Positions 1-64,000 of a stretch of DNA of 64,000 bases are shown here, one piece after another (the stretch's first letter is position 1; each line of letters opens with the position of its first letter). The DNA is taken from NCBI RefSeq assembly GCF_000428985.1, contig NZ_AUAZ01000016.1, forward strand, positions 1-64,000. The letters are read 5' to 3'. Source of the DNA: Marinobacterium litorale DSM 23545. Lineage in GTDB: Bacteria; Pseudomonadota; Gammaproteobacteria; Pseudomonadales; Balneatricaceae. Below the pieces are notes generated by a model. The model did no database searches. It was given only the letters and a program-made list of their open reading frames with translations, and was not told the origin of the DNA. The position numbers and the translations under genes are program-made.

Positions 1-111
1 CCCGTCCGCCGCTCGTCAGCGGGGTGCAAGCACCCCCTGCTACCGCTCGACTTGCATGTGTTAGGCCTGCCGCCAGCGTTCAATCTGAGCCATGATCAAA
101 CTCTTCAGTTT
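1..111 (-). rRNA. rrs: 16S ribosomal RNA, 5' end only
   Basis: The reverse complement contains the universal 16S 5' segment (AGAGTTTGATCATGGCTCAG) followed by AACGCTGGCGGCAGGCCTAA. By analogy with E. coli the mature 5' end (AAACTGAAGAG) falls at base 111. The gene runs leftward out of the window, so only about 110 nt are present, too little for a species call. It is preceded by boxA and two promoters on the same strand. Confidence 0.97.
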
Positions 112-270
112 AAAAGTTTAATTGGAATCTAAAGAGAGGAATTATCTCTTCGCCATCCTGCTCAAGGTATAAACAACGCTAAATGAATTCACATATAGGT
201 TGCTTGTCTTGAGATATAAGCTTTGTGTGCTTAGATCCTGACAAGCGCCCACACGAATTACCTGATCGAC

Positions 271-282
271 TTGTTAAAGAGC
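271..282 (-). promoter_or_regulatory. rRNA leader boxA antitermination site
   Basis: The minus strand reads GCTCTTTAACAA, the standard boxA core that recruits Nus factors to rRNA leaders. It lies about 160 nt before the mature 16S 5' end and downstream of both promoters, as expected in an rrn leader. Confidence 0.85.
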
Positions 283-371
283 GTGCTGAGCGACTTATGC
301 TTGCCACCGCAGTGGCTGTACCCATCGTCTCAAGCGAGGCGCGCTTTTCAGCGCCTCATAAGGAGGTGCGT

Positions 372-399
372 ATTCTACCGCCTCCGCCTTCAGTGTCAA
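372..399 (-). promoter_or_regulatory. rrn promoter, proximal copy
   Basis: On the minus strand TTGACA (394-399) is followed after 16 bp by TAGAAT (372-377). The downstream discriminator is GC-rich, typical of stringently controlled rRNA promoters. The bases just upstream (400-440) are A-rich on the promoter strand, which would suit an UP element. It is the promoter nearer to the 16S gene. Confidence 0.8.
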
Positions 400-535
400 G
401 CGTTTATTTCGCTTTTCACTGCGATTTTCGTTTTCTCGAATCAACCAAAAGGCTTAATGATTTCAAGAGGTTAGAAAACCGCCTCGCTGTTCCGTCCGGC
501 TCCCGAAGGGGCTGTCGTCTCAAGCGAGGAGGCGC

Positions 536-590
536 ATTCTACAGAGCTGACTGAGGGAGTCAACAGCCATTTGGAAAAAATTTACAAAAA
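536..590 (-). promoter_or_regulatory. rrn promoter, distal copy, with A/T-rich UP-like element
   Basis: On the minus strand TTGACT (558-563) is followed after 16 bp by TAGAAT (536-541), with a GC-rich discriminator. Bases 571-590 form an A/T tract just upstream of the -35, resembling an UP element. The promoter begins only about 55 bp after the tatC stop. The initial transcribed regions of both promoters share a 14-bp identical block (326-339 and 516-529), suggesting one arose by duplication. Confidence 0.75.
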
Positions 591-619
591 GGTGACACTC
601 CAGCTCTTCCAACGACCCT

Positions 620-1375
620 TTACGCCGGACCGGACTCTTCTTCGGTCTTCTTGCGGCCCGTCAGGCGAGCCATCAACAACCCCACTTCAAACAGTAACCA
701 CATCGGTACCGCCAGCAAGCTCTGGGAAATGATATCAGGGGGCGTTAGCAGCATCCCGACCACGAAACAGCCCACGATGACATAAGCGCGTTTAGCCGAA
801 AGCGATGCGACGTCGGTCATGCCAGACCACACCATCAGCAGGGTCGCAACCGGTATTTCGAAGACGACACCAAAGGCAAAGAACAGTTTCAACACAAAGT
901 TCAGGTAGCTGCTTATATCGGTCATCATCGCTACATTCTCGGGCCCAACACTGGTAAAGAAGCCAAACACCAGCGGAAAGACAACGAAATACGCGAAGGC
1001 GACACCGAGGTAAAACAGCAGGATACTGGACAATAAAAGGGGGACAGCCAGCCGCTTTTCATGTTGATAGAGGCCGGGCGCGATAAAAGCCCAAGCTTGA
1101 TGTAGCAGGAAAGGGATCGCCAGAAAAATTGCTGCAACGAGTGTCAGCTTAAAAGGGGCAAAAAACGGCGAGGTTACATCCGTCGCGATCATGCTCGTGC
1201 CTTCCGGCAGCATCGCGGTCAGGGGCGCGGACAACCATTCGTACAGATCGTTGGCGAAATAAAACAGACAAAGAAAAATAATCAGTATCAGAAAGACACT
1301 GTGAAGCAGACGCTGACGCAGCTCGACCAGGTGCGAAATCAGTGGCTGCTCAGGATCGTAATGGGAATCACTCAT
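620..1375 (-). CDS. tatC: Sec-independent protein translocase TatC (copy 1)
   Basis: TatC is the multispanning inner-membrane receptor for twin-arginine signal peptides and works with TatB and TatA to export folded proteins. The 251-residue product has the family N-terminus ([14 protein letters not shown]), the conserved first periplasmic loop around [10 protein letters not shown] and six hydrophobic segments. The start chosen is the ATG at 1375, which overlaps the end of tatB by 8 bp; a start 11 codons upstream is possible but lies inside tatB. It is the last gene of the ubiB-hisI-hisE-tatABC run and directly precedes the rRNA promoters. A close paralogue lies at 47575-48318. Confidence 0.97.
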
Positions 1376-1733
1376 GTGTTGAAGACTTCTTGCCAGCGGC
1401 TTCGCCATCGCTCTTGGGTATGTCGACTTCCTGCGACTCCGGCGCCGGGCTTTTCTGCTCCCTATTTACCGGGTCCGATTCGTTGGCGCCAAACGGCCGC
1501 CGCATATCGTTAAGCTCCTGATCGAGCTTCTCTTTCTCAATGGCTGTCGTACGACGCAGCTCTTCGACGCGAAGCTCTTCATTGATCTCTCGCTGGATAC
1601 TGCTGACCGACCGCTTTAGCCGCCCCAGCCACAGGCCGCAGGTTTTAGCAGCCAAAGGCAGTTTTTCAGGCCCAAGAACCAGCAGCGCAACAACGCCGAT
1701 CAGCAGGAGTTCTGCAAATCCGATATCAAACAT
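1368..1733 (-). CDS. tatB: Sec-independent protein translocase TatB (copy 1)
   Basis: TatB pairs with TatC in the twin-arginine receptor complex. The 121-residue protein starts [20 protein letters not shown], with the single N-terminal membrane helix, the glutamate at position 8 and the GPEKLP hinge characteristic of TatB, followed by an amphipathic helix and a charged, poorly conserved tail. It sits 15 bp after tatA and overlaps tatC, indicating one transcript. The paralogue at 47261 has a shorter tail. Confidence 0.96.
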
Positions 1734-1748
1734 CGACAGCGGCTGCGC

Positions 1749-2006
1749 TTAACGACCGTCAGATTTGTGCTCGCTTTTAGCGGCACTCGATTCGGGCTCT
1801 TTAAATTGAGCATCCTCTTTTTTATCCAGCGCCTTATCAGACTTATCCTCTTCATCCTTGGAGTCGTCATTCATCGCTTTTTTGAAGCCCTTGACGGCAC
1901 TACCCACGTCGCCTCCGAGGTTACGCAGCTTCTTGGTACCAAAAAGCAGGATGATGATGCCGAGGACAATAACCAATTGCCAGATACTGATTCCACCAAA
2001 GCCCAT
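1749..2006 (-). CDS. tatA: Sec-independent protein translocase TatA (copy 1)
   Basis: TatA oligomerises to form the transient pore of the Tat translocase. The 85-residue product has the short N-terminal helix ([18 protein letters not shown]), the FGTKKLR hinge and an amphipathic helix, then a highly charged tail rich in Lys, Asp and Glu. It is the first of the three tat genes and follows hisE by about 48 bp on the same strand. It closely resembles the second TatA at 47004 in its first 45 residues and diverges in the tail. Confidence 0.96.
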
Positions 2007-2054
2007 GTATTCACTCCCAACGAGGCGATTACCCCGCAGATATCTTAGTTAAAC

Positions 2055-2387
2055 TTAATTGCCGCCACGTGAGGCTTTCTCTTCAAGCCCCGAAAGATCA
2101 AAACGTCGCGCCAGTTCATTCAAAACCACATCGGGCTTTTCGCCCAGATGAGAGAGCATGACCAAGGAGTGGAACCACAGGTCCGCCGTCTCGTAGATCA
2201 CGTCTTTGTTATCGCCGGAGAGCTTCGCGTCCTTCGCCGCGATAATCGTCTCAACCGATTCCTCGCCCACCTTTTCCAATATTTTATTCAAACCTTTGGC
2301 ATGCAGGCTGGCTACGTAGGAACTGTCCGGTGAAGCGGTCTTACGCTGCTCCAGCACCTCGCTCAATTGAGCCAAGACGTCGCTCAT
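2055..2387 (-). CDS. hisE: Phosphoribosyl-ATP pyrophosphatase HisE
   Basis: HisE hydrolyses phosphoribosyl-ATP to phosphoribosyl-AMP and diphosphate, the second step of histidine biosynthesis, in the cytosol. The 110-residue protein shows the all-alpha MazG-like motifs [13 protein letters not shown] and [14 protein letters not shown], where the glutamates and aspartate bind Mg2+. Its ATG overlaps the stop of hisI by 4 bp. HisE and HisI are separate genes here, as in Pseudomonas, not the fused HisIE of enterics. Confidence 0.95.
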
Positions 2388-2791
2388 GACTTCTCCCCCT
2401 TACCTGCATAAATCGATTCCGGGTCTTTCCGGACATCATCGGTAATCTGCCACGTCCGATCAGCGTCCAGACGACGATAAAAACAGCTCTCACGGCCTGT
2501 ATGGCATGCAATCTCACCCAGCTGCTCCACCTGCAGCAGGACGACATCACTATCACAGTCCAGCCGCACCTCATGAAGCCGCTGCACATGCCCCGATTCT
2601 TCTCCCTTACGCCAAAGCTTACCGCGGGAACGCGACCAATAGATCGCTCTCCCTTCTTCGACTGAGAGCTTGAGCGATTCGGCATTCATCCAGGCCATCA
2701 TCAATATGCGACCGGAGCGAAAATCCTGCGCGATGGCAGGCACCAACCCCTGCCCATCCCATTTTATCTGTTCAAGCCAGTCGTCTGTCAT
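2384..2791 (-). CDS. hisI: Phosphoribosyl-AMP cyclohydrolase HisI
   Basis: HisI opens the purine ring of phosphoribosyl-AMP, the third step of histidine biosynthesis. The 135-residue product contains [12 protein letters not shown] and [12 protein letters not shown], which carry the Cys and acidic residues that bind Zn2+ and Mg2+ in this family. It is translationally coupled to hisE through a 4-bp overlap. The hisIE pair sits between ubiB and tatA, a conserved but functionally unrelated neighbourhood in Pseudomonas-like genomes. Confidence 0.95.
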
Positions 2792-2870
2792 CCCGTTATC
2801 TCAAAGCCTGTTGGTTCGTAGCAAAGCGCAAGAATACCCGATCACACCGGGTCTAACCACACAGCGAGGC

Positions 2871-4502
2871 TCAGGCACGCCAGAGCGCTGCCACACCCGC
2901 CAGACTAAAAAGCCAGCCATACCAGGGCATACTATCAAGAGCGGACCTTACTTCCGGCTGCGTGGTCATCGCCGCCAACAGAATCAACAACCCGCCCAGC
3001 ACCAGAGAACGCCGGCCCCGCCTCGCATCATGCCGGAACGCCTCCGACCGCAGCTCAACCAAAGACCGCTGAGTATCCTCCAGACGGCGCATCTGCTGCA
3101 ATCCATCGTAGATCAGCTGCGGCATATGAGGCAGCTTGTCCAGCCAATCCGGTGCCTGCTGCCTCATCTTTCTATAGACTGCGCGCGGCCCCATCCGTTC
3201 ACGCATCCACTTTTCCAGAAACGGCTTGGCCGTTTTCCAAAGATCGAGGTCCGGATAGAGCTGACGCCCCAACCCCTCAATATTAAGCAGCGTCTTTTGC
3301 AGCAGTACGAGCTGAGGCTGTACTTCCATGTTGAAGCGGCGTGCTGTCTGGAACAGCCCCAGCAGCACCATTCCAAAAGAGATATCCTTCAGCGGTTTCT
3401 CAAAAATCGGCTCACAAACACTGCGGATGGCGGTTTCAAATGCATTCACATTGGTATCGGCCGGCACCCAGCCGGAGTCGATATGCAGCTGTGCAACCTG
3501 ACGGTAGTCACGCTTGAAGAAGGCCAGTATATTGCGGGCCAGATAGCTTTGATCTTCCGGTGTCAGGGCTCCGATGATCCCAAAGTCCACCGCGATATAA
3601 CGGGGATTGCTCGGGTCATCCGGGGATACAAAAATGTTGCCCGGATGCATATCGGCATGAAAGAAGCTGTCTCGAAAAACCTGTGTAAAAAATATCTCGA
3701 CACCCCGTTCCGCCAGCACCTTCATATCTGTTTCACGGCGATGCAACTGTTCCACATCAGCGATGGGGATGCCGTAGATTCGTTCCATGACCAACACATT
3801 CTGCCGGGTCATGTCCCAGAATACTTCCGGCACATAGAGCATTTCTGAACCATCAAAATTACGACGCAACTGGGAGCCGTTTGCCGCTTCCTTGCGCAGG
3901 TCCAACTCATCGAAGATGGTTTGCTCATACTCCGCAACCACTTCCACGGGCCGCAGACGGCGCCCTTCCGACCAGAGTTTCTGCACCATATGAGCCAGGG
4001 TGTACAGCAACCCAACGTCCTGACGGATCACAGACGCGATTCCAGGACGAATCACTTTGACGACAACGGCTTTGCCATCATGCAACCGCGCCCCATGAAC
4101 CTGGGCGACGGATGCCGAAGCAATCGGATCCACACAAAACTCAGCGAACAGCTCGCCCACCGGCCGTCCCAGCGAACGCTCAATAATCATCCGCGCCTGC
4201 TCACTGGCGAAGGGGGGGACCCGGTCCTGTAATCGCGCCAGCTCCACCGCCAGATCATCCGGTAGCAGGTCCCGGCGGGTCGAAAGCATCTGCCCGAATT
4301 TGATAAATACCGGGCCCAGAGCCTCCAATGCCAAACGAAGCCGCACCCCACGGGGCTCGTGTACCCGAATAAACCAGCGCGAGGGCAGAAACAGCAGGAA
4401 AAAACGCAGATAGCCGGGCAGCGGCGCTTCCAGCAGGAAGGTATCCAAGCGGTATTGCGCAACCACACGAGCAATTTTTAACAGGCGGAAAACCGTACGC
4501 AC
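2871..4502 (-). CDS. ubiB: Ubiquinone biosynthesis ATPase/kinase-like protein UbiB
   Basis: UbiB is an atypical ADCK-family kinase-like ATPase required for ubiquinone synthesis at the inner membrane. The 543-residue product is the usual length. It has the KxGQ-type motif in [11 protein letters not shown], the alanine-rich loop [13 protein letters not shown] in place of a glycine-rich loop, the catalytic-loop region [11 protein letters not shown], and two hydrophobic segments at the C-terminus (about 500-518 and 525-540). It heads the ubiB-hisIE-tatABC run. No ubiE or ubiJ lies next to it within the window; the neighbour upstream is a diguanylate cyclase. Confidence 0.96.
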
Positions 4503-4556
4503 GAATCAACTCCGATAAGGGGCGGGGCAGGAACAGAACAGAAAAACGATGAGATA

Positions 4557-6125
4557 TCACTCGGATCCGATAACGCGGTCCCGGCCCCCCTCCTTGGCTC
4601 GATACAGCGCGCAGTCCGCTCGCCCAAACAGGGTCTCGGCATCATCATCGGGCTGAACCTCGGCAACGCCGAAGGACGCGGTCACCATAACCGGCTCGCC
4701 CTTAAAGTTGAACGGGCTTGCTTTAACGGCCTCTCTGAGCTTGTCAGCCGCGACCAAAGAATCACGTTTACCGGTAGAAGGAAAGAGCAGCACGAACTCC
4801 TCTCCGCCATAGCGAGCGATAAAGTCACTTCCCCTCAAGTTTCGCTGCAACACCCTCGCCACCAGCCGCAACACCTTGTCACCGGCCAGATGTCCATACT
4901 CATCGTTAATCCGCTTAAAACGGTCCAGGTCGACCACCGCAACCGAAAACGGCGTATTATAGCGCTGCCAGCGTTCAAGTTCAGTGGCAAGCTGATCATC
5001 GTATGCAGCTCGATTCGGCAAGCCAGTCAGCGGGTCAGTCCGGGCCTTGACCCGCTCCTCTTCCATTCTCGAGCGAACGCGACCGGCCTCAACCTCCATC
5101 TGCTCAACCCTTTCCACCAGCGCATCGTAGCGTTGCTGCATCCGACCTTCTCGCTCGCTCTCATGATCCTTGTAGCGGTCCATGGTACGAACGATGGACG
5201 TTAGCTGTTCGGCCACCGCTTTTTTCAGGGAGAGTAAATCGTTGGAGGATTTGACGCTCTGATGGAGTTTGCTGACATCACGACGAACCTTGTGATCCAG
5301 CTGCTGATGTGCCTCAAACGCTCGACTCTCTTCCTGACGACTCTGTGACAGGAAATCCTGCACATAGGTGAGTTGCTCATTCAGGCTCAGCAGGTAAGTT
5401 TCAAATTCCTGATGCTCAAGCCCCGTAGACAGTCTGGCCAATTTGACCAGCGAGGCCATCACATCGGGCAGGTCTGCCGCCGGGATACCCTTTTCGATCC
5501 GCGCGATCAGTTCACGAGCAAGTGCCAGACCCGAGGCTTCGATATTAAGCGCTTCGATCAGGTTCAGCATCTCTGTGGCGATGCGGCTCTCGAGCATCTC
5601 CAGATCCACCACATCGTTGGGGTCGGAGGCGCTCAGTGCGAAAGAGTGTTCATTCTCGGCCTGAGCGGGCAGCAGCCCTTTTTGAAGTTCGACCAACTCC
5701 TGCAGCAACTCAGCCAACTTGTAAAAGTGCTCGGCCGCTTCCGGCACCCGGCGCTCACTGGCGTTGAGCAGGTTGGTGAAGGGCTCGCTTTGATTGATTG
5801 AACGGAGCTGGTTGATCCAGCGCTCAAAGCCAACACGAATATCCTTACTCACCGACAGCCGCTGATCATCAAGCAGTTTGATCTGTCGTTCGACCCGACC
5901 CAGTACACGATCAAACTGACCATTGATATCGGGCTTGCGCATCATCTGCAGCAATAAATCAAGTTCTGCATCCAGCGCAGCACTCTGCCCTCGAAGCCCC
6001 AGCGCCAGCTGGCTGCTTAGCGCCCGGCCCCGGGAAGCGGTACTATCCGTGTCTCTCTGTAGGGCCTCGCACTCCTGCGCCAGCTCTTTGTACTTCTGCT
6101 TCCAGTCGTCCTGCTCTAACGCCAC
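4557..6125 (-). CDS. Diguanylate cyclase (GGDEF domain), cytosolic
   Basis: The C-terminal third is a complete GGDEF domain with the active-site motif RYGGEEF and an upstream RGSD that fits the product-inhibition I-site, so it should make cyclic-di-GMP and be feedback-inhibited. The first 340 residues are mostly helical and include a coiled-coil-like stretch (about 250-350) before the GGDEF domain; no membrane segment is visible. A diguanylate cyclase stands at the same place near dsbA and cytochrome c4 in Pseudomonas aeruginosa, as I recall, so this is probably a conserved core gene. Its signal input is unknown. Confidence 0.9.
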   Translation of the reverse strand: MALEQDDWKQKYKELAQECEALQRDTDSTASRGRALSSQLALGLRGQSAALDAELDLLLQMMRKPDINGQFDRVLGRVERQIKLLDDQRLSVSKDIRVGFERWINQLRSINQSEPFTNLLNASERRVPEAAEHFYKLAELLQELVELQKGLLPAQAENEHSFALSASDPNDVVDLEMLESRIATEMLNLIEALNIEASGLALARELIARIEKGIPAADLPDVMASLVKLARLSTGLEHQEFETYLLSLNEQLTYVQDFLSQSRQEESRAFEAHQQLDHKVRRDVSKLHQSVKSSNDLLSLKKAVAEQLTSIVRTMDRYKDHESEREGRMQQRYDALVERVEQMEVEAGRVRSRMEEERVKARTDPLTGLPNRAAYDDQLATELERWQRYNTPFSVAVVDLDRFKRINDEYGHLAGDKVLRLVARVLQRNLRGSDFIARYGGEEFVLLFPSTGKRDSLVAADKLREAVKASPFNFKGEPVMVTASFGVAEVQPDDDAETLFGRADCALYRAKEGGRDRVIGSE

Positions 6126-6232
6126 GGGAACCGCTCCAAACTACGGCTTGCGCTGTTCAACTCTTCGACACAGCGGGTCTAATTCTGATCATTGTCAGGG
6201 AAATATATCATGCCGGGGGCCGGTTAAAAGAC

Positions 6233-6259
6233 AAAAACCGCTCGATATGAGCGGTTTTT
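6233..6259 (-). terminator. Rho-independent terminator after dsbA
   Basis: A perfect hairpin of CCGCTC and GAGCGG around a 5-nt loop is flanked by five A's on one side and five T's on the other. It can work in both directions; on the minus strand it lies 22 bp after the dsbA stop codon. Confidence 0.9.
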
Positions 6260-6281
6260 GGGCGGGGATCAAAAAGCGCGA

Positions 6282-6911
6282 TCAGTTCTGCGCTTTTTCT
6301 TTCTCTACCAAATAGCTGACAACTTTCAGCATCCCCTCATGTCCACCGGCGGACTCAGCGGTGACGCGATATTTACCATTAACGATCATCGAAGGGACAC
6401 CGGTAATTCCATAACCCCGCGCCTTGGACTCGCCCTGCTTGAGCTTCATATCCACCGCAAAGGAGTTGTACTGTTTTTTAAACGTGTCGGCATCAACGCC
6501 ATAATCTGCGTAGAAATCCGCCAGATCATCCGCAGAGCGGAACCGTTTACGTTGCACATGAACCGCATCAAACATAGCCTGGTGCGTTTCCTCGACTTTA
6601 TCCAGCAGATCAGCCACGTAGTAAGCGCGCGCCATCGGCTCCCAGCTGCGCCCGAACACCACCGGAATGTTCACCAGTTTCACATCATCAGACTGTTGTG
6701 CTTTCCAGTGCTGCAGCAGGGGCTCAAAGCTGTTGCAGTGAGGACAGAGATAGCCAAACATCTCCACCACTTCAACCGCATCCCCCTTGGTTGTTGTCGG
6801 TACCGGCTGAGCGATTCGCTCGTACTGAACACCCTCACGGTAAGGCTCATCCGCAGCTACTGCTGACAAAGAGATCAGCGCTGCTGCAACGGCAACTAGC
6901 CATTTTTTCAT
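6282..6911 (-). CDS. dsbA: Thiol:disulfide interchange protein DsbA
   Basis: Periplasmic oxidase that introduces disulfide bonds into exported proteins. The 209-residue precursor has a signal peptide (MKKWLVAVAAALISLSAVAA), a thioredoxin-fold active site CPHC near residue 50 and the cis-proline loop TGVPSMIVNGKYRV near residue 167. The start is the only one giving a good signal peptide and has a Shine-Dalgarno-like AGGAG just upstream. It is monocistronic, bounded by terminators on both sides, and follows cytochrome c4 on the same strand. Confidence 0.96.
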   Translation of the reverse strand: MKKWLVAVAAALISLSAVAADEPYREGVQYERIAQPVPTTTKGDAVEVVEMFGYLCPHCNSFEPLLQHWKAQQSDDVKLVNIPVVFGRSWEPMARAYYVADLLDKVEETHQAMFDAVHVQRKRFRSADDLADFYADYGVDADTFKKQYNSFAVDMKLKQGESKARGYGITGVPSMIVNGKYRVTAESAGGHEGMLKVVSYLVEKEKAQN

Positions 6912-6992
6912 TACATTACACTCCTGGTAGACAATCAGTCCCTCAACAGACCCGCAAAAACCCGTAAAAGTTCAGCGAACCCCAGAGACACC

Positions 6993-7014
6993 AAAGGCAG
7001 CCGAAGCTGCCTTT
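6993..7014 (-). terminator. UUCG hairpin terminator after cytochrome c4 gene
   Basis: The minus strand forms AAAGGCAGC, a TTCG tetraloop and GCTGCCTTT, an extra-stable C(UUCG)G hairpin 27 bp after the cytochrome c4 stop codon. The trailing T-tract is short, so termination may be partial. Confidence 0.7.
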
Positions 7015-7040
7015 GAAAAGCACGAAGACCGGGCACTGAA

Positions 7041-7643
7041 TCAGTACAGACCCTGCACGTACTGAGCAACCGCCTTCATATCAGACTCGCTCATCTTCAC
7101 GGCAATATCACGCATCATGCCTGACGGATCATTGTTACGCTCACCCGCTGCAAATTTCTTCAGCGTGCTTTCCACGTAACCGGCATGTTGACCGCTGAGG
7201 GCCGGGAAAGCCGCGGCTTCGTTACCCTGGCCGTTTGGAGAGTGACAGGCGGTACACGCCGCAACACCCTTGTCGGCGATGCCGGCACGGTAGATCTCTT
7301 GACCCGCGGTAACCTGATCAGCCGCCGCCTGGCCTACAGCCACATTGTTGCTGGCGAAGTACGCTGCAATATCCGCCAGGTCCTGGTCGCTCAGGTTATC
7401 CAGCATGCCGGTCATCTCAGGGATGCTGCGCGCACCACTTTTGATATCATTCAACTGCTTGAGCAGGTAGCTGGCGTTCTGGCCCGCCAGTTTCGGGAAG
7501 TTCGGCGCTGCACTGTTACCATCGGCACCGTGACAAGCCGCGCAAACGGCAGTTTTCTGCTGGCCCGCCGCTGCATCGCCCGCTGCATGTGCAACGCCGG
7601 TGATGCCGAGGCTTACCAGTAAGCTGATCAGTAGTTTGTTCAT
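7041..7643 (-). CDS. Dihaem cytochrome c4
   Basis: Periplasmic dihaem electron carrier that passes electrons from the bc1 complex towards terminal oxidases. The 200-residue precursor has a signal peptide (MNKLLISLLVSLGITGVAHA) and two cytochrome c domains, each with a CxxCH haem site: CAACHG near residue 35 and CTACHS near residue 131. The two halves look like a tandem duplication, as in all c4 proteins. A TATAAT hexamer on the minus strand at 7769-7774 is a plausible -10. It is divergent from engB, the same arrangement as in Pseudomonas. Confidence 0.95.
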   Translation of the reverse strand: MNKLLISLLVSLGITGVAHAAGDAAAGQQKTAVCAACHGADGNSAAPNFPKLAGQNASYLLKQLNDIKSGARSIPEMTGMLDNLSDQDLADIAAYFASNNVAVGQAAADQVTAGQEIYRAGIADKGVAACTACHSPNGQGNEAAAFPALSGQHAGYVESTLKKFAAGERNNDPSGMMRDIAVKMSESDMKAVAQYVQGLY

Positions 7644-7834
7644 TGACTAACCCAGACCCCTGTAAGACTAAAAAGTGTGTTATTTCCGCCGCTTGTGGCG
7701 GCGAAAACATCCGAAGTCATGCTTTCCCTGACTGGAGCGCAAACCAGATCGCGGGTAAAATTGGCGGCATTATAAACCAATATCCCCACAAACTGGAACG
7801 TATATGTTAGTCGGGGGTCAGACAACGGATTCTC

Positions 7835-8476
7835 ATGTCCTCCAGCGAACCGGTTATTCAGTACAATTCTGCACGTTACAGCACCAGTGCCAACAAGCTC
7901 GACCAGTGCCCGCCCGATGAGGGGGCCGAAGTCGCGTTTGCCGGCCGATCCAACGCTGGAAAATCCAGTGCAATCAATGCGCTGACCCAGCAAAATCAAC
8001 TGGCCCGGGTGTCCAAAACACCGGGCCGAACGCAGCTGATCAACTTCTTCGACCTGAATCTGGAAGGGATGCGCCTGGTTGACCTGCCCGGTTATGGCTA
8101 TGCCAAGGTGCCGCTGGCCCTCAAACAGCACTGGCAGAAACACCTTGATGCATATTTGCAACACCGCGAGTGTCTACGTGGCGTGGTATTGGTGATGGAT
8201 ATTCGCCACCCGATGAAAGAGTTCGACCAGATGATGGTGGATTGGTGTGCCGCCACCGGCGTTCCTCTGCATGTTCTTCTGACCAAGTCAGACAAACTGA
8301 AAAAAGGCCCGGCACAAAGTACGCTACTGTCTCTGCGCAAGGCCCTGACCGAGGTTCTGGGCGATGCAGTATCGGTACAGACTTTCTCGGCTCTGAAGAA
8401 AACCGGTGTGGATCAGTTACGTGCAAGACTGGATAGCTGGCTACTCCCCCCGGAAGGGGCTGATCAGGAAGCATAA
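7835..8476 (+). CDS. engB: Ribosome biogenesis GTPase EngB (YihA/YsxC)
   Basis: Essential GTP-binding protein that helps large-subunit assembly. The 213-residue product has the G1 motif GRSNAGKSS near residue 38, G3 DLPGYG near 84 and G4 TKSD near 150, with typical family length. It is convergent with polA across a 185-bp intergenic region that holds a predicted sRNA, the same layout as Spot 42 in E. coli and ErsA in Pseudomonas. Confidence 0.96.
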
Positions 8477-8494
8477 GCCCCGCTTACACCGGGC

Positions 8495-8611
8495 AAAAGA
8501 AAACCCCGATGCCGTGAAGGGGAAGGAAACGGCGATCGGGGTCAGCATCTTTGTCATGACAGATTAAGACCGCCTCTTCCTCTCGGCTGCATCCTGGGCA
8601 GCTGCGATCTT
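8495..8611 (-). ncRNA. ErsA/Spot 42-position small RNA candidate
   Basis: The polA-engB gap encodes on the minus strand a predicted transcript of about 115 nt. Its 3' end is a strong intrinsic terminator: accccgat plus gccgt (8503-8515) pairs with acggc and atcggggt (8529-8542), one bulged base, followed by a T-rich run (8495-8502). The terminator loop on the RNA is TTCCTTCCCCTTC, a C-rich sequence able to pair with Shine-Dalgarno sites. A 5' hairpin (GCTGC/GCAGC) precedes it. Position and strand match Spot 42 and Pseudomonas ErsA, and the promoter looks sigma-E/AlgU-like as for ErsA. Homology to ErsA is my inference from position, promoter and loop; I could not align the sequences. Confidence 0.78.
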
Positions 8612-8617
8612 ATAAAC

Positions 8618-8644
8618 TCTGACGCCCCTTTTTCGTCAAAGTTC
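8618..8644 (-). promoter_or_regulatory. Sigma-E/AlgU-type promoter for the small RNA
   Basis: On the minus strand GAACTT (8639-8644) is followed after exactly 16 bp by TCAGA (8618-8622), close to the extracytoplasmic-stress consensus GAACTT-N16/17-TCtga. An overlapping sigma-70-like alternative is TTGACG with TTATAA 18 bp downstream. The predicted start near 8611 gives an RNA of about 115 nt, similar to ErsA. Confidence 0.65.
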
Positions 8645-8661
8645 ACCCGACCGACAAAAAA

Positions 8662-11397
8662 TTAGTGGGCCTGCTCCCAGTTGTCCCCCGCCTGAGCCTC
8701 CACCAGCAGCGGCACGTCCAGTTTCGCGGCGTTTTCCATCAGCGGATGCACCTGCTTTAAAAAGGCATCAACCTCAGACTCACACACTTCGAAAACCAGT
8801 TCGTCATGCACCTGCATGATCATGCGCGCATCGAAGCCGCTCTCCCGCAACCAAGTGTCTACAGCAACCATCGCCTTCTTAATGATATCCGCGGCAGTCC
8901 CCTGCATCGGCGCATTGATGGCCGTGCGCTCGGCCGCCTGCCGGCGCATGGGGTTTCGTGCATTAATCTCAGGCAGATAAAGGCGTCGGCCAAAGATTGT
9001 TTCCACATAGCCCTGCTCCCGCGCAAGCTCGCGAGTCTGGTCCATGTAGCGCTGTACGCCGGGATAGGTTTCGAAGTAGTGGTCGATGTAGGTCTGGGCG
9101 TCTTTTCGACCCACACCGATCTGTTTGGCCAGACCAAACGCCGACATGCCGTAGATCAGACCAAAATTGATCGCCTTGGCACTGCGGCGCTGATCCGCGG
9201 AGACTTTATCCAGCGCGACTTTGAATACTTCGGCCGCAGTGGCCCTGTGGATATCCTCACCATGAGCAAAGGCGTCCAGTAAGCCTTTATCACCGGACAG
9301 GTGAGCCATGATCCGCAGCTCGATCTGTGAATAGTCTGCCGCGACGATATTGTACCCTTTGGGAGCAACAAATGCCTGGCGAATACGACGCCCTTCCGGC
9401 GTGCGCACAGGGATATTCTGCAGGTTGGGGTCCGACGACGAGAGACGTCCGGTGGCTGTGTTGGCCTGATGATAGGAGGTATGAATCCGGCCCGTGGCCT
9501 TGTTGATCATCTGCGGCAGTTTATCGGTGTAGGTGGACTTGAGCTTGCTCAGCCCCCGGTTCTCGATGATCACTTTGGGCAGCGGATAATCCAGCGCCAG
9601 CTCCTGCAACACCTCTTCAGCAGTGGAGGGAGCTCCCTTCGGCGTTTTCTTCTTCACCGGCAGCCCCTGTTTCTCGAACAGGATCTCCTGCAGCTGTTTG
9701 GTGGAGCCGAGATTAAACGGCTCGCCGGCCAGCTCGTGCGCTTCCTTTTCCAGCTCGGCAAGGCGTTTTTCGATCTCCTGACTTTGCTGCGCCAGCAGCG
9801 TTGCATCCACCAACGCACCATTTCGTTCCATTCGCGATAGCACCGGCACCAGCGGCAGCTCGATCTCTTGCAACACGTTGACCAGATCGCCCTCGGCTTC
9901 CAGCCTGGGCATCAATGTCTCGTGAAGACGCAGGGTGATATCGGCATCTTCCGCCGCGTAGGGCGCGGCCTGCTCCAGGTCGATCTGGTTGAAGGTGAGC
10001 TGCTTCTTGCCCTTCCCTGCGATGGTCTCAAAACTGACGGTTTCCACATTCAGGTAGCGCTGGGCCAGGCTGTCCATATCATGGCGGCTGGCGGTGGAAT
10101 TCAGCACATAGGACTCCAGCATGGTGTCAGAGCCAATTCCTCGGATCTCGATTCCGTATTTAGCCAGTACATTCATGTCGTACTTGATGTGCTGGCCGAT
10201 TTTTTTTAGTCCCTCATCTTCCAGGATCGGTTTAAGCTGCTCGAGAACGGCATTGCGATCCAGCTGATCCGGTGCTCCCACATAATCATGCGCCAGGGGT
10301 ACATACGCCGCTTTGCCCACTTCCACGGAGAAGGAGACCCCCACCAGCTCCGCCTCCATATAGTTGAGGCTGGTGGTTTCCGTATCAAAGGCAAAACAGC
10401 CAGCCTGCTTCAGCCGTTCGAACCACACATCAAGGCTGGCCTGATCCAGAACTGTTTCGTACTCGACCTCTAGGGTCGGCTGCACCACCTCTTCAGCCGC
10501 CGCATCGCCGCCGCCCTCTTCCAGTTCACGCACCCAAGTCTTGAACTCGAAACGCTTAAACAGTTCGATCAACTTGCTACTATCCGGAGCGGGCAAGGTG
10601 ATATCGCCAAGGCCCACGTGCAACTCCACATCGGTTTTGATCGTCGCCAGCAAATAGGAGAGTTCCGCCATTTCGCGGTTTTCTTCGAGTTTCTTCGGCA
10701 TCGATTTGGCGCCACGGAAACCGAGATCCGGGATCTTGTCCAGATTCTCGTACAGGCTTTTAATACTGCCGATCCCCTGCAGCAGGGCCAGTGCCGTTTT
10801 TTCTCCCACGCCCGGCACACCGGGGATGTTATCGACCTTGTCCCCCATCAACGCGAGGTAGTCGATAATCAGCGCCGGCGGAATACCGAACTTCTCCTTT
10901 ACCCCCTCCATATCCATCACGGTATCGGTCATGGTGTTGATCAGGGTGACTTTCTCATCCACCAGCTGCGCCATATCCTTGTCACCGGTGGATATCACCA
11001 CATCGCAACAGGCAGCCTCCGCCTGACGCGCCAGAGTGCCGATCACATCATCGGCTTCGACCCCCTCCTCGACAAACAGCGGGATGCCCATGGCGTGAAT
11101 AATGTCGTGAATAGGCTCGATCTGGTCGCGCAGATCATCCGGCATAGGCGGTCGTTGCGCTTTATAATCGGCGTACAGGTCGTCGCGAAACGTTTTCCCC
11201 TTGGCATCGAAGATTACCGCCACCGGGCTTTTCGGATACTGCTTGAGCAAACTGCGCAGCATGGAGGTCACCACCCGCACCGCGCCGGTCGGAAATCCAT
11301 CCGCCGTTCTCAGGTCCGCCTGCTGGGAGGCGAAGAAGGCTCGGTACAAATAGGAGGAGCCGTCCACTAGAATAACGGGAGGTTTCTGTTCGCTCAT
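8662..11397 (-). CDS. polA: DNA polymerase I
   Basis: Repair and Okazaki-fragment-processing polymerase with three domains in 911 residues: 5'-3' exonuclease (about 1-290), 3'-5' proofreading exonuclease (about 325-510) and family A polymerase (about 515-911). The proofreading site looks intact (FDTETT and YAAEDADIT), and the polymerase motifs ADYSQIELR and QVHDELVFE are present. The start is set at [15 protein letters not shown] by comparison with E. coli PolA; an in-frame ATG four codons upstream is also possible, and neither has a clear ribosome site. The region 8477-8661 downstream holds the sRNA. Confidence 0.97.
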
Positions 11398-11522
11398 CGG
11401 TGCATCCATCGGCTGGTGGGTTCGGATTCGGGCTTGTTCGGTCCGCCGCAAAGGCCCACAATCATAGACAAATCGGGCCGCTTCGACCAACAGGCGCGCC
11501 TCAACCAAATGGGAAGAGAGCA

Positions 11523-11804
11523 ATGATTAAACAGCTTCTGCTGGCAGGGGCACTGATCCTGTCACCGCTGGCCCAGGCCGAGATCGTCACCAATACCGAG
11601 ACGCAGGAGCCGGAGATCACCATCACCCATGATGGCGAGGCCACGTATTACGAGTATTCGATCAACGGACAGCTCAGGGAAATCAAGGTCGTGCCCAAGG
11701 TCGGCAAGCCTTATTACCTGGTCCCCGCCCAAGGCTCCGATGAGTACATCCGTGCCGAAGAGTCTCAACTCCTAATCCCTAAATGGGTTATTTTTCGCTG
11801 GTAA
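11523..11804 (+). CDS. DUF2782 family small exported protein
   Basis: A 93-residue protein with a signal peptide ([19 protein letters not shown]) and a short beta-rich domain containing [18 protein letters not shown], which I recognise as the DUF2782 family. The function is unknown. The ATG at 11523 has a GGAAGAG site 6 bp upstream. It is divergent from polA and 9 bp ahead of the homoserine kinase gene, a conserved neighbourhood in pseudomonads, so the two are probably cotranscribed. Confidence 0.85.
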
Positions 11805-11813
11805 GAATCCACC

Positions 11814-12788
11814 GTGGCAGTCTATACCCCCGTTACCCCGGCACAGCTCGATACGCTGTTGGCCGACTATGACCTTGGCACCTGCATCGATTTCAAAGGG
11901 ATCGAAGGTGGCATCGAAAACACCAATTATTTCGTCACGCTGGAGCAGGACGGTAAGCAGACCGAGTATGTGCTGACCCTGTTTGAGGAGTTCAGCTATG
12001 AGGAGATGCCCTTTTTCGTCGAGCTGGGGCAGTGGCTCGCCCAGCGCCAGGTGCCGGTCCCCTATGCCATTGAGGATCGTCACGGCATCGGCTTGAAACA
12101 GCTCAATGGCCGCCCGGCTTTCCTGCAGCCCCGTTTTGTTGGTGGTCACCGCGATCAGCAGGAGCTGACACCAACCAACTGCGCCAGTATCGGTCGCGCT
12201 CTGGCGCGCTTCCACCTGGCCGGACAGGACTTTTTCCTGACCCGTCAGGCCCATCGTGGCGTGTTCTGGTGGCGCCGGGAAAGCGAAAATATCGCTCCGC
12301 GACTCAGTCATGAGGATGCCGGCCTGCTCACCGAAGAGGTACGCCTGTTTGACGAGTTGCGCCAGACCCATGGTGAGTCCCTGCCCCGCGGCATCATCCA
12401 TGGCGACCTGTTCCACGACAATGCGCTGTTTGTCGGTGACGAGGTGGAAGCGATCCTCGATATCTACAATGCGGCCACCGCGTTCTGGTTGTTCGACCTG
12501 GCCATTGTGGCGAACGACTGGTGCGTTAACCCGGATGGCAGTATCGACCCGGCCCGGGAGCGCGCACTGCTGGATGCCTATGCCGAGGTACGCTCCTTTG
12601 CCGATGTCGAACGTCAGACCTGGCCTCAACTGTGCCGCACCGCCGCCATGCGCTTCTGGCTCTCACGCCTGATTCCCTGGCTCGGCATCTCCCAGGCTTC
12701 ACGCCAGGGTGGCGAGATGAAGCTCAAGGATCCGGATGAGCTGAAGCGCATTCTGCTGGCTCGCATTGCTCAGCCGGCTGTCCTCTGA
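11814..12788 (+). CDS. thrB: Homoserine kinase (choline-kinase-like type)
   Basis: Phosphorylates homoserine on the way to threonine. The 324-residue product belongs to the aminoglycoside/choline-kinase fold group used by Pseudomonas and relatives, not the GHMP-type ThrB of E. coli. It starts MAVYTPVTPAQLDTLLADYD from a GTG codon and carries the family signature GIENTNYFV, the catalytic HGDLFHDN near residue 198 and the metal-binding DIYNA segment near 218. It probably shares a transcript with the DUF2782 gene. Confidence 0.93.
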   Translation: MAVYTPVTPAQLDTLLADYDLGTCIDFKGIEGGIENTNYFVTLEQDGKQTEYVLTLFEEFSYEEMPFFVELGQWLAQRQVPVPYAIEDRHGIGLKQLNGRPAFLQPRFVGGHRDQQELTPTNCASIGRALARFHLAGQDFFLTRQAHRGVFWWRRESENIAPRLSHEDAGLLTEEVRLFDELRQTHGESLPRGIIHGDLFHDNALFVGDEVEAILDIYNAATAFWLFDLAIVANDWCVNPDGSIDPARERALLDAYAEVRSFADVERQTWPQLCRTAAMRFWLSRLIPWLGISQASRQGGEMKLKDPDELKRILLARIAQPAVL

Positions 12789-12805
12789 GTACCGTGCGTA
12801 TCCGG

Positions 12806-12838
12806 GTGGATCGCGTTGGGTTTTCTGATGCGATCCAC
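12806..12838. repeat. REP-like palindrome after thrB
   Basis: GTGGATCGC (12806-12814) and GCGATCCAC (12830-12838) form a 9-bp perfect inverted repeat around a 15-nt loop. Read on the minus strand it is preceded by GTAGGA, like the 5' tip of pseudomonad REP elements. It lacks a T-run, so it is a poor terminator. Only one copy was noticed here. Confidence 0.35.
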
Positions 12839-12865
12839 TCCTACTCCCAGCGGTTTGATTTCTAC

Positions 12866-12904
12866 CTGTATACTTTTCCAGTACCCACCCGAAACCGTTA
12901 TACT
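12866..12904 (+). promoter_or_regulatory. LexA-like box and promoter of uvrD
   Basis: CTGTATACTTTTCCAG (12866-12881) has the LexA half-site CTGTAT and a CCAG right half, very like the SOS box of E. coli uvrD. It overlaps a -35-like TTTCCA (12875-12880) that is 18 bp from a TATACT -10 (12899-12904), so LexA binding would block the promoter. The uvrD start codon is 50 bp further on. Confidence 0.65.
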
Positions 12905-12954
12905 CTGGCCCCTGCGAACTAAAAACCACCGCACACGATTTCTGCGAAAGGCCT

Positions 12955-15165
12955 ATGGACGTTACCCACATCATCGACTCGCTCAACGACGCCCAACGTC
13001 AGGCGGTAACCGCCGACGTTAAAAACCTGCTGGTACTGGCCGGTGCCGGTTCCGGCAAAACACGGGTACTGGTGCACCGCATCGCCTGGTTGATCGAAGC
13101 AGAAGGCATCTCCCCCTATTCCATCATGGCCGTAACCTTCACCAACAAGGCGGCTCGGGAGATGCGCGGACGGATCGAACATCTGCTGGGGCTCAATACC
13201 CACGGCATGTGGGTCGGGACCTTCCATGGCCTTGCGCATCGGTTATTGCGAGCTCACTGGCAGGACGCAGGTCTGCGCGACAACTTCCAGATCATGGACA
13301 GTGACGACCAGCTACGTCTGATCAAGCGGCTGTGCAAGGAGATGAACCTGGACGAGAACCGCTGGCCGCCCAAGCAGATGCAGTGGTACATCAACGGCCA
13401 GAAAGATGAAGGCCTGCGGAGCCGCCATATCGAACGTACCGGTGATCTGTTCCAGGACACAATGGTGCGCGTCTATGAAGCCTACGAAGAGGCCTGCGAT
13501 CGCGGTGGAATGATCGACTTCGGCGAACTGCTGCTACGCGCTCTGGAACTGCTCCGTGACCGGGCTCCGGCACTGCTCAAGCACTACCGCGAGCGCTTCC
13601 GTTACGTACTGGTGGACGAGTTCCAGGACACCAATGCGATCCAGTACGCCTGGCTGCGCCTGCTCTGCGAGGGCGATGACAAACTGATGGCGGTGGGTGA
13701 TGATGACCAGTCGATCTACGGCTGGCGAGGCGCCCGGATCGAAAATATTCAGCACCTGCCGGACCATTTTCCCGGCACCGAAACCATCCGCCTGGAGCAG
13801 AACTACCGCTCCACAGGTACCATTCTGGGCGCTGCAAACGCCGTTATCCGCAACAACTTCGGCCGCCTGGGTAAAGAGCTGTGGACAAGCCTCGGCGATG
13901 GCGAGGCGATCAGCCTCTACGCGGCATTCAATGAGCAGGACGAAGCTCGATTTATCATCGATCAAATCAGCAAGTGGATCGATGAGGGCAACCGCCGCGA
14001 CGAGAGCGCCATACTCTACCGCTCCAACGCCCAGTCCCGGGTACTTGAAGAAACTCTGATCCGCGCCGGTATTCCCTACCGCATCTACGGTGGTCAGCGT
14101 TTCTACGATCGACTGGAGATCAAAAACGCCCTGGCCTACCTGCGCCTGCTCGCCAACCGCGATGACGACACCGCCATGGAACGGGTGATCAATGTGCCCA
14201 CCCGGGGCATCGGTACCCGTACCATCGAGCAGATCCGCGAACACGCCCGTGCCGAAGGTGTCTCCATGTGGCGCGCCGCCAATGAGATCATCGAATACGG
14301 CAAACTAACCGCCCGCGCCGGTAATGCCCTGCAAGCCTTCCTGGATCTGATCAACCGGCTGGATAGCGAAACCGAAGAAACCGAACTGCACGAACAGACT
14401 GAGCATGTGGTTAAACACTCTGGTCTGATTCAGCACCACGAGAAAGAAAAAGGCGAAAAGGCACAGTCCCGCATCGAGAACCTGGAGGAGCTGGTCACCG
14501 CTGCGCGGCAGTTTGCCGGTCAGTGGCAGGCGGATGAGACACCGGAGGGATTCAACTCGGTGTTGGCAGCCTTCCTCGACCAAGCCGCGCTGGACGCCGG
14601 TGATGCCCAGGCCGACGTGCATACCGATAGCGTGCAACTGATGACCCTGCACTCGGCCAAGGGACTGGAGTTCCCGCTGGTGTTCCTGGCCGGTATGGAA
14701 GAGGGGCTGTTTCCGCACAGCATGTCCGCCGAGGAGCCCGGCCGCCTCGAGGAGGAGCGCCGACTCTGCTACGTGGGTATCACGCGCGCCATGCAGAAGC
14801 TCTACCTGACCTACGCCGAAGCCCGGCGCTTGCACGGCCAGGAGAACTATAACCGCCCTTCCCGCTTTATTCAGGAGATCCCTATGGAGCTGGTGGAAGA
14901 GGTTCGCCTGAATGCCACCGTGCGCCGTCCCTACAGCAGCGGCCAGTCACAGGAGAGCTCTCTGTTCGGGAGCTCCAGCCTGGGCGGTAGCGACATTCCC
15001 GAAACCAGCCTGGCACTGGGCCAGCGGGTGATGCACCCGAAATTTGGCGAAGGGCTGGTCACCAACTTCGAAGGCAGCGGACCCAAAGCTCGCGTCCAGG
15101 TCAATTTCGATGACGTGGGCAGCAAGTGGCTGGTTGTGGGCTTTGCCAAACTTGAGGCCCTTTAA
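12955..15165 (+). CDS. uvrD: DNA helicase II UvrD
   Basis: Superfamily 1A 3'-5' helicase of nucleotide excision and mismatch repair. The 736-residue product contains Walker A AGAGSGKTR near residue 31, motif Ia TFTNKAAREM, Walker B VDEFQDTN near 220, motif III GDDDQSIYGWRGA, motif V LHSAKGLEF near 566 and motif VI VGITRAM. The C-terminal tail (about 680-736) is the UvrD/PcrA-type extension with GxRVxHpkFGEG. An SOS-type operator precedes it. Confidence 0.97.
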   Translation: MDVTHIIDSLNDAQRQAVTADVKNLLVLAGAGSGKTRVLVHRIAWLIEAEGISPYSIMAVTFTNKAAREMRGRIEHLLGLNTHGMWVGTFHGLAHRLLRAHWQDAGLRDNFQIMDSDDQLRLIKRLCKEMNLDENRWPPKQMQWYINGQKDEGLRSRHIERTGDLFQDTMVRVYEAYEEACDRGGMIDFGELLLRALELLRDRAPALLKHYRERFRYVLVDEFQDTNAIQYAWLRLLCEGDDKLMAVGDDDQSIYGWRGARIENIQHLPDHFPGTETIRLEQNYRSTGTILGAANAVIRNNFGRLGKELWTSLGDGEAISLYAAFNEQDEARFIIDQISKWIDEGNRRDESAILYRSNAQSRVLEETLIRAGIPYRIYGGQRFYDRLEIKNALAYLRLLANRDDDTAMERVINVPTRGIGTRTIEQIREHARAEGVSMWRAANEIIEYGKLTARAGNALQAFLDLINRLDSETEETELHEQTEHVVKHSGLIQHHEKEKGEKAQSRIENLEELVTAARQFAGQWQADETPEGFNSVLAAFLDQAALDAGDAQADVHTDSVQLMTLHSAKGLEFPLVFLAGMEEGLFPHSMSAEEPGRLEEERRLCYVGITRAMQKLYLTYAEARRLHGQENYNRPSRFIQEIPMELVEEVRLNATVRRPYSSGQSQESSLFGSSSLGGSDIPETSLALGQRVMHPKFGEGLVTNFEGSGPKARVQVNFDDVGSKWLVVGFAKLEAL

Positions 15166-15270
15166 CAACCCTCCGGTGGCCTAAACAGCTGCTATTCTGT
15201 TTTCAGGTGATGGCGACAGCGCGGCGAGAGCCGTAAAATCGCGACTTTCGTCTAAAAGGAGCCTGAAAAC

Positions 15271-16605
15271 ATGCCGGGCAGTAAAGTCAGCTTCATTCTC
15301 GCCCTTGCGGTGGCAGCAGCCATCTACCTGCTTGCCCCGCTGGAGCCCACCCTGAAAACCGGACTCTCGGTATTAGCCTTGGTCGCTATTCTCTGGATGA
15401 CCGAGACCTTTAACATCACGGTCACTGCCCTGCTGATACCAGTACTGGCCGTACTGACCGGGGTTTTCTCGGTCGCCGACGCACTGAAAAATTTTGCCAA
15501 CCCGATCATCTTCCTGTTTCTGGGTGGTTTCGCACTGGCTGCCGCCCTCAGTGAACAGGGGCTGGACCGCTACATTTCCAGCCATGTGGTTCGCCTGGCC
15601 CGGGGCCGGCTCGGGGTTGCCGCGATTCTGCTGTTCGTCACAGCGGCCGGTCTTTCCATGTGGATCTCAAACACGGCGACCACCGCCATGATGCTGCCCC
15701 TGGTGCTGGGCCTGATCAAACAGCTCCCCTACGAAGAGAACAAAAGAACCTACTGGTTTGTCTTGCTGGGTCTTGCCTACTCCGCCAGTATCGGTGGTAT
15801 CGGCACGCTGGTGGGCAGTCCACCCAACGCGATTGCCGCCGCGGCCGTAGGCCTGACATTTCTGGACTGGCTGAAGATCGGCTTTCCGATCGTGTTGGTT
15901 TCCTTCCCTTTGATGATTCTGTTGCTCTGGCTGGTTATGCGCCCGGAGCTGGGCCATCGGTTCGAAACCAAAGAAGCTCATGCCCCGTTGACCGGTACTC
16001 AGTGGGCGACGCTGGCGGTATTTGCGCTCACCGTGGCACTCTGGCTGTTCAGCGCCCCAATCTCCAAGCTGGTGGGTGTGACCAAAGGTTTTGATGCCCT
16101 GATAGCTGTCGCGGCCATCCTGATGCTGTGCATGCTCAAGCTGGTGTCCTGGAAGGCGGTGGAGAAGTCGGCAGACTGGGGTGTACTGCTGCTGTTCGGG
16201 GGAGGTTTGACCCTCTCGGCCCTGCTGAAAGAAACCGGCGCCAGCCTGTTTCTGGCGGAGTCTGTCAGCAGCCTGTTAGAAGGCGCTCCGATGGTGCTCT
16301 TTATCCTGGTGGTGGCCGGCTTCGTGGTCATGCTCACGGAAATCGCCAGCAACACCGCCAGTAGCGCACTGCTGGTGCCGATTTTCGTGGGAATTGCCGG
16401 TGTGATGGGGATGCCGGAGGTGGTCATGGCTGCCGTTATCGCCATCGCAGCCTCCTGTGCTTTCATGTTGCCCGTGGCAACGCCGCCCAATGCGATCGTT
16501 TACGGCTCCGGAGCCGTCCCCCAGACGCAGATGATGCGTGCCGGGATCGTGCTGAATGCGGCAATGACTGCCGTTATTACCGGTGCCGCGATGATGATGC
16601 TGTAA
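15271..16605 (+). CDS. DASS-family (SLC13) anion/dicarboxylate transporter
   Basis: A 444-residue inner-membrane transporter with about 11-12 hydrophobic segments. Both halves carry the SNT signature of the divalent-anion:Na+ symporter family: WISNTATTAMM near residue 133 and IASNTASSALL near residue 362, each followed by a PPNA stretch. Substrates of this family are dicarboxylates, citrate, sulfate or phosphate; the sequence alone does not decide. An AAGGAG site lies 8 bp before the ATG. It is monocistronic and convergent with the thioesterase gene. Confidence 0.9.
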   Translation: MPGSKVSFILALAVAAAIYLLAPLEPTLKTGLSVLALVAILWMTETFNITVTALLIPVLAVLTGVFSVADALKNFANPIIFLFLGGFALAAALSEQGLDRYISSHVVRLARGRLGVAAILLFVTAAGLSMWISNTATTAMMLPLVLGLIKQLPYEENKRTYWFVLLGLAYSASIGGIGTLVGSPPNAIAAAAVGLTFLDWLKIGFPIVLVSFPLMILLLWLVMRPELGHRFETKEAHAPLTGTQWATLAVFALTVALWLFSAPISKLVGVTKGFDALIAVAAILMLCMLKLVSWKAVEKSADWGVLLLFGGGLTLSALLKETGASLFLAESVSSLLEGAPMVLFILVVAGFVVMLTEIASNTASSALLVPIFVGIAGVMGMPEVVMAAVIAIAASCAFMLPVATPPNAIVYGSGAVPQTQMMRAGIVLNAAMTAVITGAAMMML

Positions 16606-16608
16606 CGG

Positions 16609-17025
16609 TCATCCCCCCAGGCTATCCGTCGGCGGCAACCGGCGGATATGCCCTTCCCCATCAATTGCGACCTGAACACATTCGCACACCGTCACCTTGC
16701 GTGGCGCCCGCCCGTCAGGACATTGCCCCCAACACTCCACCGCAATACGCAACGAGCTGTGGCCGCGCTCCAGTACGCGGGTGTAGAAAGAGAGGACGGT
16801 GCCCTTCAAAACCGGCGACATGAAGGTCATCTGTCCCACAGAGACTGTCGCGATACGGCCCTGCGCTTCCTGTCCGGCACGGATTTCACTGGCCAAAACC
16901 GCTTGCGCGCTGACCCAGCCCCCATACACATCCCCAAACATATTGACGGCATCGTGACCGGCCGGTAGCTGAAGGCTAAGTTCGCCTTCCGGCTGCAGAA
17001 CACGGCTCCTATCGACAGTTCCCAT
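16609..17025 (-). CDS. Acyl-CoA thioesterase, hotdog fold (YciA-like)
   Basis: A 138-residue hotdog-fold protein with the family segment VNMFGDVYGGWVSAQAV (Asn/Asp and Gly of the active site) and the strand VSVGQMTFMSPVLKGTVL. Such enzymes hydrolyse acyl-CoA thioesters in the cytosol. The ATG at 17025 was chosen because a perfect AGGAGG lies 5 bp upstream; the open frame extends further but without family similarity. It is divergent from pstS, with about 240 bp between them. Confidence 0.87.
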   Translation of the reverse strand: MGTVDRSRVLQPEGELSLQLPAGHDAVNMFGDVYGGWVSAQAVLASEIRAGQEAQGRIATVSVGQMTFMSPVLKGTVLSFYTRVLERGHSSLRIAVECWGQCPDGRAPRKVTVCECVQVAIDGEGHIRRLPPTDSLGG

Positions 17026-17181
17026 GTGACCTCCTGTTGAAACGACAGCCTCTATGATGCAGTGCAGCGACTCGATCTGCCAGCAAAAGCTGGGCTCCAC
17101 GGCTTTCCGGCATTGCATCATAATCGATTCGAACCCGAACCCAAGCGTTGCCTTGAAAAAATCAACGTACCCAATTTCAGA

Positions 17182-17215
17182 CTGTAACAAACCCGTAACT
17201 TTTTAATCCTATAGT
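17182..17215 (+). promoter_or_regulatory. Pho box and -10 of pstS
   Basis: CTGTAAC, a 4-bp spacer and CCGTAAC (17182-17199) fit two PhoB half-sites. After exactly 10 bp comes TATAGT (17210-17215). This is the standard class-II PhoB geometry, where the box replaces the -35. The pstS start codon is 52 bp downstream. Confidence 0.8.
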
Positions 17216-17267
17216 GCCGCCCATAAACCGCTTCAACTCAAACGATCCAGCTAAAGAGGGATACAGA

Positions 17268-18311
17268 ATGAAATTGCGTACCCGTGCTCTTGCGATTGCG
17301 ATGACCGCTGCTACCGGTCTTGGCATGGCAAACGCTGCTGTTGCTCGCGACACTATCAGCATCGTTGGCTCCTCCACCGTTTACCCGTTCGCGACTGTCG
17401 TTGCCGAGCGTTTTGGTACCAACACCGATTTCAACACTCCGAAACTGGAATCTACCGGTTCTGGCGGTGGCATGAAGCTGTTCTGCGCTGGCATCGGCAC
17501 TCAGCACCCGGATATCACCAACGCTTCTCGTCGCATGAAGACCTCTGAGTTCGAACTGTGCCAGAAGAACGGTGTTACCGAGATCACTGAATTCCGTATC
17601 GGTTCCGACGGTATCGTGATCGCCAGCTCCAACGAAGCTGAAAACCTGGACATCACGCTGGAACAGCTGTTCCTGGCGCTGGGCGCGAAGGTACCGGTTG
17701 ATGGCAAGTGGGTTGCTAACCCGAACAAAAACTGGAGCGACATTGACGCCAGCCTGCCGAACAAGCCGATCCGTGTAATGGGCCCGCCGCCGACCTCCGG
17801 TACCCGTGACTCCTTCAACGAACTGGCGCTGGGTGCTGGTTGTGAAGAGCTGCCGGAATCCGAAAGCCTGAGCAAGGACGACCACAAAGCGATCTGCGAA
17901 AGCGTTCGTGAAGATGGCGCGTTCATCGAAGCCGGTGAGAACGACAACCTGATCGTTCAGAAACTGATCAGCGACCACGGCCTCTACGGCGTATTCGGCT
18001 ACAGCTTCCTGGAAGAGAACGCTGACCGTCTGCAGGCTGCCAAGCTGAACGGCATGGTTCCAACTGCTGAAGATATCGCTGCCGATAAATACCCGGTTGC
18101 TCGCTCTCTGTTCTTCTATGTCAAGAAAGCACACATCGGTGTTGTTCCTGGCATTCAGGAGTACGTCAACGAGTTCACCAGCAATGGCGCTCTGGGTGCG
18201 AACGGCTACCTGAAAGACGTGGGCCTGATCATCCCGCCGCGTGAGCAGCTGGCTAACCTGATGGACAAGGCTGAGAACCTGACTAACCTGACGCTCGACG
18301 AGCTCAAGTAA
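17268..18311 (+). CDS. pstS: Phosphate ABC transporter substrate-binding protein PstS
   Basis: Periplasmic high-affinity phosphate receptor of the Pst transporter. The 347-residue precursor has a signal peptide ending near AVA (residue 26), the phosphate-binding loop GSSTVYPFA and the family segment SGTRDSFNEL near residue 180. The start at 17268 has an AGAGGG site; the upstream in-frame ATG overlaps the promoter. Codon choice is strongly biased, typical of a highly expressed gene. A terminator follows, so much of the transcript probably ends before pstC. Confidence 0.97.
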   Translation: MKLRTRALAIAMTAATGLGMANAAVARDTISIVGSSTVYPFATVVAERFGTNTDFNTPKLESTGSGGGMKLFCAGIGTQHPDITNASRRMKTSEFELCQKNGVTEITEFRIGSDGIVIASSNEAENLDITLEQLFLALGAKVPVDGKWVANPNKNWSDIDASLPNKPIRVMGPPPTSGTRDSFNELALGAGCEELPESESLSKDDHKAICESVREDGAFIEAGENDNLIVQKLISDHGLYGVFGYSFLEENADRLQAAKLNGMVPTAEDIAADKYPVARSLFFYVKKAHIGVVPGIQEYVNEFTSNGALGANGYLKDVGLIIPPREQLANLMDKAENLTNLTLDELK

Positions 18312-18337
18312 TCGGTCAGGATCAGCCCGATCCTCCG

Positions 18338-18369
18338 GGGTGTGGTCCTTTAGAGGGCCACACCCTTTT
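18338..18369 (+). terminator. Terminator after pstS
   Basis: GGGTGTGGTCC (18338-18348) pairs with GGGCCACACCC (18355-18365) with one G-U pair, followed by TTTT. It would uncouple abundant pstS mRNA from pstCAB, as commonly seen for binding-protein genes. Confidence 0.88.
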
Positions 18370-18471
18370 GCACGTCTGGAGTGACCAAATCACTTCGCTA
18401 CTGGCCGTGTAGGTGCCCGGGTTAAAAGGTACAATCCGGGCCCAACAGAAACATCGCAGACAGGTAGATAC

Positions 18472-19860
18472 ATGCAACCGGCAAACCTGCTTCTTATCAC
18501 GCTGGCATTTGCTGCCGTGGCCTACGGGTTGGGATACTTCCGCTCCCGTGCACTGGCAATGCCCCTGGGTGGGATCCGACACCTTAAGTCGCTTCCCTTT
18601 TATTATGGCGCCCGTGCGGCTTTATGGTGCGGTATTCCGGCCCTTATCGTTCTAGGACTCTGGGCGGCGTTCCAGGGTCAGGTGATCCAGACGATGGTCG
18701 TGGGCACCCTGCCGGAGAACCTGCTGCCGAGCAATGCAGGCGAAGCGAGCCTTCTGCTGAGCAAGATCAGCAACATCGCGTCAGGCGCACTGGCAAAGGA
18801 CTTTGCCGACCCAGCCATCGTCCAGGCAGCTGAGCTGCTGGTCCGGTTGCGTGAGCAGAGTCTGATGTACATGACAGCTCTGGTGGTTTCGGTGGCTGTA
18901 CTTGCTGCGTTTATAGCCTGGGTGCGCATCCGCCCGACTCTGAACGCCCGTGTTCAGGTCGAGGCGATCCTGAAGTGGATCTTCTTCTCCTGCGCCGCAC
19001 TGGCAATCCTGACCACTGTCGGGATTATCTTCTCTGTTGCGTTCGAAACCTTCCGTTTCTTCCAGCAGATCTCCTTTATCGACTTTTTCTTCGGCACCCA
19101 CTGGAGCCCGCAGACCGCCCTGCGTGCTGACCAGGTCGCTGCCGAAGGCGCCTTTGGCATGATCCCGCTGTTCACCGGTACGCTGCTGATCTCGGCGATC
19201 GCCATGCTGGTGGCGGTACCGGTCGGGTTGATGTCGGCCATCTACCTGTCTGAATATGCCAATCCGAAGATTCGTAACATCGTGAAGCCGATGCTGGAGA
19301 TGCTGGCCGGGGTTCCCACCGTGGTTTACGGTTTCTTCGCGGCACTTACCGTGGCGCCCTTTATCAGTGACTTCGCTGCCAGCTTTGGCATTAATGCCTC
19401 TTCACAGAGCGCTCTGGCGGCCGGTGCCGTTATGGGGATCATGATCATCCCGTTCGTTTCATCGCTGTCTGACGATGTGATCAACGCCGTACCGCAGTCC
19501 TTGCGTGACGGCTCCCTGGCCCTGGGTGCCACTCAGTCGGAAACCATGAAAAAGGTGATTTTCCCGGCTGCCCTGCCCGGTATCATGGGCGGTATTCTGC
19601 TGGCGGTATCCCGCGCCATCGGCGAAACCATGATCGTGGTCATGGCTGCAGGCCTGGCGGCCAACCTGACCGCCAACCCACTGGAGACGGTGACCACCGT
19701 AACGGTTCAGATCGTCACCCTGCTGACTGGCGACCAGGAGTTCGACAGTGCCAAGACCCTGGCGGCATTTGCCCTGGGTGCGATGCTGTTCCTCTCCACC
19801 CTGTTACTGAACATTATCGCTCTGCATATCGTGCGTAAGTACCGGGAACAATATGACTAA
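18472..19860 (+). CDS. pstC: Phosphate ABC transporter permease PstC
   Basis: Inner-membrane permease of the Pst phosphate importer. At 462 residues it is of the long type, with an extra N-terminal region of about 200 residues (including hydrophobic segments) before the core. The core has the transporter EAA-type loop LGATQSETMKKVIFPAALPG near residue 360. It overlaps pstA by 8 bp. A TACAAT hexamer at 18430-18435 might give a weak separate promoter, but no Pho box fits there, so readthrough from pstS is the simpler idea. Confidence 0.95.
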   Translation: MQPANLLLITLAFAAVAYGLGYFRSRALAMPLGGIRHLKSLPFYYGARAALWCGIPALIVLGLWAAFQGQVIQTMVVGTLPENLLPSNAGEASLLLSKISNIASGALAKDFADPAIVQAAELLVRLREQSLMYMTALVVSVAVLAAFIAWVRIRPTLNARVQVEAILKWIFFSCAALAILTTVGIIFSVAFETFRFFQQISFIDFFFGTHWSPQTALRADQVAAEGAFGMIPLFTGTLLISAIAMLVAVPVGLMSAIYLSEYANPKIRNIVKPMLEMLAGVPTVVYGFFAALTVAPFISDFAASFGINASSQSALAAGAVMGIMIIPFVSSLSDDVINAVPQSLRDGSLALGATQSETMKKVIFPAALPGIMGGILLAVSRAIGETMIVVMAAGLAANLTANPLETVTTVTVQIVTLLTGDQEFDSAKTLAAFALGAMLFLSTLLLNIIALHIVRKYREQYD

Positions 19861-21124
19861 TCGACCGCAAGCGGAGATCGTCCGCCAGTCCCTGAAAAAG
19901 CGTTACCGCAAGGAGAAGCGGTTCCGCGCCTACGGCATTTTAGCGATTGCCATAGCCCTGTCCGCACTGGTGGTGCTGTTTACCGATATCATCGGCAAGG
20001 GCTACACCGGCTTTATGAAAACCAGCCTCAATCTCGAGGTCGAGCTCAACCAGGAGATGATGTTCCTGGATGATGCCACTGACCAGAAGCAGCTGCGTAT
20101 GGCCGATTTCGTCGAGCCGCTGGTACAGGCGCTGTTGAAAGAGATTCCGGACGCCACCGAGGCAGACCGGGATGCCGTACGCAAGCTGATTAACCCCTAT
20201 GCGTCCACCGACCTGCGCGAAGCGCTGGTCAACAACCCGGATTGGCTCGGCAGCACCCGTGAGATGAACCTGCTCGCCCATACCGATGTGGATGTCTACG
20301 TCAAACACGCCGGCGATAGCGCCTACTCGATCAAGCTGAGCGAACAGCAGCGTGAGTGGGTTGATGGCCTGCTTGAAAGAGGCATCGTTGAAGTGAGTTT
20401 CAACGACACCTTCTTTAAGGGCGGTGACTCACGTGACCCCTCCCGCGCCGGGATTATGGGGGCCGTTGTCGGCTCCCTGCTGACCATGTTTGTAACACTG
20501 ATTCTGTCGTTCCCGATCGGGGTCGCGGCCGCAATCTATCTTGAGGAGTTTGCGCCTCAGAACAAGCTTACGGACTTTATCGAGGTCAACATCAATAACC
20601 TGGCTGCCGTACCGTCGATCATTTTCGGTCTTCTGGGCCTGGCGGTATTTATCGGTCTGTTCGGCATGCCGCGCTCGGTGCCCGTCGTCGGTGGTCTGGT
20701 ACTGACCCTGATGACCCTGCCGACAATCATTATTTCGAGCCGTGCTGCGATTAAGAGTGTGCCGCCGTCGATCCGTGAAGCGGCATCCGGCATCGGTGCC
20801 TCGAAGATGCAGGTGGTCCTCCACCACGTACTGCCTCTGGCGCTGCCCGGTATGCTCACCGGCTCCATCATCGGCATGGCACAGGCGCTGGGTGAAACTG
20901 CCCCGCTGCTGCTGATCGGCATGGTGGCCTTTATCGTCGATGTGCCCGATGGCTTCCTGGATTCAGCCACCGTCCTGCCGGTTCAGGTCTTCCTCTGGGC
21001 AGGCAGCCCCGAGCTGGCTTTTATAGAACGCGCTTCAGCCGCCATCATGGTGCTGCTGAGCTTCCTGATCAGTATGAATGCATTGGCCATCTGGTTGCGT
21101 AAACGCCTTGAGCGCCGGTGGTGA
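19853..21124 (+). CDS. pstA: Phosphate ABC transporter permease PstA
   Basis: Second permease subunit of Pst. The 423-residue product is longer than E. coli PstA (about 296): a hydrophobic segment near residues 25-45 is followed by about 150 soluble residues, then the usual permease core with [20 protein letters not shown] as the EAA loop. The matching extension in PstC suggests both belong to the enlarged Pst type known in marine gammaproteobacteria and pseudomonads. It overlaps the end of pstC and runs up to 11 bp before pstB. Confidence 0.95.
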
Positions 21125-21135
21125 GGAGAACAAAG

Positions 21136-22026
21136 ATGACGAGTATTCCTACAACTGTGCCTGAAAAGAAACTGCACGACGAGAATGAGCCGCAGATCCC
21201 GGTGGTTGAGGAGACGGCGGCAAGCGGCCCTATTGTCGAAGGCAAGACCGTCGGCACGCCCTACGCAGACGATGCCAAATTCAAGCTGCGCGACGTGGAA
21301 GTGTTTTACGGCGAGAGCCGTGCGATCAAAAGTGTCAGCCTGGATATCGCCAGCAACGAGGTCATCGCTTTCATCGGCCCGTCCGGTTGCGGCAAATCCA
21401 CCTTCCTGCGCTGCCTCAACCGCATGAACGACAGCATCGATATCTGCCGGGTTAAAGGCACCCTGGAGCTGGACGGCCAGGATCTCTACGACCCACGTCA
21501 GGATGTCGTCGAGCTGCGCGCACGGGTGGGCATGGTGTTTCAAAAGCCAAACCCCTTCCCCAAGTCGATATACGACAACGTGGCCTACGGCCCCCGTATC
21601 CACGGTCTTGCCAACCGCAAGTCCGAGCTGGATGACATCGTTGAGAGCAGCCTGCGTAAAGCCGGCCTCTGGGATGAGGTGAAAGACCGTCTGGATGCCA
21701 CCGCTACCGGCATGTCGGGCGGTCAGCAGCAGCGCCTGTGTATTGCGCGTACGATCGCTGTAAGCCCGGAAGTGGTCCTGATGGATGAGCCCTGCTCGGC
21801 ACTGGACCCCATCGCCACCGCCAAGGTGGAAGAGTTGATTGCGGAGCTGTCCGAGAGCTACACCATCGTGATCGTGACCCATTCAATGCAGCAGGCGGCG
21901 CGCGTCTCCCACCGCACGGCCTACTTCCACCTGGGCCACCTGGTCGAAGTCAACGACACCAGCACCGTGTTCACCGCGCCAGAACATGAAATGACCGAAT
22001 CCTACATCACCGGTCGTTTCGGCTAA
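21136..22026 (+). CDS. pstB: Phosphate ABC transporter ATPase PstB
   Basis: ATP-hydrolysing subunit of Pst. The 296-residue product has Walker [13 protein letters not shown] near residue 81, ABC signature MSGGQQQRL near 195 and Walker [14 protein letters not shown] near 214. An unusual N-terminal stretch of about 45 residues rich in Glu, Pro and Thr precedes the ATPase domain. The ATG at 21136 has GAGGAG 11 bp upstream and was preferred over one six codons earlier inside pstA. Confidence 0.97.
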
Positions 22027-22035
22027 GCACGACCC

Positions 22036-22063
22036 AAAGGGTGCCCTGCTCAGGGCACCCTTT
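22036..22063 (+). terminator. Terminator of the pst operon
   Basis: AAAGGGTGCCCTG (22036-22048) and CAGGGCACCCTTT (22051-22063) form a 13-bp perfect hairpin with a 2-nt gap ending in TTT. It separates pstB from the chemoreceptor gene, whose own Pho box begins 2 bp later. Confidence 0.88.
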
Positions 22064-22064
22064 C

Positions 22065-22098
22065 CCGTCATAAATATGTAACACATCGCTTCTACCCT
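22065..22098 (+). promoter_or_regulatory. Pho box and -10-like hexamer of the chemoreceptor gene
   Basis: CCGTCAT, AAAT and ATGTAAC (22065-22082) match two PhoB half-sites with a 4-bp spacer. A -10-like TACCCT (22093-22098) begins exactly 10 bp later, the same geometry as pstS. The ATG follows 28 bp further on. Confidence 0.72.
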
Positions 22099-22126
22099 GC
22101 CCCTGTCATATCCTGCAGGAGTTGTT

Positions 22127-23755
22127 ATGTTTTCTACCGTGCGTTTCCGCATTCTGTTTTTTGCGGGCTTATGCCTGCTCGCCCTCGCCGGTCTGGCCGC
22201 ACTTTCCTGGAGTATCATCCTGAAAGCGGAAACCGCCTCCAACAACCTGATTCAGTATCAGCTCAAGGAAACCTGGCTGCTAAGCGACCTGGCGCAGGAC
22301 CACCGCCGTCTGCAGGATCTGGCCTACAAAACCAAGGGACAGCTGCTGCTTTGGAGCGAAATCACCCCGGTGTTTACCGAGCTGCAGGAGAGCCTGCCCA
22401 GTCACTGGCAAGCGGTCGCCAACAACCCCCAGCTCAGCGCCTGGGCCGAAGAGCATCAAGCCGACTTTGACCGTGTCACAGCCCTGATCGAACGGCTTGA
22501 ATCAAAGATGGCGGAAAAGAGTTACTATCAAGTGGGCAAGGTTGTCGACTTCGATCTCGTTCACGCCATGGAGCCGATGCTGACCGCCATTCAACAGCGC
22601 CAGCAGCTGACACGAGAGGCGCTTTCCAGTGCCGCCCAGGGGCTGCTTGGCTTCCTCGCTCACCAACAGAACTTCCTGTTTATCGGCTCGGCCCTGTTTC
22701 TGATCATGGTGGTCGGAATGACACTCTGGCTGCACCACACCGTGATTCGCAGACTTCTCAGGATGGAGCTGGGACTGAGTGAGATGGCTCGCGACGCAGA
22801 CCTGCGCAAGACACCCAACCTGCGTGGAAAAGATGAAGTCGCGGGAGTTGGGCGGGCGATCCGCCGCCTCGTCGAGCATTTTGGCCACTTCATCGCTGAT
22901 ATCCGCCAAGCCGCCACCGGCCTCAGTCAGCGCTCATCTCAGCTCGATGCAGAAGCGGAATCGCTGCAGAACACCTCGAATGATACCCTGCGCCTGATCG
23001 GCGATGTAAACCGCTCAATGGATAATATCGTTGAACAAACCTCCTCCATCGAGACGGCCATCGCCCAGTCCGTTGCCACGGTGAACGATGCGATTTCGGC
23101 CAACACCGAAGCGCAACAGGGGATCGTCAGCAGTGCGCAGGCCGCCGAACACACGGTGGAAATCATCAACCGGGTGGGTGATTCGATCACTACGCTGACC
23201 GAGTCCAGCACCAAGATCAGCAAGGTCATCGACATCATCGCCGATATCGCCGAGCAGACCAACCTGCTCGCCCTGAACGCAGCCATAGAGGCAGCCCGGG
23301 CCGGCGAGCAGGGCCGCGGTTTTGCCGTGGTTGCCGATGAAGTCCGCGTGCTGTCACAGCGCACTGCCGAATCCACCCGCGACATCCGCCAGTGGGTTGG
23401 CGATCTGACAGAGGGCGTGGACGGCGTGGGCCGACAGCTGGAATCCATGCGCAGCGCCGGGAACCAGAATCGATCACAGATTATTGAGTTGCAGGCGTTT
23501 CTGGAGCAGCTGCAAGGACAGTTTGTGGAAATGGAACGCCACAGTGAAGGGATCAGCGGCGCCATTGCCACCCAACGCGATGAAAGCGGACGTATCGGCC
23601 GACGGGCTCAAGCGTTAAAAGAGAGCGCCGACTCCCTAGCCCTGTGTGTACAGAACACCCGCTCGGTCAGCGATGCCTTGCGTCAGGAGTCCACCTCCAT
23701 GCATCAACTGGTGGACCGCTTCAAAACCGGTGACAGCAAAGCGGCACTCTCCTGA
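22127..23755 (+). CDS. Methyl-accepting chemotaxis protein in the pst-pho block
   Basis: A 542-residue chemoreceptor: membrane segment at about 8-28, a helical periplasmic domain of about 150 residues, a second membrane segment near 178-200, a HAMP linker, then the signalling hairpin with [19 protein letters not shown]. No C-terminal NWETF-like CheR tether is seen. The AGGAG before the ATG supports the start. Its place between pstB and phoU and its Pho box suggest phosphate taxis. Pseudomonas CtpL is a known PhoB-controlled receptor for low phosphate that senses through PstS; equivalence is inference from context, not alignment. Confidence 0.9.
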
Positions 23756-23830
23756 GTTGCCGCGCAGCACCCGAGGACACAGAGCCGAATCTAGAGCCAA
23801 CCTGGGCCGTGCAATGATGCACAGGCCCGA

Positions 23831-23864
23831 ATTTCACAAAACTGTCATACGCGCAATGTAGGGT
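23831..23864 (+). promoter_or_regulatory. Possible Pho box upstream of phoU
   Basis: ATTTCAC, AAAA and CTGTCAT (23831-23848) give one weak and one perfect half-site; TAGGGT (23859-23864) lies exactly 10 bp later. A better -10 by sequence, TATAAT (23874-23879), lies 25 bp from the box and could instead be used by sigma-70 alone. Confidence 0.5.
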
Positions 23865-23948
23865 GCGATCTTCTATAATGGCCAATCGCCTATACCTATA
23901 AAGACACACACGTTGCTGACGGGCACAAACCACGACGGAGACAAGACC

Positions 23949-24698
23949 GTGGAACTCGAAAAGGATAGTTACTCCAATCATATTTCTCACCAGTTTAACG
24001 AAGAACTGGAAGCGATCCGCACCCAGATGCTGACCATGGGCGGCATCGTCGAGCGCCAGGTCAACGACGCCATCGAAGCACTGCTGACATCGGATATAGA
24101 GCTGGCCGAGCAGGCGCGCCGGATCGACAAACAGACCAATGAAATGGAACTGACCATCGACGAGCAATGCACCACCACCATTGCCCGTCGCCAGCCGGCG
24201 GCCTCCGATCTGCGCCTGATTATTTCCATAAGTCGCGCCGTGGCCGATCTGGAGCGTATCGGCGATGAAGCCAGCCGCATCGCTCAGCAGGCGATCGAAA
24301 TGTCGGAAGGTTCACGTACCCAGCACGGTTTCCAGGAAGTACGTCATATCGGCAACCTGGTGCGTGATATGGTCAAGAACGTATTAACGGCCTTTGCCCG
24401 TAACGATCTGGAGATGGCCTACCGCGTCGCCAAGCAGGATCGCAACGTGGATCAGGAGTACCGCACGGCGATGCGCACGCTGGTCACGTTCATGATGGAA
24501 GATGTGCGTTCGATCTCCAATATCATGAGTGTTATCTGGGTACTGCGCAGCCTGGAACGTATCGGTGACCATGCCCGTAACCTGTCCGAACACCTGATCT
24601 ATCAGGTCAGCGGCACCGATGTACGCCACCAGAGCCTGCAAAGCATGAAGAAGACGGTTCGCGAAGAGACCGCTGACGATGATGGAGAGGAGGAGTAA
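23949..24698 (+). CDS. phoU: Phosphate signalling regulator PhoU
   Basis: Cytosolic negative regulator that links the Pst transporter to PhoR kinase activity. The 249-residue product is the usual double three-helix bundle with the repeated acidic metal-binding motifs (ISRAVADLERIGDEASRIA near residue 92 and RSLERIGDHARNLSEHL near 202). The GTG at 23949 was chosen since MELEKDSYSNHISHQFN aligns with PhoU N-termini and GGAG lies upstream. It is separated from pstB by the chemoreceptor gene. Confidence 0.95.
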   Translation: MELEKDSYSNHISHQFNEELEAIRTQMLTMGGIVERQVNDAIEALLTSDIELAEQARRIDKQTNEMELTIDEQCTTTIARRQPAASDLRLIISISRAVADLERIGDEASRIAQQAIEMSEGSRTQHGFQEVRHIGNLVRDMVKNVLTAFARNDLEMAYRVAKQDRNVDQEYRTAMRTLVTFMMEDVRSISNIMSVIWVLRSLERIGDHARNLSEHLIYQVSGTDVRHQSLQSMKKTVREETADDDGEEE

Positions 24699-24721
24699 TC
24701 CACCTCTTTAGCGTCCGCCGA

Positions 24722-25309
24722 TCACCGTTCGGACCAGTAGTCTGCTAACGGCGGGAACTGCTCAATCAGACCCGCCCGCCCCAATGCCTTAAGACGGGCG
24801 ATATTGCGCTCAGGGATCGATTCCGGGTCCTTGTATCCGGCCAGTGCGCGACTCATCTCATCCTGCCTGATCAGGTGCAGCGTAGGGAAGGGTGCGCGGT
24901 TGGTCCAGTGGCTGATATCGTCCTCATCCACCTCTGCAAACAGATAGGCGGGGTGGAAGCTCGCAATCTGGAACAGATCCTCAACGCCCGCCTGTTCGAT
25001 CAACGCTTCGGCATCGGCCACCAGATCCAGAAAGGCGTCAAAATCACGAACCAGCCAGGGAGTGATCACCAGTGTTGTGGATAACGCCGACTCCGGCGTC
25101 TCCACCAGACGGGACAGCTCGACCAGAAAGTCACGCAATAGCCGATCCTCATCCTCCGCCTCAGAGACGTGGTAACGGATCGTACCGGCTTTTACCACGG
25201 GCGCGGCAAAGGGGCACAGATTCAATCCCACGACCATCCGCTCCACCCAGTCACGGGTTAAACGGCGAGCCGTATCGATTTGGGTTTGTTTGTCAGCGGG
25301 CTGCGTCAT
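24722..25309 (-). CDS. DUF1415 family protein
   Basis: A 195-residue soluble protein that I recognise as DUF1415, with the conserved start VERMVVGLNLCPFAAPV and the segment FQIASFHPAYLFA. The conserved Cys and His residues hint at metal or cofactor binding, but no activity is known to me. It is convergent with phoU with only 23 bp between the stops and appears to be a single-gene unit. Confidence 0.85.
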   Translation of the reverse strand: MTQPADKQTQIDTARRLTRDWVERMVVGLNLCPFAAPVVKAGTIRYHVSEAEDEDRLLRDFLVELSRLVETPESALSTTLVITPWLVRDFDAFLDLVADAEALIEQAGVEDLFQIASFHPAYLFAEVDEDDISHWTNRAPFPTLHLIRQDEMSRALAGYKDPESIPERNIARLKALGRAGLIEQFPPLADYWSER

Positions 25310-25424
25310 GATCGTTCCATATCGGGCTGGAAAAGGAGGTGCAGTTTACCACCGCTCTCCACTCTCTACAGTCAATACCCGGCGGTGTTACACTGCCTCG
25401 CTCCAATAGCAGTACTCATCCAAC

Positions 25425-25964
25425 GTGAACGACCAGACCAGACACCCGGCGCTTGAAGCCGTCCAGCACTGGCGCACACTGCGCCAGCCGATTAATGCCC
25501 CCTTGGCCCTGCGCCGCTGGCTGACGGACCAGGGTTCGCTCACGCGCCTGCTGCAACGCGCAAGCAAGGGCCGATTCTCGGTCCGGGTCCAGCGTCAACG
25601 CTATGCCCTGCCCGGCCCCAATGAGCGGGTGACGCTGGGGATGCGCAGCCGAGAATACGCGCTGATCCGGGAGGTCCTGCTGTGCGCTGACGAAGAGCCC
25701 TGGGTCTACGCCCGCACCGTGATTCCGACACCGACGCTGACCGGCCGTCAACGCACCCTGCGCCTGATCGGGTCCCGCTCACTGGGCTCTCTGCTGTTCA
25801 GCGAGCCCAGCATGCGCCGCGCCCCACTTCAGGTCGCCCGTATCGCCAACGGTCAAAACCCGCCCCTGTGGGCGCGCCGCTCCCTGTTTTATCTGGAAAA
25901 CAAACCCCTGCTGGTCTGTGAAGTTTTTCTACCGCCACTGGAAGGCATACAATACCCGCGCTGA
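25425..25964 (+). CDS. ubiC: Chorismate lyase UbiC
   Basis: Converts chorismate to 4-hydroxybenzoate and pyruvate, the first committed step of ubiquinone synthesis. The 179-residue product has the family pattern, including [12 protein letters not shown] and the C-terminal [19 protein letters not shown] with the catalytic Glu in LLVCEVFLP. Translation appears to start at GTG 25425; no in-frame ATG is suitable and the ribosome site is poor. It is followed after 17 bp by ubiA, forming the classic ubiCA pair. Confidence 0.93.
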
Positions 25965-25981
25965 CCAACCGGAGGACTCCA

Positions 25982-26863
25982 ATGGCGATGTCGATGACCA
26001 ATAACTCCAAATCCGACAAGCTGAGCGCCTATATTCACCTGATGCGGGCCGATCGCCCCATCGGCACCTATCTGCTGCTCTGGCCGACGCTCTGGGCGCT
26101 CTGGATCGCTGCGGAAGGCGTCCCGCCCCTGCACCTGCTGGTCATCTTCTCACTGGGCGTCTGGCTAACCCGCTCCGCCGGTTGTGTCATCAACGACTAC
26201 GCCGACCGCCACTTCGATGGCCACGTCAAGCGCACCAAAGACCGTCCCCTGGCTACCGGCCGTGTCACTGAGCGCGAAGCACTGACCCTGTTTGCCGTAC
26301 TGATGGCGCTGGCGTTCGGGCTTGTGTTATTCACTAACGGGTTGACCATACTGATGTCGTTCGCCGGGCTTGCGTTGGCGTTTGTCTACCCGTTTATGAA
26401 GCGCTATACACACCTGCCCCAGGTCGTACTCGGTGCCGCCTTTGGCTGGGCGATCCCCATGGCCTTCACGGCCATCCAGGAGCAGTTGCCGGTCATCGCC
26501 TGGTTGATTTTCCTCGCCAAGCTGGCCTGGACCGTGGCCTATGACACCATGTACGCCATGGTGGACCGGGATGATGACCTGAAGATCGGAATCAAATCGT
26601 CAGCGGTGTTGTTTGGCCGTTACGATCGCCTGATCGTGGGGACGCTTCATGTAACGGCGCTGTTGCTGCTGTTGGCGGTGGGCGAGGTGGCCGGGCTGGG
26701 CCTGTGGTTCCACCTGGGACTGGCCGGTGCCGCCACCCTGTTTATCTACCAGCAGTGGCTGATTCGCCATCGCGAGCGGATGCCCTGTCTCAAAGCATTT
26801 CTCAATAACCACTGGGCCGAGCTGCTGGTCTTGGTCGGGATTATCACCGACTACGCAGTTTGA
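25982..26863 (+). CDS. ubiA: 4-hydroxybenzoate polyprenyltransferase UbiA
   Basis: Inner-membrane prenyltransferase that attaches the octaprenyl-type tail to 4-hydroxybenzoate. The 293-residue product carries both Asp-rich motifs of the family: NDYADRHFD near residue 75 and [13 protein letters not shown] near residue 190, between about eight hydrophobic segments. GGAGG lies 7 bp before the ATG. It follows ubiC and ends 106 bp before phoB. Confidence 0.96.
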
Positions 26864-26891
26864 GAGTACGGTTTGCCGAGTTTCTGCACTA

Positions 26892-26925
26892 TTGTCATAT
26901 TTATGTAACCCAAACGTCTTGTAAT
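26892..26925 (+). promoter_or_regulatory. Pho box and -10 of phoB
   Basis: TTGTCAT, ATTT and ATGTAAC (26892-26909) form two PhoB half-sites. TGTAAT (26920-26925), five of six matches to the -10 consensus, begins exactly 10 bp later. PhoB therefore probably activates its own operon. Confidence 0.78.
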
Positions 26926-26968
26926 AGTCGCGGTTTATAACAGCAGAAAAGTTAGAGGCAGAAACCCG

Positions 26969-27664
26969 ATGTCTGCATCAAAAAGCGTGTTGATCGTTGA
27001 CGATGAAGCACCGATCAGGGAAATGATCGCCGTCGCCCTTGAGATGGCCGGCTATGAGTGTCTGGAAGCGGAGAACGCCCAGCAGGCTCACGCTATGATC
27101 CTGGATCGCAAACCGGATATGGTCCTGTTGGACTGGATGATGCCCGGAACCAGCGGCATTGATCTGGCAAGAAGGCTGCGCAAGGATGAGGTCACCGCGG
27201 ATATCCCGCTGATCATGCTCACCGCCAAGACCGATGAGGACAACAAGATCAAAGGGCTTGATGCCGGTGTGGATGACTACATCATCAAACCCTTCTCGCC
27301 CCGCGAACTGGTAGCACGCCTCAAGGCCGTGTTGCGCCGGGCAACCCCTAAGGGTGTTGAAGAGCCGGTCACCGTTGACGGACTGACGCTGGATCCGGTA
27401 TCCCACCGGGTCACCGCCGATGGCCAGCCCGTGGAACTGGGCCCCACCGAATTCCGGTTGCTGCAGTTCTTCATGACTCACCAGGACCGCGCCTATTCCC
27501 GAGGCCAGTTGCTTGATATGGTATGGGGCGGCAACGTGTATGTCGAAGAACGCACCGTCGATGTTCATATCCGCCGTCTGCGCAAGGCCCTTGGCGAGCG
27601 CCACGAGTACCTCGTACAAACCGTACGCGGCACTGGATACCGTTTCTCTTCTCAGGTCGCCTGA
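26969..27664 (+). CDS. phoB: Phosphate regulon response regulator PhoB
   Basis: OmpR-type response regulator that activates the Pho regulon by binding Pho boxes. The 231-residue product has a receiver domain with acidic pocket DDEAP, phosphoacceptor Asp in VLLDWMMPG near residue 54 and Lys in IIKPFSP near 106. A winged-helix domain with RAYSRGQLLDMVWG and VDVHIRRLRKAL completes it. It is followed after 33 bp by phoR. Confidence 0.97.
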   Translation: MSASKSVLIVDDEAPIREMIAVALEMAGYECLEAENAQQAHAMILDRKPDMVLLDWMMPGTSGIDLARRLRKDEVTADIPLIMLTAKTDEDNKIKGLDAGVDDYIIKPFSPRELVARLKAVLRRATPKGVEEPVTVDGLTLDPVSHRVTADGQPVELGPTEFRLLQFFMTHQDRAYSRGQLLDMVWGGNVYVEERTVDVHIRRLRKALGERHEYLVQTVRGTGYRFSSQVA

Positions 27665-27697
27665 CACGTCCGGGGCGACCATCGGATTAGAGGTTTT

Positions 27698-29014
27698 ATG
27701 TACCAATCTGCAAATCCGATGATACTCACTCTGGTAGGCTCCGCCGTCGCTGGCGGTGGCGTGGGTGCGCTTCTGTCCTATCCCGGTTGGGGGACGGCTT
27801 TGGCCGTTCTGGCCTGGGGCTTTCTGCAGGCGCGCCACTTCAGCCGTGTTATGAAATGGCTATCGGAAGAAAGTACCGGCATCCCGCCTGATGGCACCGG
27901 CCCCTGGGGCGACCTGCTGGACCAACTGGACCGGCACCACAAACGGGCTCAGACCCGGGAACAGAAACTACAGTCGGTGATCACCCGCTTTCAGCAGTGC
28001 ACGGCCGCACTGTTTGACGCCATCGTCATCGTCGACAAGCACAACAACGTGGAGTGGTGGAACAAAGCCGCTGTCACCTTGATCGGGATTCAGGACCGGG
28101 ATCGGGGCAAATCGATCTTTAATCTACTGCGTGATCCCCGCTTTATCCGCCACTACCAGAGAAACCAGTTCCAGGAGACCCTGAACCTACCCTCTCCGGT
28201 GAATTCCGATATCCATCTGCAATACCAGGTCAACCACTTTGGGGAGGGGGATCGCGTCCTGGTCGCCCGTGATGTAACCCGTCTGGTTAAGCTGGAGCAG
28301 ACCCGTCGCGATTTCGTTGCCAACGCCTCCCATGAACTTCGCACCCCCCTGACCGTGATTCGCGGATACCTGGAAACCTTCCTCGAGCAGGAGCCACCCC
28401 GCCCGTTACAACGGGGGTTGACCCAGATGCAGCACCAGTCCAAGCGCATGGAGAGTCTGGTCGCTGACCTGCTGCTGCTGTCCCGGCTGGAATCCACCCA
28501 GCACATCAACGATGAACAGCCGGTCGATATTCAGGAGTTGATCGAGCAGATCCACCGCGATGCCAAAGACCTTTCCGGCGAGCGCGGCCATGAATTTGAG
28601 CTGGAGATCAACCCGGACTACGACCTGATGGGCCAGGAACTGGAGCTGCAAAGCGCGTTCTCCAACCTGGTGTTCAATGCCGTGCGCTATACCCCCGGCC
28701 CCGGGCTGATCCAGATCCGCTGGTCTGTGGACGAGAAAGGGGGGCACTTTTCGGTGCGCGACAACGGCATCGGTATCGACCCGATCCATATCCCCCGCCT
28801 GACCGAGCGCTTCTACCGGGTCGATGAGAGCCGCTCTTCAGCCAGCGGCGGCACCGGATTGGGCCTGGCGATCGTCAAACATGTACTGATGCGCCACGGT
28901 GCGCACCTGACGATCGAAAGCCATGCGGGCAAGGGCAGTACCTTCACCTGCCACTTCCCGCCCGAAATGCTGAGGCGTATGGCCGTTCCCCAGCGTCAGA
29001 GTGATACCGCTTAA
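27698..29014 (+). CDS. phoR: Phosphate regulon sensor kinase PhoR
   Basis: Membrane histidine kinase/phosphatase partner of PhoB. The 438-residue product has two close N-terminal hydrophobic segments, a PAS domain (about 95-200), the H-box FVANASHELRTPLTVIRGYLE near residue 207, and N, G1 and G2 boxes ending in GGTGLGLAIVKHVL. Like other PhoR proteins it lacks a periplasmic sensor and depends on Pst and PhoU for input. Its end overlaps cysZ, on the other strand, by 4 bp. Confidence 0.96.
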   Translation: MYQSANPMILTLVGSAVAGGGVGALLSYPGWGTALAVLAWGFLQARHFSRVMKWLSEESTGIPPDGTGPWGDLLDQLDRHHKRAQTREQKLQSVITRFQQCTAALFDAIVIVDKHNNVEWWNKAAVTLIGIQDRDRGKSIFNLLRDPRFIRHYQRNQFQETLNLPSPVNSDIHLQYQVNHFGEGDRVLVARDVTRLVKLEQTRRDFVANASHELRTPLTVIRGYLETFLEQEPPRPLQRGLTQMQHQSKRMESLVADLLLLSRLESTQHINDEQPVDIQELIEQIHRDAKDLSGERGHEFELEINPDYDLMGQELELQSAFSNLVFNAVRYTPGPGLIQIRWSVDEKGGHFSVRDNGIGIDPIHIPRLTERFYRVDESRSSASGGTGLGLAIVKHVLMRHGAHLTIESHAGKGSTFTCHFPPEMLRRMAVPQRQSDTA

Positions 29015-29793
29015 CGCCTCACAGGCTGCGTCGTATTAGCCGCCGCATTTGGCCCCGGACCGGCATACTCTTCCACCCAGTAGATGGTGGCACCGACGAC
29101 GGCCGCCGGCATGATGATCAGATTTACCACCGGCACCAGCATGCCAAACTGCACCAGCGACCCAAACCCCACGGCGGTAAAACGGCGCGCTTTCAGCAGC
29201 CGTTTCATCTCGGAAAAACTGACTTTGTTGTTATCCATGGGATAATCGCAGTACTGAATGGCCATCATCCAGGCACCGAACACAAACCAGACCAGCGGCA
29301 TCACCAGATTAATCACCGGAATAAAGCTCAACACCAGCAACAGTAGAACCCGAGGCAGGTAATACTGAAGCTTGGCCAGCTCGCGCATCAGCGACCGGGG
29401 AACCATGCGTACCAGCTCCGACCAGCCCTCATCGGCCACGACAACGCCGCGCAACTGCCGCTCCACCCGCTCGGCCAAAAAGCCGTTAAAAGGCGCTGCG
29501 ATGAAGTTGGCTACCAGCGAAAAGCTGTAATACACCACCACCAGAATCACCAAAGCCAGCAGCGGCCAAAGCAGATAGCGCAGAAAATCCAGCCACCCCC
29601 AATCCGGCAGCCAGGCACGCATCAACTGATCGATCCAGACGTCGAACTGCTCCACCAGCAACCAGATCGCGCCGCCAAACAGCAGCACATTGATCAACAG
29701 CGGAATCAATACAAAACTGCGCAATCCTGGCTGCGGCAGCATCGATAATCCCCGTAAGAAATAACCTGCGCCCGTAAATGGATTGGCGCTCAT
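29011..29793 (-). CDS. cysZ: Sulfate transporter CysZ / EI24-family membrane protein
   Basis: A 260-residue inner-membrane protein with the CysZ N-terminus (NPFTGAGYFLRGLSMLPQPG) and about four to six hydrophobic segments, including the strongly conserved NFIAAPFNGFLAERVE. CysZ mediates sulfate uptake for cysteine synthesis. The ATG at 29793 has AGGAGG at the right distance; an open frame ten codons longer has none. It stands alone, convergent with phoR. Confidence 0.88.
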   Translation of the reverse strand: MSANPFTGAGYFLRGLSMLPQPGLRSFVLIPLLINVLLFGGAIWLLVEQFDVWIDQLMRAWLPDWGWLDFLRYLLWPLLALVILVVVYYSFSLVANFIAAPFNGFLAERVERQLRGVVVADEGWSELVRMVPRSLMRELAKLQYYLPRVLLLLVLSFIPVINLVMPLVWFVFGAWMMAIQYCDYPMDNNKVSFSEMKRLLKARRFTAVGFGSLVQFGMLVPVVNLIIMPAAVVGATIYWVEEYAGPGPNAAANTTQPVRR

Positions 29794-29994
29794 AAAAGCC
29801 TCCTTGATTAGCGTTGCCGTCAACCCATCGCCGACAACCCTCTATACTGCGCTTGATTCTGAGCCCAAGGGGTGCAACGCTTTATAGCATCGTGCGCGGC
29901 CCGCTCGTGGCCACGCCTTCCCCTCATAGACTGCATGACAATAGTACTGTCGCCGCCGACACTAGGTCGCGTCGCGACAGCGGTGGAGATTAAC

Positions 29995-30945
29995 ATGAAA
30001 GCGATACGACTCCATGCCTTCGGCGGCCCCGAAAACCTGGAACTGGACGAGATTGAACGCCCGACCCCGGTACGCGGTGAAGTGCTCATCCGAAACCGCG
30101 CCGCAGGCGTTAACCCGATAGACTGGAAAACCTGCGCCGGTGGCGGTGCCAGCGCCTTTATTGGCGAGCTGCCCTTCATCCCCGGTTGGGAATGCGCCGG
30201 GACGGTTGAGGCCGTCGGCGATGGCGTCACCGACTTCCAGCCCGGAGATGAGGTCTTCGGCTTTCTGCGCTTCCCGGAAGCCGCTGGCTGTTACGCCGAG
30301 TATACCTGTGCACCGAGCAACCAAATTGCCAAGCGTCCACCGGCGCTGGATGTGAACGCCGCCGCCGGACTGGGGCTGGCCGGACTGACCGCCTGGCAGG
30401 CGCTGCACGACAAAGCGCAGGTCAAACCGGGACAGCGGGTGCTGGTTCTGGCCGCAGCCGGGGGAGTGGGGCACCTGGCAGTGCAATTGGCCAAGGCAGC
30501 GGGTGCTTTCGTAATCGGTACCGCTTCCAGCGCCAATCAAGCCTTTCTTGAGGCGCTGGGTTGTGACCAGTGCATCGACTACAGTCAGGCCAACCTGGCC
30601 GTCAGCGTGCGGGATGTGGATGTGATTATCGATGGTGTGGGCGGTCAAACCGCCATTGAAGCACTGACCTGTCTGCGCTCCGGCGGCACACTGGTGACCC
30701 TGCCCTCGGTCACCGCCGGCGAGGTGATGGAAGCCGCAGAAAAAGCGGGCTGCCGGGCGCTCGGTATCCGGGTTGAGCCCAACGGTACGCAGCTGGCGAA
30801 GCTTGCCACATTAACCGAACAGGGCAAACTGTCACTGACGCTTGCCGAAACACGACCGCTGCAACAGGCCGCCGAAGCCCATCAACTCAGCAGCAGCGGC
30901 CATCAACGTGGCAAGACTGTACTGACCATCGAGACCGGCGCTTAA
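29995..30945 (+). CDS. Zinc-independent medium-chain quinone/alcohol dehydrogenase
   Basis: A 316-residue member of the medium-chain dehydrogenase superfamily. The N-terminal GroES-like half starts MKAIRLHAFGGPENLELDE and the NAD(P)H-binding half has AAAGGVGHLAVQLAKAAG near residue 156. Zinc-ligand cysteines are absent, so it most likely belongs with quinone oxidoreductases. The substrate is unknown. The ATG at 29995 has GGAG upstream. It is divergent from cysZ. Confidence 0.85.
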   Translation: MKAIRLHAFGGPENLELDEIERPTPVRGEVLIRNRAAGVNPIDWKTCAGGGASAFIGELPFIPGWECAGTVEAVGDGVTDFQPGDEVFGFLRFPEAAGCYAEYTCAPSNQIAKRPPALDVNAAAGLGLAGLTAWQALHDKAQVKPGQRVLVLAAAGGVGHLAVQLAKAAGAFVIGTASSANQAFLEALGCDQCIDYSQANLAVSVRDVDVIIDGVGGQTAIEALTCLRSGGTLVTLPSVTAGEVMEAAEKAGCRALGIRVEPNGTQLAKLATLTEQGKLSLTLAETRPLQQAAEAHQLSSSGHQRGKTVLTIETGA

Positions 30946-31397
30946 CCGCCGGTGCTCGCTGCATTCACGCCGTTGGTGCAGAAATGCTGCTGCTGGCGCA
31001 ACAACAAGCGGCAGCCTTCGCCACGAATATCCCGGGCCCAGCAGGCTTCACGGGCCCACGCCTTCTCCTCCTCGCTGATCTCTTCCTGATAGGCCGGGAC
31101 GCCATCGCAGAACGCGGGCTCCTCGGCTGCTGTTTCCAGGCAGGCATTCAGGAAACGACCGTAGCGGACGGTGCAGGAAAAACCGGTGCACTGGGTATCG
31201 AAATCGGTCAGCGCTTTTTCCAGGCACGCCTGTTGATTGTTGCTGCGCCCAAACTCCAGGCCTGCGTTACGGAACTGGACCGCTTCCTGCGCGCGTTCCT
31301 GGTTGAACTCGGCCACGAATGACTCACGATTGAGCCAGAGGTAAGCGCTGCCCGCCAGAGCCAGTACCAGCAGCACCAGTAAACTTTTCTTGATCAT
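30942..31397 (-). CDS. Unknown exported cysteine-rich protein
   Basis: I do not recognise this 151-residue protein. An N-terminal hydrophobic segment (residues 5-23) should anchor or export it. The rest is helical, charged and has eight cysteines, several in spaced pairs (CTGFSC, CEXA-like spacing later), suggesting disulfides in the periplasm. It is 6 bp after a small membrane-protein gene and then yjaG on the same strand, so the three may be one operon. Its 3' end overlaps the oppositely oriented oxidoreductase gene by 4 bp. Confidence 0.65.
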   Translation of the reverse strand: MIKKSLLVLLVLALAGSAYLWLNRESFVAEFNQERAQEAVQFRNAGLEFGRSNNQQACLEKALTDFDTQCTGFSCTVRYGRFLNACLETAAEEPAFCDGVPAYQEEISEEEKAWAREACWARDIRGEGCRLLLRQQQHFCTNGVNAASTGG

Positions 31398-31403
31398 TAC
31401 AGA

Positions 31404-31673
31404 TTATTGCTCCGAGCCGCGCCCCCGGTAGAGGCCGATCAAACAGAAAACCAAACCAACCACCGCCAGCAGCATGCCGCCATTCACCATCAGGGGATGG
31501 CGCACCATAAACGGCACAAAGGGAAACTCACCTTCAGACTCGCAACGGGCCTGGGCATAGTTCCAGGCACCGCCTGCATCCAGACAGCTGTCCACGCCGG
31601 CCTGCTCCATCAGGTAGGCTCCCATCAAGATGAGCGGGGGCACCACCAGCAACAGTAAACCCACTCTCAGCAT
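31404..31673 (-). CDS. Unknown small membrane protein
   Basis: An 89-residue protein with two hydrophobic segments (about 2-22 and 58-82) separated by a short loop with two cysteines (DSCLDAGGAWNYAQARCESEG). That loop would lie in the periplasm if both ends are cytosolic. No family recognised. Its start overlaps the stop of the yjaG gene by 1 bp, indicating coupled translation. Confidence 0.65.
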   Translation of the reverse strand: MLRVGLLLLVVPPLILMGAYLMEQAGVDSCLDAGGAWNYAQARCESEGEFPFVPFMVRHPLMVNGGMLLAVVGLVFCLIGLYRGRGSEQ

Positions 31674-32281
31674 CAGTCTTCTTCACCACTGATGCCAATA
31701 TTACTGACCCCTTCGTTTTCGGACAGGGTTCGCAGCGCCTCGATAAAGGCGGCACTGGGCTGTTTCTGGGCCAGCAATCGGGCGATCACCTCCTCCCTGA
31801 ACGCATCCTCGTCCAGCATCAGATCGTGGGTGTTGATAAAGCGCACCAGCTCCTCATCGGACATCTGGTCATTGGCCTCGGTGACTTCAATAAAGTTTGC
31901 CACGCACTCTCGCGACAGGTTGGCCACCTCCAGCGCTTCCGCCACCTCCCCTTCGCTGACACAGGTAAGCGTGGAGTAGAGCGCCACCGCCGCATCGTAG
32001 GCGGGCATGGCACCGTACATATCGTACTCGTCCAGATCGGGGATGTTGGCTTCCACATTATCCAGCTGAACCTCGGGATTAATCCGCGCCCCCTTACCGG
32101 CCAGCTGGTTCCAGACCCCGTCAAGAACGCTTCTCAGCTGTTTGTGATCGCCAAAACCGACCAGACGCGAAAACAGCTGATAATTGGGAAACATCCGCTC
32201 GCTCAGGGCAGCGCTGAACGCAACCAGCTGCCAGCCTGTCAGGTCACGGAGCTGTTTATCCAGTTGCTGCATTTCGGTCAT
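31673..32281 (-). CDS. YjaG family protein (DUF416)
   Basis: A 202-residue soluble helical protein. The N-terminal segment LTGWQLVAFSAALSERMFPNYQLF and the acidic middle (DLDEYDMYGAMPAYDAAVALY) match what I know of the YjaG/DUF416 family, whose role is unknown. It is the first of three overlapping or closely spaced genes on the minus strand. The upstream gap to the response regulator gene (about 270 bp, AT-rich) probably holds divergent promoters. Confidence 0.82.
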   Translation of the reverse strand: MTEMQQLDKQLRDLTGWQLVAFSAALSERMFPNYQLFSRLVGFGDHKQLRSVLDGVWNQLAGKGARINPEVQLDNVEANIPDLDEYDMYGAMPAYDAAVALYSTLTCVSEGEVAEALEVANLSRECVANFIEVTEANDQMSDEELVRFINTHDLMLDEDAFREEVIARLLAQKQPSAAFIEALRTLSENEGVSNIGISGEED

Positions 32282-32554
32282 GCCAGTCTCTCTCTGATCG
32301 GTTCTCTTTGCGTGATCTGCCTATTGTACGGCCAGAACGGCTCCACCTGTAACCCACAATGCGCACGAATGCGAACGGGATACTTACTGTCTATTATTAG
32401 AGTCATTATTTTTTGACCAGGCAATCAAAATTCTGATAAAAATATCACGTAATTTGTCACTAATGACGCTAATGTCATAGTAAATTTCTTTTATTTCCGG
32501 TTTTCGTTGCTATCTTTTAGTAACCAATGGAATGGGATCTCGGGAGGTCATCCG

Positions 32555-34786
32555 ATGAATATGGGAGTCGAGCAGTTAACCGATCAAAATCCGGTTCCAC
32601 ACCGACAGCCGTCGGCACCAAAATCCGGTGCCTGGCAAGTGCTGAGCGTGGAAGACGACCCTATATACCAAGCCTCCCTGATTTATGCCTTGGAGGGCAT
32701 GGAGTTTGAAGGCCTGCCGGTTCAAGTTCTCACCGCACAGTCTGCAGCCAAGGCCGGCGTCATCCTGGCCGAAAATCCGGATATTGCCGTGGTCCTGCTT
32801 GATGTCGTCATGGAGGAAGACGATGCCGGATTACGCCTGATCAACACCATTCGTGAGCGCCAGGGCAACGCCTCACTGCGCATCATTCTGGTCACCGGGC
32901 AGCCCGGTATGGCCCCGCGGGATGATGTGATGGCCCGCTATGATATCGATGATTACTGGAATAAGGCGGATCTGGCCACCGACAAACTGATTACCCTGGT
33001 GACCGCCAACCTACGCACCTGGAGTTATATCACTGAGCTGGACCGTGCCCGACGCGGATTGCAGATGCTGGTGGATGCCAGCCGTGCCATCAGCGGCCAA
33101 TCGGATCTGCCCAGCTTCAGCCGACTGGTTCTGGAGCAGATCAGCCAGCTAATCGGTGCAGAACAGGGGGGAATCGTCAGCGCAATTTCTGTGGATCAGG
33201 AGCCGCTGAATAATCTGCAGGTGATGGCGGCCAGTGGCTGTTTCTCAAGCCTGTACGGAGAAACTCTTGAGCAACTGAATGAGCCGCCTATCCAAGATGA
33301 CCTGATCAAAGCACGCCAGAGCAGACAGCATATCTTTCGGCCCAACCAAACCATCCTCTACTTTCACAATGGGAAAATCTCGGCGCAGGAGTACCTGACT
33401 GTTGTAAAAGCCGCCGAACCACTCTCCGATTTTCATATCAGCCTATTGCATGTATTTGCCGAACAGGTCAGTAGCGGCTTTGCCAACCTGGGACTGACCA
33501 ACCGCCTCAGTGAACTAGCCTACAGAGATACGCTGCTCGGCGCCCACAACCGCAACTGGCTGTGCTGGGAGCTGGGACGACTGAGCCAAGCGGCCCGTGC
33601 CGAGCTGAAGTTGATTGTGCTGGATATCGATCAGTTCGCAGAGATCGAGGTAACCTTCGGCAACCGGTTTACCGATCAGCTGCTAAAGTCCGTACACGAG
33701 CGCCTGTGGCATGGTTTAGAGCACACTCAACAGCTGGTACGTATCGGCAGTGACTCCTTCGCCATACTCAGCGACCGGCATCAGGCACCCACCGCGGAGC
33801 CTCTGCGTTGCCTGCTGGCACAACCCTTTGAGATCGATAACAGTAAGCACGATATCACCTTTACAACCGCGTGCCTCGATCTTGCCGAAACCCCTGATGC
33901 GGCTCCTTCCGACATCCTGCGTATGGCGGAGTGCTGCATCGACTCCGCCCGACAACTGCATCGTCCACATCTGGACTACGAACCGGAGTTTTCCCACAAT
34001 ATTCGTCAGCGACTACTATTGCTCCAGCAATTGCGACAGGCGCTGAACAACAACCAGCTTCAGATTGCGCTGCAACCCAAAGTAAGGCTGAGCGATGGCC
34101 AGGTGATCGGATTTGAAGCCCTGGCACGCTGGCAGCTTGAAGATGGCACCCAAGTCCCTCCCTCCGAGTTTATTCCACTTGCGGAAGCGGCCGGCCTGAT
34201 CAAGGAACTGGACGCAAATATCCTCCGCCAGACGTGCCGGGCGGTCAGACAGCTCAGCGAATCAGGCTTTAACCTGCCGATCGCCTTTAATGCCTCCGGC
34301 AACGAGCTGTTTCAGGAAGAGTACTTCAGTGAGTTGCAGACGCTGATTGAAGAGGAGCAGGTGCCTCCCTCGCTGCTGGAGCTGGAGATCACCGAAACCC
34401 AGGCCATGGAGAGTTACGAGCAGATCGAGACGCAACTGCGCGGCCTGATCCAGATGGGAATGGGGGTCAGTATCGACGATTTCGGGACCGGTTACTCCTC
34501 CCTGGCCCATATCACCAACCTGGCCGCCACCACGTTGAAAATCGACCAGAGCTTCGTGCGCAAACTGGGTCAGAGTAGCGATGCGGATCATGCCGTGGAG
34601 ATGATTCTGCGCATCAGTGCGCGCTTCGGATTTAATACGGTGGCCGAAGGGATCGAAACCGAGGAACAACATCAGCGCCTGCGCGATAAAGGCTGCCCCG
34701 TTGGGCAGGGCTATCTGTTCGCCAAGCCCCAGCCTCTCTCAGCGACGCTGGCGATGCTCAAACAGGGGTTAAACCTGCCGCAATAA
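32555..34786 (+). CDS. Response regulator with degenerate GGDEF and intact EAL domains
   Basis: A 743-residue regulator. Residues about 25-160 are a receiver domain (acidic pair EDDP, phosphoacceptor Asp in VVLLDVVME). Next is a DUF3369/GAF-like region (about 165-325). The GGDEF domain (about 330-480) is degenerate, with RIGSDSF at the signature. The EAL domain (about 495-735) has GFEALARWQ and the loop IDDFGTGYSS, so it should hydrolyse cyclic-di-GMP. The ATG at 32555 has GGGAGG 9 bp upstream. It is followed by a histidine kinase gene 22 bp away, its probable partner. Confidence 0.9.
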   Translation: MNMGVEQLTDQNPVPHRQPSAPKSGAWQVLSVEDDPIYQASLIYALEGMEFEGLPVQVLTAQSAAKAGVILAENPDIAVVLLDVVMEEDDAGLRLINTIRERQGNASLRIILVTGQPGMAPRDDVMARYDIDDYWNKADLATDKLITLVTANLRTWSYITELDRARRGLQMLVDASRAISGQSDLPSFSRLVLEQISQLIGAEQGGIVSAISVDQEPLNNLQVMAASGCFSSLYGETLEQLNEPPIQDDLIKARQSRQHIFRPNQTILYFHNGKISAQEYLTVVKAAEPLSDFHISLLHVFAEQVSSGFANLGLTNRLSELAYRDTLLGAHNRNWLCWELGRLSQAARAELKLIVLDIDQFAEIEVTFGNRFTDQLLKSVHERLWHGLEHTQQLVRIGSDSFAILSDRHQAPTAEPLRCLLAQPFEIDNSKHDITFTTACLDLAETPDAAPSDILRMAECCIDSARQLHRPHLDYEPEFSHNIRQRLLLLQQLRQALNNNQLQIALQPKVRLSDGQVIGFEALARWQLEDGTQVPPSEFIPLAEAAGLIKELDANILRQTCRAVRQLSESGFNLPIAFNASGNELFQEEYFSELQTLIEEEQVPPSLLELEITETQAMESYEQIETQLRGLIQMGMGVSIDDFGTGYSSLAHITNLAATTLKIDQSFVRKLGQSSDADHAVEMILRISARFGFNTVAEGIETEEQHQRLRDKGCPVGQGYLFAKPQPLSATLAMLKQGLNLPQ

Positions 34787-34807
34787 CGCTGATTGAGAGG
34801 AGTTGCC

Positions 34808-36709
34808 ATGGCCAGGAAGACCCGGCTTTCCTACCAGACCCGCGTTCGCCTGATCGCTCTTGCTGTGGCTCTCTGCCTGAGCGGCGCCATTTCAGCGGCC
34901 GCCTATTTCGGCTATCACCGTGTATTAAGCCTGCAAAGCAAACCGATTCAGGCCCAGCAGAGCGCCGATATCAGCCACGCGACCCTGTTGTTGACCACTG
35001 AGCTTGGCCAAATCCGTAACCTGATCAAGATACTGCGTCACAGTGACCGGGTGCGTAAAGCGCTGAGTCAGTACCAACCGGTGGATCATTTTCTCCTCGG
35101 CCACGCCTTCTCTCGCTTCGGCGATAACAGTCCCCTCATCTCCCAGATCCGCTGGCTCGATGACCAGGGCCAGGAACAGGTACGGGTCGATTTCGATCAG
35201 GGTAAGGCGAGGGTTGCAGACCGCGAAGAGTTACAGTCCAAACAGCACCGTTATTACGTAACACGAGGCTTCGCTCAAGAGCCGGACAGCGTCTACCTCT
35301 CCCCCATCGATCTCAATAAAGAGCATGGGCTGATCGAAATCCCACTGGTTCCGACCCTGCGCGCCACTCTGAGAACCTCACCGTCCGACCGACAACACGA
35401 CGGACTGCTGGTGATCAACCTGGACCTGCGCCCGCTGTTCGATGCCTTGCGGACCAGACACAGTGCAGAAAGCCGCCTGGAACTTCTGGGTCCCAAAGGA
35501 TACTGGTTACTGGCAGATGACGAGAACGAGCCCTGGGGCCAGATTTTGGATAATCCTGAAAGTACGCTGGCCAAACAGGCGCCACAGCTCTGGCAACGCA
35601 TCCAGGATCAGCCTGTGGGGCCCATGATTGCGTACAATAACCGCTACTGGAGCTGGAGCAAGCTGCCGCTGGCCGATGAAGTGATCGCGTCCAGCTATCC
35701 CATCTATCTGGTCACATCCAGTGACGCACAGACAATCCCGGCCCTCAAAGCCAACCTGCTTCCGACAACACTGGCTGTTGCCCTGTTGACCTGGCTCAGC
35801 AGTCTCTGGTTGCTTTACCGGTTCATGGCGGCCGAATTACTGCAACGCCGCCTTTACCAACAGCTCGACAAGGAGCATCGCAACCTTAACCTCAGCCACC
35901 AGGCTCTGGCCGAGGCCCATAGCAACCAACAGCTGTTGCAGGATGAGCTGGTGGAAAGTCGCAAACTTTCCTCTTTGGGGATGATGGTTGCCGGCGTCGC
36001 CCATGAATTGAATACACCCACCGGTGGGGCGCTGATGGTGATATCCAGCGTTGGCCAGCAGTTCGACCAGCTCAGAAAAGGAATCAGTCAGCATACGGAC
36101 AGTCACGACCTCTCACCCCAAATCAACCGTATCGAACAAGGGCTGGAGTTAGCCAAGCGTAACCTGAGCCAACTCAACCGTCTGATCACCGGCTTTAAAC
36201 GCCTGGCTATCGACCGCGCTCACGAAGATATTCGCCACTTTCAGCTTCATGACATGATTCATGATCTGGAACTAAGCCTCGGCCCCCGGTTAAAACAAAG
36301 TCCTGTCAAACTGAGAACGGAGATCGAGGCGGATCTGGAGCTAACATCATCCCCCGGCATTCTCTCTCAGGTGCTTCAGAATCTGATCGAGAATGCTGTA
36401 GGGCATGCCTTTCATACCGACCAGCCCGGCCAGATCGATCTCAAGGCACATAAGATTGTTCCGGATCAACTCGAGTTGCAGGTGGTCGATGATGGACGGG
36501 GTATAGAGCCAACGCTCCTCACCAATCTATTCGATCCTTTCGTCACCAGCTCGCGAGGTCAGGGGCATACAGGCCTCGGACTTCACCTGGTCCATCAATG
36601 GGTCCACCATGTGTTGCAGGGCACAATCGATGTGCAATCCACACCCGGTCAGGGTACCCTCTTTACCATTCGTATACCGATGGTACTGAAGGACCCCGCC
36701 GAGGATTAA
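34808..36709 (+). CDS. Membrane sensor histidine kinase
   Basis: A 633-residue kinase: membrane segment near 14-34, a periplasmic sensor of about 270 residues (probably Cache-like), a second membrane segment near 320-340, a coiled-coil linker, H-box VAGVAHELNTPTGGALM near residue 400, then an ATPase domain with N-box NLIENAVGHA and G-boxes DDGRGI and GHTGLGLHLV. GAGGAG precedes the ATG at 34808. Its partner is presumably the response regulator just upstream; the ligand is unknown. It ends 4 bp before the LOG gene. Confidence 0.9.
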   Translation: MARKTRLSYQTRVRLIALAVALCLSGAISAAAYFGYHRVLSLQSKPIQAQQSADISHATLLLTTELGQIRNLIKILRHSDRVRKALSQYQPVDHFLLGHAFSRFGDNSPLISQIRWLDDQGQEQVRVDFDQGKARVADREELQSKQHRYYVTRGFAQEPDSVYLSPIDLNKEHGLIEIPLVPTLRATLRTSPSDRQHDGLLVINLDLRPLFDALRTRHSAESRLELLGPKGYWLLADDENEPWGQILDNPESTLAKQAPQLWQRIQDQPVGPMIAYNNRYWSWSKLPLADEVIASSYPIYLVTSSDAQTIPALKANLLPTTLAVALLTWLSSLWLLYRFMAAELLQRRLYQQLDKEHRNLNLSHQALAEAHSNQQLLQDELVESRKLSSLGMMVAGVAHELNTPTGGALMVISSVGQQFDQLRKGISQHTDSHDLSPQINRIEQGLELAKRNLSQLNRLITGFKRLAIDRAHEDIRHFQLHDMIHDLELSLGPRLKQSPVKLRTEIEADLELTSSPGILSQVLQNLIENAVGHAFHTDQPGQIDLKAHKIVPDQLELQVVDDGRGIEPTLLTNLFDPFVTSSRGQGHTGLGLHLVHQWVHHVLQGTIDVQSTPGQGTLFTIRIPMVLKDPAED

Positions 36710-36712
36710 GCT

Positions 36713-37294
36713 ATGCCGACCCGAATCTGCGTTTTCTGTGGTTCCAGTCAGGGAACTGATCCCGCCTTTACTGAAGCTGCACGGCAAATGGGCCAGGCGC
36801 TGGCGCAACAAGAGATCGGACTGGTCTACGGCGGTGGCTCCATCGGCTTGATGGGCACGCTGGCCGATGCAGCCCTCGAAGCCGGTGGCGAAGTCACAGG
36901 GATTATCCCGGAGGCCCTCTCATCGGCGGAAGTGGCCCACGGCCAGCTCAGTGCGCTGCAGGTGGTGCCCGATATGCATATCCGCAAAGCACGCATGGCG
37001 TCTTTGGCCGATGGCTTCATTGCCCTGCCCGGCGGCATCGGGACCTTCGAAGAGCTGTTCGAGGTCTGGACCTGGGCTCAGTTGGGTTACCACAGCAAGC
37101 CGATCGCCCTGCTCAATGTGGCGGGCTTCTACGATCCATTGCTGGAGTTCCTGAATCACACGCTCAACCAGGGATTTATCAGGCCCGGCTGTCGCGACCT
37201 GCTGCAGGTCCATACTGAGATTGAAACCTTGCTGGCCCAGCTACTGCCCGCCGCCCTGGCAGCCAGCCCCAATCTGGCCTCCAACAAAATCTAG
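36713..37294 (+). CDS. LOG family protein (nucleoside 5'-monophosphate phosphoribohydrolase-like)
   Basis: A 193-residue Rossmann-fold protein with the family signature PGGIGTFEE near residue 110 and the preceding [21 protein letters not shown] proteins cleave nucleoside monophosphates (cytokinin precursors in plants, AMP and related nucleotides in bacteria). The start has a GAGG 9 bp upstream and lies 4 bp after the kinase stop, so it is probably cotranscribed. Confidence 0.9.
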
Positions 37295-37399
37295 CCCGCC
37301 ATGCGATCGCCCGGTGCGAGCGGCACCGTGCTGGTGCTTGGTAACGTTTTTACGTTATTCTCCGTGGTTCACTACGGCTATAACCGCGTGCACTCGTTC

Positions 37400-38299
37400 A
37401 TGCAGAAAACGCTAACTTCCTGGCTATATCCACTTCTGATTGCGCTCTGTATGGGCCTGCTTTCGGGACCCCGAGCAAACGCTGTCCCCCTGGTCATCGC
37501 ACAGGTCAGCGATCGCCCCAAGAAAGACTTCAAACAGCTGCGTCCGATGGTGGACTATATGGCCAGCCGAATGGCGGACCTGGGCTTCGATCGCGGCGAG
37601 GTCCGGCTGTTCCCCTCTGTAGATGCGCTGATTGAGGCTATTCAAAAGGGACAGGTTCACTGGATCACCGAAACACCTTACACCGCGGCTCGACTGATAC
37701 GTGAAGCCAAGGCACGGGCGATTGTCAAAAAGCTCAAGAACGGTCAGCGCGAATATCAAACCCTGATCTATGTCCGTGCCGATTCTCCGTTCCGTACATT
37801 GGCAGACCTGGTCAATCAACGTATCGCTTTTGAGCACACAGCCTCGTTCTCCTCCTATTTTTTGCCCCGCCAAATCATCACCTCGCAAGGGCTCAAGTTG
37901 ATTGAGCTGGACCACCACAGCGATCCCGTACCCCAAGGTCGCATCGGTTATCTGTTCAGCCGTAACGAGAAGAACAATGTGCTTTGGGTCGACAAGGGAC
38001 TGGTTCAGGCCGGCGCCCTCAACAATGGCGACTGGCAAAATCCTGAGCGGGTTCCCATTTCGGTCAGAGAGCATTTGCGCGTGATCCACCGCTCCGCGCT
38101 TTACCCACGGGCGTTCGAACTGGCAACCCCCGCCCTCTCGGACGCTGCCGCCCAGCGTCTTCAGGATACACTGCTGGCGATGGGCAGCCCTCAACGGTCG
38201 CTGCTATTACGCTACGAGGATACGGAAGGATTTGAACCGGTCGCCCCCCGGGACCATCTATTCCTGGAGCAGCTCCTGAGCGAAGGAGCCCGCCCATGA
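37400..38299 (+). CDS. PhnD-like phosphate/phosphonate-type periplasmic binding protein
   Basis: A 299-residue exported protein with a signal peptide (MQKTLTSWLYPLLIALCMGL) and the PhnD-type fold: VSDRPKKDFKQLRPMVDYM at the start, then VHWITETPYTAARL and the hinge LADLVNQRIAFEHTAS. The start at 37400 was chosen for the signal peptide; the ribosome site is weak and the reading frame stays open upstream to 37301. No permease or ATPase gene is adjacent. Instead its stop overlaps by 4 bp the start of a membrane GGDEF-EAL gene, so it more likely presents a ligand to that sensor than feeds a transporter. Confidence 0.83.
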   Translation: MQKTLTSWLYPLLIALCMGLLSGPRANAVPLVIAQVSDRPKKDFKQLRPMVDYMASRMADLGFDRGEVRLFPSVDALIEAIQKGQVHWITETPYTAARLIREAKARAIVKKLKNGQREYQTLIYVRADSPFRTLADLVNQRIAFEHTASFSSYFLPRQIITSQGLKLIELDHHSDPVPQGRIGYLFSRNEKNNVLWVDKGLVQAGALNNGDWQNPERVPISVREHLRVIHRSALYPRAFELATPALSDAAAQRLQDTLLAMGSPQRSLLLRYEDTEGFEPVAPRDHLFLEQLLSEGARP

Positions 38300-40431
38300 C
38301 GCCCGTTCGTCACCTGTCCGTCATCACCCGACTGTCACTGCTCCTGACCCTGCTGGCCGCTGCGATCATGCTGATCTTGATGATGGCACTTGATGACTCG
38401 CTTAAGCGCTTCCAGCGCGAATCGTCCACCACCAATGAGGCTTACCTGAGCCGTGTTATTCAAGACCACCTGGAGCGGGACTCCCGTCTGCTGATGCAGG
38501 CGCTGGGAGACGGTCTCAATGTAGAGATCTACAACCGGGACCTCAGTGCGATTCAGGAAGCGTTTGAACGGCTGAATGAGACCCGTAATCTGGAGTATTT
38601 CTTTATCTACGACCTGGATGGCCGGGTAGTCCATGATGGCAAGCCATCGGTACCTGGCTACGGCAATGCGGTCGAAAAATATCTACCCACCTCTCCCCTG
38701 GCGCCGGACACCCTGTGGGATGGTGACACACTGCATCTTCGCACCCAAATCCGGATGGCCGATCAGACACTGGCGACCATGGCCACCGGTTTCGATTTCA
38801 GCACCGCCATCAAAGCGGCCCGCGATCAGACAGAGCTTCTGGAAAATGATGAAAACACGCTGTTCCACGAAATGCGGCAGGCATTCCTGATTACCTTCAT
38901 CATATTGCTGCCCATTTGCATGTTCTGCGCCCGCTGGCTGACCCGCCGTTACCTCTCACCGCTGAAAGTATTGACGGAGCGCAGCACACGTTACGCACAG
39001 GGTGATCGGGATATTAACTTTGAGCTGGGTGGCCATGATGAGTTTGCAAGGCTGGGTTCGGCTCTGGAGCGAATGCGCCAGAACCTGGAAGAGAGTCATG
39101 ACCAGGTCCAGCAGATGGCCTTTGAAGACGCGCTGACCCAGCTACCCAACCGCCACTGGTTCCAGAAGAAACTACACGACATCATGCACCGTAGCGCCGG
39201 GCTGAGCAGTCGATTCGCGGTGCTGTTCGTCGATCTGGACCACTTCAAGGAGGTTAACGATACGGCCGGCCACGAACGGGGCGATCAACTGTTGCGGGAG
39301 GTGGGCCGCCGCCTGACCAATGCTCTCAAGAGCTGCCACCAGCATAAGCGTACACCCGCCCCGGAACTGGCGCGTCTGGGGGGGGATGAGTTCGTGGTAT
39401 TAATACCCGTGATCGACAGCTCCGAGGATGCCGCAGAGGTCGCACGGACCCTGGCCACCTCACTGGCGCTGCCGTTCCTGCTCACCGGTCAGTACTTCTC
39501 CATCTCCTGCAGCATCGGCATCACGATCTTCCCCGATGATGGCGTCAGCAGCAGCGAGATTCTTAAACATGCCGATGTGGCCATGTACGCGGCCAAACAG
39601 CATGGACGAAACCAGTACGCCTTCTTCCAGCCGCAGATGACCGAAGAGATTCGCGAACGCCTGCAGATTCAGCAGGGGATTCGGGAAGCGATTGGCAAAG
39701 ACTACCTCTACCTGGACTATCAGCCCATATTCAGCATGAGAACCGGCCATATTGTTGGCGCCGAGACTCTGCTGCGCTGGCAACACCCGGAACATGGTTT
39801 AATTTCACCAGGCCGCTTCATTCCGATCATCGAGGAGTCAGACCTGATCGAGGATGTCACCCGCTGGGTGGCCGAACATGCCACGGCAGACCTGACAGAT
39901 ATTCTGGAGCAGCAGCCCGATTTCGGTCTTTCGATCAATATCTCCGGGGCGGCACTGCATCAACCCGAGCTGTGTCAGCACATCTGTGACCTGAAGGAAA
40001 AACACGCCCTGCCTGATGACAGGCTGTGCATCGAGATCACCGAGACCAGCATGATCAGCCACCTGGAAAGCTGCGAACAGGCCTTGAGACGCTGGAAAGC
40101 CGCGGGCATCGAGATCTGGATTGATGATTTCGGTACCGGCTATTCCTCGCTGGCTTACATCAACAACCTCTCCATTGATGGTCTGAAGATCGACCGTTCC
40201 TTCGTCAACAATCTACTGCAAGGACACTCCCAGCCTCTGATCGAAGCCATGATCGCCCTGGCCCGTTCCCTCTCACTGGAAACCGTGGCCGAGGGTATCG
40301 AGACACCGGAACAACACCAGCGCCTGATGGAAATGGGCGTCGATTACGGCCAGGGATTCGGTCTCGCCCGACCCATGCGAAAGGCACAATTGCTTAAACT
40401 CATCTCCGAACAACAGCCGCTGAATACATGA
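38296..40431 (+). CDS. Membrane-bound GGDEF-EAL protein coupled to a PhnD-like binding protein
   Basis: A 711-residue cyclic-di-GMP enzyme. Membrane segments at about 12-32 and 198-216 enclose a periplasmic sensor of some 165 residues; a HAMP linker follows. The GGDEF domain (about 275-440) has an intact LGGDEF, and the EAL domain (about 455-700) has AETLLRW in place of EALLRW but keeps IDDFGTGYSS. It may therefore be a cyclase, a phosphodiesterase or switch between them. It is coupled by ATGA overlaps to the binding protein before it and the predicted outer-membrane protein after it. Confidence 0.9.
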   Translation: MTPVRHLSVITRLSLLLTLLAAAIMLILMMALDDSLKRFQRESSTTNEAYLSRVIQDHLERDSRLLMQALGDGLNVEIYNRDLSAIQEAFERLNETRNLEYFFIYDLDGRVVHDGKPSVPGYGNAVEKYLPTSPLAPDTLWDGDTLHLRTQIRMADQTLATMATGFDFSTAIKAARDQTELLENDENTLFHEMRQAFLITFIILLPICMFCARWLTRRYLSPLKVLTERSTRYAQGDRDINFELGGHDEFARLGSALERMRQNLEESHDQVQQMAFEDALTQLPNRHWFQKKLHDIMHRSAGLSSRFAVLFVDLDHFKEVNDTAGHERGDQLLREVGRRLTNALKSCHQHKRTPAPELARLGGDEFVVLIPVIDSSEDAAEVARTLATSLALPFLLTGQYFSISCSIGITIFPDDGVSSSEILKHADVAMYAAKQHGRNQYAFFQPQMTEEIRERLQIQQGIREAIGKDYLYLDYQPIFSMRTGHIVGAETLLRWQHPEHGLISPGRFIPIIEESDLIEDVTRWVAEHATADLTDILEQQPDFGLSINISGAALHQPELCQHICDLKEKHALPDDRLCIEITETSMISHLESCEQALRRWKAAGIEIWIDDFGTGYSSLAYINNLSIDGLKIDRSFVNNLLQGHSQPLIEAMIALARSLSLETVAEGIETPEQHQRLMEMGVDYGQGFGLARPMRKAQLLKLISEQQPLNT

Positions 40432-41330
40432 AACTGCTCCCTGCACTCCCCCTGCTCCTGATGACCTCGTCCGCCTGGGCGGGCGTTGAGCTCAAAACCG
40501 ACATCAAATACACCGACGGCACCAGTCACAGCGTGATCGACTTTGATGACGGCGAGTTCGACAAACGGGAATATGAGCGAAAGAGCCGCTGGGAAAGTGA
40601 GACGCTGCTGGACCTGGGACTGACCCCGGATGAAAACTGGCAGTGGAGCGCACGGCTGGGCTATAACCTGCGACGCACACTGGATCGTAAACGGAACTAC
40701 CGCGAAGACGACTCCCTGAAAAAGGATAAAACCCGAACCGAGTGGCGCCAGTATCCCTTTGTTGGGGTCGGACTGCGCCGGGACTGGGACAGTGCGCTGG
40801 GAGGCTATGGCTGGTCTTTACACCTGAGTCATGATCGCTATCTGGATGTGGCTTATAAGGCCACGGAACTGGCCGACGATGCCAAGCCTGTAGCGGGCCG
40901 GGGCGAGGGGTTTCAAACCAAAATCAGCCTTCAGGCCGAGTACGGGACACCGCTATACAGCCTCTACCTGCTTCCCCGTCTAAGCTTCAAGCATGAGCAG
41001 TTCAGCGCCTGGACCGACACGGCCCAGCAGGATAGCGAGAAAGCAGAACAGGAATTGCAGTACGAAGCGCAGCTCTGGATCAGCTGGATTACCCCGGTAC
41101 CGGGCTGGGAGCTGTCCACCGGACCCACCTGGCAGCTGGAACAGAAAGCCGACCGCCACCCGGGAGATCCCTGGGAGTGGGAGGATGAAGAGCAGTGGAT
41201 CGGAACGCTGCGGCTGGAGTACGAGTCTCCTGCACCGGGATTCGAGCTGGAGTTGCAGGCCGAGCACTGGCTGAACGGTGCTGACAGCAGGAATATGCGC
41301 TATGGGCTCGAGCTGAGCTACGAGTTCTAA
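40428..41330 (+). CDS. Predicted outer-membrane beta-barrel protein
   Basis: A 300-residue exported protein with a signal peptide (MKLLPALPLLLMTSSAWA). The mature part has alternating polar and hydrophobic residues, many Trp and Tyr, charged loops and a C-terminal Phe (ELSYEF), the usual outer-membrane barrel signature. I do not recognise the family; a small porin such as the KdgM group is possible. It shares a 4-bp overlap with the GGDEF-EAL gene, making a three-gene operon that spans outer membrane, periplasm and inner membrane. Confidence 0.72.
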   Translation: MKLLPALPLLLMTSSAWAGVELKTDIKYTDGTSHSVIDFDDGEFDKREYERKSRWESETLLDLGLTPDENWQWSARLGYNLRRTLDRKRNYREDDSLKKDKTRTEWRQYPFVGVGLRRDWDSALGGYGWSLHLSHDRYLDVAYKATELADDAKPVAGRGEGFQTKISLQAEYGTPLYSLYLLPRLSFKHEQFSAWTDTAQQDSEKAEQELQYEAQLWISWITPVPGWELSTGPTWQLEQKADRHPGDPWEWEDEEQWIGTLRLEYESPAPGFELELQAEHWLNGADSRNMRYGLELSYEF

Positions 41331-41336
41331 GGCCCG

Positions 41337-42098
41337 TCAGGACGCCATCAGGGCGGTCAACGCCAACCACAGCAGGCGTACCGCCAGCAGCGTGACCAGC
41401 GTCTTGAAAATCAGGCTGAAGCGATCGGCCGGTATCTTTTTGAGCAGATGAAGGCCGATCCAGGTCCCCAGCGCACCGCTGGCGATCATCACCAGTGACA
41501 GCCCCAGCCAGTCAATAAAGCTGAAGCCGATAAAGGTAAAAACGGCAGCCTTGAGCATATGCTGGATCGACAGACAGGTGGCGAAAGTCCCCACGGTGCG
41601 AAACCGGTCAAAACTGTTGCGATGGATGTACGCGCCCACCAGCGGCCCGGTGGCACCGACAAACACTGTTAGCACCGTCGTGATCGATCCCATCAGTATC
41701 AGCGATAACCGCGACAACTCGCGGCGTGAGGGTTTGGGGCCCCACACCAGCCAGAGAATAAAGAGACCAATGGAAAGCTGTATCGTCGCCAGCGGCAGCT
41801 GCACCACGATCATGGAGGCCAACAGCGCGCCGGGAACGGCGCCGGCGGCGAATAAACCGGCCATTCGCCAATCGATATGACGGCGCATCATCACGGCGCG
41901 GTTGGCATTGGAGCCCAGCTGAACCAGGCCATGAACCGGAATCAGGGCATTCAGTGGCACAACCTGCCCCATCACCGCGATTAGCAGAAGACCGCCACCG
42001 ATTCCCATGGCAGCGGTCATCATGGAGGTGAACCCCGCGGTCAAGACCAGCAGGATAGCTTGCGCCACCGAAAGATCCGGTGGCAGCAATGAGATCAT
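41337..42098 (-). CDS. TauE/SafE family sulfite exporter-like membrane protein
   Basis: A 253-residue protein with about eight hydrophobic segments and the family repeats: GFTSMMTAAMGIGGGLLLIA near the N-terminus and VFVGATGPLVGAYIHR in the second half. Members export organosulfur anions or other small anions; the substrate here is not clear. It overlaps the EAL-HDOD gene by 4 bp on the same strand, though a link between the two functions is not obvious. Confidence 0.85.
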   Translation of the reverse strand: MISLLPPDLSVAQAILLVLTAGFTSMMTAAMGIGGGLLLIAVMGQVVPLNALIPVHGLVQLGSNANRAVMMRRHIDWRMAGLFAAGAVPGALLASMIVVQLPLATIQLSIGLFILWLVWGPKPSRRELSRLSLILMGSITTVLTVFVGATGPLVGAYIHRNSFDRFRTVGTFATCLSIQHMLKAAVFTFIGFSFIDWLGLSLVMIASGALGTWIGLHLLKKIPADRFSLIFKTLVTLLAVRLLWLALTALMAS

Positions 42099-43342
42099 GC
42101 CGCCTGCAACGCCTGCATCACCTGGGTGGACCAGGCCACACTATGGCGATAAGCCATCTCATAGAAGTGGCGTTCAAGCAGGCGTTGGAGATGTTCAAAC
42201 TCGCCACGCTCGTAGTGCTCCACTTCCTGCAGGATCTGCCCCATGGAGCCCGTACGGCTCACCAGTGCATCCTTCATATCCTGACGCAGCGGGACCTGAT
42301 CCATCAGTTCTTTCATCTCGATATCCATCATCACATCAAGTTGAGAGAGCAGACCTACGATAAAGTGGTTGATCGGTTCTTCCCGCTCGGTCATCTCGGC
42401 CACGAGTTCACACATCCGGCCACGCTGAAGCATGTTGCGGGTCAGATCATCCGGCTTGTTACCATCGCTGTTGGCCATGAACAGCATCACCCAGCGGCGG
42501 ATCTGATCCATTCCCAGCAACGCGATAGCGTGGGACAGGGAGGTAATCTCCCGGCGTAGATTAAACGCGGCGGAGTTAACCACACGCAGGATCCGATAGG
42601 TCAGCTGCGGATCATTAAGCGCAATCTCTTCCACCGACTGTGCCGTGGCGTTGGGGCGTTGCAGTTCCGCCAGCAGCTGGATCAAAACCACCTTGTTGCC
42701 GGTGATTTTCTTACCTTTAACCGGTTCAGGCTTGCTGAGGAAGTAGCCCATATAGAGCTCGAAGCCCATCTCCAGACAGAGACGGAACTCCTCTTTGGTT
42801 TCTACCTTATCGGCCAGCAGTTCAAGCTGATAGGGACGCAGCTTTTGCAAAATGGCGGGCAGGTTATCCAGGCCCAACTTCTGAATATCAATCTTCAGCA
42901 CGTGGACCGTATTCATAAGCGGTGCAAAACGCTCATCGGTGGGATCATAATCCGCCAATGCGAGACGGTACCCCTGCGACGCCAGATCCTTGACCCGATC
43001 GACCAGGGCCGGGCTGAACTTGGAATGACCCAGTATCTCGATCACGAAGCTCTGACGCGGCAGGTCCGGCATATCATGATCAAGCAGGAAGCTATCGGTC
43101 ACTTTCAGAAAACAGGGCAGATTGTGCACCTCACCACCCTGGCTGACGCTGGAGTATGTGCCCTGCAAAACGCCCAGTGTCGCATCCTTATCGGCGAGCC
43201 CCTCAACGAAACTGCCTTTTGGGTCCCGGAACAAAAGCTCAAACGCCGCCACATCCTGACTCTTGGTATAGATTGGCTGGCGAGCCATCAGAACCTGAAT
43301 GTCCTCGGCGCCCCCGTCGATATCCTTGCCTGTTGTAGCCAC
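42095..43342 (-). CDS. EAL-HDOD signalling protein with degenerate EAL domain
   Basis: A 415-residue cytosolic protein of the YuxH type. Residues about 15-205 resemble an EAL domain but the motif reads FELLFRD and the catalytic DDFG-like loop is ADYDP, so phosphodiesterase activity is unlikely. Residues about 205-400 form an HDOD domain, a non-catalytic HD relative (LNDPQLTYRILRVVNSA, ALLGMDQIRRWVML). Such proteins act by binding partners. The start is a GTG with CAGAGG upstream. It follows the GGDEF-EAL gene by 124 bp. Confidence 0.88.
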   Translation of the reverse strand: MATTGKDIDGGAEDIQVLMARQPIYTKSQDVAAFELLFRDPKGSFVEGLADKDATLGVLQGTYSSVSQGGEVHNLPCFLKVTDSFLLDHDMPDLPRQSFVIEILGHSKFSPALVDRVKDLASQGYRLALADYDPTDERFAPLMNTVHVLKIDIQKLGLDNLPAILQKLRPYQLELLADKVETKEEFRLCLEMGFELYMGYFLSKPEPVKGKKITGNKVVLIQLLAELQRPNATAQSVEEIALNDPQLTYRILRVVNSAAFNLRREITSLSHAIALLGMDQIRRWVMLFMANSDGNKPDDLTRNMLQRGRMCELVAEMTEREEPINHFIVGLLSQLDVMMDIEMKELMDQVPLRQDMKDALVSRTGSMGQILQEVEHYERGEFEHLQRLLERHFYEMAYRHSVAWSTQVMQALQAA

Positions 43343-43466
43343 CTGTAAAACCTCTGATTGTTAATGCCCGCCGGGAGGACACAACCTCCCACTCACTGCC
43401 CGACTGTGGACACGACGCCCTAGTATACTCAACAGCGGCCTATTGTCTGCAACGGCAAACGCCTGT

Positions 43467-45794
43467 TCAACTCTGTGTATCACGCTGATGCTTCTGCAGC
43501 CACAGCTCAAACTCCGCCAGGCGCATCGGCTGACCGTAGAGAAAGCCCTGTAGCAGGTCACAACCGCTGTCAATCAGCGCCTGGGCCTGGGCTTCGGTTT
43601 CTACACCCTCGGCGGTGACCTTGAGACCACGCGCGTGGCAGAGAGAGATTATCGGCTCCAAAAGGGCGAAGTTTCCGGGAAGCATCAGCCGTTCGACGAA
43701 ACTGCGATCCAGTTTGATCTTGTCCACCGGGTATTCCAGCATCTGCATCATCGAGGTGTAGCCGGTACCAAAGTCGTCGATGGCGATCTGCAGACCCAGA
43801 TCGCGCAGGCGATGCAGCAACTGGTCGCGCTGACGGCTGGCGTCGACCCCGACGGTTTCGGTCATCTCCACTTCGATCATGTCGGCCGGTACCGACAACA
43901 ACTGGATCTGTTCACCGATATACCGATCCACATCGCCGCCGGTAAGCTCTGCCGACGACAGGTTGATCGATAGCTGCACCTGACGGCCGATCATGTTGCT
44001 CAGTGCGGCGAAGTCAGACAACGCCTGCGCGATCACCCACCGGTCCAGCTTACTGTAAAGACCGGTGCGCTCAGCAATGGGGATAAACTGATCAGGTCGC
44101 ACTGCGCCCAACACCGGCGAGTACCAGCGCAGCAGCGCTTCACACCCGGCAATCCGACCTCTTCCGTCCAGAATCGGCATATAGGTGAGGAAAAACTCTT
44201 CATCAAAATCGATCGCCTTGAGCTGATGTTCGATCTCCAGCGACCAACGCGCCTGACGGGCCAGCTCCTGAGAATAAAACGCGACCTGGTTCTTACCGCC
44301 GTTCTTGGCCTGGTACATGGCGGTATCCGCGTTGGAGATCAGCTGAGTGATGGTATGGCCATCCTGTGGATAACGCGCAATGCCCACACTGCAGGTCACC
44401 GGATAGCTGCCCATTTCAAACCGATAGCCCCCTTCAACCAGTCCCAACAGCGCCTGGGCCACACGCTCGCAGTGGTTCTCATCCTGATACCGATAGAGCA
44501 GTACCGCGAACTCATCACCGGCAAGACGCGCCAGAATCGCCTGGCCGGCTCTGGGTGAGCGCTCGGTCTCCTGCTTCACCAGCACACCGGCTCGCTGAGA
44601 GAATGATTTAAGCAGGGCATCACCCACACTGTGGCCGTACTTGTCATTGACGAACTTAAAGTGATCCAGATCGATATAGAGCAGTGCTACATGGTAGCCG
44701 TGGTCGCTCGCAGCCTTGAGTTCACGAACCGCCATTTCATAAAAATGGTTGCGGTTGGGCAGCTCGGTGAGTGTATCGCGCTCAGCCAACTCCCGTGATC
44801 GCCGATAGGCATCGGATAACTGGCCGTAGAGCTGTTGGAAGCGCTGCGCCAGCCGCCCGATCTCGTCTCGGCTCTGGATATCGATACGGTTGCGCTGTCC
44901 GTGCATCACATCGTTCAGCTGATGCTCCAGCTCCGCCACCGGCTCCGTAATAAAGCGCCGCATCAGTGAAGTCAGCAGTAGCGCACATAACCCGCTCAGC
45001 ACCAGAGCACCGATCGTCAGCCCCTGAGCCAGGGTCGTCAACTGCTTGGCAACAAACCGCTCATCCGGCTCCACGCGCAGGTAGAGGGAAGGCAATAACC
45101 GAACCTCGTGCTCCAGTAGCCGAGGCCTGGGCCCACTCTCTTCACTCCAGGTCACGCGTGCATCGTAGGCCTCCACCAGCTCGGCCAGCTGCTGATCAAA
45201 CGCATTCAGCTCCACGGCAATCTGCACCAAAACGCTGTTCTCACGCTGAGTGGCCAAGGGGGCGGCAAAGGTTCGTCGGTCGATCAACTTGTGATGAATC
45301 AGGAGTGAGTCACCGGTTTCCGTACGCTCAAGGCTTACACCGCTGAGCCCGCCACTCAGCCAGGCCTGCCGCGCCTGATCAAGCTCTACGTTGCTGATCT
45401 CGCTGAACGGGTTATCGGTACTGGCAAAGTAAAATTCGGGCACCGCCGCGGGCCCGAATACCGTAAACGACAGATAGTCAGAGCGTTGCCGTGTCAAATT
45501 ACCCAGAGCGGCTTCCAGCTTGCTGCCCAGGGCCTGCTGCCGGTAGCTGTTATCCTGCTCCAGCAGAAATTGGTGGAGTGCTTCAGATTCCGACAGGGCA
45601 AACAGATAACTGTCGGCAAAGGACGCGTACACCGAGAAGGTGGAGCGCAACTCGGTGAGTTTGTTGCTCAGCCGCGCCTGCTCCAGCCGTTCAACCGATG
45701 AACGTTCCGCATAGTAGACCGCCACGGCGACCAGCACATAACTGGCCAGCAGTACCGGAACGATAAGAAAGGCGGCGCGCTTACTGAGATTCAT
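43467..45794 (-). CDS. Membrane GGDEF-EAL protein, MbaA-like, coupled to a polyamine-type binding protein
   Basis: A 775-residue cyclic-di-GMP enzyme with membrane segments at about 8-28 and 255-277, a periplasmic domain of about 225 residues between them, HAMP (about 278-330), GGDEF with LAGDEF (active-type sequence) and EAL with CEALLRW and IDDFGTGYTS. The layout matches Vibrio cholerae MbaA, which reads the periplasmic polyamine-binding protein NspS. The gene starts inside the end of the PotD-like gene (14-bp overlap), so the two are certainly coupled. The identity as MbaA is inferred from architecture and the neighbour. Confidence 0.9.
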   Translation of the reverse strand: MNLSKRAAFLIVPVLLASYVLVAVAVYYAERSSVERLEQARLSNKLTELRSTFSVYASFADSYLFALSESEALHQFLLEQDNSYRQQALGSKLEAALGNLTRQRSDYLSFTVFGPAAVPEFYFASTDNPFSEISNVELDQARQAWLSGGLSGVSLERTETGDSLLIHHKLIDRRTFAAPLATQRENSVLVQIAVELNAFDQQLAELVEAYDARVTWSEESGPRPRLLEHEVRLLPSLYLRVEPDERFVAKQLTTLAQGLTIGALVLSGLCALLLTSLMRRFITEPVAELEHQLNDVMHGQRNRIDIQSRDEIGRLAQRFQQLYGQLSDAYRRSRELAERDTLTELPNRNHFYEMAVRELKAASDHGYHVALLYIDLDHFKFVNDKYGHSVGDALLKSFSQRAGVLVKQETERSPRAGQAILARLAGDEFAVLLYRYQDENHCERVAQALLGLVEGGYRFEMGSYPVTCSVGIARYPQDGHTITQLISNADTAMYQAKNGGKNQVAFYSQELARQARWSLEIEHQLKAIDFDEEFFLTYMPILDGRGRIAGCEALLRWYSPVLGAVRPDQFIPIAERTGLYSKLDRWVIAQALSDFAALSNMIGRQVQLSINLSSAELTGGDVDRYIGEQIQLLSVPADMIEVEMTETVGVDASRQRDQLLHRLRDLGLQIAIDDFGTGYTSMMQMLEYPVDKIKLDRSFVERLMLPGNFALLEPIISLCHARGLKVTAEGVETEAQAQALIDSGCDLLQGFLYGQPMRLAEFELWLQKHQRDTQS

Positions 45795-46833
45795 GCAACT
45801 TTCTTATGGCATGGGTCATACGCTGACGTAGCAACAGATTCTCATCGGAGATCGGCTCATACAGCTGGCGCTTTGCCATCACCGACTCCGGTGGGTAAAC
45901 GGTTTGATCTGCGCGCACCTCGGAGCCAAGCAACGCCCGCGCGGCACGGTTGGGTGTACCCACCCAAAGCGCTTCGGCGTTCAGCGCGGCAATTTCAGGA
46001 CGGTTCAGGAAATCGATAAACCGCTCTGCCCAACGGGCTTGAGGGGAATCCGTCACCACCGAGAGGCAATCGACCCACAGAATCGTGCCCTCATCAGGCA
46101 CCACATAGTGCCACTGCTCACTACCACTGATCGCGTTAAGCACTTCCTGGTCACCGCTGTAGACGGTTGCCATATAGAGCTCATCAGCCTGGGCTGAGGT
46201 TTGCAGGTAGGTAATGGCGTAGTCGTAGGTGAGCACCGCCGGGACCTGCTGGCGCAGAGCTTCAAAGGTCTGCTCAAGCTCGCCACGGTCGTCGGTATTG
46301 ATAGAGTGACCGTTCAACAACAGAGTGGGCGCGAGCATATCAGTGATATCGTCCATCATACCGATATGTCCATAAAGCGCCGCCGGGGGCTCCATTATAT
46401 CGGCCCAGCTGGTGGGCTTCGCTACCTTGTCTGCCCGGTAAGCAATCCCTAACGTCCCCCACATGTAAGGTACCGCGTACTGACTGCACTGGGCCTGGAA
46501 TTCGGGCTCCAGATGCTGCAGGTTGGGCGCCTGCTCACGCGTGGGTGCATGAATGAGGCCGCGCTCACCAAACAGACGGGACGCCACCTCATCGACAACG
46601 ACCAGATCAATGTCATGGCGCCCCACATCCACCAGAATCTGGTCTCGGCGCTCGTCGTTGTCGAAGTAGACCTGATCAATACGAATACCGGTTTCGACCT
46701 CCCAGCGCTCGATCACCGCCGGGTCCAGGTACTCCTCCCAGTTGAGCAGCGTTAACGTCTCGGCACCAGCAGCGGCTGTTATTCCCAGTAATCCCGCCAC
46801 TGCGGCTACCCAGCGTATCCTGTCCTTTTGCAT
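45781..46833 (-). CDS. PotD/NspS-like periplasmic polyamine-binding protein
   Basis: A 350-residue exported protein with signal peptide (VAAVAGLLGITAAAGAE) and the PotD-type start LTLLNWEEYLDPAVIERWE. Later segments VPYMWGTLGIAYR, VVPDEGTILWVDCLSV and AERFIDFLNRPEIA are family-typical and carry the acidic and aromatic residues that line polyamine sites. ATG 46833 follows an AGAGGG; a longer frame exists without signal. No potABC genes adjoin it. Its overlap with a GGDEF-EAL gene points to a sensing role as in NspS. Confidence 0.88.
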   Translation of the reverse strand: MQKDRIRWVAAVAGLLGITAAAGAETLTLLNWEEYLDPAVIERWEVETGIRIDQVYFDNDERRDQILVDVGRHDIDLVVVDEVASRLFGERGLIHAPTREQAPNLQHLEPEFQAQCSQYAVPYMWGTLGIAYRADKVAKPTSWADIMEPPAALYGHIGMMDDITDMLAPTLLLNGHSINTDDRGELEQTFEALRQQVPAVLTYDYAITYLQTSAQADELYMATVYSGDQEVLNAISGSEQWHYVVPDEGTILWVDCLSVVTDSPQARWAERFIDFLNRPEIAALNAEALWVGTPNRAARALLGSEVRADQTVYPPESVMAKRQLYEPISDENLLLRQRMTHAIRKLHESQ

Positions 46834-46934
46834 CAGTGCCCTCTGATCCAGGAGCGATTCCAGCCAGAAAAATCCGAGTATACCAATCCTCGGGGACAGT
46901 GAAAGCGCCCTGTTAAATCCGGGTTCACGCACTG

Positions 46935-46968
46935 CTGTCATAAAGTGATCACGTTGTTCTGATTTAAT
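46935..46968 (+). promoter_or_regulatory. Pho box and -10 of the second tat operon
   Basis: CTGTCAT, AAAG and TGATCAC (46935-46952) form one perfect and one partial PhoB half-site. TTTAAT (46963-46968) begins exactly 10 bp later, the same spacing as at pstS and phoB. The second tatA start lies 35 bp downstream. Confidence 0.72.
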
Positions 46969-47003
46969 CCGCAGCCGAATTCCTGTGAACTGAGGACAAC
47001 TCC

Positions 47004-47249
47004 ATGCTTGGCAATATCAGTATCTGGCAGCTGGTCATCGTACTGGCGATCGTTATTCTGCTTTTTGGTACCAAAAAGCTGCGTACCCTGGGCGGTGATC
47101 TTGGCGGCGCCCTCAGAAGCTTCAAGAAAGCGGTCAGTGACAGTGATGCAGCTCTGTCCGACAACGGCAAGCTGGAAAACGCTCAGGATGCCCGGTTCGA
47201 TAGCACCGATACCCGGTCCCAGGCAGCCGATCCCGTAACTCACAAGTAA
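47004..47249 (+). CDS. tatA: Sec-independent protein translocase TatA (copy 2)
   Basis: An 81-residue TatA with helix [18 protein letters not shown], the FGTKKLR hinge and amphipathic helix [16 protein letters not shown]. The first 45 residues are nearly those of the copy at 1749, while the tail is shorter and less lysine-rich. GAGGA lies 10 bp before the ATG. It is the first gene of a second tat operon behind a predicted Pho box, 12 bp ahead of tatB2, and divergent from the polyamine-binding-protein gene. Confidence 0.95.
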
Positions 47250-47260
47250 GCGACTGGCGC

Positions 47261-47578
47261 ATGGTGGATATCGGATTTTCCGAACTGCTGATTATCGCAG
47301 TTGTGGCGCTTCTGGTCCTTGGCCCGGACCGTTTACCCATTGCCGCGAAGACCTGCGGTCTCTGGTTGGGCCGCATCCGTCGTACCGTCGGCTCCATCCA
47401 ATCGGAGATCAGGGAGGAGCTGAAGGTTGAGGAGCTCAAGCAGGCCGCGGCTCGCAAACGGGAAACCCTGGAGCAGGAGCTGGGGCCGGTAAAGCGGAGT
47501 TTCGGTTCAAACCGGTCGGATGACGTTTCGGCTGACACAACGCGCAGCGGCGCGCCCGACAGTAAAGAGATGACATGA
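47261..47578 (+). CDS. tatB: Sec-independent protein translocase TatB (copy 2)
   Basis: A 105-residue TatB starting [20 protein letters not shown] with Glu at position 8 and the GPDRLP hinge, followed by an amphipathic and charged helix ([22 protein letters not shown]) closely resembling the first copy. The C-terminal tail is shorter than in copy 1. It overlaps tatC2 by 4 bp. TatB and TatC determine substrate recognition, so this copy may have its own specificity. Confidence 0.95.
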
Positions 47579-48318
47579 GCCCAAACACAGAATCCTCTCA
47601 GCCACTGATCGCCCATCTGGTGGAGCTACGTCAGCGTCTGCTCTACTGCGTATTGGCCGTCATCGTAATCTTCATGCCGCTGTTCTATTTCGCCAATGAG
47701 CTCTACACCTGGATCTCGGCTCCTCTGTCGCAGCTGCTGCCGGAGGGCACCAGCATGATCGCGACCGATGTTACCTCACCCTTTTTCGCCCCCTTTAAAC
47801 TCACGCTGGTACTCTCCCTGTTTCTCGCGATGCCGTTGATTCTGCATCAAGCCTGGGGCTTCCTCGCCCCTGGGCTGTACAGCCATGAAAAGCGACTGGC
47901 GGTGCCGATTCTGCTCTCCAGCATCCTGCTGTTCTATTTCGGCATCAGCTTCGCCTATTTTGTGGTATTCCCGATCATCTTCGGTTTTTTCACCAGCGTC
48001 GGGCCGGAAAACGTGGCGGTCATGACCGATATCGACAGCTACCTGAACTTTGTCCTGAAGCTGTTTTTCGCCTTTGGCGTGGTGTTTGAGATCCCGGTGG
48101 CGACGTTGCTACTGGTAGGATCAGGCATAACCAACGTACAGGACCTGACCGGTAAGCGTCCCTATGTGATCGTGGGTTGCTTCGTGGTGGGCATGCTGCT
48201 GACACCGCCGGATCTGATTTCGCAGAGCCTGCTGGCGATACCGATGTGGTTGCTGTTCGAGCTGGGTATCCTGATGGCTCGCGCCATGATCCGCAGTCCG
48301 GAAGCCGAAACCGCTTAA
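47575..48318 (+). CDS. tatC: Sec-independent protein translocase TatC (copy 2)
   Basis: A 247-residue TatC that is clearly a close paralogue of the copy at 620-1375: long stretches are identical, including the loop [12 protein letters not shown] and the [20 protein letters not shown] segment. Differences cluster in the N-terminus, the loop near residues 184-192 ([15 protein letters not shown]) and the C-terminus. It completes a full tatABC operon and is convergent with gspN, only 4 bp from its stop. Confidence 0.96.
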
Positions 48319-48322
48319 ACGA

Positions 48323-49039
48323 TTACCAACGCCAGCCGCGCTGAATCTGCTCGCCACCGCCCCGGTTCAGACCGATGGTTCGCGCCGGTTCTGCCAGCGG
48401 GCTGCCAGCGCGGATATGGCCGTTAAGGCGACTGCGCCGGGCGGCCAGATCCGCAACAAAGTTCAGCTGCTGCCCCTCACCCCGCGTCTGTGCCCTCAGT
48501 AACAGGCCCGCCTGACAATCCAGGGTTAATGTCACCTGACCAAAGGGCGCAACCAGTGGCGTCTGCAACCGTAAGTTATTACTTACAAACGCCCCCTGCG
48601 CCTGAGCACAGCCGTTTGCACGGCCTTCCAGCTGCACGGCCCCCTGCCACTGCCCTGCCCAGCTAAACGGCGACTGTGAAGCTCCCCTGGACACCCATTG
48701 ACCGGGCTGCGGGACCACATCAGCCCGCCAGCGCCAGGGCCAGCCACTCAGATGCAGTTGCCAACGTTGACCCGAGATCGCAAACCCACCCCGAGCAGTC
48801 AGCGGCCAGTCTGCTGCCAGATACCAGTTCACATCCTCGAGTTGCCAGCCGGGCCCCGCTACACGGTCAATCTGCCCTTGAATCAGGCTGCCTTGCAGCG
48901 TCTCCAACTCAAGATCCCGTGGTAACTCTAGCTGCTCCGCCCAGTAGGACAGGGGTACACCCGCCAACAGGGTGCCGGTAAACACGGTACCGCCCGCAAC
49001 CAGACAACACCCGCTCCACAGTATCGACTTCAGTCTCAA
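48323..49039 (-). CDS. gspN: Type II secretion system protein N
   Basis: A 238-residue inner-membrane-anchored periplasmic protein with one N-terminal hydrophobic segment (about 8-28) and the family pattern LPRDLELETLQGSLIQGQ and GQVTLTLDCQAGLL. GspN is an accessory subunit found in some type II secretion systems; its role is not well defined. It is the last gene of the operon and overlaps gspM by 4 bp. Confidence 0.85.
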   Translation of the reverse strand: MRLKSILWSGCCLVAGGTVFTGTLLAGVPLSYWAEQLELPRDLELETLQGSLIQGQIDRVAGPGWQLEDVNWYLAADWPLTARGGFAISGQRWQLHLSGWPWRWRADVVPQPGQWVSRGASQSPFSWAGQWQGAVQLEGRANGCAQAQGAFVSNNLRLQTPLVAPFGQVTLTLDCQAGLLLRAQTRGEGQQLNFVADLAARRSRLNGHIRAGSPLAEPARTIGLNRGGGEQIQRGWRW

Positions 49040-49470
49040 CGCCTAACCTCCCGGCTTTGCAGTGGCAAAATCACCAGCTCAAAGTTAAACCGGCCCTGGT
49101 GTGAATCGATATTCCAGGCATGGGGATACCAGCCCTGCGTTGCCAGCACCGCCATCAAGTCTCTCAGTCCATCGAGTTGAGGGCTGACACCCTGCAATGC
49201 CCATCCCCCGTCTCCAGGCTCCAGACGCGCCAAGCGCACCCCCTCAGCCTGCGCTAGCTGGCCCAGTTTCTGGGCATCGAGCTCGGTACTTTCCACCAGC
49301 TGTCCACTGAGCTGATAGAGCGAACACCACTGCTCCAGAGCATGCTGCTGTTTCAACCACTGCTGAGCACCCAGCCAGGCGCACAGCAGGGCGCTGATGA
49401 TCAAAGCAACCGTCAGACGCTGCCGCTCTGCCCGGGGCCGACTTTGCCAATACTGCTGAATAACACTCAT
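49036..49470 (-). CDS. gspM: Type II secretion system protein M
   Basis: A 144-residue bitopic inner-membrane protein: cytosolic N-terminus, one membrane segment near 20-37 and a periplasmic ferredoxin-like domain. GspM stabilises GspL in the assembly platform. Similarity is modest, as usual for GspM, and the call relies partly on position: it overlaps gspL by 4 bp upstream and gspN by 4 bp downstream. Confidence 0.82.
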   Translation of the reverse strand: MSVIQQYWQSRPRAERQRLTVALIISALLCAWLGAQQWLKQQHALEQWCSLYQLSGQLVESTELDAQKLGQLAQAEGVRLARLEPGDGGWALQGVSPQLDGLRDLMAVLATQGWYPHAWNIDSHQGRFNFELVILPLQSREVRR

Positions 49471-50759
49471 TTCTGTCCGCTCTCCGGGCGATCCGCTGTC
49501 TCTCCGCGATACAGGGTGTAAACGGCAGGGCCATCGTCAACCGACTGTTGCCAACGTAAACCGCCGACCTGCTCATCCCACGCCTGCTGTAACTGGCTCA
49601 GCTCCGGTGCTGTCTCTGGACCACGCCAGCTCAAGCGCAGACGCTCGCCCGCCTCGGTGCGCGCAAGATGTTCGAGCTGCCAGCCCGGATTCTGCCGCAG
49701 CCATTGCTCAACGCGACGATAGCGATCCTCGCTGTCCGCCAGCTCAAGCAGCGGCTCCTGCCGGGCATGGAGCTGCTGCATCAACTGGCGTCTTACGCGC
49801 TCCAGCGGCAACGCAGCACTGTGCCCCAGTCGCTGCGCCAGCGACTCCCGGTAATAGGCCTGCGCCTGTTGGGCTTGAACCCAGGTAAGCAGGCCGTAAC
49901 CCACCATAGCCAGCAGAGCCCAGGCCAGCGGTTTACGTAACACGGTCAGCTCATCTGCCAGGCGGTGCCAGATGGTATCCAGAACCCGGGCAGCATCAGC
50001 CGATTGGCGCGGCAAAAGGGACGTCCCGGCACTACGATACTGCGCTGCGAGCAGCTCCAGCGCCTCAGCTTCACTGGCACTCTCGAACTCGACCTCAGCC
50101 TGCCAGCCGGAAGGCAAGGGGGGCGGCTCCCGGTCGGGCCACGCCAGCACGCCGCCCGGGTTGTCCGGCAATACCGGTCGCACCAGTGTCAGCATCTCCC
50201 CCTGTCGCCAGAGGACGGTTTGCTGCTCCGCATCGGGCACGTATTGAAAATCCGCCAGGATCCGCCGGAGATCGATTCCATTGCTTAACGCCCATTGCTG
50301 CCATTCATCGATCAGTGGCCGGGCACACACCACCAGTTGCAGACGTCCCCACCGCTCACCAACACATACGATCTGCTGCTGCGAGACATCGCCTAGCAGC
50401 AAATCTTCCAATAGGAGTGAGTACTCACTTCTTTTGATTCCAGGCGGCGCTTCAACATCGAACAGGCTGTAATCGCTACTATTCAAAAACAGCGTTGCCG
50501 GGCTATCGCGCAACGCCATGGGCGGCAGGCCATAACCGCATCGCGTGTCCTGCCCTGGCTGCCGGAACAGCCAGCAGACTCCTGCACTGTGCCCATCACC
50601 ACCGCTGCCTAAGGGTTCTGGCGAGCCGGGCTTTAGCGGGCGCAGCAACAACTCGCCACCACGTCCGGCCTTCGTCAGACGCTTTCTCACTAACGCCGAC
50701 AGCCGCTGTCCGGGGACCGGGCGGCGATTCCCCGCCGTTCGTTGTTCAACTCTGGTCAC
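49467..50759 (-). CDS. gspL: Type II secretion system protein L
   Basis: A 430-residue assembly-platform protein that recruits the GspE ATPase. The cytosolic part contains RSEYSLLLEDLLLGDVSQQQIV, typical of GspL; one membrane segment (KPLAWALLAMVGYGLLTW, in the second half) is followed by a periplasmic domain. Translation probably starts at GTG 50759, 4 bp after the gspJ stop, with AAGAGG upstream; the open frame extends into gspJ. GspK, normally between J and L, is absent here and found at 54131. Confidence 0.83.
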   Translation of the reverse strand: MTRVEQRTAGNRRPVPGQRLSALVRKRLTKAGRGGELLLRPLKPGSPEPLGSGGDGHSAGVCWLFRQPGQDTRCGYGLPPMALRDSPATLFLNSSDYSLFDVEAPPGIKRSEYSLLLEDLLLGDVSQQQIVCVGERWGRLQLVVCARPLIDEWQQWALSNGIDLRRILADFQYVPDAEQQTVLWRQGEMLTLVRPVLPDNPGGVLAWPDREPPPLPSGWQAEVEFESASEAEALELLAAQYRSAGTSLLPRQSADAARVLDTIWHRLADELTVLRKPLAWALLAMVGYGLLTWVQAQQAQAYYRESLAQRLGHSAALPLERVRRQLMQQLHARQEPLLELADSEDRYRRVEQWLRQNPGWQLEHLARTEAGERLRLSWRGPETAPELSQLQQAWDEQVGGLRWQQSVDDGPAVYTLYRGETADRPESGQK

Positions 50760-50763
50760 TGCG

Positions 50764-51429
50764 CTACACCTCTTGCGCGGGCAACGTGAAAGTACACCGG
50801 TAAGGCGCAACTTGCGGCGCCTGCTCATCCAACATCAACAGCACCCTGACCGCCTCAGTGGCAACCCGCCCATCCGATGGGAAAGACTGCCAACGCTCTT
50901 CAACTCGAAACTCAACCTGCACCTGATCGACGCCGGTCAACTCGATAAGCGGCTGCCAGCGTGTCGCCCGTGGACTGTCCAGATCTGCACTGACCTCCAG
51001 CGCCAACCCGCCCTCCTGCTGCCAACTCAGTGCCTGGCGCTGCAGCGCACTGTATTGTCGGACCGGTACTGAAGCGAGCTGATCATCCGTTTCCGCAAAC
51101 AGACCGCCCAGGGCCGGACCATTCAGTGCCACCCACTCCAGACGCTGTTGATCCGGCAGCCACTCCAGACGTTCGTTGTAGAGCGCTAACCCCTGTGTGT
51201 GCAGCGGTCGCTCGACGAGCGCTGCAAACCGGTTATCCAGCGCACTGCAAAGCTCCAGCACCTGCGCATCGCGGCTGTCAGTGAGCTTCGTACCCGTTTT
51301 AAGCCCCACCCATAGGTCGATCTGGGCGGCCAGCATGACACCCAACAGCGCGGTCAAGGCCAGCGCCAGTAGCAGCTCGATCAACGTCAAGCCGCGCTGT
51401 CGAGCGTTCCGATGCGGGTATAAAGCCAT
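50764..51429 (-). CDS. gspJ: Type II secretion system minor pseudopilin J
   Basis: A 221-residue minor pseudopilin. The prepilin peptidase site and hydrophobic helix are clear: RG then LTLIELLLALALTALLG. GspI, J and K form the pilus tip complex. It overlaps gspI by 1 bp and ends 4 bp before gspL. Confidence 0.9.
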   Translation of the reverse strand: MALYPHRNARQRGLTLIELLLALALTALLGVMLAAQIDLWVGLKTGTKLTDSRDAQVLELCSALDNRFAALVERPLHTQGLALYNERLEWLPDQQRLEWVALNGPALGGLFAETDDQLASVPVRQYSALQRQALSWQQEGGLALEVSADLDSPRATRWQPLIELTGVDQVQVEFRVEERWQSFPSDGRVATEAVRVLLMLDEQAPQVAPYRCTFTLPAQEV

Positions 51430-51794
51430 CAGGGAGCCGCAAGGAATAGACTGTAGTGATCGACCGGCCTCTCCCGGGCAGGGTCGCTGTATAGCGTCAA
51501 CTCCGCCCGGCGCACCGAACTCAGACCGGTGGCGCTGATCTGCGCCTGCCAGTAACAGGTCCGTTCTCCCTGCTTGATCTCGCCCGTCTGCCGCCCCGGC
51601 GCGGGCCAGTATGCTTCCACCCTAAACACCGCAGACAGCTCCCGGATGCAGAGCGCCGCATGGGTGCGGACAGCACCCATCACATGCACATCAACCCGCT
51701 GTGCCACCACCTGGCTAACCGCCAGTGACATCACCGCGGCAATAAACAGCGCCACCAGCACTTCGATCAACGTAAAGCCCCGATCCCGATGCAT
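51429..51794 (-). CDS. gspI: Type II secretion system minor pseudopilin I
   Basis: A 121-residue minor pseudopilin with an RG-FTLIEVLVALFIAAVMSLA prepilin N-terminus. It nucleates the pseudopilus tip with J and K. It abuts gspH (stop and start adjacent) and overlaps gspJ by 1 bp. Confidence 0.92.
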   Translation of the reverse strand: MHRDRGFTLIEVLVALFIAAVMSLAVSQVVAQRVDVHVMGAVRTHAALCIRELSAVFRVEAYWPAPGRQTGEIKQGERTCYWQAQISATGLSSVRRAELTLYSDPARERPVDHYSLFLAAP

Positions 51795-52277
51795 CTAACG
51801 GACACTCATCGCCAGCCGGCCGTCTCGATCTATCTGCGCCTGTCCTTCAGGCCAGCGCCACTGCAACACAGGCCCCAAGCGCTCTCCACCGGGCATCCAG
51901 ATTCGATACAACGGCATGTCCGCAGATGCGTCGCTCAGAGCCACTGCTGACAACTGCATATGTTCCGGCCAGTCCGGGCTGTCTCCGGGCCCTTCCCGGC
52001 CCAATGCTTCCCACTGCAGGCCCTGCGACAGGGCGCGCAGACGCACAAAACGGTAACCTCGCTCATCCCACACCCAACCGATCACCCAGCCCTGCAAACG
52101 CGCCCGTGCCCGGGCATCCTCAAAGCGTGCGGCCAACTGCTCCAATCTCGCTTCGTACAGGCGCCCGGGATTGCCGCCCAGCATTGCCAGGCCAAGACCA
52201 CTGATCAATCCGATCAGCGCCAGCACAAGCATCAGCTCCAGCAAGCTGAAACCCGACTGAGCGCGCCGAAACCTCAT
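51795..52277 (-). CDS. gspH: Type II secretion system minor pseudopilin H
   Basis: A 160-residue minor pseudopilin with the prepilin site SG-FSLLELMLVLALIGLISG at the N-terminus and a globular C-terminal domain. AAGGAG lies 8 bp before the ATG. It is 12 bp downstream of gspG in the standard G-H-I-J order. Confidence 0.92.
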   Translation of the reverse strand: MRFRRAQSGFSLLELMLVLALIGLISGLGLAMLGGNPGRLYEARLEQLAARFEDARARARLQGWVIGWVWDERGYRFVRLRALSQGLQWEALGREGPGDSPDWPEHMQLSAVALSDASADMPLYRIWMPGGERLGPVLQWRWPEGQAQIDRDGRLAMSVR

Positions 52278-52289
52278 CCGTAAGGCTCC

Positions 52290-52736
52290 TTAGAGTGACC
52301 AGTTACCGATATCGGCATCGGCACCCTCGCCCCCGGGAAGGCCATCAGCCCCCAGCGAGTACACATCAATCCGGCCATGCTCGCCGGGTGCCCGATACTG
52401 ATAAGCGCCACCCCAGGGATCTTCGGGCAGGCGACGGATATAACCGTCATCTCGGTAGCTGCGCGGTGCCGGCTCGATACTGGGCCTCTGAACCAACGCA
52501 GCCAGGCCCTGTTCGCTGGTGGGATAGCGCAGGTTATCCAGACGATACATATCCAGCGCCTGCTCCAGCGTGGACAGATCGGCCTTGACCTTTTGCACCA
52601 TCGCTTTGTCCTGATTGCCCAGCACATTGGGCGCGACGATGGCGACCAGCAGGCCGATGATAAAGATCACCACCATGATCTCCATCAGGGTGAAACCTCT
52701 CATTCTTGACGGTCTGGCGTAAGTAAATGCTGACAT
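52290..52736 (-). CDS. gspG: Type II secretion system major pseudopilin G
   Basis: A 148-residue major pseudopilin, subunit of the pseudopilus fibre. The leader ends MRG and is followed by FTLMEIMVVIFIIGLLVAIV; the C-terminal half has the calcium-site region and DPWGGAYQYRAPGEHG, the family hallmark. ATG 52736 with GGAGG upstream was preferred over an earlier TTG. It follows the truncated gspF by 25 bp. Confidence 0.95.
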   Translation of the reverse strand: MSAFTYARPSRMRGFTLMEIMVVIFIIGLLVAIVAPNVLGNQDKAMVQKVKADLSTLEQALDMYRLDNLRYPTSEQGLAALVQRPSIEPAPRSYRDDGYIRRLPEDPWGGAYQYRAPGEHGRIDVYSLGADGLPGGEGADADIGNWSL

Positions 52737-52761
52737 CAAAACCTCCGTTCAGATCTCGGGA

Positions 52762-53226
52762 CTAAAAGTTAAGGGCCTGATTGAGCTGCATGATCGGCAG
52801 CAGGATAGCCAGAACAATAAAGAGCACCAGCCCCCCCATGAACAGAATCATCAGTGGCTCGAATAGAGCGAGCGTGGTATCTACACGCTGGGTAAATGTT
52901 CGCTCCTGATGGGACGCGACGCGCTCCAGCATCTCATCGAGCCGTCCGCTCGCCTCGCCACTGGCAATCATGTTGACCAGCAGCGGCGGAAAGTAACCCC
53001 GCTCCCCCAAAGCCCGGTGCAGCGGGGTCCCGTTACGCACCTCTTCAGCAGACACCTGCAAGGCTTCCTGCAGAATACGATTGCCCAGGGTGTCGACGCT
53101 GACCCGCAGAGCAGTCAGTAGCGGCACGCCGCTCCCCATCAGAATGGCCAGCGCCCGGGACAGTCGCGCACTGTCGAGCAGTACCAGCAGAGCACCGACC
53201 TTGGGCAGACTCAGCAGCCGCTGGTA
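52762..53226 (-). pseudogene. gspF: Truncated gspF (C-terminal third of the type II secretion platform protein)
   Basis: GspF is the polytopic inner-membrane core of the assembly platform, about 400 residues long. Only the last 154 residues are here: the second T2SSF repeat with SARLSRALAILMGSGVPLL, FPPLLVNMIASGEASGRLDEML and the C-terminal helix LVLFIVLAILLPIMQLNQ. Upstream of base 53226 the frame continues for 16 codons that are antisense to phoX and unrelated to GspF. The N-terminal 250 or so residues, including the first cytosolic domain, are missing, so the product cannot be a working platform. Confidence 0.9.
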
Positions 53227-53231
53227 CATGG
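53226..53231. other. Deletion or misassembly junction between gspF and phoX
   Basis: GspF similarity (minus strand) stops at 53226 and PhoX similarity (plus strand) starts at 53231, so two broken genes meet within about 5 bp. Orientation fits one simple deletion: gspF should continue to the right and phoX to the left. No insertion sequence, recombinase or repeat is seen at the join. Confidence 0.85.
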
Positions 53232-54037
53232 ATGAAGGTACTCTGTACGTTGCGCGCTTCGATGAGAACGGCACCGGTGTATGGCTGCCGCTGACTCCGG
53301 AAGCCGTTGCTCAGGATGGCCGCACTCTGGGTTCTATCTTCGGTGATCTGTCCGATATCATCCTCAACACCCGCGGTGCTGCTGATGCCATGGGCGCAAC
53401 GCCGATGGACCGTCCGGAATGGTGTGCTGTCAGCCCGCTCAACGGCGACGTTTACTTCACCCTGACCAACAACACCCGCCGCACCGAAGCGAACGCTGCC
53501 AACCCGCGTATCGATAACGACTACGGTCATATCATCCGCTGGAGCGAAGCGGACGATATGTCCGGCTTCGAGTGGGATATCTTCGTATTCGGTTCCAACG
53601 ATTCCGCTTCTGCCGAAATCAACCGCTCGGGTCTGACCGACCTGAACGAATTCGCAAGCCCGGACGGCCTTGGCTTCGATAGCCGCGGTATCCTGTGGAT
53701 CCAGACGGATAACGGTTCCGACGTGGCCGACGATACCAACGACCAGGTACTGGGTGTTGTACCGTCCAACGTGGTTGATGCCGAAGGGAACCAGACCACG
53801 ATCACCGCCGAAAACCAGGAGATGCTCAAGCGCTTCTTCGTGGGTCCGAACGGCTGTGAAGTGACCGGTCTGGCATTCAACCCGGACAACACTGCGATGT
53901 TCGTCAACATCCAGCACCCGGGTAACTGGCCGTACTCTGCGGATGCTACTGAAGTGACTCCGGCCGGTACCAGTGTCCGTCCGCGCGCCTCCACAGTGGT
54001 TATCCAGAAGGCTGACGGCGGCCCGATCGGCGTCTGA
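53231..54037 (+). pseudogene. phoX: Truncated phoX (C-terminal part of a PhoX-type alkaline phosphatase)
   Basis: PhoX is a Tat-exported, calcium- and iron-dependent phosphatase of about 600-690 residues in other bacteria. Only the last 268 residues are present, beginning at DEGTLYVARFDENGTGVWLP and including RPEWCAVSPLNGDVYFTLTN and FASPDGLGFDSRGILWIQTD. The N-terminal half with signal peptide is lost at the junction with gspF. Codon choice resembles that of pstS, a sign of high expression in the intact gene. A strong terminator follows. The remaining frame extends back to 53081 only as antisense of gspF. Confidence 0.88.
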
Positions 54038-54061
54038 TCTAACGATCACTCTGCTCTATGA

Positions 54062-54095
54062 AAAAGGGGTGCAGCAACGCACCCCTTTTCTTTTA
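54062..54095. terminator. Bidirectional terminator between phoX fragment and gspK
   Basis: AAAAGGGGTGC (54062-54072) and GCACCCCTTTT (54079-54089) form a perfect hairpin with a T-rich continuation on the plus strand. It ends the phoX transcript, and its A-rich left flank could serve the convergent gspK gene. Confidence 0.9.
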
Positions 54096-54130
54096 TCAGC
54101 CAAACAACCCAACGGGCTGAGACTACACCT

Positions 54131-55204
54131 TCAGAACCCTCGCTGTAGCGTCAGCCAGTTGATTCGCTGAGCCGGCACTCTGGCGGCCCATTTGGAGACA
54201 CCCTGAAGCTGAAAATCCTGCTTGAAGGCATAGGTCTCATCATCTAACTCAATCTCGGTCTCCAGCCGGAAACGCTCCGAATTCAACACCAACCCATCCA
54301 GGATCCGCTCGGTTTGCTCCTCGCCCACACCGCTCAACGCCGCTTTAACCTCATCTGCACTTGCATAACCGATGGCCGGACGCCCCAACAACAACCGCTG
54401 CAGAATCGAGCCCGGCACCTCACCCGCATAAAGCGCTTCCAGCAGAGGTAGTTGATCCAGCGTCAGCGCATTCAGGTTCAGCCGCCAGGGGCCGGTATCC
54501 GGCCAGGCACAGAGTTCGGGGTAGCGCCAGACGCGCAAACTGTCACCCGGTGGCAGCAGATTCAGCTCGCTGAGATCAACCATTGCGGCATTGGATGGTA
54601 ACCAGGGCTGATTAGCCTGAGTGTACTGGATCGCCTCGGCACCCTGAGGCTGCGCCTGTCCATCGGCATCGATCCAATCCGTCAGGCGATCCACAAGCTG
54701 AGCGGGCGACAAACCGGCCGAACGTTGCGAACGCAGTAAGTACCTGAGCTGCCGCTGCCCCTCGGCCGACGATTCCCCTCGCAGAAGGTTTACGTTGAAA
54801 CAGGCGCGCAGATCTCGCAGCCGGATGCGTATCTGAGCGGACGGCAGCCCCTCTTCCGCCAACTCGGATACCGGCAAATCCATCCATTGCCCCTGCAATG
54901 TTTGCCAGAACAGCGGGCTTTCCCGCCAACGTCGCTGCGTCATCCCGGCTTGCACCAACAGCTGGGCAGCTCGCTGCAACTCACGGGCCTGGCGGGCATT
55001 ATGCAGCTCCCGTAACGCGGCCAACTCGGCGCGGCTCTGCTGCACCACCACCGGCAGGCCAATCGCCACCAGCGCCAGAGCGAATAACACCATCAATAGC
55101 GCAACACCGCGCTGACGATCAAACGTTGATTGAGCGGAGCAACAACCCGCAAGGGTTAAGGGACGGGGTTTATGAACGTGGCTGTTTACCGGTAAGTGCA
55201 ACAT
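54131..55204 (-). CDS. gspK: Type II secretion system minor pseudopilin K, displaced
   Basis: A 357-residue minor pseudopilin, the large tip subunit. After a leader of about 33 residues comes QRG-VALLMVLFALALVAIG; the globular part shows LRACFNVNLLRG and LTDWIDADGQ, typical of the GspK alpha domain with its calcium sites. It is usually between gspJ and gspL; here it stands alone on the far side of phoX, with its own Pho box. ATG 55204 was chosen; the leader is longer than normal and the true start could be a later GTG. Confidence 0.87.
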   Translation of the reverse strand: MLHLPVNSHVHKPRPLTLAGCCSAQSTFDRQRGVALLMVLFALALVAIGLPVVVQQSRAELAALRELHNARQARELQRAAQLLVQAGMTQRRWRESPLFWQTLQGQWMDLPVSELAEEGLPSAQIRIRLRDLRACFNVNLLRGESSAEGQRQLRYLLRSQRSAGLSPAQLVDRLTDWIDADGQAQPQGAEAIQYTQANQPWLPSNAAMVDLSELNLLPPGDSLRVWRYPELCAWPDTGPWRLNLNALTLDQLPLLEALYAGEVPGSILQRLLLGRPAIGYASADEVKAALSGVGEEQTERILDGLVLNSERFRLETEIELDDETYAFKQDFQLQGVSKWAARVPAQRINWLTLQRGF

Positions 55205-55233
55205 GATCGGCCGCTCGTTTAAGTCGACCAATC

Positions 55234-55267
55234 AGTAAACACGCTTTAGATGACAGGCCCATGAAGA
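55234..55267 (-). promoter_or_regulatory. Pho box and -10 of gspK
   Basis: On the minus strand TCTTCAT, GGGC and CTGTCAT (55250-55267) form one partial and one perfect PhoB half-site. TTTACT (55234-55239) lies exactly 10 bp downstream. The gspK ATG follows 29 bp later. Confidence 0.68.
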
Positions 55268-55312
55268 CTGTACAAGGTCTTAGATCATAAGCGCGGGCAG
55301 GCGGTTCAGTAT

Positions 55313-57388
55313 CTAACCGGCCTTGATCCAGACCTTGGTATCATGGAAGACGGCGCCACCGGCGGGTAATGCAGCTTCTGCACTGACCAGAGTGTTAATC
55401 CCTCGGCCATCCACAAAGGCTTTGTTCGGCCATATCCCTTCAACGATAACAACGCCCGGCTGCACACCCTCGAAAAGCATGACATGGACACGGACCTGGC
55501 CATGACGGTTACCCATGTACACCAGATCGCCCTCACCAACACCCAGCGCCCGACCATCGTCCGGATGTAACATGACCTGCGGCCGATTTTCCTTGCGCTG
55601 CGAGCCCGGTGTTTCCGTGAAACTGGAGTTCAGAAAAGTGCGTGCCGGCGCCGTCACCAGCCGGAACGGGTGGTCCGCATCGGCACTGTCGATCAACGAC
55701 ACATGATCCGGTAACTCTGGTAAACACCCGTCAGCGTCTCCCAGTGCCCGCCAGTCGGCCCGGAAGTGAAAACGGTTGTCCGCATGACCAAAGCCATCCA
55801 GAAAATGTGCGGTCTCAAACGGCAACCCACAGTCCACGCCTTGCCGTCGGTGGATCTCATCAGCACGGGGCAGACCGCTACCCTCCAGCGCCTGATCGAC
55901 CAGGGAGAGCTCATCCACTTCAAAAAACCGGTCACGTACGCCCAGTCGCTGCGCCAGCTCACTGACCACCCGATGGTTACTACGGCACTGAGCGTACGGC
56001 TCGATGACCGCCTTGCTCACCTGAATGGAGGTATGCCCGCTGGCGGAGTAGATATCATCGTGCTCCAGGAAAGTCGTCGCGGGCAGCAGGATATCGGCCA
56101 TGGCCGCAGTCTCGGTCATCATCTGCTCATGCACCACAACGAAGAGATCGTCACGCAGAAACCCCTCGCGCACCCGTGCCGACTCAGGAGCTACAACCAT
56201 GGGGTTGGTATTCTGTATAAACAGTGCCTTCACCGGCGGCCCGGCCCCCAGATCCTGCTTGTTCCCGGTAAGAACCGGTCCAATTCGCGACATATCCAGC
56301 ATCCGCACACCGGGCTTGCGCAATGACAGCCCCTGCAGCGGCGCACGGTCGATGTGCTGGTAAAGCCCACTGTTGGAGTAGAGCGCTCCGCCCCCCGGGT
56401 ACTGCCAGGCACCGGTGAGCGCGGGCAAACAGGTGACGGCATGCATATTGGCCGCGCCGTTACGTGAGCGACTGAAACCATAGCCGACTCGGATATAGCT
56501 TTTACGGGTGCGCCCATAAAGGCGGGCAAATTCGATGATCTGGTCGGCGCACACGCCGGTAATGTCAGCCGCCCAGGCCGGTGTCTTTGTACTCAGGTGT
56601 CGGCGCACCTCATCGTCAAAGTCGCTGTAGCGCGCCAGATAATCCTTATCCTCCAGCCCATCCGCCAGGATCTGATGCATCATGGCGCAGGCCAACGCGC
56701 CATCGGTGCCGGGCCTGAGCTTGATGTGCAGGTCGGCCTGTTTCGCCGTCGGCGTTTCATAGGGGTCGATCACCACCAACTTGGCGCCCCGCTTCCGAGC
56801 TTTGGCGATATGAGTCATCACATTGATCTGGGTATGTACCGGATTACCGCCCCACACCAGAATCAGCTCGCTCTCCTCAATCTCCAGCGCATCAACCCCG
56901 CGCACCACACCCACACCGGCTTTCCAGCCCGCGTTTGAGATCGCTACACAGATCGTTTCCTTTTGACCGGAGTAACCCATGGCATGGCGTAAACGATCGG
57001 TCGCTCCCCTTTGCGCCCAGCCCATGGTACCGGCGTAGAAATAGGGCCAGATCGCCTCAGTACCAAACTGATCGGTAATCTGCTGAAAACGTTCGGCAAT
57101 ACAGTCCAGCGCTTCGTCCCAGCTAATCGGCTCAAAGGCTTCTAATCCAACGCCCCTGGGCCCGACACGTTTTAATGGCTGAGACAGACGCTGCGGATGA
57201 TGAACCCGCTCGGCATAACGAGCGACCTTGGCGCAGATAACGCCCCCCGTATAGGCGTTTGCTTTACTGCCATGGATTCGCCCAATCCGCTGAGAGCCCA
57301 GGGTTTCAACCTCAAGAGCACAGGTCGACGGGCAGTCATGGGGGCAGACAGCGTAATGGCGGCTTGCCTCCGGTTTTCTTTTCGTCAT
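55313..57388 (-). CDS. Molybdopterin-dependent oxidoreductase (FdhF/BisC-like)
   Basis: A 691-residue molybdoenzyme. The N-terminal [4Fe-4S] motif is CPHDCPSTC followed by a fourth Cys in ICAKV; the cofactor-binding domains follow (VWGGNPVHTQINVM, NTNPMVVAPESARV) and the C-terminal beta-barrel has GDLVYMGNRHGQVRVHVM. There is no Tat signal peptide and no in-frame TGA, so it is likely cytosolic and not a selenoprotein. No subunit or maturation genes are adjacent, so the substrate is open. The ATG at 57388 has an AAGGAA site. Confidence 0.88.
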   Translation of the reverse strand: MTKRKPEASRHYAVCPHDCPSTCALEVETLGSQRIGRIHGSKANAYTGGVICAKVARYAERVHHPQRLSQPLKRVGPRGVGLEAFEPISWDEALDCIAERFQQITDQFGTEAIWPYFYAGTMGWAQRGATDRLRHAMGYSGQKETICVAISNAGWKAGVGVVRGVDALEIEESELILVWGGNPVHTQINVMTHIAKARKRGAKLVVIDPYETPTAKQADLHIKLRPGTDGALACAMMHQILADGLEDKDYLARYSDFDDEVRRHLSTKTPAWAADITGVCADQIIEFARLYGRTRKSYIRVGYGFSRSRNGAANMHAVTCLPALTGAWQYPGGGALYSNSGLYQHIDRAPLQGLSLRKPGVRMLDMSRIGPVLTGNKQDLGAGPPVKALFIQNTNPMVVAPESARVREGFLRDDLFVVVHEQMMTETAAMADILLPATTFLEHDDIYSASGHTSIQVSKAVIEPYAQCRSNHRVVSELAQRLGVRDRFFEVDELSLVDQALEGSGLPRADEIHRRQGVDCGLPFETAHFLDGFGHADNRFHFRADWRALGDADGCLPELPDHVSLIDSADADHPFRLVTAPARTFLNSSFTETPGSQRKENRPQVMLHPDDGRALGVGEGDLVYMGNRHGQVRVHVMLFEGVQPGVVIVEGIWPNKAFVDGRGINTLVSAEAALPAGGAVFHDTKVWIKAG

Positions 57389-57598
57389 CGCTCGTTCCTT
57401 GTGAATAACAAAACCTGAGGGGCTGGACTGAGGGGCTAGCAACACCCTAAATTGTTCTTGGGCAGCGCGATAGTATAGTCTTAACCAATTACTAAGAACC
57501 TATCGCTAGCGGCGACATAACAACCGAGCTTAGCAATTATAGTTAGTTGATTTATAAGGCATTAACCGCTCAGCTACCGCAGAAAGTATTACTAACAT

Positions 57599-59275
57599 TT
57601 ACTTACAATCACTTAATACCCACTTGGGTGTACGGTTATTGCCGATATTCTGAATGGTATGATCCTTCGCCCGCATCTCGGTCAGTAGATTTCGTATCTG
57701 ATTCGTCTTCTGCTCATCAGTCAGAGCACTTGATAGCTTGTCATACAGCAGCCGGTCAATGTCCGCACGGCTAGCAGAACCAAACTGTTGTAGGTGCTGA
57801 AGAATCAACTGCTTGTAGTAGTCCTTGTCCAAAGCTCGGTGCTTAGTATAGGTAGCGCGATCCTCGGGCTTCTGAGCAACGGCAGCTGAGAGAAACACGT
57901 TAGGCTTGCGCCCCTCTACGAGCTTCAGCTTACGAAGCTGCTTCAAAGCGTTCTCCGGCACCGACTTCTTCTTCTGGACAGCATCGAGCCAGATCACCAT
58001 ATCCAATGGCAGGTCCGGACCGTTCTTCAGCAGGCGCGTGTACTTCTCGTCTAACACCTGCCCGATGATATGCACTTCAACCCGCTTACTTACGCGATCG
58101 ATGTTGTACTCAGGCAGTGGGAAGAAGCGTTGCCGCTGGGCTCTGAACATGCGCTTGATACCGCTGCCGATGGTATCCATCATCTTCAGCTCAACCATGG
58201 CATGTGCCAATGCGGGATTACGGTAGCGCTCGGGCGGTACATCCTGGTTCAGTACCGTTGAGACATCTGCAGGTATGAAATCTGCCAGATTGTTGAAGAT
58301 CAGCTCGTCTGGCTTTTCAACCAGGTTGATCTTTCCGCCCAGGCTGTAGTCCTGATGCGCAATGCAGTTGTGCAACGCTTCTCGCAATACCCAGCCGTCG
58401 TACTTCGGCAGCTCTGTAGGGAAAAGAGAGTCGTCCGGCATATAGCGATAGGTAAGGTTTCTGACTGCAGCAATCGCCTGGGTACTGTTCAACAGAAATG
58501 GCAGGCCAAAGTGGCGGTAATCGATAGGGATTCCATCGCGATCTTGAACGATCCAACTAATCTGTAGATTGCTCTCGGGCAACAGGGACGCAGCTTCACT
58601 TTTCCCTAACAGAATCAGGGCAGCTCGATTCAAACCTTGATCCGTCATCAGCCGCAGCTTTTTCAGCAGGGCCGGATCATCCCAGCTAGCGACTTCATCT
58701 TCCAAGTGTGGGTTGCGCTCACAGTAGAGCCGGCGAGCCTCCTGAAGCGCCTCGGATGATAGATCATCTATCGAAGCCTCGGGCACAGGTACTGCAGACC
58801 AGTCCGGCTGTGGGCGTTGCTGGCGAATGCGCTCGATTTCGTCCAGAGAGAGTGGCCCCAACGATTCTCCGTCCCGGCCATAATAGTGACCATCCCAAGC
58901 CACAGGAGCCCCCTTAGAGGCGGCTGGAACCTGGAGCATAAGTACTCTCTTGCCGTCGCCCCAAACCTCAAAAATATCGAGGAATGTAATCCTGCCACTC
59001 GTTTTGTCAGCCACTTCCTTCTTCAGGCTCTCAAGCTGCTTAGGATCACTACGATAGCTTGTACCGACTATTTCATGACTCTTGTCCTCGACACCGAACA
59101 GGAGCCAGCCATACTCGCGGTCCTTGAGATTGGCTTCGTTGGCGATAGACGAGAAGTAACGTCCGAGCTTGGCAAAGTCGTAGTTACGCTTGGCTTCCTT
59201 GAACTCCAGCCATTCAGTTTCCACGGGCATAGCGCGGAGCTCGTCCAGAATCATCAACAAGTCATCGTGCGTCAT
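57599..59275 (-). CDS. AlbA_2 (Schlafen-like) domain protein with HATPase-type C-terminal domain
   Basis: A 558-residue protein. Residues 1-120 form an AlbA_2 domain (EWLEFKEAKRNYDFAKLGRY, LLFGVEDKSHEIVGT); the middle has the REALHNCIAHQDYSLGG motif of the putative ATP-binding HATPase_c_4 region near residue 297; the C-terminal part looks like winged helices. Proteins of this type often lie inside type I restriction and other defence loci, though their job is uncertain. It starts within the stop of the small DUF4145-like gene (ATGA overlap). Its stop is 211 bp from the molybdoenzyme gene, a gap where I see nothing. Confidence 0.83.
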   Translation of the reverse strand: MTHDDLLMILDELRAMPVETEWLEFKEAKRNYDFAKLGRYFSSIANEANLKDREYGWLLFGVEDKSHEIVGTSYRSDPKQLESLKKEVADKTSGRITFLDIFEVWGDGKRVLMLQVPAASKGAPVAWDGHYYGRDGESLGPLSLDEIERIRQQRPQPDWSAVPVPEASIDDLSSEALQEARRLYCERNPHLEDEVASWDDPALLKKLRLMTDQGLNRAALILLGKSEAASLLPESNLQISWIVQDRDGIPIDYRHFGLPFLLNSTQAIAAVRNLTYRYMPDDSLFPTELPKYDGWVLREALHNCIAHQDYSLGGKINLVEKPDELIFNNLADFIPADVSTVLNQDVPPERYRNPALAHAMVELKMMDTIGSGIKRMFRAQRQRFFPLPEYNIDRVSKRVEVHIIGQVLDEKYTRLLKNGPDLPLDMVIWLDAVQKKKSVPENALKQLRKLKLVEGRKPNVFLSAAVAQKPEDRATYTKHRALDKDYYKQLILQHLQQFGSASRADIDRLLYDKLSSALTDEQKTNQIRNLLTEMRAKDHTIQNIGNNRTPKWVLSDCK

Positions 59276-59529
59276 GCGATCGTCTTCTTGCGGCCATTGG
59301 CCTGAATCCCCGCCAGCATCGCCTCGGCGGAGTTTTCACCACCGATCAGTTCAGCGTTCTGCTCGCACCTCTCAGCTGTCAAATTCTGAGCGAACGCTTC
59401 ACCCAACTGCCGTAACTTGATAAACGTGGTATTAGGATCACAGGCGAAAGAGCGCTCCGCTGCGGACGCCAACTGCACACAGATAGGATCGCGTTCACGA
59501 AGAAACTCGAAGTTGCTGCTTTCCGCCAT
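59272..59529 (-). CDS. Small DUF4145-like protein, possible hsdR remnant
   Basis: An 85-residue frame. The first 55 residues (FLRERDPICVQLASAAERSF, PNTTFIKLRQLGEAFAQNL) resemble the DUF4145 region found at the N-terminus of some type I restriction HsdR subunits. After that the sequence diverges and ends quickly with ANGRKKTIA, so no helicase or nuclease domain is present. It could be a truncated hsdR or a stand-alone small protein. Its stop overlaps the start of the AlbA_2 gene. Confidence 0.55.
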   Translation of the reverse strand: MAESSNFEFLRERDPICVQLASAAERSFACDPNTTFIKLRQLGEAFAQNLTAERCEQNAELIGGENSAEAMLAGIQANGRKKTIA

Positions 59530-60184
59530 AGGTCCCTCTCCAGCTACTCAGACAAGCATAGCGTATCTCTTTTTCTTACTCTTTGGTGTGTGAGCAGTGT
59601 AGAAGGATTGTCAATGTGACTAGGACCGGGGTCAACTGTCGTACCAGGTATGCTTTGGTAAGGCGAAACGGTGCTCACACTCTATTGACCGAATAGCATA
59701 AGCGACCGAATGAGTTACCGACGGTATATGTAGAACCCAGCCAGATTGCGAACAAACTACAACAGAAAACGCCAGGGCGTTATTCTATATTCTGGATCTG
59801 CTCGAAGAATAAAAATATAAAACCCTTCAAAAACAGGTGATTAAAACGTTTTCTCTTGTGATAAATGATCGGTACTACCCAATTTACTACCCATGAATAG
59901 AAACTTTATCTCTGAGTAGCCCACATAGTTACTACTCATGATTATAAACTGGGATAAGTGGGAAACTGGGAATTCCTGATCTTTTCCGGTTTCCCGTCAC
60001 CTCGTCTCAACCGAAGAAAACCTGCCAGCAAGTCTAGCAAGAGCGGCGCTCCCAGCGCACCTCTGCTGATACAGCGAAGTTTGTACTGATAGTACAAACC
60101 ATTGATTTTATTGATTATTTTTTATTTTTTCTCTTGCATATTTGAAACTTCGTGCGAGTATTTTAGAAAACGCAGGAGTTCAAA
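59530..60184. other. Gene-poor 655-bp intergenic stretch
   Basis: No convincing coding frame is seen. It contains a 9-bp inverted repeat GTGTGAGCA/TGCTCACAC (59588-59596 and 59672-59680), three copies of TACTACyCA (59873, 59885, 59930), and a very AT-rich segment at 60095-60135 that probably holds the promoter of the lipoprotein gene. These fit a junction between mobile segments but no identifiable element. Confidence 0.6.
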
Positions 60185-61033
60185 ATGACCAAGTTGAAGA
60201 CCATTTGTTTTGCTGTAATTACAGCCGCGCTCGCGGGTTGCGCTGCTACGCCTCGACACTATGACGACGAATCGTCCCGCGCACTGAACCTGGCCCGTGC
60301 CGGGGGCGTCTACGATCAGGACCTTCGAGACTCACCAGACGGGACGCGCTCGTATCGAAAGGGTTTGTTGGTAAGCGCCCTCAACCTGGCCAGTCTGGCT
60401 ACTTCATTAGATGCGCCGCTTCGTCATCTTACTGGCACCCAGACGCTGTTCTTCAACGCCACTGACATCATGATGACGCCGGACAACCCTTCGGCGCGAC
60501 CCAGCCTGATGGGCTGGATGCCGGAATCACTGGCGGCAAACGAGGATGACGCCTATGACCACTATGTTGCCGTCGTGGATGAGGCCATCACCCAGGCCGC
60601 CGAATCGATGGCAATTACGGCAACGAAACTCACAGACGTGAAGACGCCAGAAATTGACGGGCACCCGCTCATGCTGTGGTCGGTGACAGCGGAGCGATAT
60701 GGCTGTGCCGATAGCAACTGCCTCATCGCCTACAACATCCAACAACCGAATCACTGGAAGACCCCAAGCTATGTCATCGGCGGTGAAGCAGCCAGTTACA
60801 ACATCGCTGCCAACCACCCCGAGAAGTACTCCCGACTGGTATTTCGGCAGTCCGGCCATGAACTCACCTTTCCAGTAGATGAATTCTATGGCGCTGTCAG
60901 CGCCGGCATGCCTCCCTGGATAGTGATGTACTTTCCACCGAACACCGTGATCCAGGACGGCGAGCCGCTTCCCTATCCGGTGCTGTATGAACAGGGCCAA
61001 CAGCTGATGTTCAGGGAGCCCAACCATGAGTGA
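60185..61033 (+). CDS. Unknown lipoprotein in the accessory region
   Basis: A 282-residue protein with a lipoprotein signal (lipobox LAGC, Cys near residue 19). The rest is soluble and has no motif I recognise; a conserved-looking pair of cysteines (YGCADSNCLIAY) could form a disulfide. AGGAG precedes the ATG. Its stop overlaps by 8 bp the next gene, suggesting coexpression. Similar lipoprotein genes occur in integrative elements, but I cannot name this one. Confidence 0.7.
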   Translation: MTKLKTICFAVITAALAGCAATPRHYDDESSRALNLARAGGVYDQDLRDSPDGTRSYRKGLLVSALNLASLATSLDAPLRHLTGTQTLFFNATDIMMTPDNPSARPSLMGWMPESLAANEDDAYDHYVAVVDEAITQAAESMAITATKLTDVKTPEIDGHPLMLWSVTAERYGCADSNCLIAYNIQQPNHWKTPSYVIGGEAASYNIAANHPEKYSRLVFRQSGHELTFPVDEFYGAVSAGMPPWIVMYFPPNTVIQDGEPLPYPVLYEQGQQLMFREPNHE

Positions 61034-61439
61034 CTGGCACGATGAACTTGAGTTGGCACTGCTGCCGCTGGAGGACCTGAGAGTCGATAGCGTCTACATG
61101 ACTTTTGTGATCAGCAATGCCCTGAGCGAGCGAGGCATCTTCCATCAATGCCGGATCGGATACGCGGAGGACCGACTGAGCCGAATGACCACCGCTCCCC
61201 ATTGCTGGATCGAGCTCGAACAGGGCTGGTGTGTCGATCTCCGGCTCAGACAGTGGCTGGGCGATGAGGACGACCTCCCTCATGGTGTATTCCAGCCATC
61301 CAACTACCCGCGAGTTCGGTACCAAGGCACGGCGTTGCTGGTTCCACACCTGAACGTGGAAGATTTGAGGGCGATGACGAATGATGCCTACAGCAAGGTG
61401 AAACTGCCGTGGCTGGCCGGGCAAGCCGCAGCGGCCTGA
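61026..61439 (+). CDS. Unknown protein with transglutaminase-like HCWIEL segment
   Basis: A 137-residue cytosolic protein that I do not recognise. The segment APHCWIELEQGWCVDLRLRQ resembles the His and Asp part of a transglutaminase/papain-like site, but the usual upstream catalytic Cys context is not visible, so no activity is assigned. It overlaps the lipoprotein gene upstream and has its own GGGAG site. Confidence 0.62.
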   Translation: MSDWHDELELALLPLEDLRVDSVYMTFVISNALSERGIFHQCRIGYAEDRLSRMTTAPHCWIELEQGWCVDLRLRQWLGDEDDLPHGVFQPSNYPRVRYQGTALLVPHLNVEDLRAMTNDAYSKVKLPWLAGQAAAA

Positions 61440-61509
61440 CGCCGGGCAAAACTTGCATTTTCTCAGGTTCTGGTAGCTTCAGTGTAAAGAACTATCGGGG
61501 ACTGAGGCC

Positions 61510-61899
61510 GTGGTGAGAGTGGCAAAACTCGTAGCAGTGGGGCTCGCCGGAATCGGCGTTGTGGAGATCGCCTTTAGGGGGGCTGATGCTGCGCTTTACG
61601 CATGGTATCTATTGTTCGTGCTCTGGGTGGTCGCACTGTTCACTCGCTTCGCCCTGGCCGCAGTCGATGCCTACAAGACGGCTTTCGCCAAGGGACCCGA
61701 TGGGGAAATGACGTTTCCCGAGTTTGAGGAAAAGATGGCGTCGTTTAGTCGAGGCAGTGGTGAGGAGGCAACCGGCGCGAGCAGCAAGGCAACTTCCGGC
61801 AATGGGAGCGATGGCGGTACTGAGGGTTTCTTCGATGACGACAGAATCAACCAGATTTATCGAGCGGACGATCCGTTCGGGGAGTTTCTCGACTCTTAA
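61510..61899 (+). CDS. Unknown small membrane protein
   Basis: A 129-residue protein with two adjacent hydrophobic segments (about 8-24 and 30-52) and an acidic, Ser/Gly-rich cytosolic tail ending FDDDRINQIYRADDPFGEFLDS. No family recognised. Translation likely begins at GTG 61510 after a TGAGG site. The stop lies at the edge of the inverted-repeat structure that precedes the recombinase gene. Confidence 0.6.
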   Translation: MVRVAKLVAVGLAGIGVVEIAFRGADAALYAWYLLFVLWVVALFTRFALAAVDAYKTAFAKGPDGEMTFPEFEEKMASFSRGSGEEATGASSKATSGNGSDGGTEGFFDDDRINQIYRADDPFGEFLDS

Positions 61900-61969
61900 G
61901 GTGGTTCCTTATGGGTACAGATCAGGAGAACCAGGGGTTCGACCCCGGTAACGACCACCGGAACCACCT
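61899..61969. repeat. Nested palindromes upstream of the serine recombinase (res-like site)
   Basis: AGGTGGTTCC (61899-61908) and GGAACCACCT (61960-61969) are a 10-bp perfect inverted repeat. Inside are GGGGTTCGACCCC (61934-61946) and CCGGT/ACCGG (61945-61949 and 61957-61961). Resolvase genes commonly lie next to such multi-subsite regions, so a recombination or operator site is plausible. Confidence 0.45.
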
Positions 61970-62019
61970 AAACCAGACCGGCCAGAGAGAACCACTTATA
62001 ACAGACTGAGGAACCGACG

Positions 62020-62652
62020 ATGTTTATTCGAGCCTACCTTCGGGCATCCACGCAGGAACAGAATGCGGAGCGAGCCCGGGAGTCACTGGTACAGTTCGCA
62101 GCCAACCACGGTCAGCGCATTGCGGCTTTCTATGTGGAGAACGTGTCCGGCGCCACCTTACACCGCCCCGAGCTGATGAAGCTGATTGCAGATTCCGGCG
62201 AGGGCGACATTGTGCTGGTCGAACAGATCGACCGGCTGGCTCGCCTCAAACAGAATGATTGGGACTCTCTCAAACAAAAACTGGCCGCCAAGCGGTTAGC
62301 CATCGTCTCCCCGGAATTACCGACCAGTTGGCTCGCCCTAGAAAAGAAAGACGACACCGGATTCACCGACTCTATTCTCCGGGCAGTCAACGCCATGATG
62401 CTCGACATGCTGGCTGCCGTGGCCCGCAAAGATTACGAAGACCGCCGACGCCGCCAGTTTCAAGGCATCCACAAAGCCAAAGCGGAGGGCAAGTACCAGG
62501 GGCGGCAGCCAGATCAGAAACGCAGGCAGCACATCGCCAGCCTTCTGCGCAGCGGCCACAGCTACAGCGAGATCCAGGAGATTCTGAGCTGCTCCCGGCA
62601 CCTGATCGCGTCTGTCGCCAAAGAGCAAAGACAGGCCGATGCTGCGGCCTGA
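62020..62652 (+). CDS. Serine recombinase (resolvase/invertase family)
   Basis: A 210-residue small serine recombinase. The catalytic-domain start AYLRASTQEQN carries the nucleophilic Ser, and EQIDRLARL the conserved Asp-Arg segment. A C-terminal helix-turn-helix (LRSGHSYSEIQEILSCSRHLI) would bind the crossover site. GAGGAA precedes the ATG. It follows a palindrome-rich segment and precedes small genes typical of integrative elements. No transposase accompanies it. Confidence 0.88.
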   Translation: MFIRAYLRASTQEQNAERARESLVQFAANHGQRIAAFYVENVSGATLHRPELMKLIADSGEGDIVLVEQIDRLARLKQNDWDSLKQKLAAKRLAIVSPELPTSWLALEKKDDTGFTDSILRAVNAMMLDMLAAVARKDYEDRRRRQFQGIHKAKAEGKYQGRQPDQKRRQHIASLLRSGHSYSEIQEILSCSRHLIASVAKEQRQADAAA

Positions 62653-62700
62653 AACCAACAAAGCGCCCTGAAAGGGCAATCAACCATTGGAGACCTGAAT

Positions 62701-62859
62701 ATGCTGAACCTATCTGCCACACTGATTGCATTCCTGAGCTTTGTCGCAGTCGTACTTTTTATCTGCGTTATCGCCTACCGAAACGCGGACCGTCTGGAAG
62801 CGTTCGTAGAGCGTAAATTCCGAAAAAGATCACACCGTCACAATGGCGATCTGAAATAA
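62701..62859 (+). CDS. Small membrane protein, 52 residues
   Basis: An ATG with GGAG 8 bp upstream opens a 52-codon frame ending TAA. The product has one hydrophobic helix (TLIAFLSFVAVVLFICVIAY) followed by a basic tail (RKFRKRSHRHN), the usual pattern of a small inner-membrane protein. It lies 48 bp after the recombinase gene. Function unknown. Confidence 0.55.
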   Translation: MLNLSATLIAFLSFVAVVLFICVIAYRNADRLEAFVERKFRKRSHRHNGDLK

Positions 62860-62964
62860 ATTCGGGGCAAAGCGGTGTTCTTGCCCAAAACGGGCAGTTT
62901 GAGAGCGGTACCTACTGCGTCGTCCATGGCAGCATAATCGTGAAGTCGATATGAGGTTATGCAC

Positions 62965-63315
62965 ATGAAGGACAGAACAGCCAGGCTTCCCGACAGCTTT
63001 CTTCTTTTATTGGAGCAGGAAGAAAAACGGAGGCAGCAGCGAGAGGACGCGGGGCGTCCGGCTCTCACAGTACTAATCGACGCCGCTCACAGCGGTGGTG
63101 GCGAGGCTCGGCATATCCGGCGATTCCTGCTTGGCCTTTATAACGCCAGCCACTGGCCGTTCGAGTTGAACCGGCTGAGGGCCTTGGATACCGAGCTGCA
63201 GCAGGCTGCGTTGCAGGTTCTGGCGCTGGATTGGAATGGCCGGGAGGTTCACACCTATGTGCCGGGTGGTGATGAGCTGTTTCAGTCATGGTGGGAGCGG
63301 GAGTTGAATACCTGA
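62965..63315 (+). CDS. Mobile-element associated protein (DUF7673-like)
   Basis: A 116-residue soluble protein with the pattern AHSGGGEARHIRRFLLGLYN and WPFELNRLRALDTELQQAAL followed by GREVHTYVPGGDELFQ. I recall such proteins (DUF7673) from integrative conjugative elements of pseudomonads; their function is unknown. ATG 62965 was chosen because GAGG lies 8 bp before it; an ATG two codons earlier is too close to the site. Confidence 0.68.
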   Translation: MKDRTARLPDSFLLLLEQEEKRRQQREDAGRPALTVLIDAAHSGGGEARHIRRFLLGLYNASHWPFELNRLRALDTELQQAALQVLALDWNGREVHTYVPGGDELFQSWWERELNT

Positions 63316-63347
63316 CACCCCACATCCCATTGCACTCCCGAGTGGAT

Positions 63348-64000
63348 CTATGGCTGTTTAATGAAGGTAACTTCGAAGGCCTTGCTAGACCGAAACTGCT
63401 GCAACCGGTTAGCAAACGCGAAGGCTTCATTCATCTCGTAGTGCTGGAAGATGTCCAACCCTCGATCCAGCGAAATCTTCCAGCCGTGGTCTGTAACGAT
63501 ATGACGGGCATGAATGGTCCCGCTTTCGTCAAACTGCCAGGTGAAGTCGATGCCCACGGTGCGAGCGGATTCCTGGATCTTTTCAAAACTCTCGTCTTGC
63601 AGATCCCCCTTGAACTCGTCCCGGACGGTGATGAGGTGAACCGCCACTTCATCTTCCTCGGCCTTGTTCTTCACGATGGCCTCGAGAAACTCCATGAAAT
63701 TGCGGATCTGGTAGAAAAGCCGAATGTAGGGGTCTGTGACGGTGATCTTGCGGGCGCCCTTCAGGTATGCGCCAAACAAGCCGTCGAATGAGATGCCTTT
63801 TTGGTTCTCCTGGAAGGTCAGGTGTTTTTCCTCCAGCGCAGGCTCAGGGGCGCGGGGCTCTTTGGGCTCGCCACCTTTAACGTCTACTGCTGGCTCGGGC
63901 TCTAATCCCCCGTCATCAGGAGTAGACACTGTCTGATGGTAGTAACCCGGATACTCTTCTTCCTCAAGTGTGGTGACCAACGTTTCCTGGCCCTGCTGAT
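63348..64000 (-). CDS. C-terminal part of a protein with an MIT_C-like (PLD-type) domain
   Basis: The minus-strand frame is open to the window edge, so the gene starts outside. About 217 residues are visible: a low-complexity acidic and proline-rich linker (EEEEYPGYYHQ, EPKEPRAPEPALEEKH), then a domain with ISFDGLFGAYLKGARKITVTD, IRNFMEFLEAIVK and ARHIVTDHGWKISLDRGLDI. This looks like the phospholipase D-like MIT_C domain found at the C-terminus of some bacterial Lon-like ATPases, including, as I recall with limited certainty, some BrxL proteins of BREX phage-defence systems. The N-terminal part is needed to decide. Confidence 0.6.
   Translation of the reverse strand, partial: QQGQETLVTTLEEEEYPGYYHQTVSTPDDGGLEPEPAVDVKGGEPKEPRAPEPALEEKHLTFQENQKGISFDGLFGAYLKGARKITVTDPYIRLFYQIRNFMEFLEAIVKNKAEEDEVAVHLITVRDEFKGDLQDESFEKIQESARTVGIDFTWQFDESGTIHARHIVTDHGWKISLDRGLDIFQHYEMNEAFAFANRLQQFRSSKAFEVTFIKQP

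Follow-up and report, generated by a model that had tools for sequence, protein, structure and literature searches.

The window, a stretch of 64,000 nucleotides of Marinobacterium litorale DSM 23545 (contig NZ_AUAZ01000016.1, positions 1 to 64,000), carries a second tat operon, a set of type II secretion (gsp) genes and part of a phoX gene in one cluster (Table 1). The tatA2, tatB2 and tatC2 frames are all whole and are matched by curated Pfam and NCBIfam models (47004-48318, + strand), and a separate TatC is encoded at 704-1336, which bears out the first-pass annotation of a complete extra tatABC operon. The clustering of gspG to gspN with gspK was likewise confirmed. In the gspN-M-L-J-I-H-G block (about 48323-52745, - strand) and gspK, the pseudopilins GspG to GspK are all there: G, I and K pass the curated cut-offs, while H and J were assigned by position and similarity. 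GspN and GspL fall just under the Pfam cut-offs. The longest frame of gspL overlaps gspJ, and its true start probably lies further in. No Rfam match to an RNA element was found within 44000-60000.

Table 1. Features of the tat2-gsp-phoX region, in window coordinates (G003, genome of another Marinobacterium species)
Feature	Position	Strand	Basis
Pho-box-like site CTGTCATAAAGTGATCAC before tatA2	46935..46952	+	69 bp upstream; 4.4% of 546 background regions score at least as high
tatA2	47004..47249	+	PF02416; TIGR01411 above cut-off
tatB2	47261..47578	+	PF02416; TIGR01410 above cut-off
tatC2	47575..48318	+	PF00902; TIGR00945 above cut-off
gspN	48323..49039	-	PF01203 at 29.0 bits, cut-off 29.6; 44% to G003
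gspM	49036..49470	-	no Pfam match; assigned from its position and from 33% identity to the gene of the relatives
gspL	49467..50828	-	PF05134 below cut-off; 38% to G003; longest frame
gspJ	50764..51429	-	N-methylation motif only; 55% to G003
gspI	51429..51794	-	PF02501
gspH	51795..52277	-	N-methylation motif only; 55% to G003
gspG	52290..52739	-	PF08334; TIGR01710 above cut-off
gspF, 3′ piece only	52762..53229	-	a single T2SSF domain out of two; matches residues 247-409 of G003 GspF (409 residues)
deletion junction gspF/phoX	53225..53244		borders of both homologies overlap; near 53230
phoX, 3′ piece only	53225..54037	+	PF05787 positions 285-515 of 515; residues 407-676 of G003 PhoX (676), 91.5% identical
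gspK	54131..55231	-	PF21687 and PF03934; NF037980 above cut-off
weak Pho-box-like site TCTTCATGGGCCTGTCAT before gspK	55250..55267	-	reached by 7.0% of 546 (family sites) and 19.8% of 409 (E. coli sites)

Two genes of the cluster are broken. The gene first annotated as a PhoX phosphatase is a 3′ piece, about 5 kb from the tat operon, without a signal peptide or a whole catalytic domain, and 246 of the 409 GspF residues are gone, leaving no whole platform protein in the window. Compared with the locus of relatives, gspC, gspD, gspE and the uxpA-like gene are also absent. In two other Marinobacterium species (G002 and G003), the locus is whole and has the same order, namely tatABC2, gspN-M-L-J-I-H-G-F-E-D-C, the uxpA-like gene, a divergent phoX, and gspK. 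The points matching the gspF and phoX pieces are separated by 7,623 bases in G003 and 7,626 in G002. Relative to these congeners, a single segment of about 7.6 kb, running from mid-gspF to mid-phoX, is missing from the window. With it went the 5′ portions of the two broken genes, the uxpA-like gene together with the promoter gap between it and phoX, and gspE, gspD and gspC. The divergent phoX/uxpA arrangement with type II genes on the uxpA side, seen in G002 and G003, was lost here with uxpA. In G003, the T2SSE and GspD models pass and PhoX is whole, with the Tat motif SRRTVM; in both congeners, PhoX and the UxpA-like protein carry Tat motifs and lipoboxes. The predicted structure of the UxpA-like protein was of low confidence (mean pLDDT 59), and its overall fold match alone was used.

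The phoX piece shares 91.5% protein identity with its G003 counterpart, more than the 45-87% of the gsp genes that were compared, and recent import was considered. At fourfold sites phoX and tatC2 have diverged from G003 to the same degree (81/135 sites identical for phoX, 59/102 for tatC2), so the piece was not lately imported.

No replacement copies were found elsewhere in the host genome, a draft of 64 contigs rated 100% complete. Its single PhoX match is the window remnant, and UxpA was not found. The only secretin in the genome lies on contig C9, is 32% identical to GspD over its C-terminal half, and was taken for PilQ. There are five T2SSE-family matches, of which two were viewed with their surroundings; neither adjoins a type II cluster. 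Neither GspD nor GspE was found in the window or the rest of the genome, nor was a type II system elsewhere, as judged from the secretin, the T2SSE-family matches and these surroundings. Since no other PhoX, UxpA or GspD was found in the host genome, passage by Tat2 and then by type II secretion cannot operate in this strain. Its PhoX and type II system are dead, while tat2 and gspK kept their own upstream regions and gspG-N were cut off from the start of their operon.

The boxes before tatA2 and gspK had been likened to those of pstS and phoB. The spacing of the 11-bp repeats agrees, but the strength does not, the pstS and phoB sites being strong and the other two weak. With a matrix of 12 distinct training sites from 16 of the 27 phoB and pstS upstream regions scanned (the other 11 were dropped by choice, four of them with fair sites), the phoB site (26892-26909) was reached by 0/546 background regions and the pstS site (17182-17199) by 0.55% of 546, both genes being themselves in the training set. 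The tatA2 site was reached by similar fractions of background in the window (4.4%), G003 (4.8%) and G002 (5.9%), and the tatA2 and gspK sites stand at aligned places in all three species. A forward-strand site in the uxpA-phoX gap was weaker still, being reached by 8.2% of background. When a matrix of E. coli sites was used, 3.7% of 409 background upstream regions reached the tatA2 score and 19.8% that of gspK. A consensus scan allowing three mismatches returned 13 matches against 9.2 expected, a number also reached by 10/100 shuffles. As a control, the regions upstream of tatA at other TatC loci were scored; among these 76, 18 had at least 8.0 and five at least 10, compared with 10.6 for the tatA2 of the window. 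Given these weak boxes, phosphate control of tat2 is putative.

The first-pass check, whether tat2, gsp and phoX occur together in relatives, did not refute its proposal, the whole set being present in one order in G002 and G003. Of eight genomes of the genus, seven have TatC2 and gspK either together (three) or not at all (four). The remaining one, an incomplete genome (87%), has gspK and phoX with one TatC. Outside the genus, the same phoX-uxpA-type II cluster was found in five genomes of other families with one TatC each, so this system does not generally require a private Tat. TatC trees place Tat2 as a duplicate arisen inside the Marinobacterium lineage, and gave no support to the alternative that it was brought in with the type II genes from another family.

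We conclude that what remains here is part of a secretion locus for phosphate scavenging, whole in two congeners and cut in this strain by a deletion of about 7.6 kb (probability roughly 0.8), because of the intact locus in G002 and G003, the alignment of the broken genes, the near-equal distances between their matching points and the lack of a second PhoX, UxpA or GspD. In the intact locus, PhoB would turn on phoX, uxpA, the type II genes and tat2 upon phosphate starvation. The PhoX and UxpA-like lipoproteins would then pass the inner membrane in folded form via Tat, where Tat2 would provide extra capacity or specificity during the burst of cargo. The type II system would carry both proteins over the outer membrane. 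The first-pass proposal of a dedicated Tat2 plus type II route for one phosphatase under PhoB is accordingly plausible for the relatives and fails for this strain, where the locus is cut. Its restriction to one phosphatase was too narrow, because a second Tat-signal protein, the UxpA-like one, is encoded with PhoX.

The apparent deletion could instead be an assembly artefact in which the contig misjoins gspF to phoX in a strain whose locus is intact. The assembly is a draft, the join lies inside two genes and the species is represented by one genome, but the missing genes were found on no contig of a genome rated complete, and an assembler would seldom drop 7.6 kb of unrepeated sequence and leave a clean join, which makes a misjoin improbable. 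Still less credible is the idea that the remaining gsp genes work with the secretin and ATPase of a type IV pilus to export something else. The surviving reading frames are uninterrupted and have normal lengths, and a secretin and PilB/PilC-like genes exist in the genome; however, such a hybrid would have to do without gspC, gspD, gspE and most of GspF, with gspG-N deprived of their operon front.

A rival of more weight, although still unlikely, concerns Tat2 itself, which might be a general spare translocase that merely adjoins the cluster and serves other or all cargo with no phosphate link. The weakness of the boxes and the single TatC in other families with the cluster fit this idea, as does the tatA inside the Campylobacter jejuni nap operon, which, in the available part of the report, is not specifically required for NapA (PMC4148689). 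Against it, Tat2 occurs within the genus only where gspK is present, and tat genes without hisE recur beside phoX in Endozoicomonadaceae as well as families f36 and f43, one of them with a near-perfect Pho box.

In water and soil, PhoX liberates phosphate bound in organic matter. Both halves of the system envisaged for the congeners are already known. Pho-dependent type II secretion of PhoX is known from Pseudomonas putida, in which, according to the sections available, PhoX, UxpA, GspK and GspG of strain BIRD-1 increase when phosphate is limiting and disappear in a phoBR mutant (PMC5082522), and the PhoX-type UxpB is reported to be a Tat substrate that leaves the cell by Xcp (PMC5082522, PMC4509608, PMC12700990). 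As far as these excerpts go, phoX and uxpA lie inside the P. putida type II cluster as well, with GspK, PhoX, UxpA and GspG in the G003 order as judged from locus numbers alone (PMC5082522); by contrast, the congeners have an extra tatABC at the cluster end and the window system is broken. The phosphate-induced private Tat is known from PhoD-TatAdCd of Bacillus subtilis, where, in the accessible text, a second Tat is encoded beside a phosphate-starvation enzyme, as in the congeners, and induced with it (PMC3068169); but this is a two-part TatAC of a Gram-positive organism with no outer membrane or type II system, and its cargo is PhoD rather than PhoX. Hxc/Psp of Pseudomonas fluorescens SBW25 and ElpS of Caulobacter also pair a type II system with a phosphate-starvation exoprotein, but the cargoes are others and, in the portions of these papers at hand, no Tat operon is described and the type II genes themselves are not phosphate-induced (PMC2225411, PMC2996285). 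No description of a Tat2-type II-PhoX locus was found in the open-licence literature. What is new is that both systems are united at a single locus and that tat genes are found repeatedly next to phoX. While the window alone holds a decayed copy, the congeners with the intact locus would offer a compact model with inner-membrane export, outer-membrane secretion and cargo in one place.

Tentatively, and with slightly less than even odds, private Tat translocons for PhoX may have arisen repeatedly in Pseudomonadales (Marinobacterium, Endozoicomonas and probably two further families). In that case the inner-membrane step would be what limits PhoX export during phosphate starvation, and an extra Pho-controlled translocase would be tied to the cargo gene, as with Bacillus PhoD; Marinobacterium would have put both membrane steps in one locus, lost here by one deletion. 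If PhoX export is Tat-limited and several lineages responded with a private translocase linked to the cargo gene, the question of why Gram-negatives keep more than one Tat becomes directly testable. Low scores of the f43 phoX upstream regions (3.8 and 4.4) and uneven sites before Endozoicomonas tatA (7.8, 11.0, 11.0 and 15.9, with a different distance for the 15.9 site) count against common Pho control of phoX-linked tat genes. Among 71 phoX loci, 17 have tat genes beside phoX, and eight of these are apparently not the housekeeping copy. A tatABC paralogue clade lies beside phoX in Endozoicomonas, and two further families show tatABC-phoX with a near-perfect Pho box and phoX-tatABC on one strand, respectively. 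Another Endozoicomonadaceae member carries a lone tatA just after phoX.

The window genes were placed by ORFs and Pfam (see the table). The first-pass annotation had named an extra tatABC operon (Tat2), gspG to gspN, gspK and a phoX gene here; all of these were present, except that phoX was only a 3′ piece. The locus was whole in two congeners, G003 (stretches L120 and L195) and G002 (L121 and L194), in which tatABC (rightward) is followed by gspN-M-L-J-I-H-G-F-E-D-C (leftward), and then by an uxpA-like gene (leftward), phoX (rightward) and gspK (leftward). The GspC of this intact locus is short (153 aa) and fell under the Pfam and NCBIfam cut-offs. When aligned to G003, the window matched GspF residues 247-409 and PhoX residues 407-676, and the two matching points are separated by 7,623 bases there and by 7,626 in G002. 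By an alignment to solved PhoX (3zwu), the missing part includes the TCEEN, FRHEG and GDDSRFEY stretches, which hold metal-binding and active-site residues. The proposed export of PhoX by Tat2 plus a type II secretion system (T2SS) fits the relatives, but not this genome.

Features of the window locus, with related loci in other genomes
Feature	Position	Strand	Remark
tatA, tatB, tatC (Tat2)	47004-48318	+	ORFs, Pfam
gspN to gspG	48323-52745	-	ORFs, Pfam
gspF piece	up to about 53229	-	one T2SSF domain (Pfam); two in relative
phoX piece	about 53225 to 54037	+	Pfam model positions 285-515 (of 515)
gspK	54131-55231	-	ORFs, Pfam
second TatC (TatC1)	704-1336		same contig as tatABC at 47004-48318
UxpA-like gene, G003	L120:10662-12413	-	Tat lipoprotein, SoxB fold
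G375	L274:8778-12755	-	tatABC directly then phoX
G312	L304:7585-11227	-	phoX then tatABC
G348	L306:7553-11207	-	phoX then tatABC
G367	L253:8646-11052	-	phoX, lone tatA

A misassembly, rather than a true loss, is a possible but unlikely cause of the gspF-phoX join. In the genome of DSM 23545, the single PhoX match was the remnant in the window, one secretin was found, and a search for UxpA found none. There were five T2SSE-family matches, two of which were viewed with their surroundings: one is followed by a GspF-like gene, a pair that we read as PilB/PilC-like, and the other had no further gsp matches within 20 kb. The search gave no intact PhoX of any type in this genome; several congeners carry a second PhoX, 42-46% identical.

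Of the 96 relatives searched, 50 matched the window PhoX piece, with G002 and G003 at 91-92% identity, and 15 matched GspK, namely the query itself, G002, G003 and G004 at 53-61%, and the remainder at 27-34%. More than one TatC occurred in four of the 20 genomes searched: the window genome, G002 and G003 with two each, and G066 with three. TatC2, the TatC of Tat2, and gspK were concordant in seven of eight genus members, with both in the window genome, G002 and G003 and neither in G001, G005, G006 and G007; the discordant G004 (87% complete) carries gspK with a single TatC. A tree of 102 TatC rows grouped the window TatC2 with those of G002 and G003 (92/91), and this group adjoined the genus TatC1 clade (90/72); M. 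alkalitolerans came next (99/94). Smaller trees retained the TatC2 group (96/94, 98/97) but placed M. alkalitolerans beside that group or Amphritea beside TatC1. Tat2 thus derives from the Marinobacterium lineage, by a duplication that may be older than the genus.

Control by PhoB had also been proposed. Clear Pho boxes precede phoB and pstS of the genus, and 12 such sites of the family provided a matrix that was scored against 546 background upstream regions. The window sites were reached by 0 (phoB), 0.55% (pstS), 4.4% (tatA2, score 10.6) and 7.0% (gspK, score 8.0) of the background. The corresponding values were 4.8% in G003 and 5.9% in G002 for tatA2, and 4.4% and 4.2% for gspK; in the gap between uxpA and phoX, the site facing phoX was reached by 8.2%. 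Among 76 control tatA upstream regions of TatC loci, 18 scored at least 8.0 and five at least 10. In ungapped comparison of the window with G003, identities before, inside and after the box were 11/60, 10/18 and 20/40 for tatA2, and 19/60, 11/18 and 24/40 for gspK; the half-site differences in the tatA2 box appear to us to remain inside the consensus. The tatA2 and gspK sites are suggestive of Pho control, no more. Upstream of tatA2, L194 and L195 are near-identical from the Pho-box-like site onward and dissimilar just before it, as if a moved or rearranged segment had its edge there. Strong Pho-box-like sites also lie at window 22065-22082 (+, score 16.8), upstream of a frame of 542 aa at 22127, and at 23831-23848 (+, score 14.2), before a frame at 23913 that we read as phoU.

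The phoX surroundings were surveyed about 9 kb either side of the best PhoX match per genome (less on some shorter contigs), in the best-scoring 71 of 141 matching genomes (390 searched), with the window genome left out. T2SS genes adjoined phoX in five of the 71 loci and tat genes in 17. By arithmetic, one operon of a 4-Mb genome has a chance of about 0.5% of falling within a given 20 kb, so that the tat count is far above chance, though the relatives are not independent. Nine of the 17 are linked to hisE (G186, G408, G425, G392, G288, G307 and G095 (family f37, Halomonadaceae by TatC tree), G084, G388), and their tat genes were therefore taken as the housekeeping copy. The other eight, without hisE in the stretch, are G066, G217, G238, G258, G367, G375, G312 and G348; more than one TatC was shown in G066 alone among them. 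The TatC of G066, G217, G238 and G258 formed one clade (100/99), separate from the hisE-linked Endozoicomonas TatC. In G375, tatABC and phoX share one strand, and at -69 its tatA has a near-perfect Pho box, CTGTCATATTGATGTCAT, whose score none of the 546 background regions attained. In G312 and G348, phoX and tatABC lie on one strand less than 0.2 kb apart, and hisE was not found near by. In G367, the lone tatA lies about 0.15 kb 3′ of phoX and on its strand, and neither tatB nor tatC was found in the 20-kb stretch around it. The G375 TatC is very divergent. In Endozoicomonas arenosclerae (G066, L074:9431-18791, the same as L124), a tandem phoX pair has an extra tatABC some 4 kb away, and one of the three TatC of this genome (L204) is accompanied by tatA only.

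The uxpA-like gene was found at 43-52% identity in five of 390 order genomes (G371, G343, G186, G408, G425), with 37 more at lower identity; among 116 family genomes, the only three to reach at least 51% were G002, G003 and G004, and 43 more matched at 26-31%. In all five order genomes, phoX and T2SS genes adjoin it and there is one TatC, which in G186, G408 and G425 is hisE-linked and less than 10 kb from phoX. Judged by eye, a twin-arginine motif was present in 8/8 cluster-type PhoX read and a lipobox in 6/8 (absent in G408 and G425), and both were present in all seven aligned UxpA-like proteins. The latter resemble SoxB (family model under cut-off; PDB match, E=2.5e-39; fold match). Metallophosphatases carry DxH, GD, GNH and GHxH motifs. 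Because these were substituted in 7/7 UxpA-like orthologues (e.g., LENGQCW vs SoxB LDGGDTW), the protein may not be an enzyme, and is perhaps a pseudo-enzyme.

Pseudomonas putida secretes PhoX by a Pho-dependent T2SS, with UxpA adjoining (PMC5082522, PMC4509608, PMC12700990), and Bacillus subtilis has a second, phosphate-induced Tat for PhoD (PMC3068169). A Campylobacter jejuni tatA within a cargo operon was not specifically required for that cargo (PMC4148689), which counsels caution against inference from gene position alone. Searches of the open-licence literature found neither a locus that combines an extra Tat with T2SS, PhoX and UxpA nor recurrent tat-phoX adjacency. Beyond the locus, window 57599-59275 (-) encodes a protein of 558 aa that combines a Schlafen/AlbA_2 domain with a C-terminal ATPase-like one.
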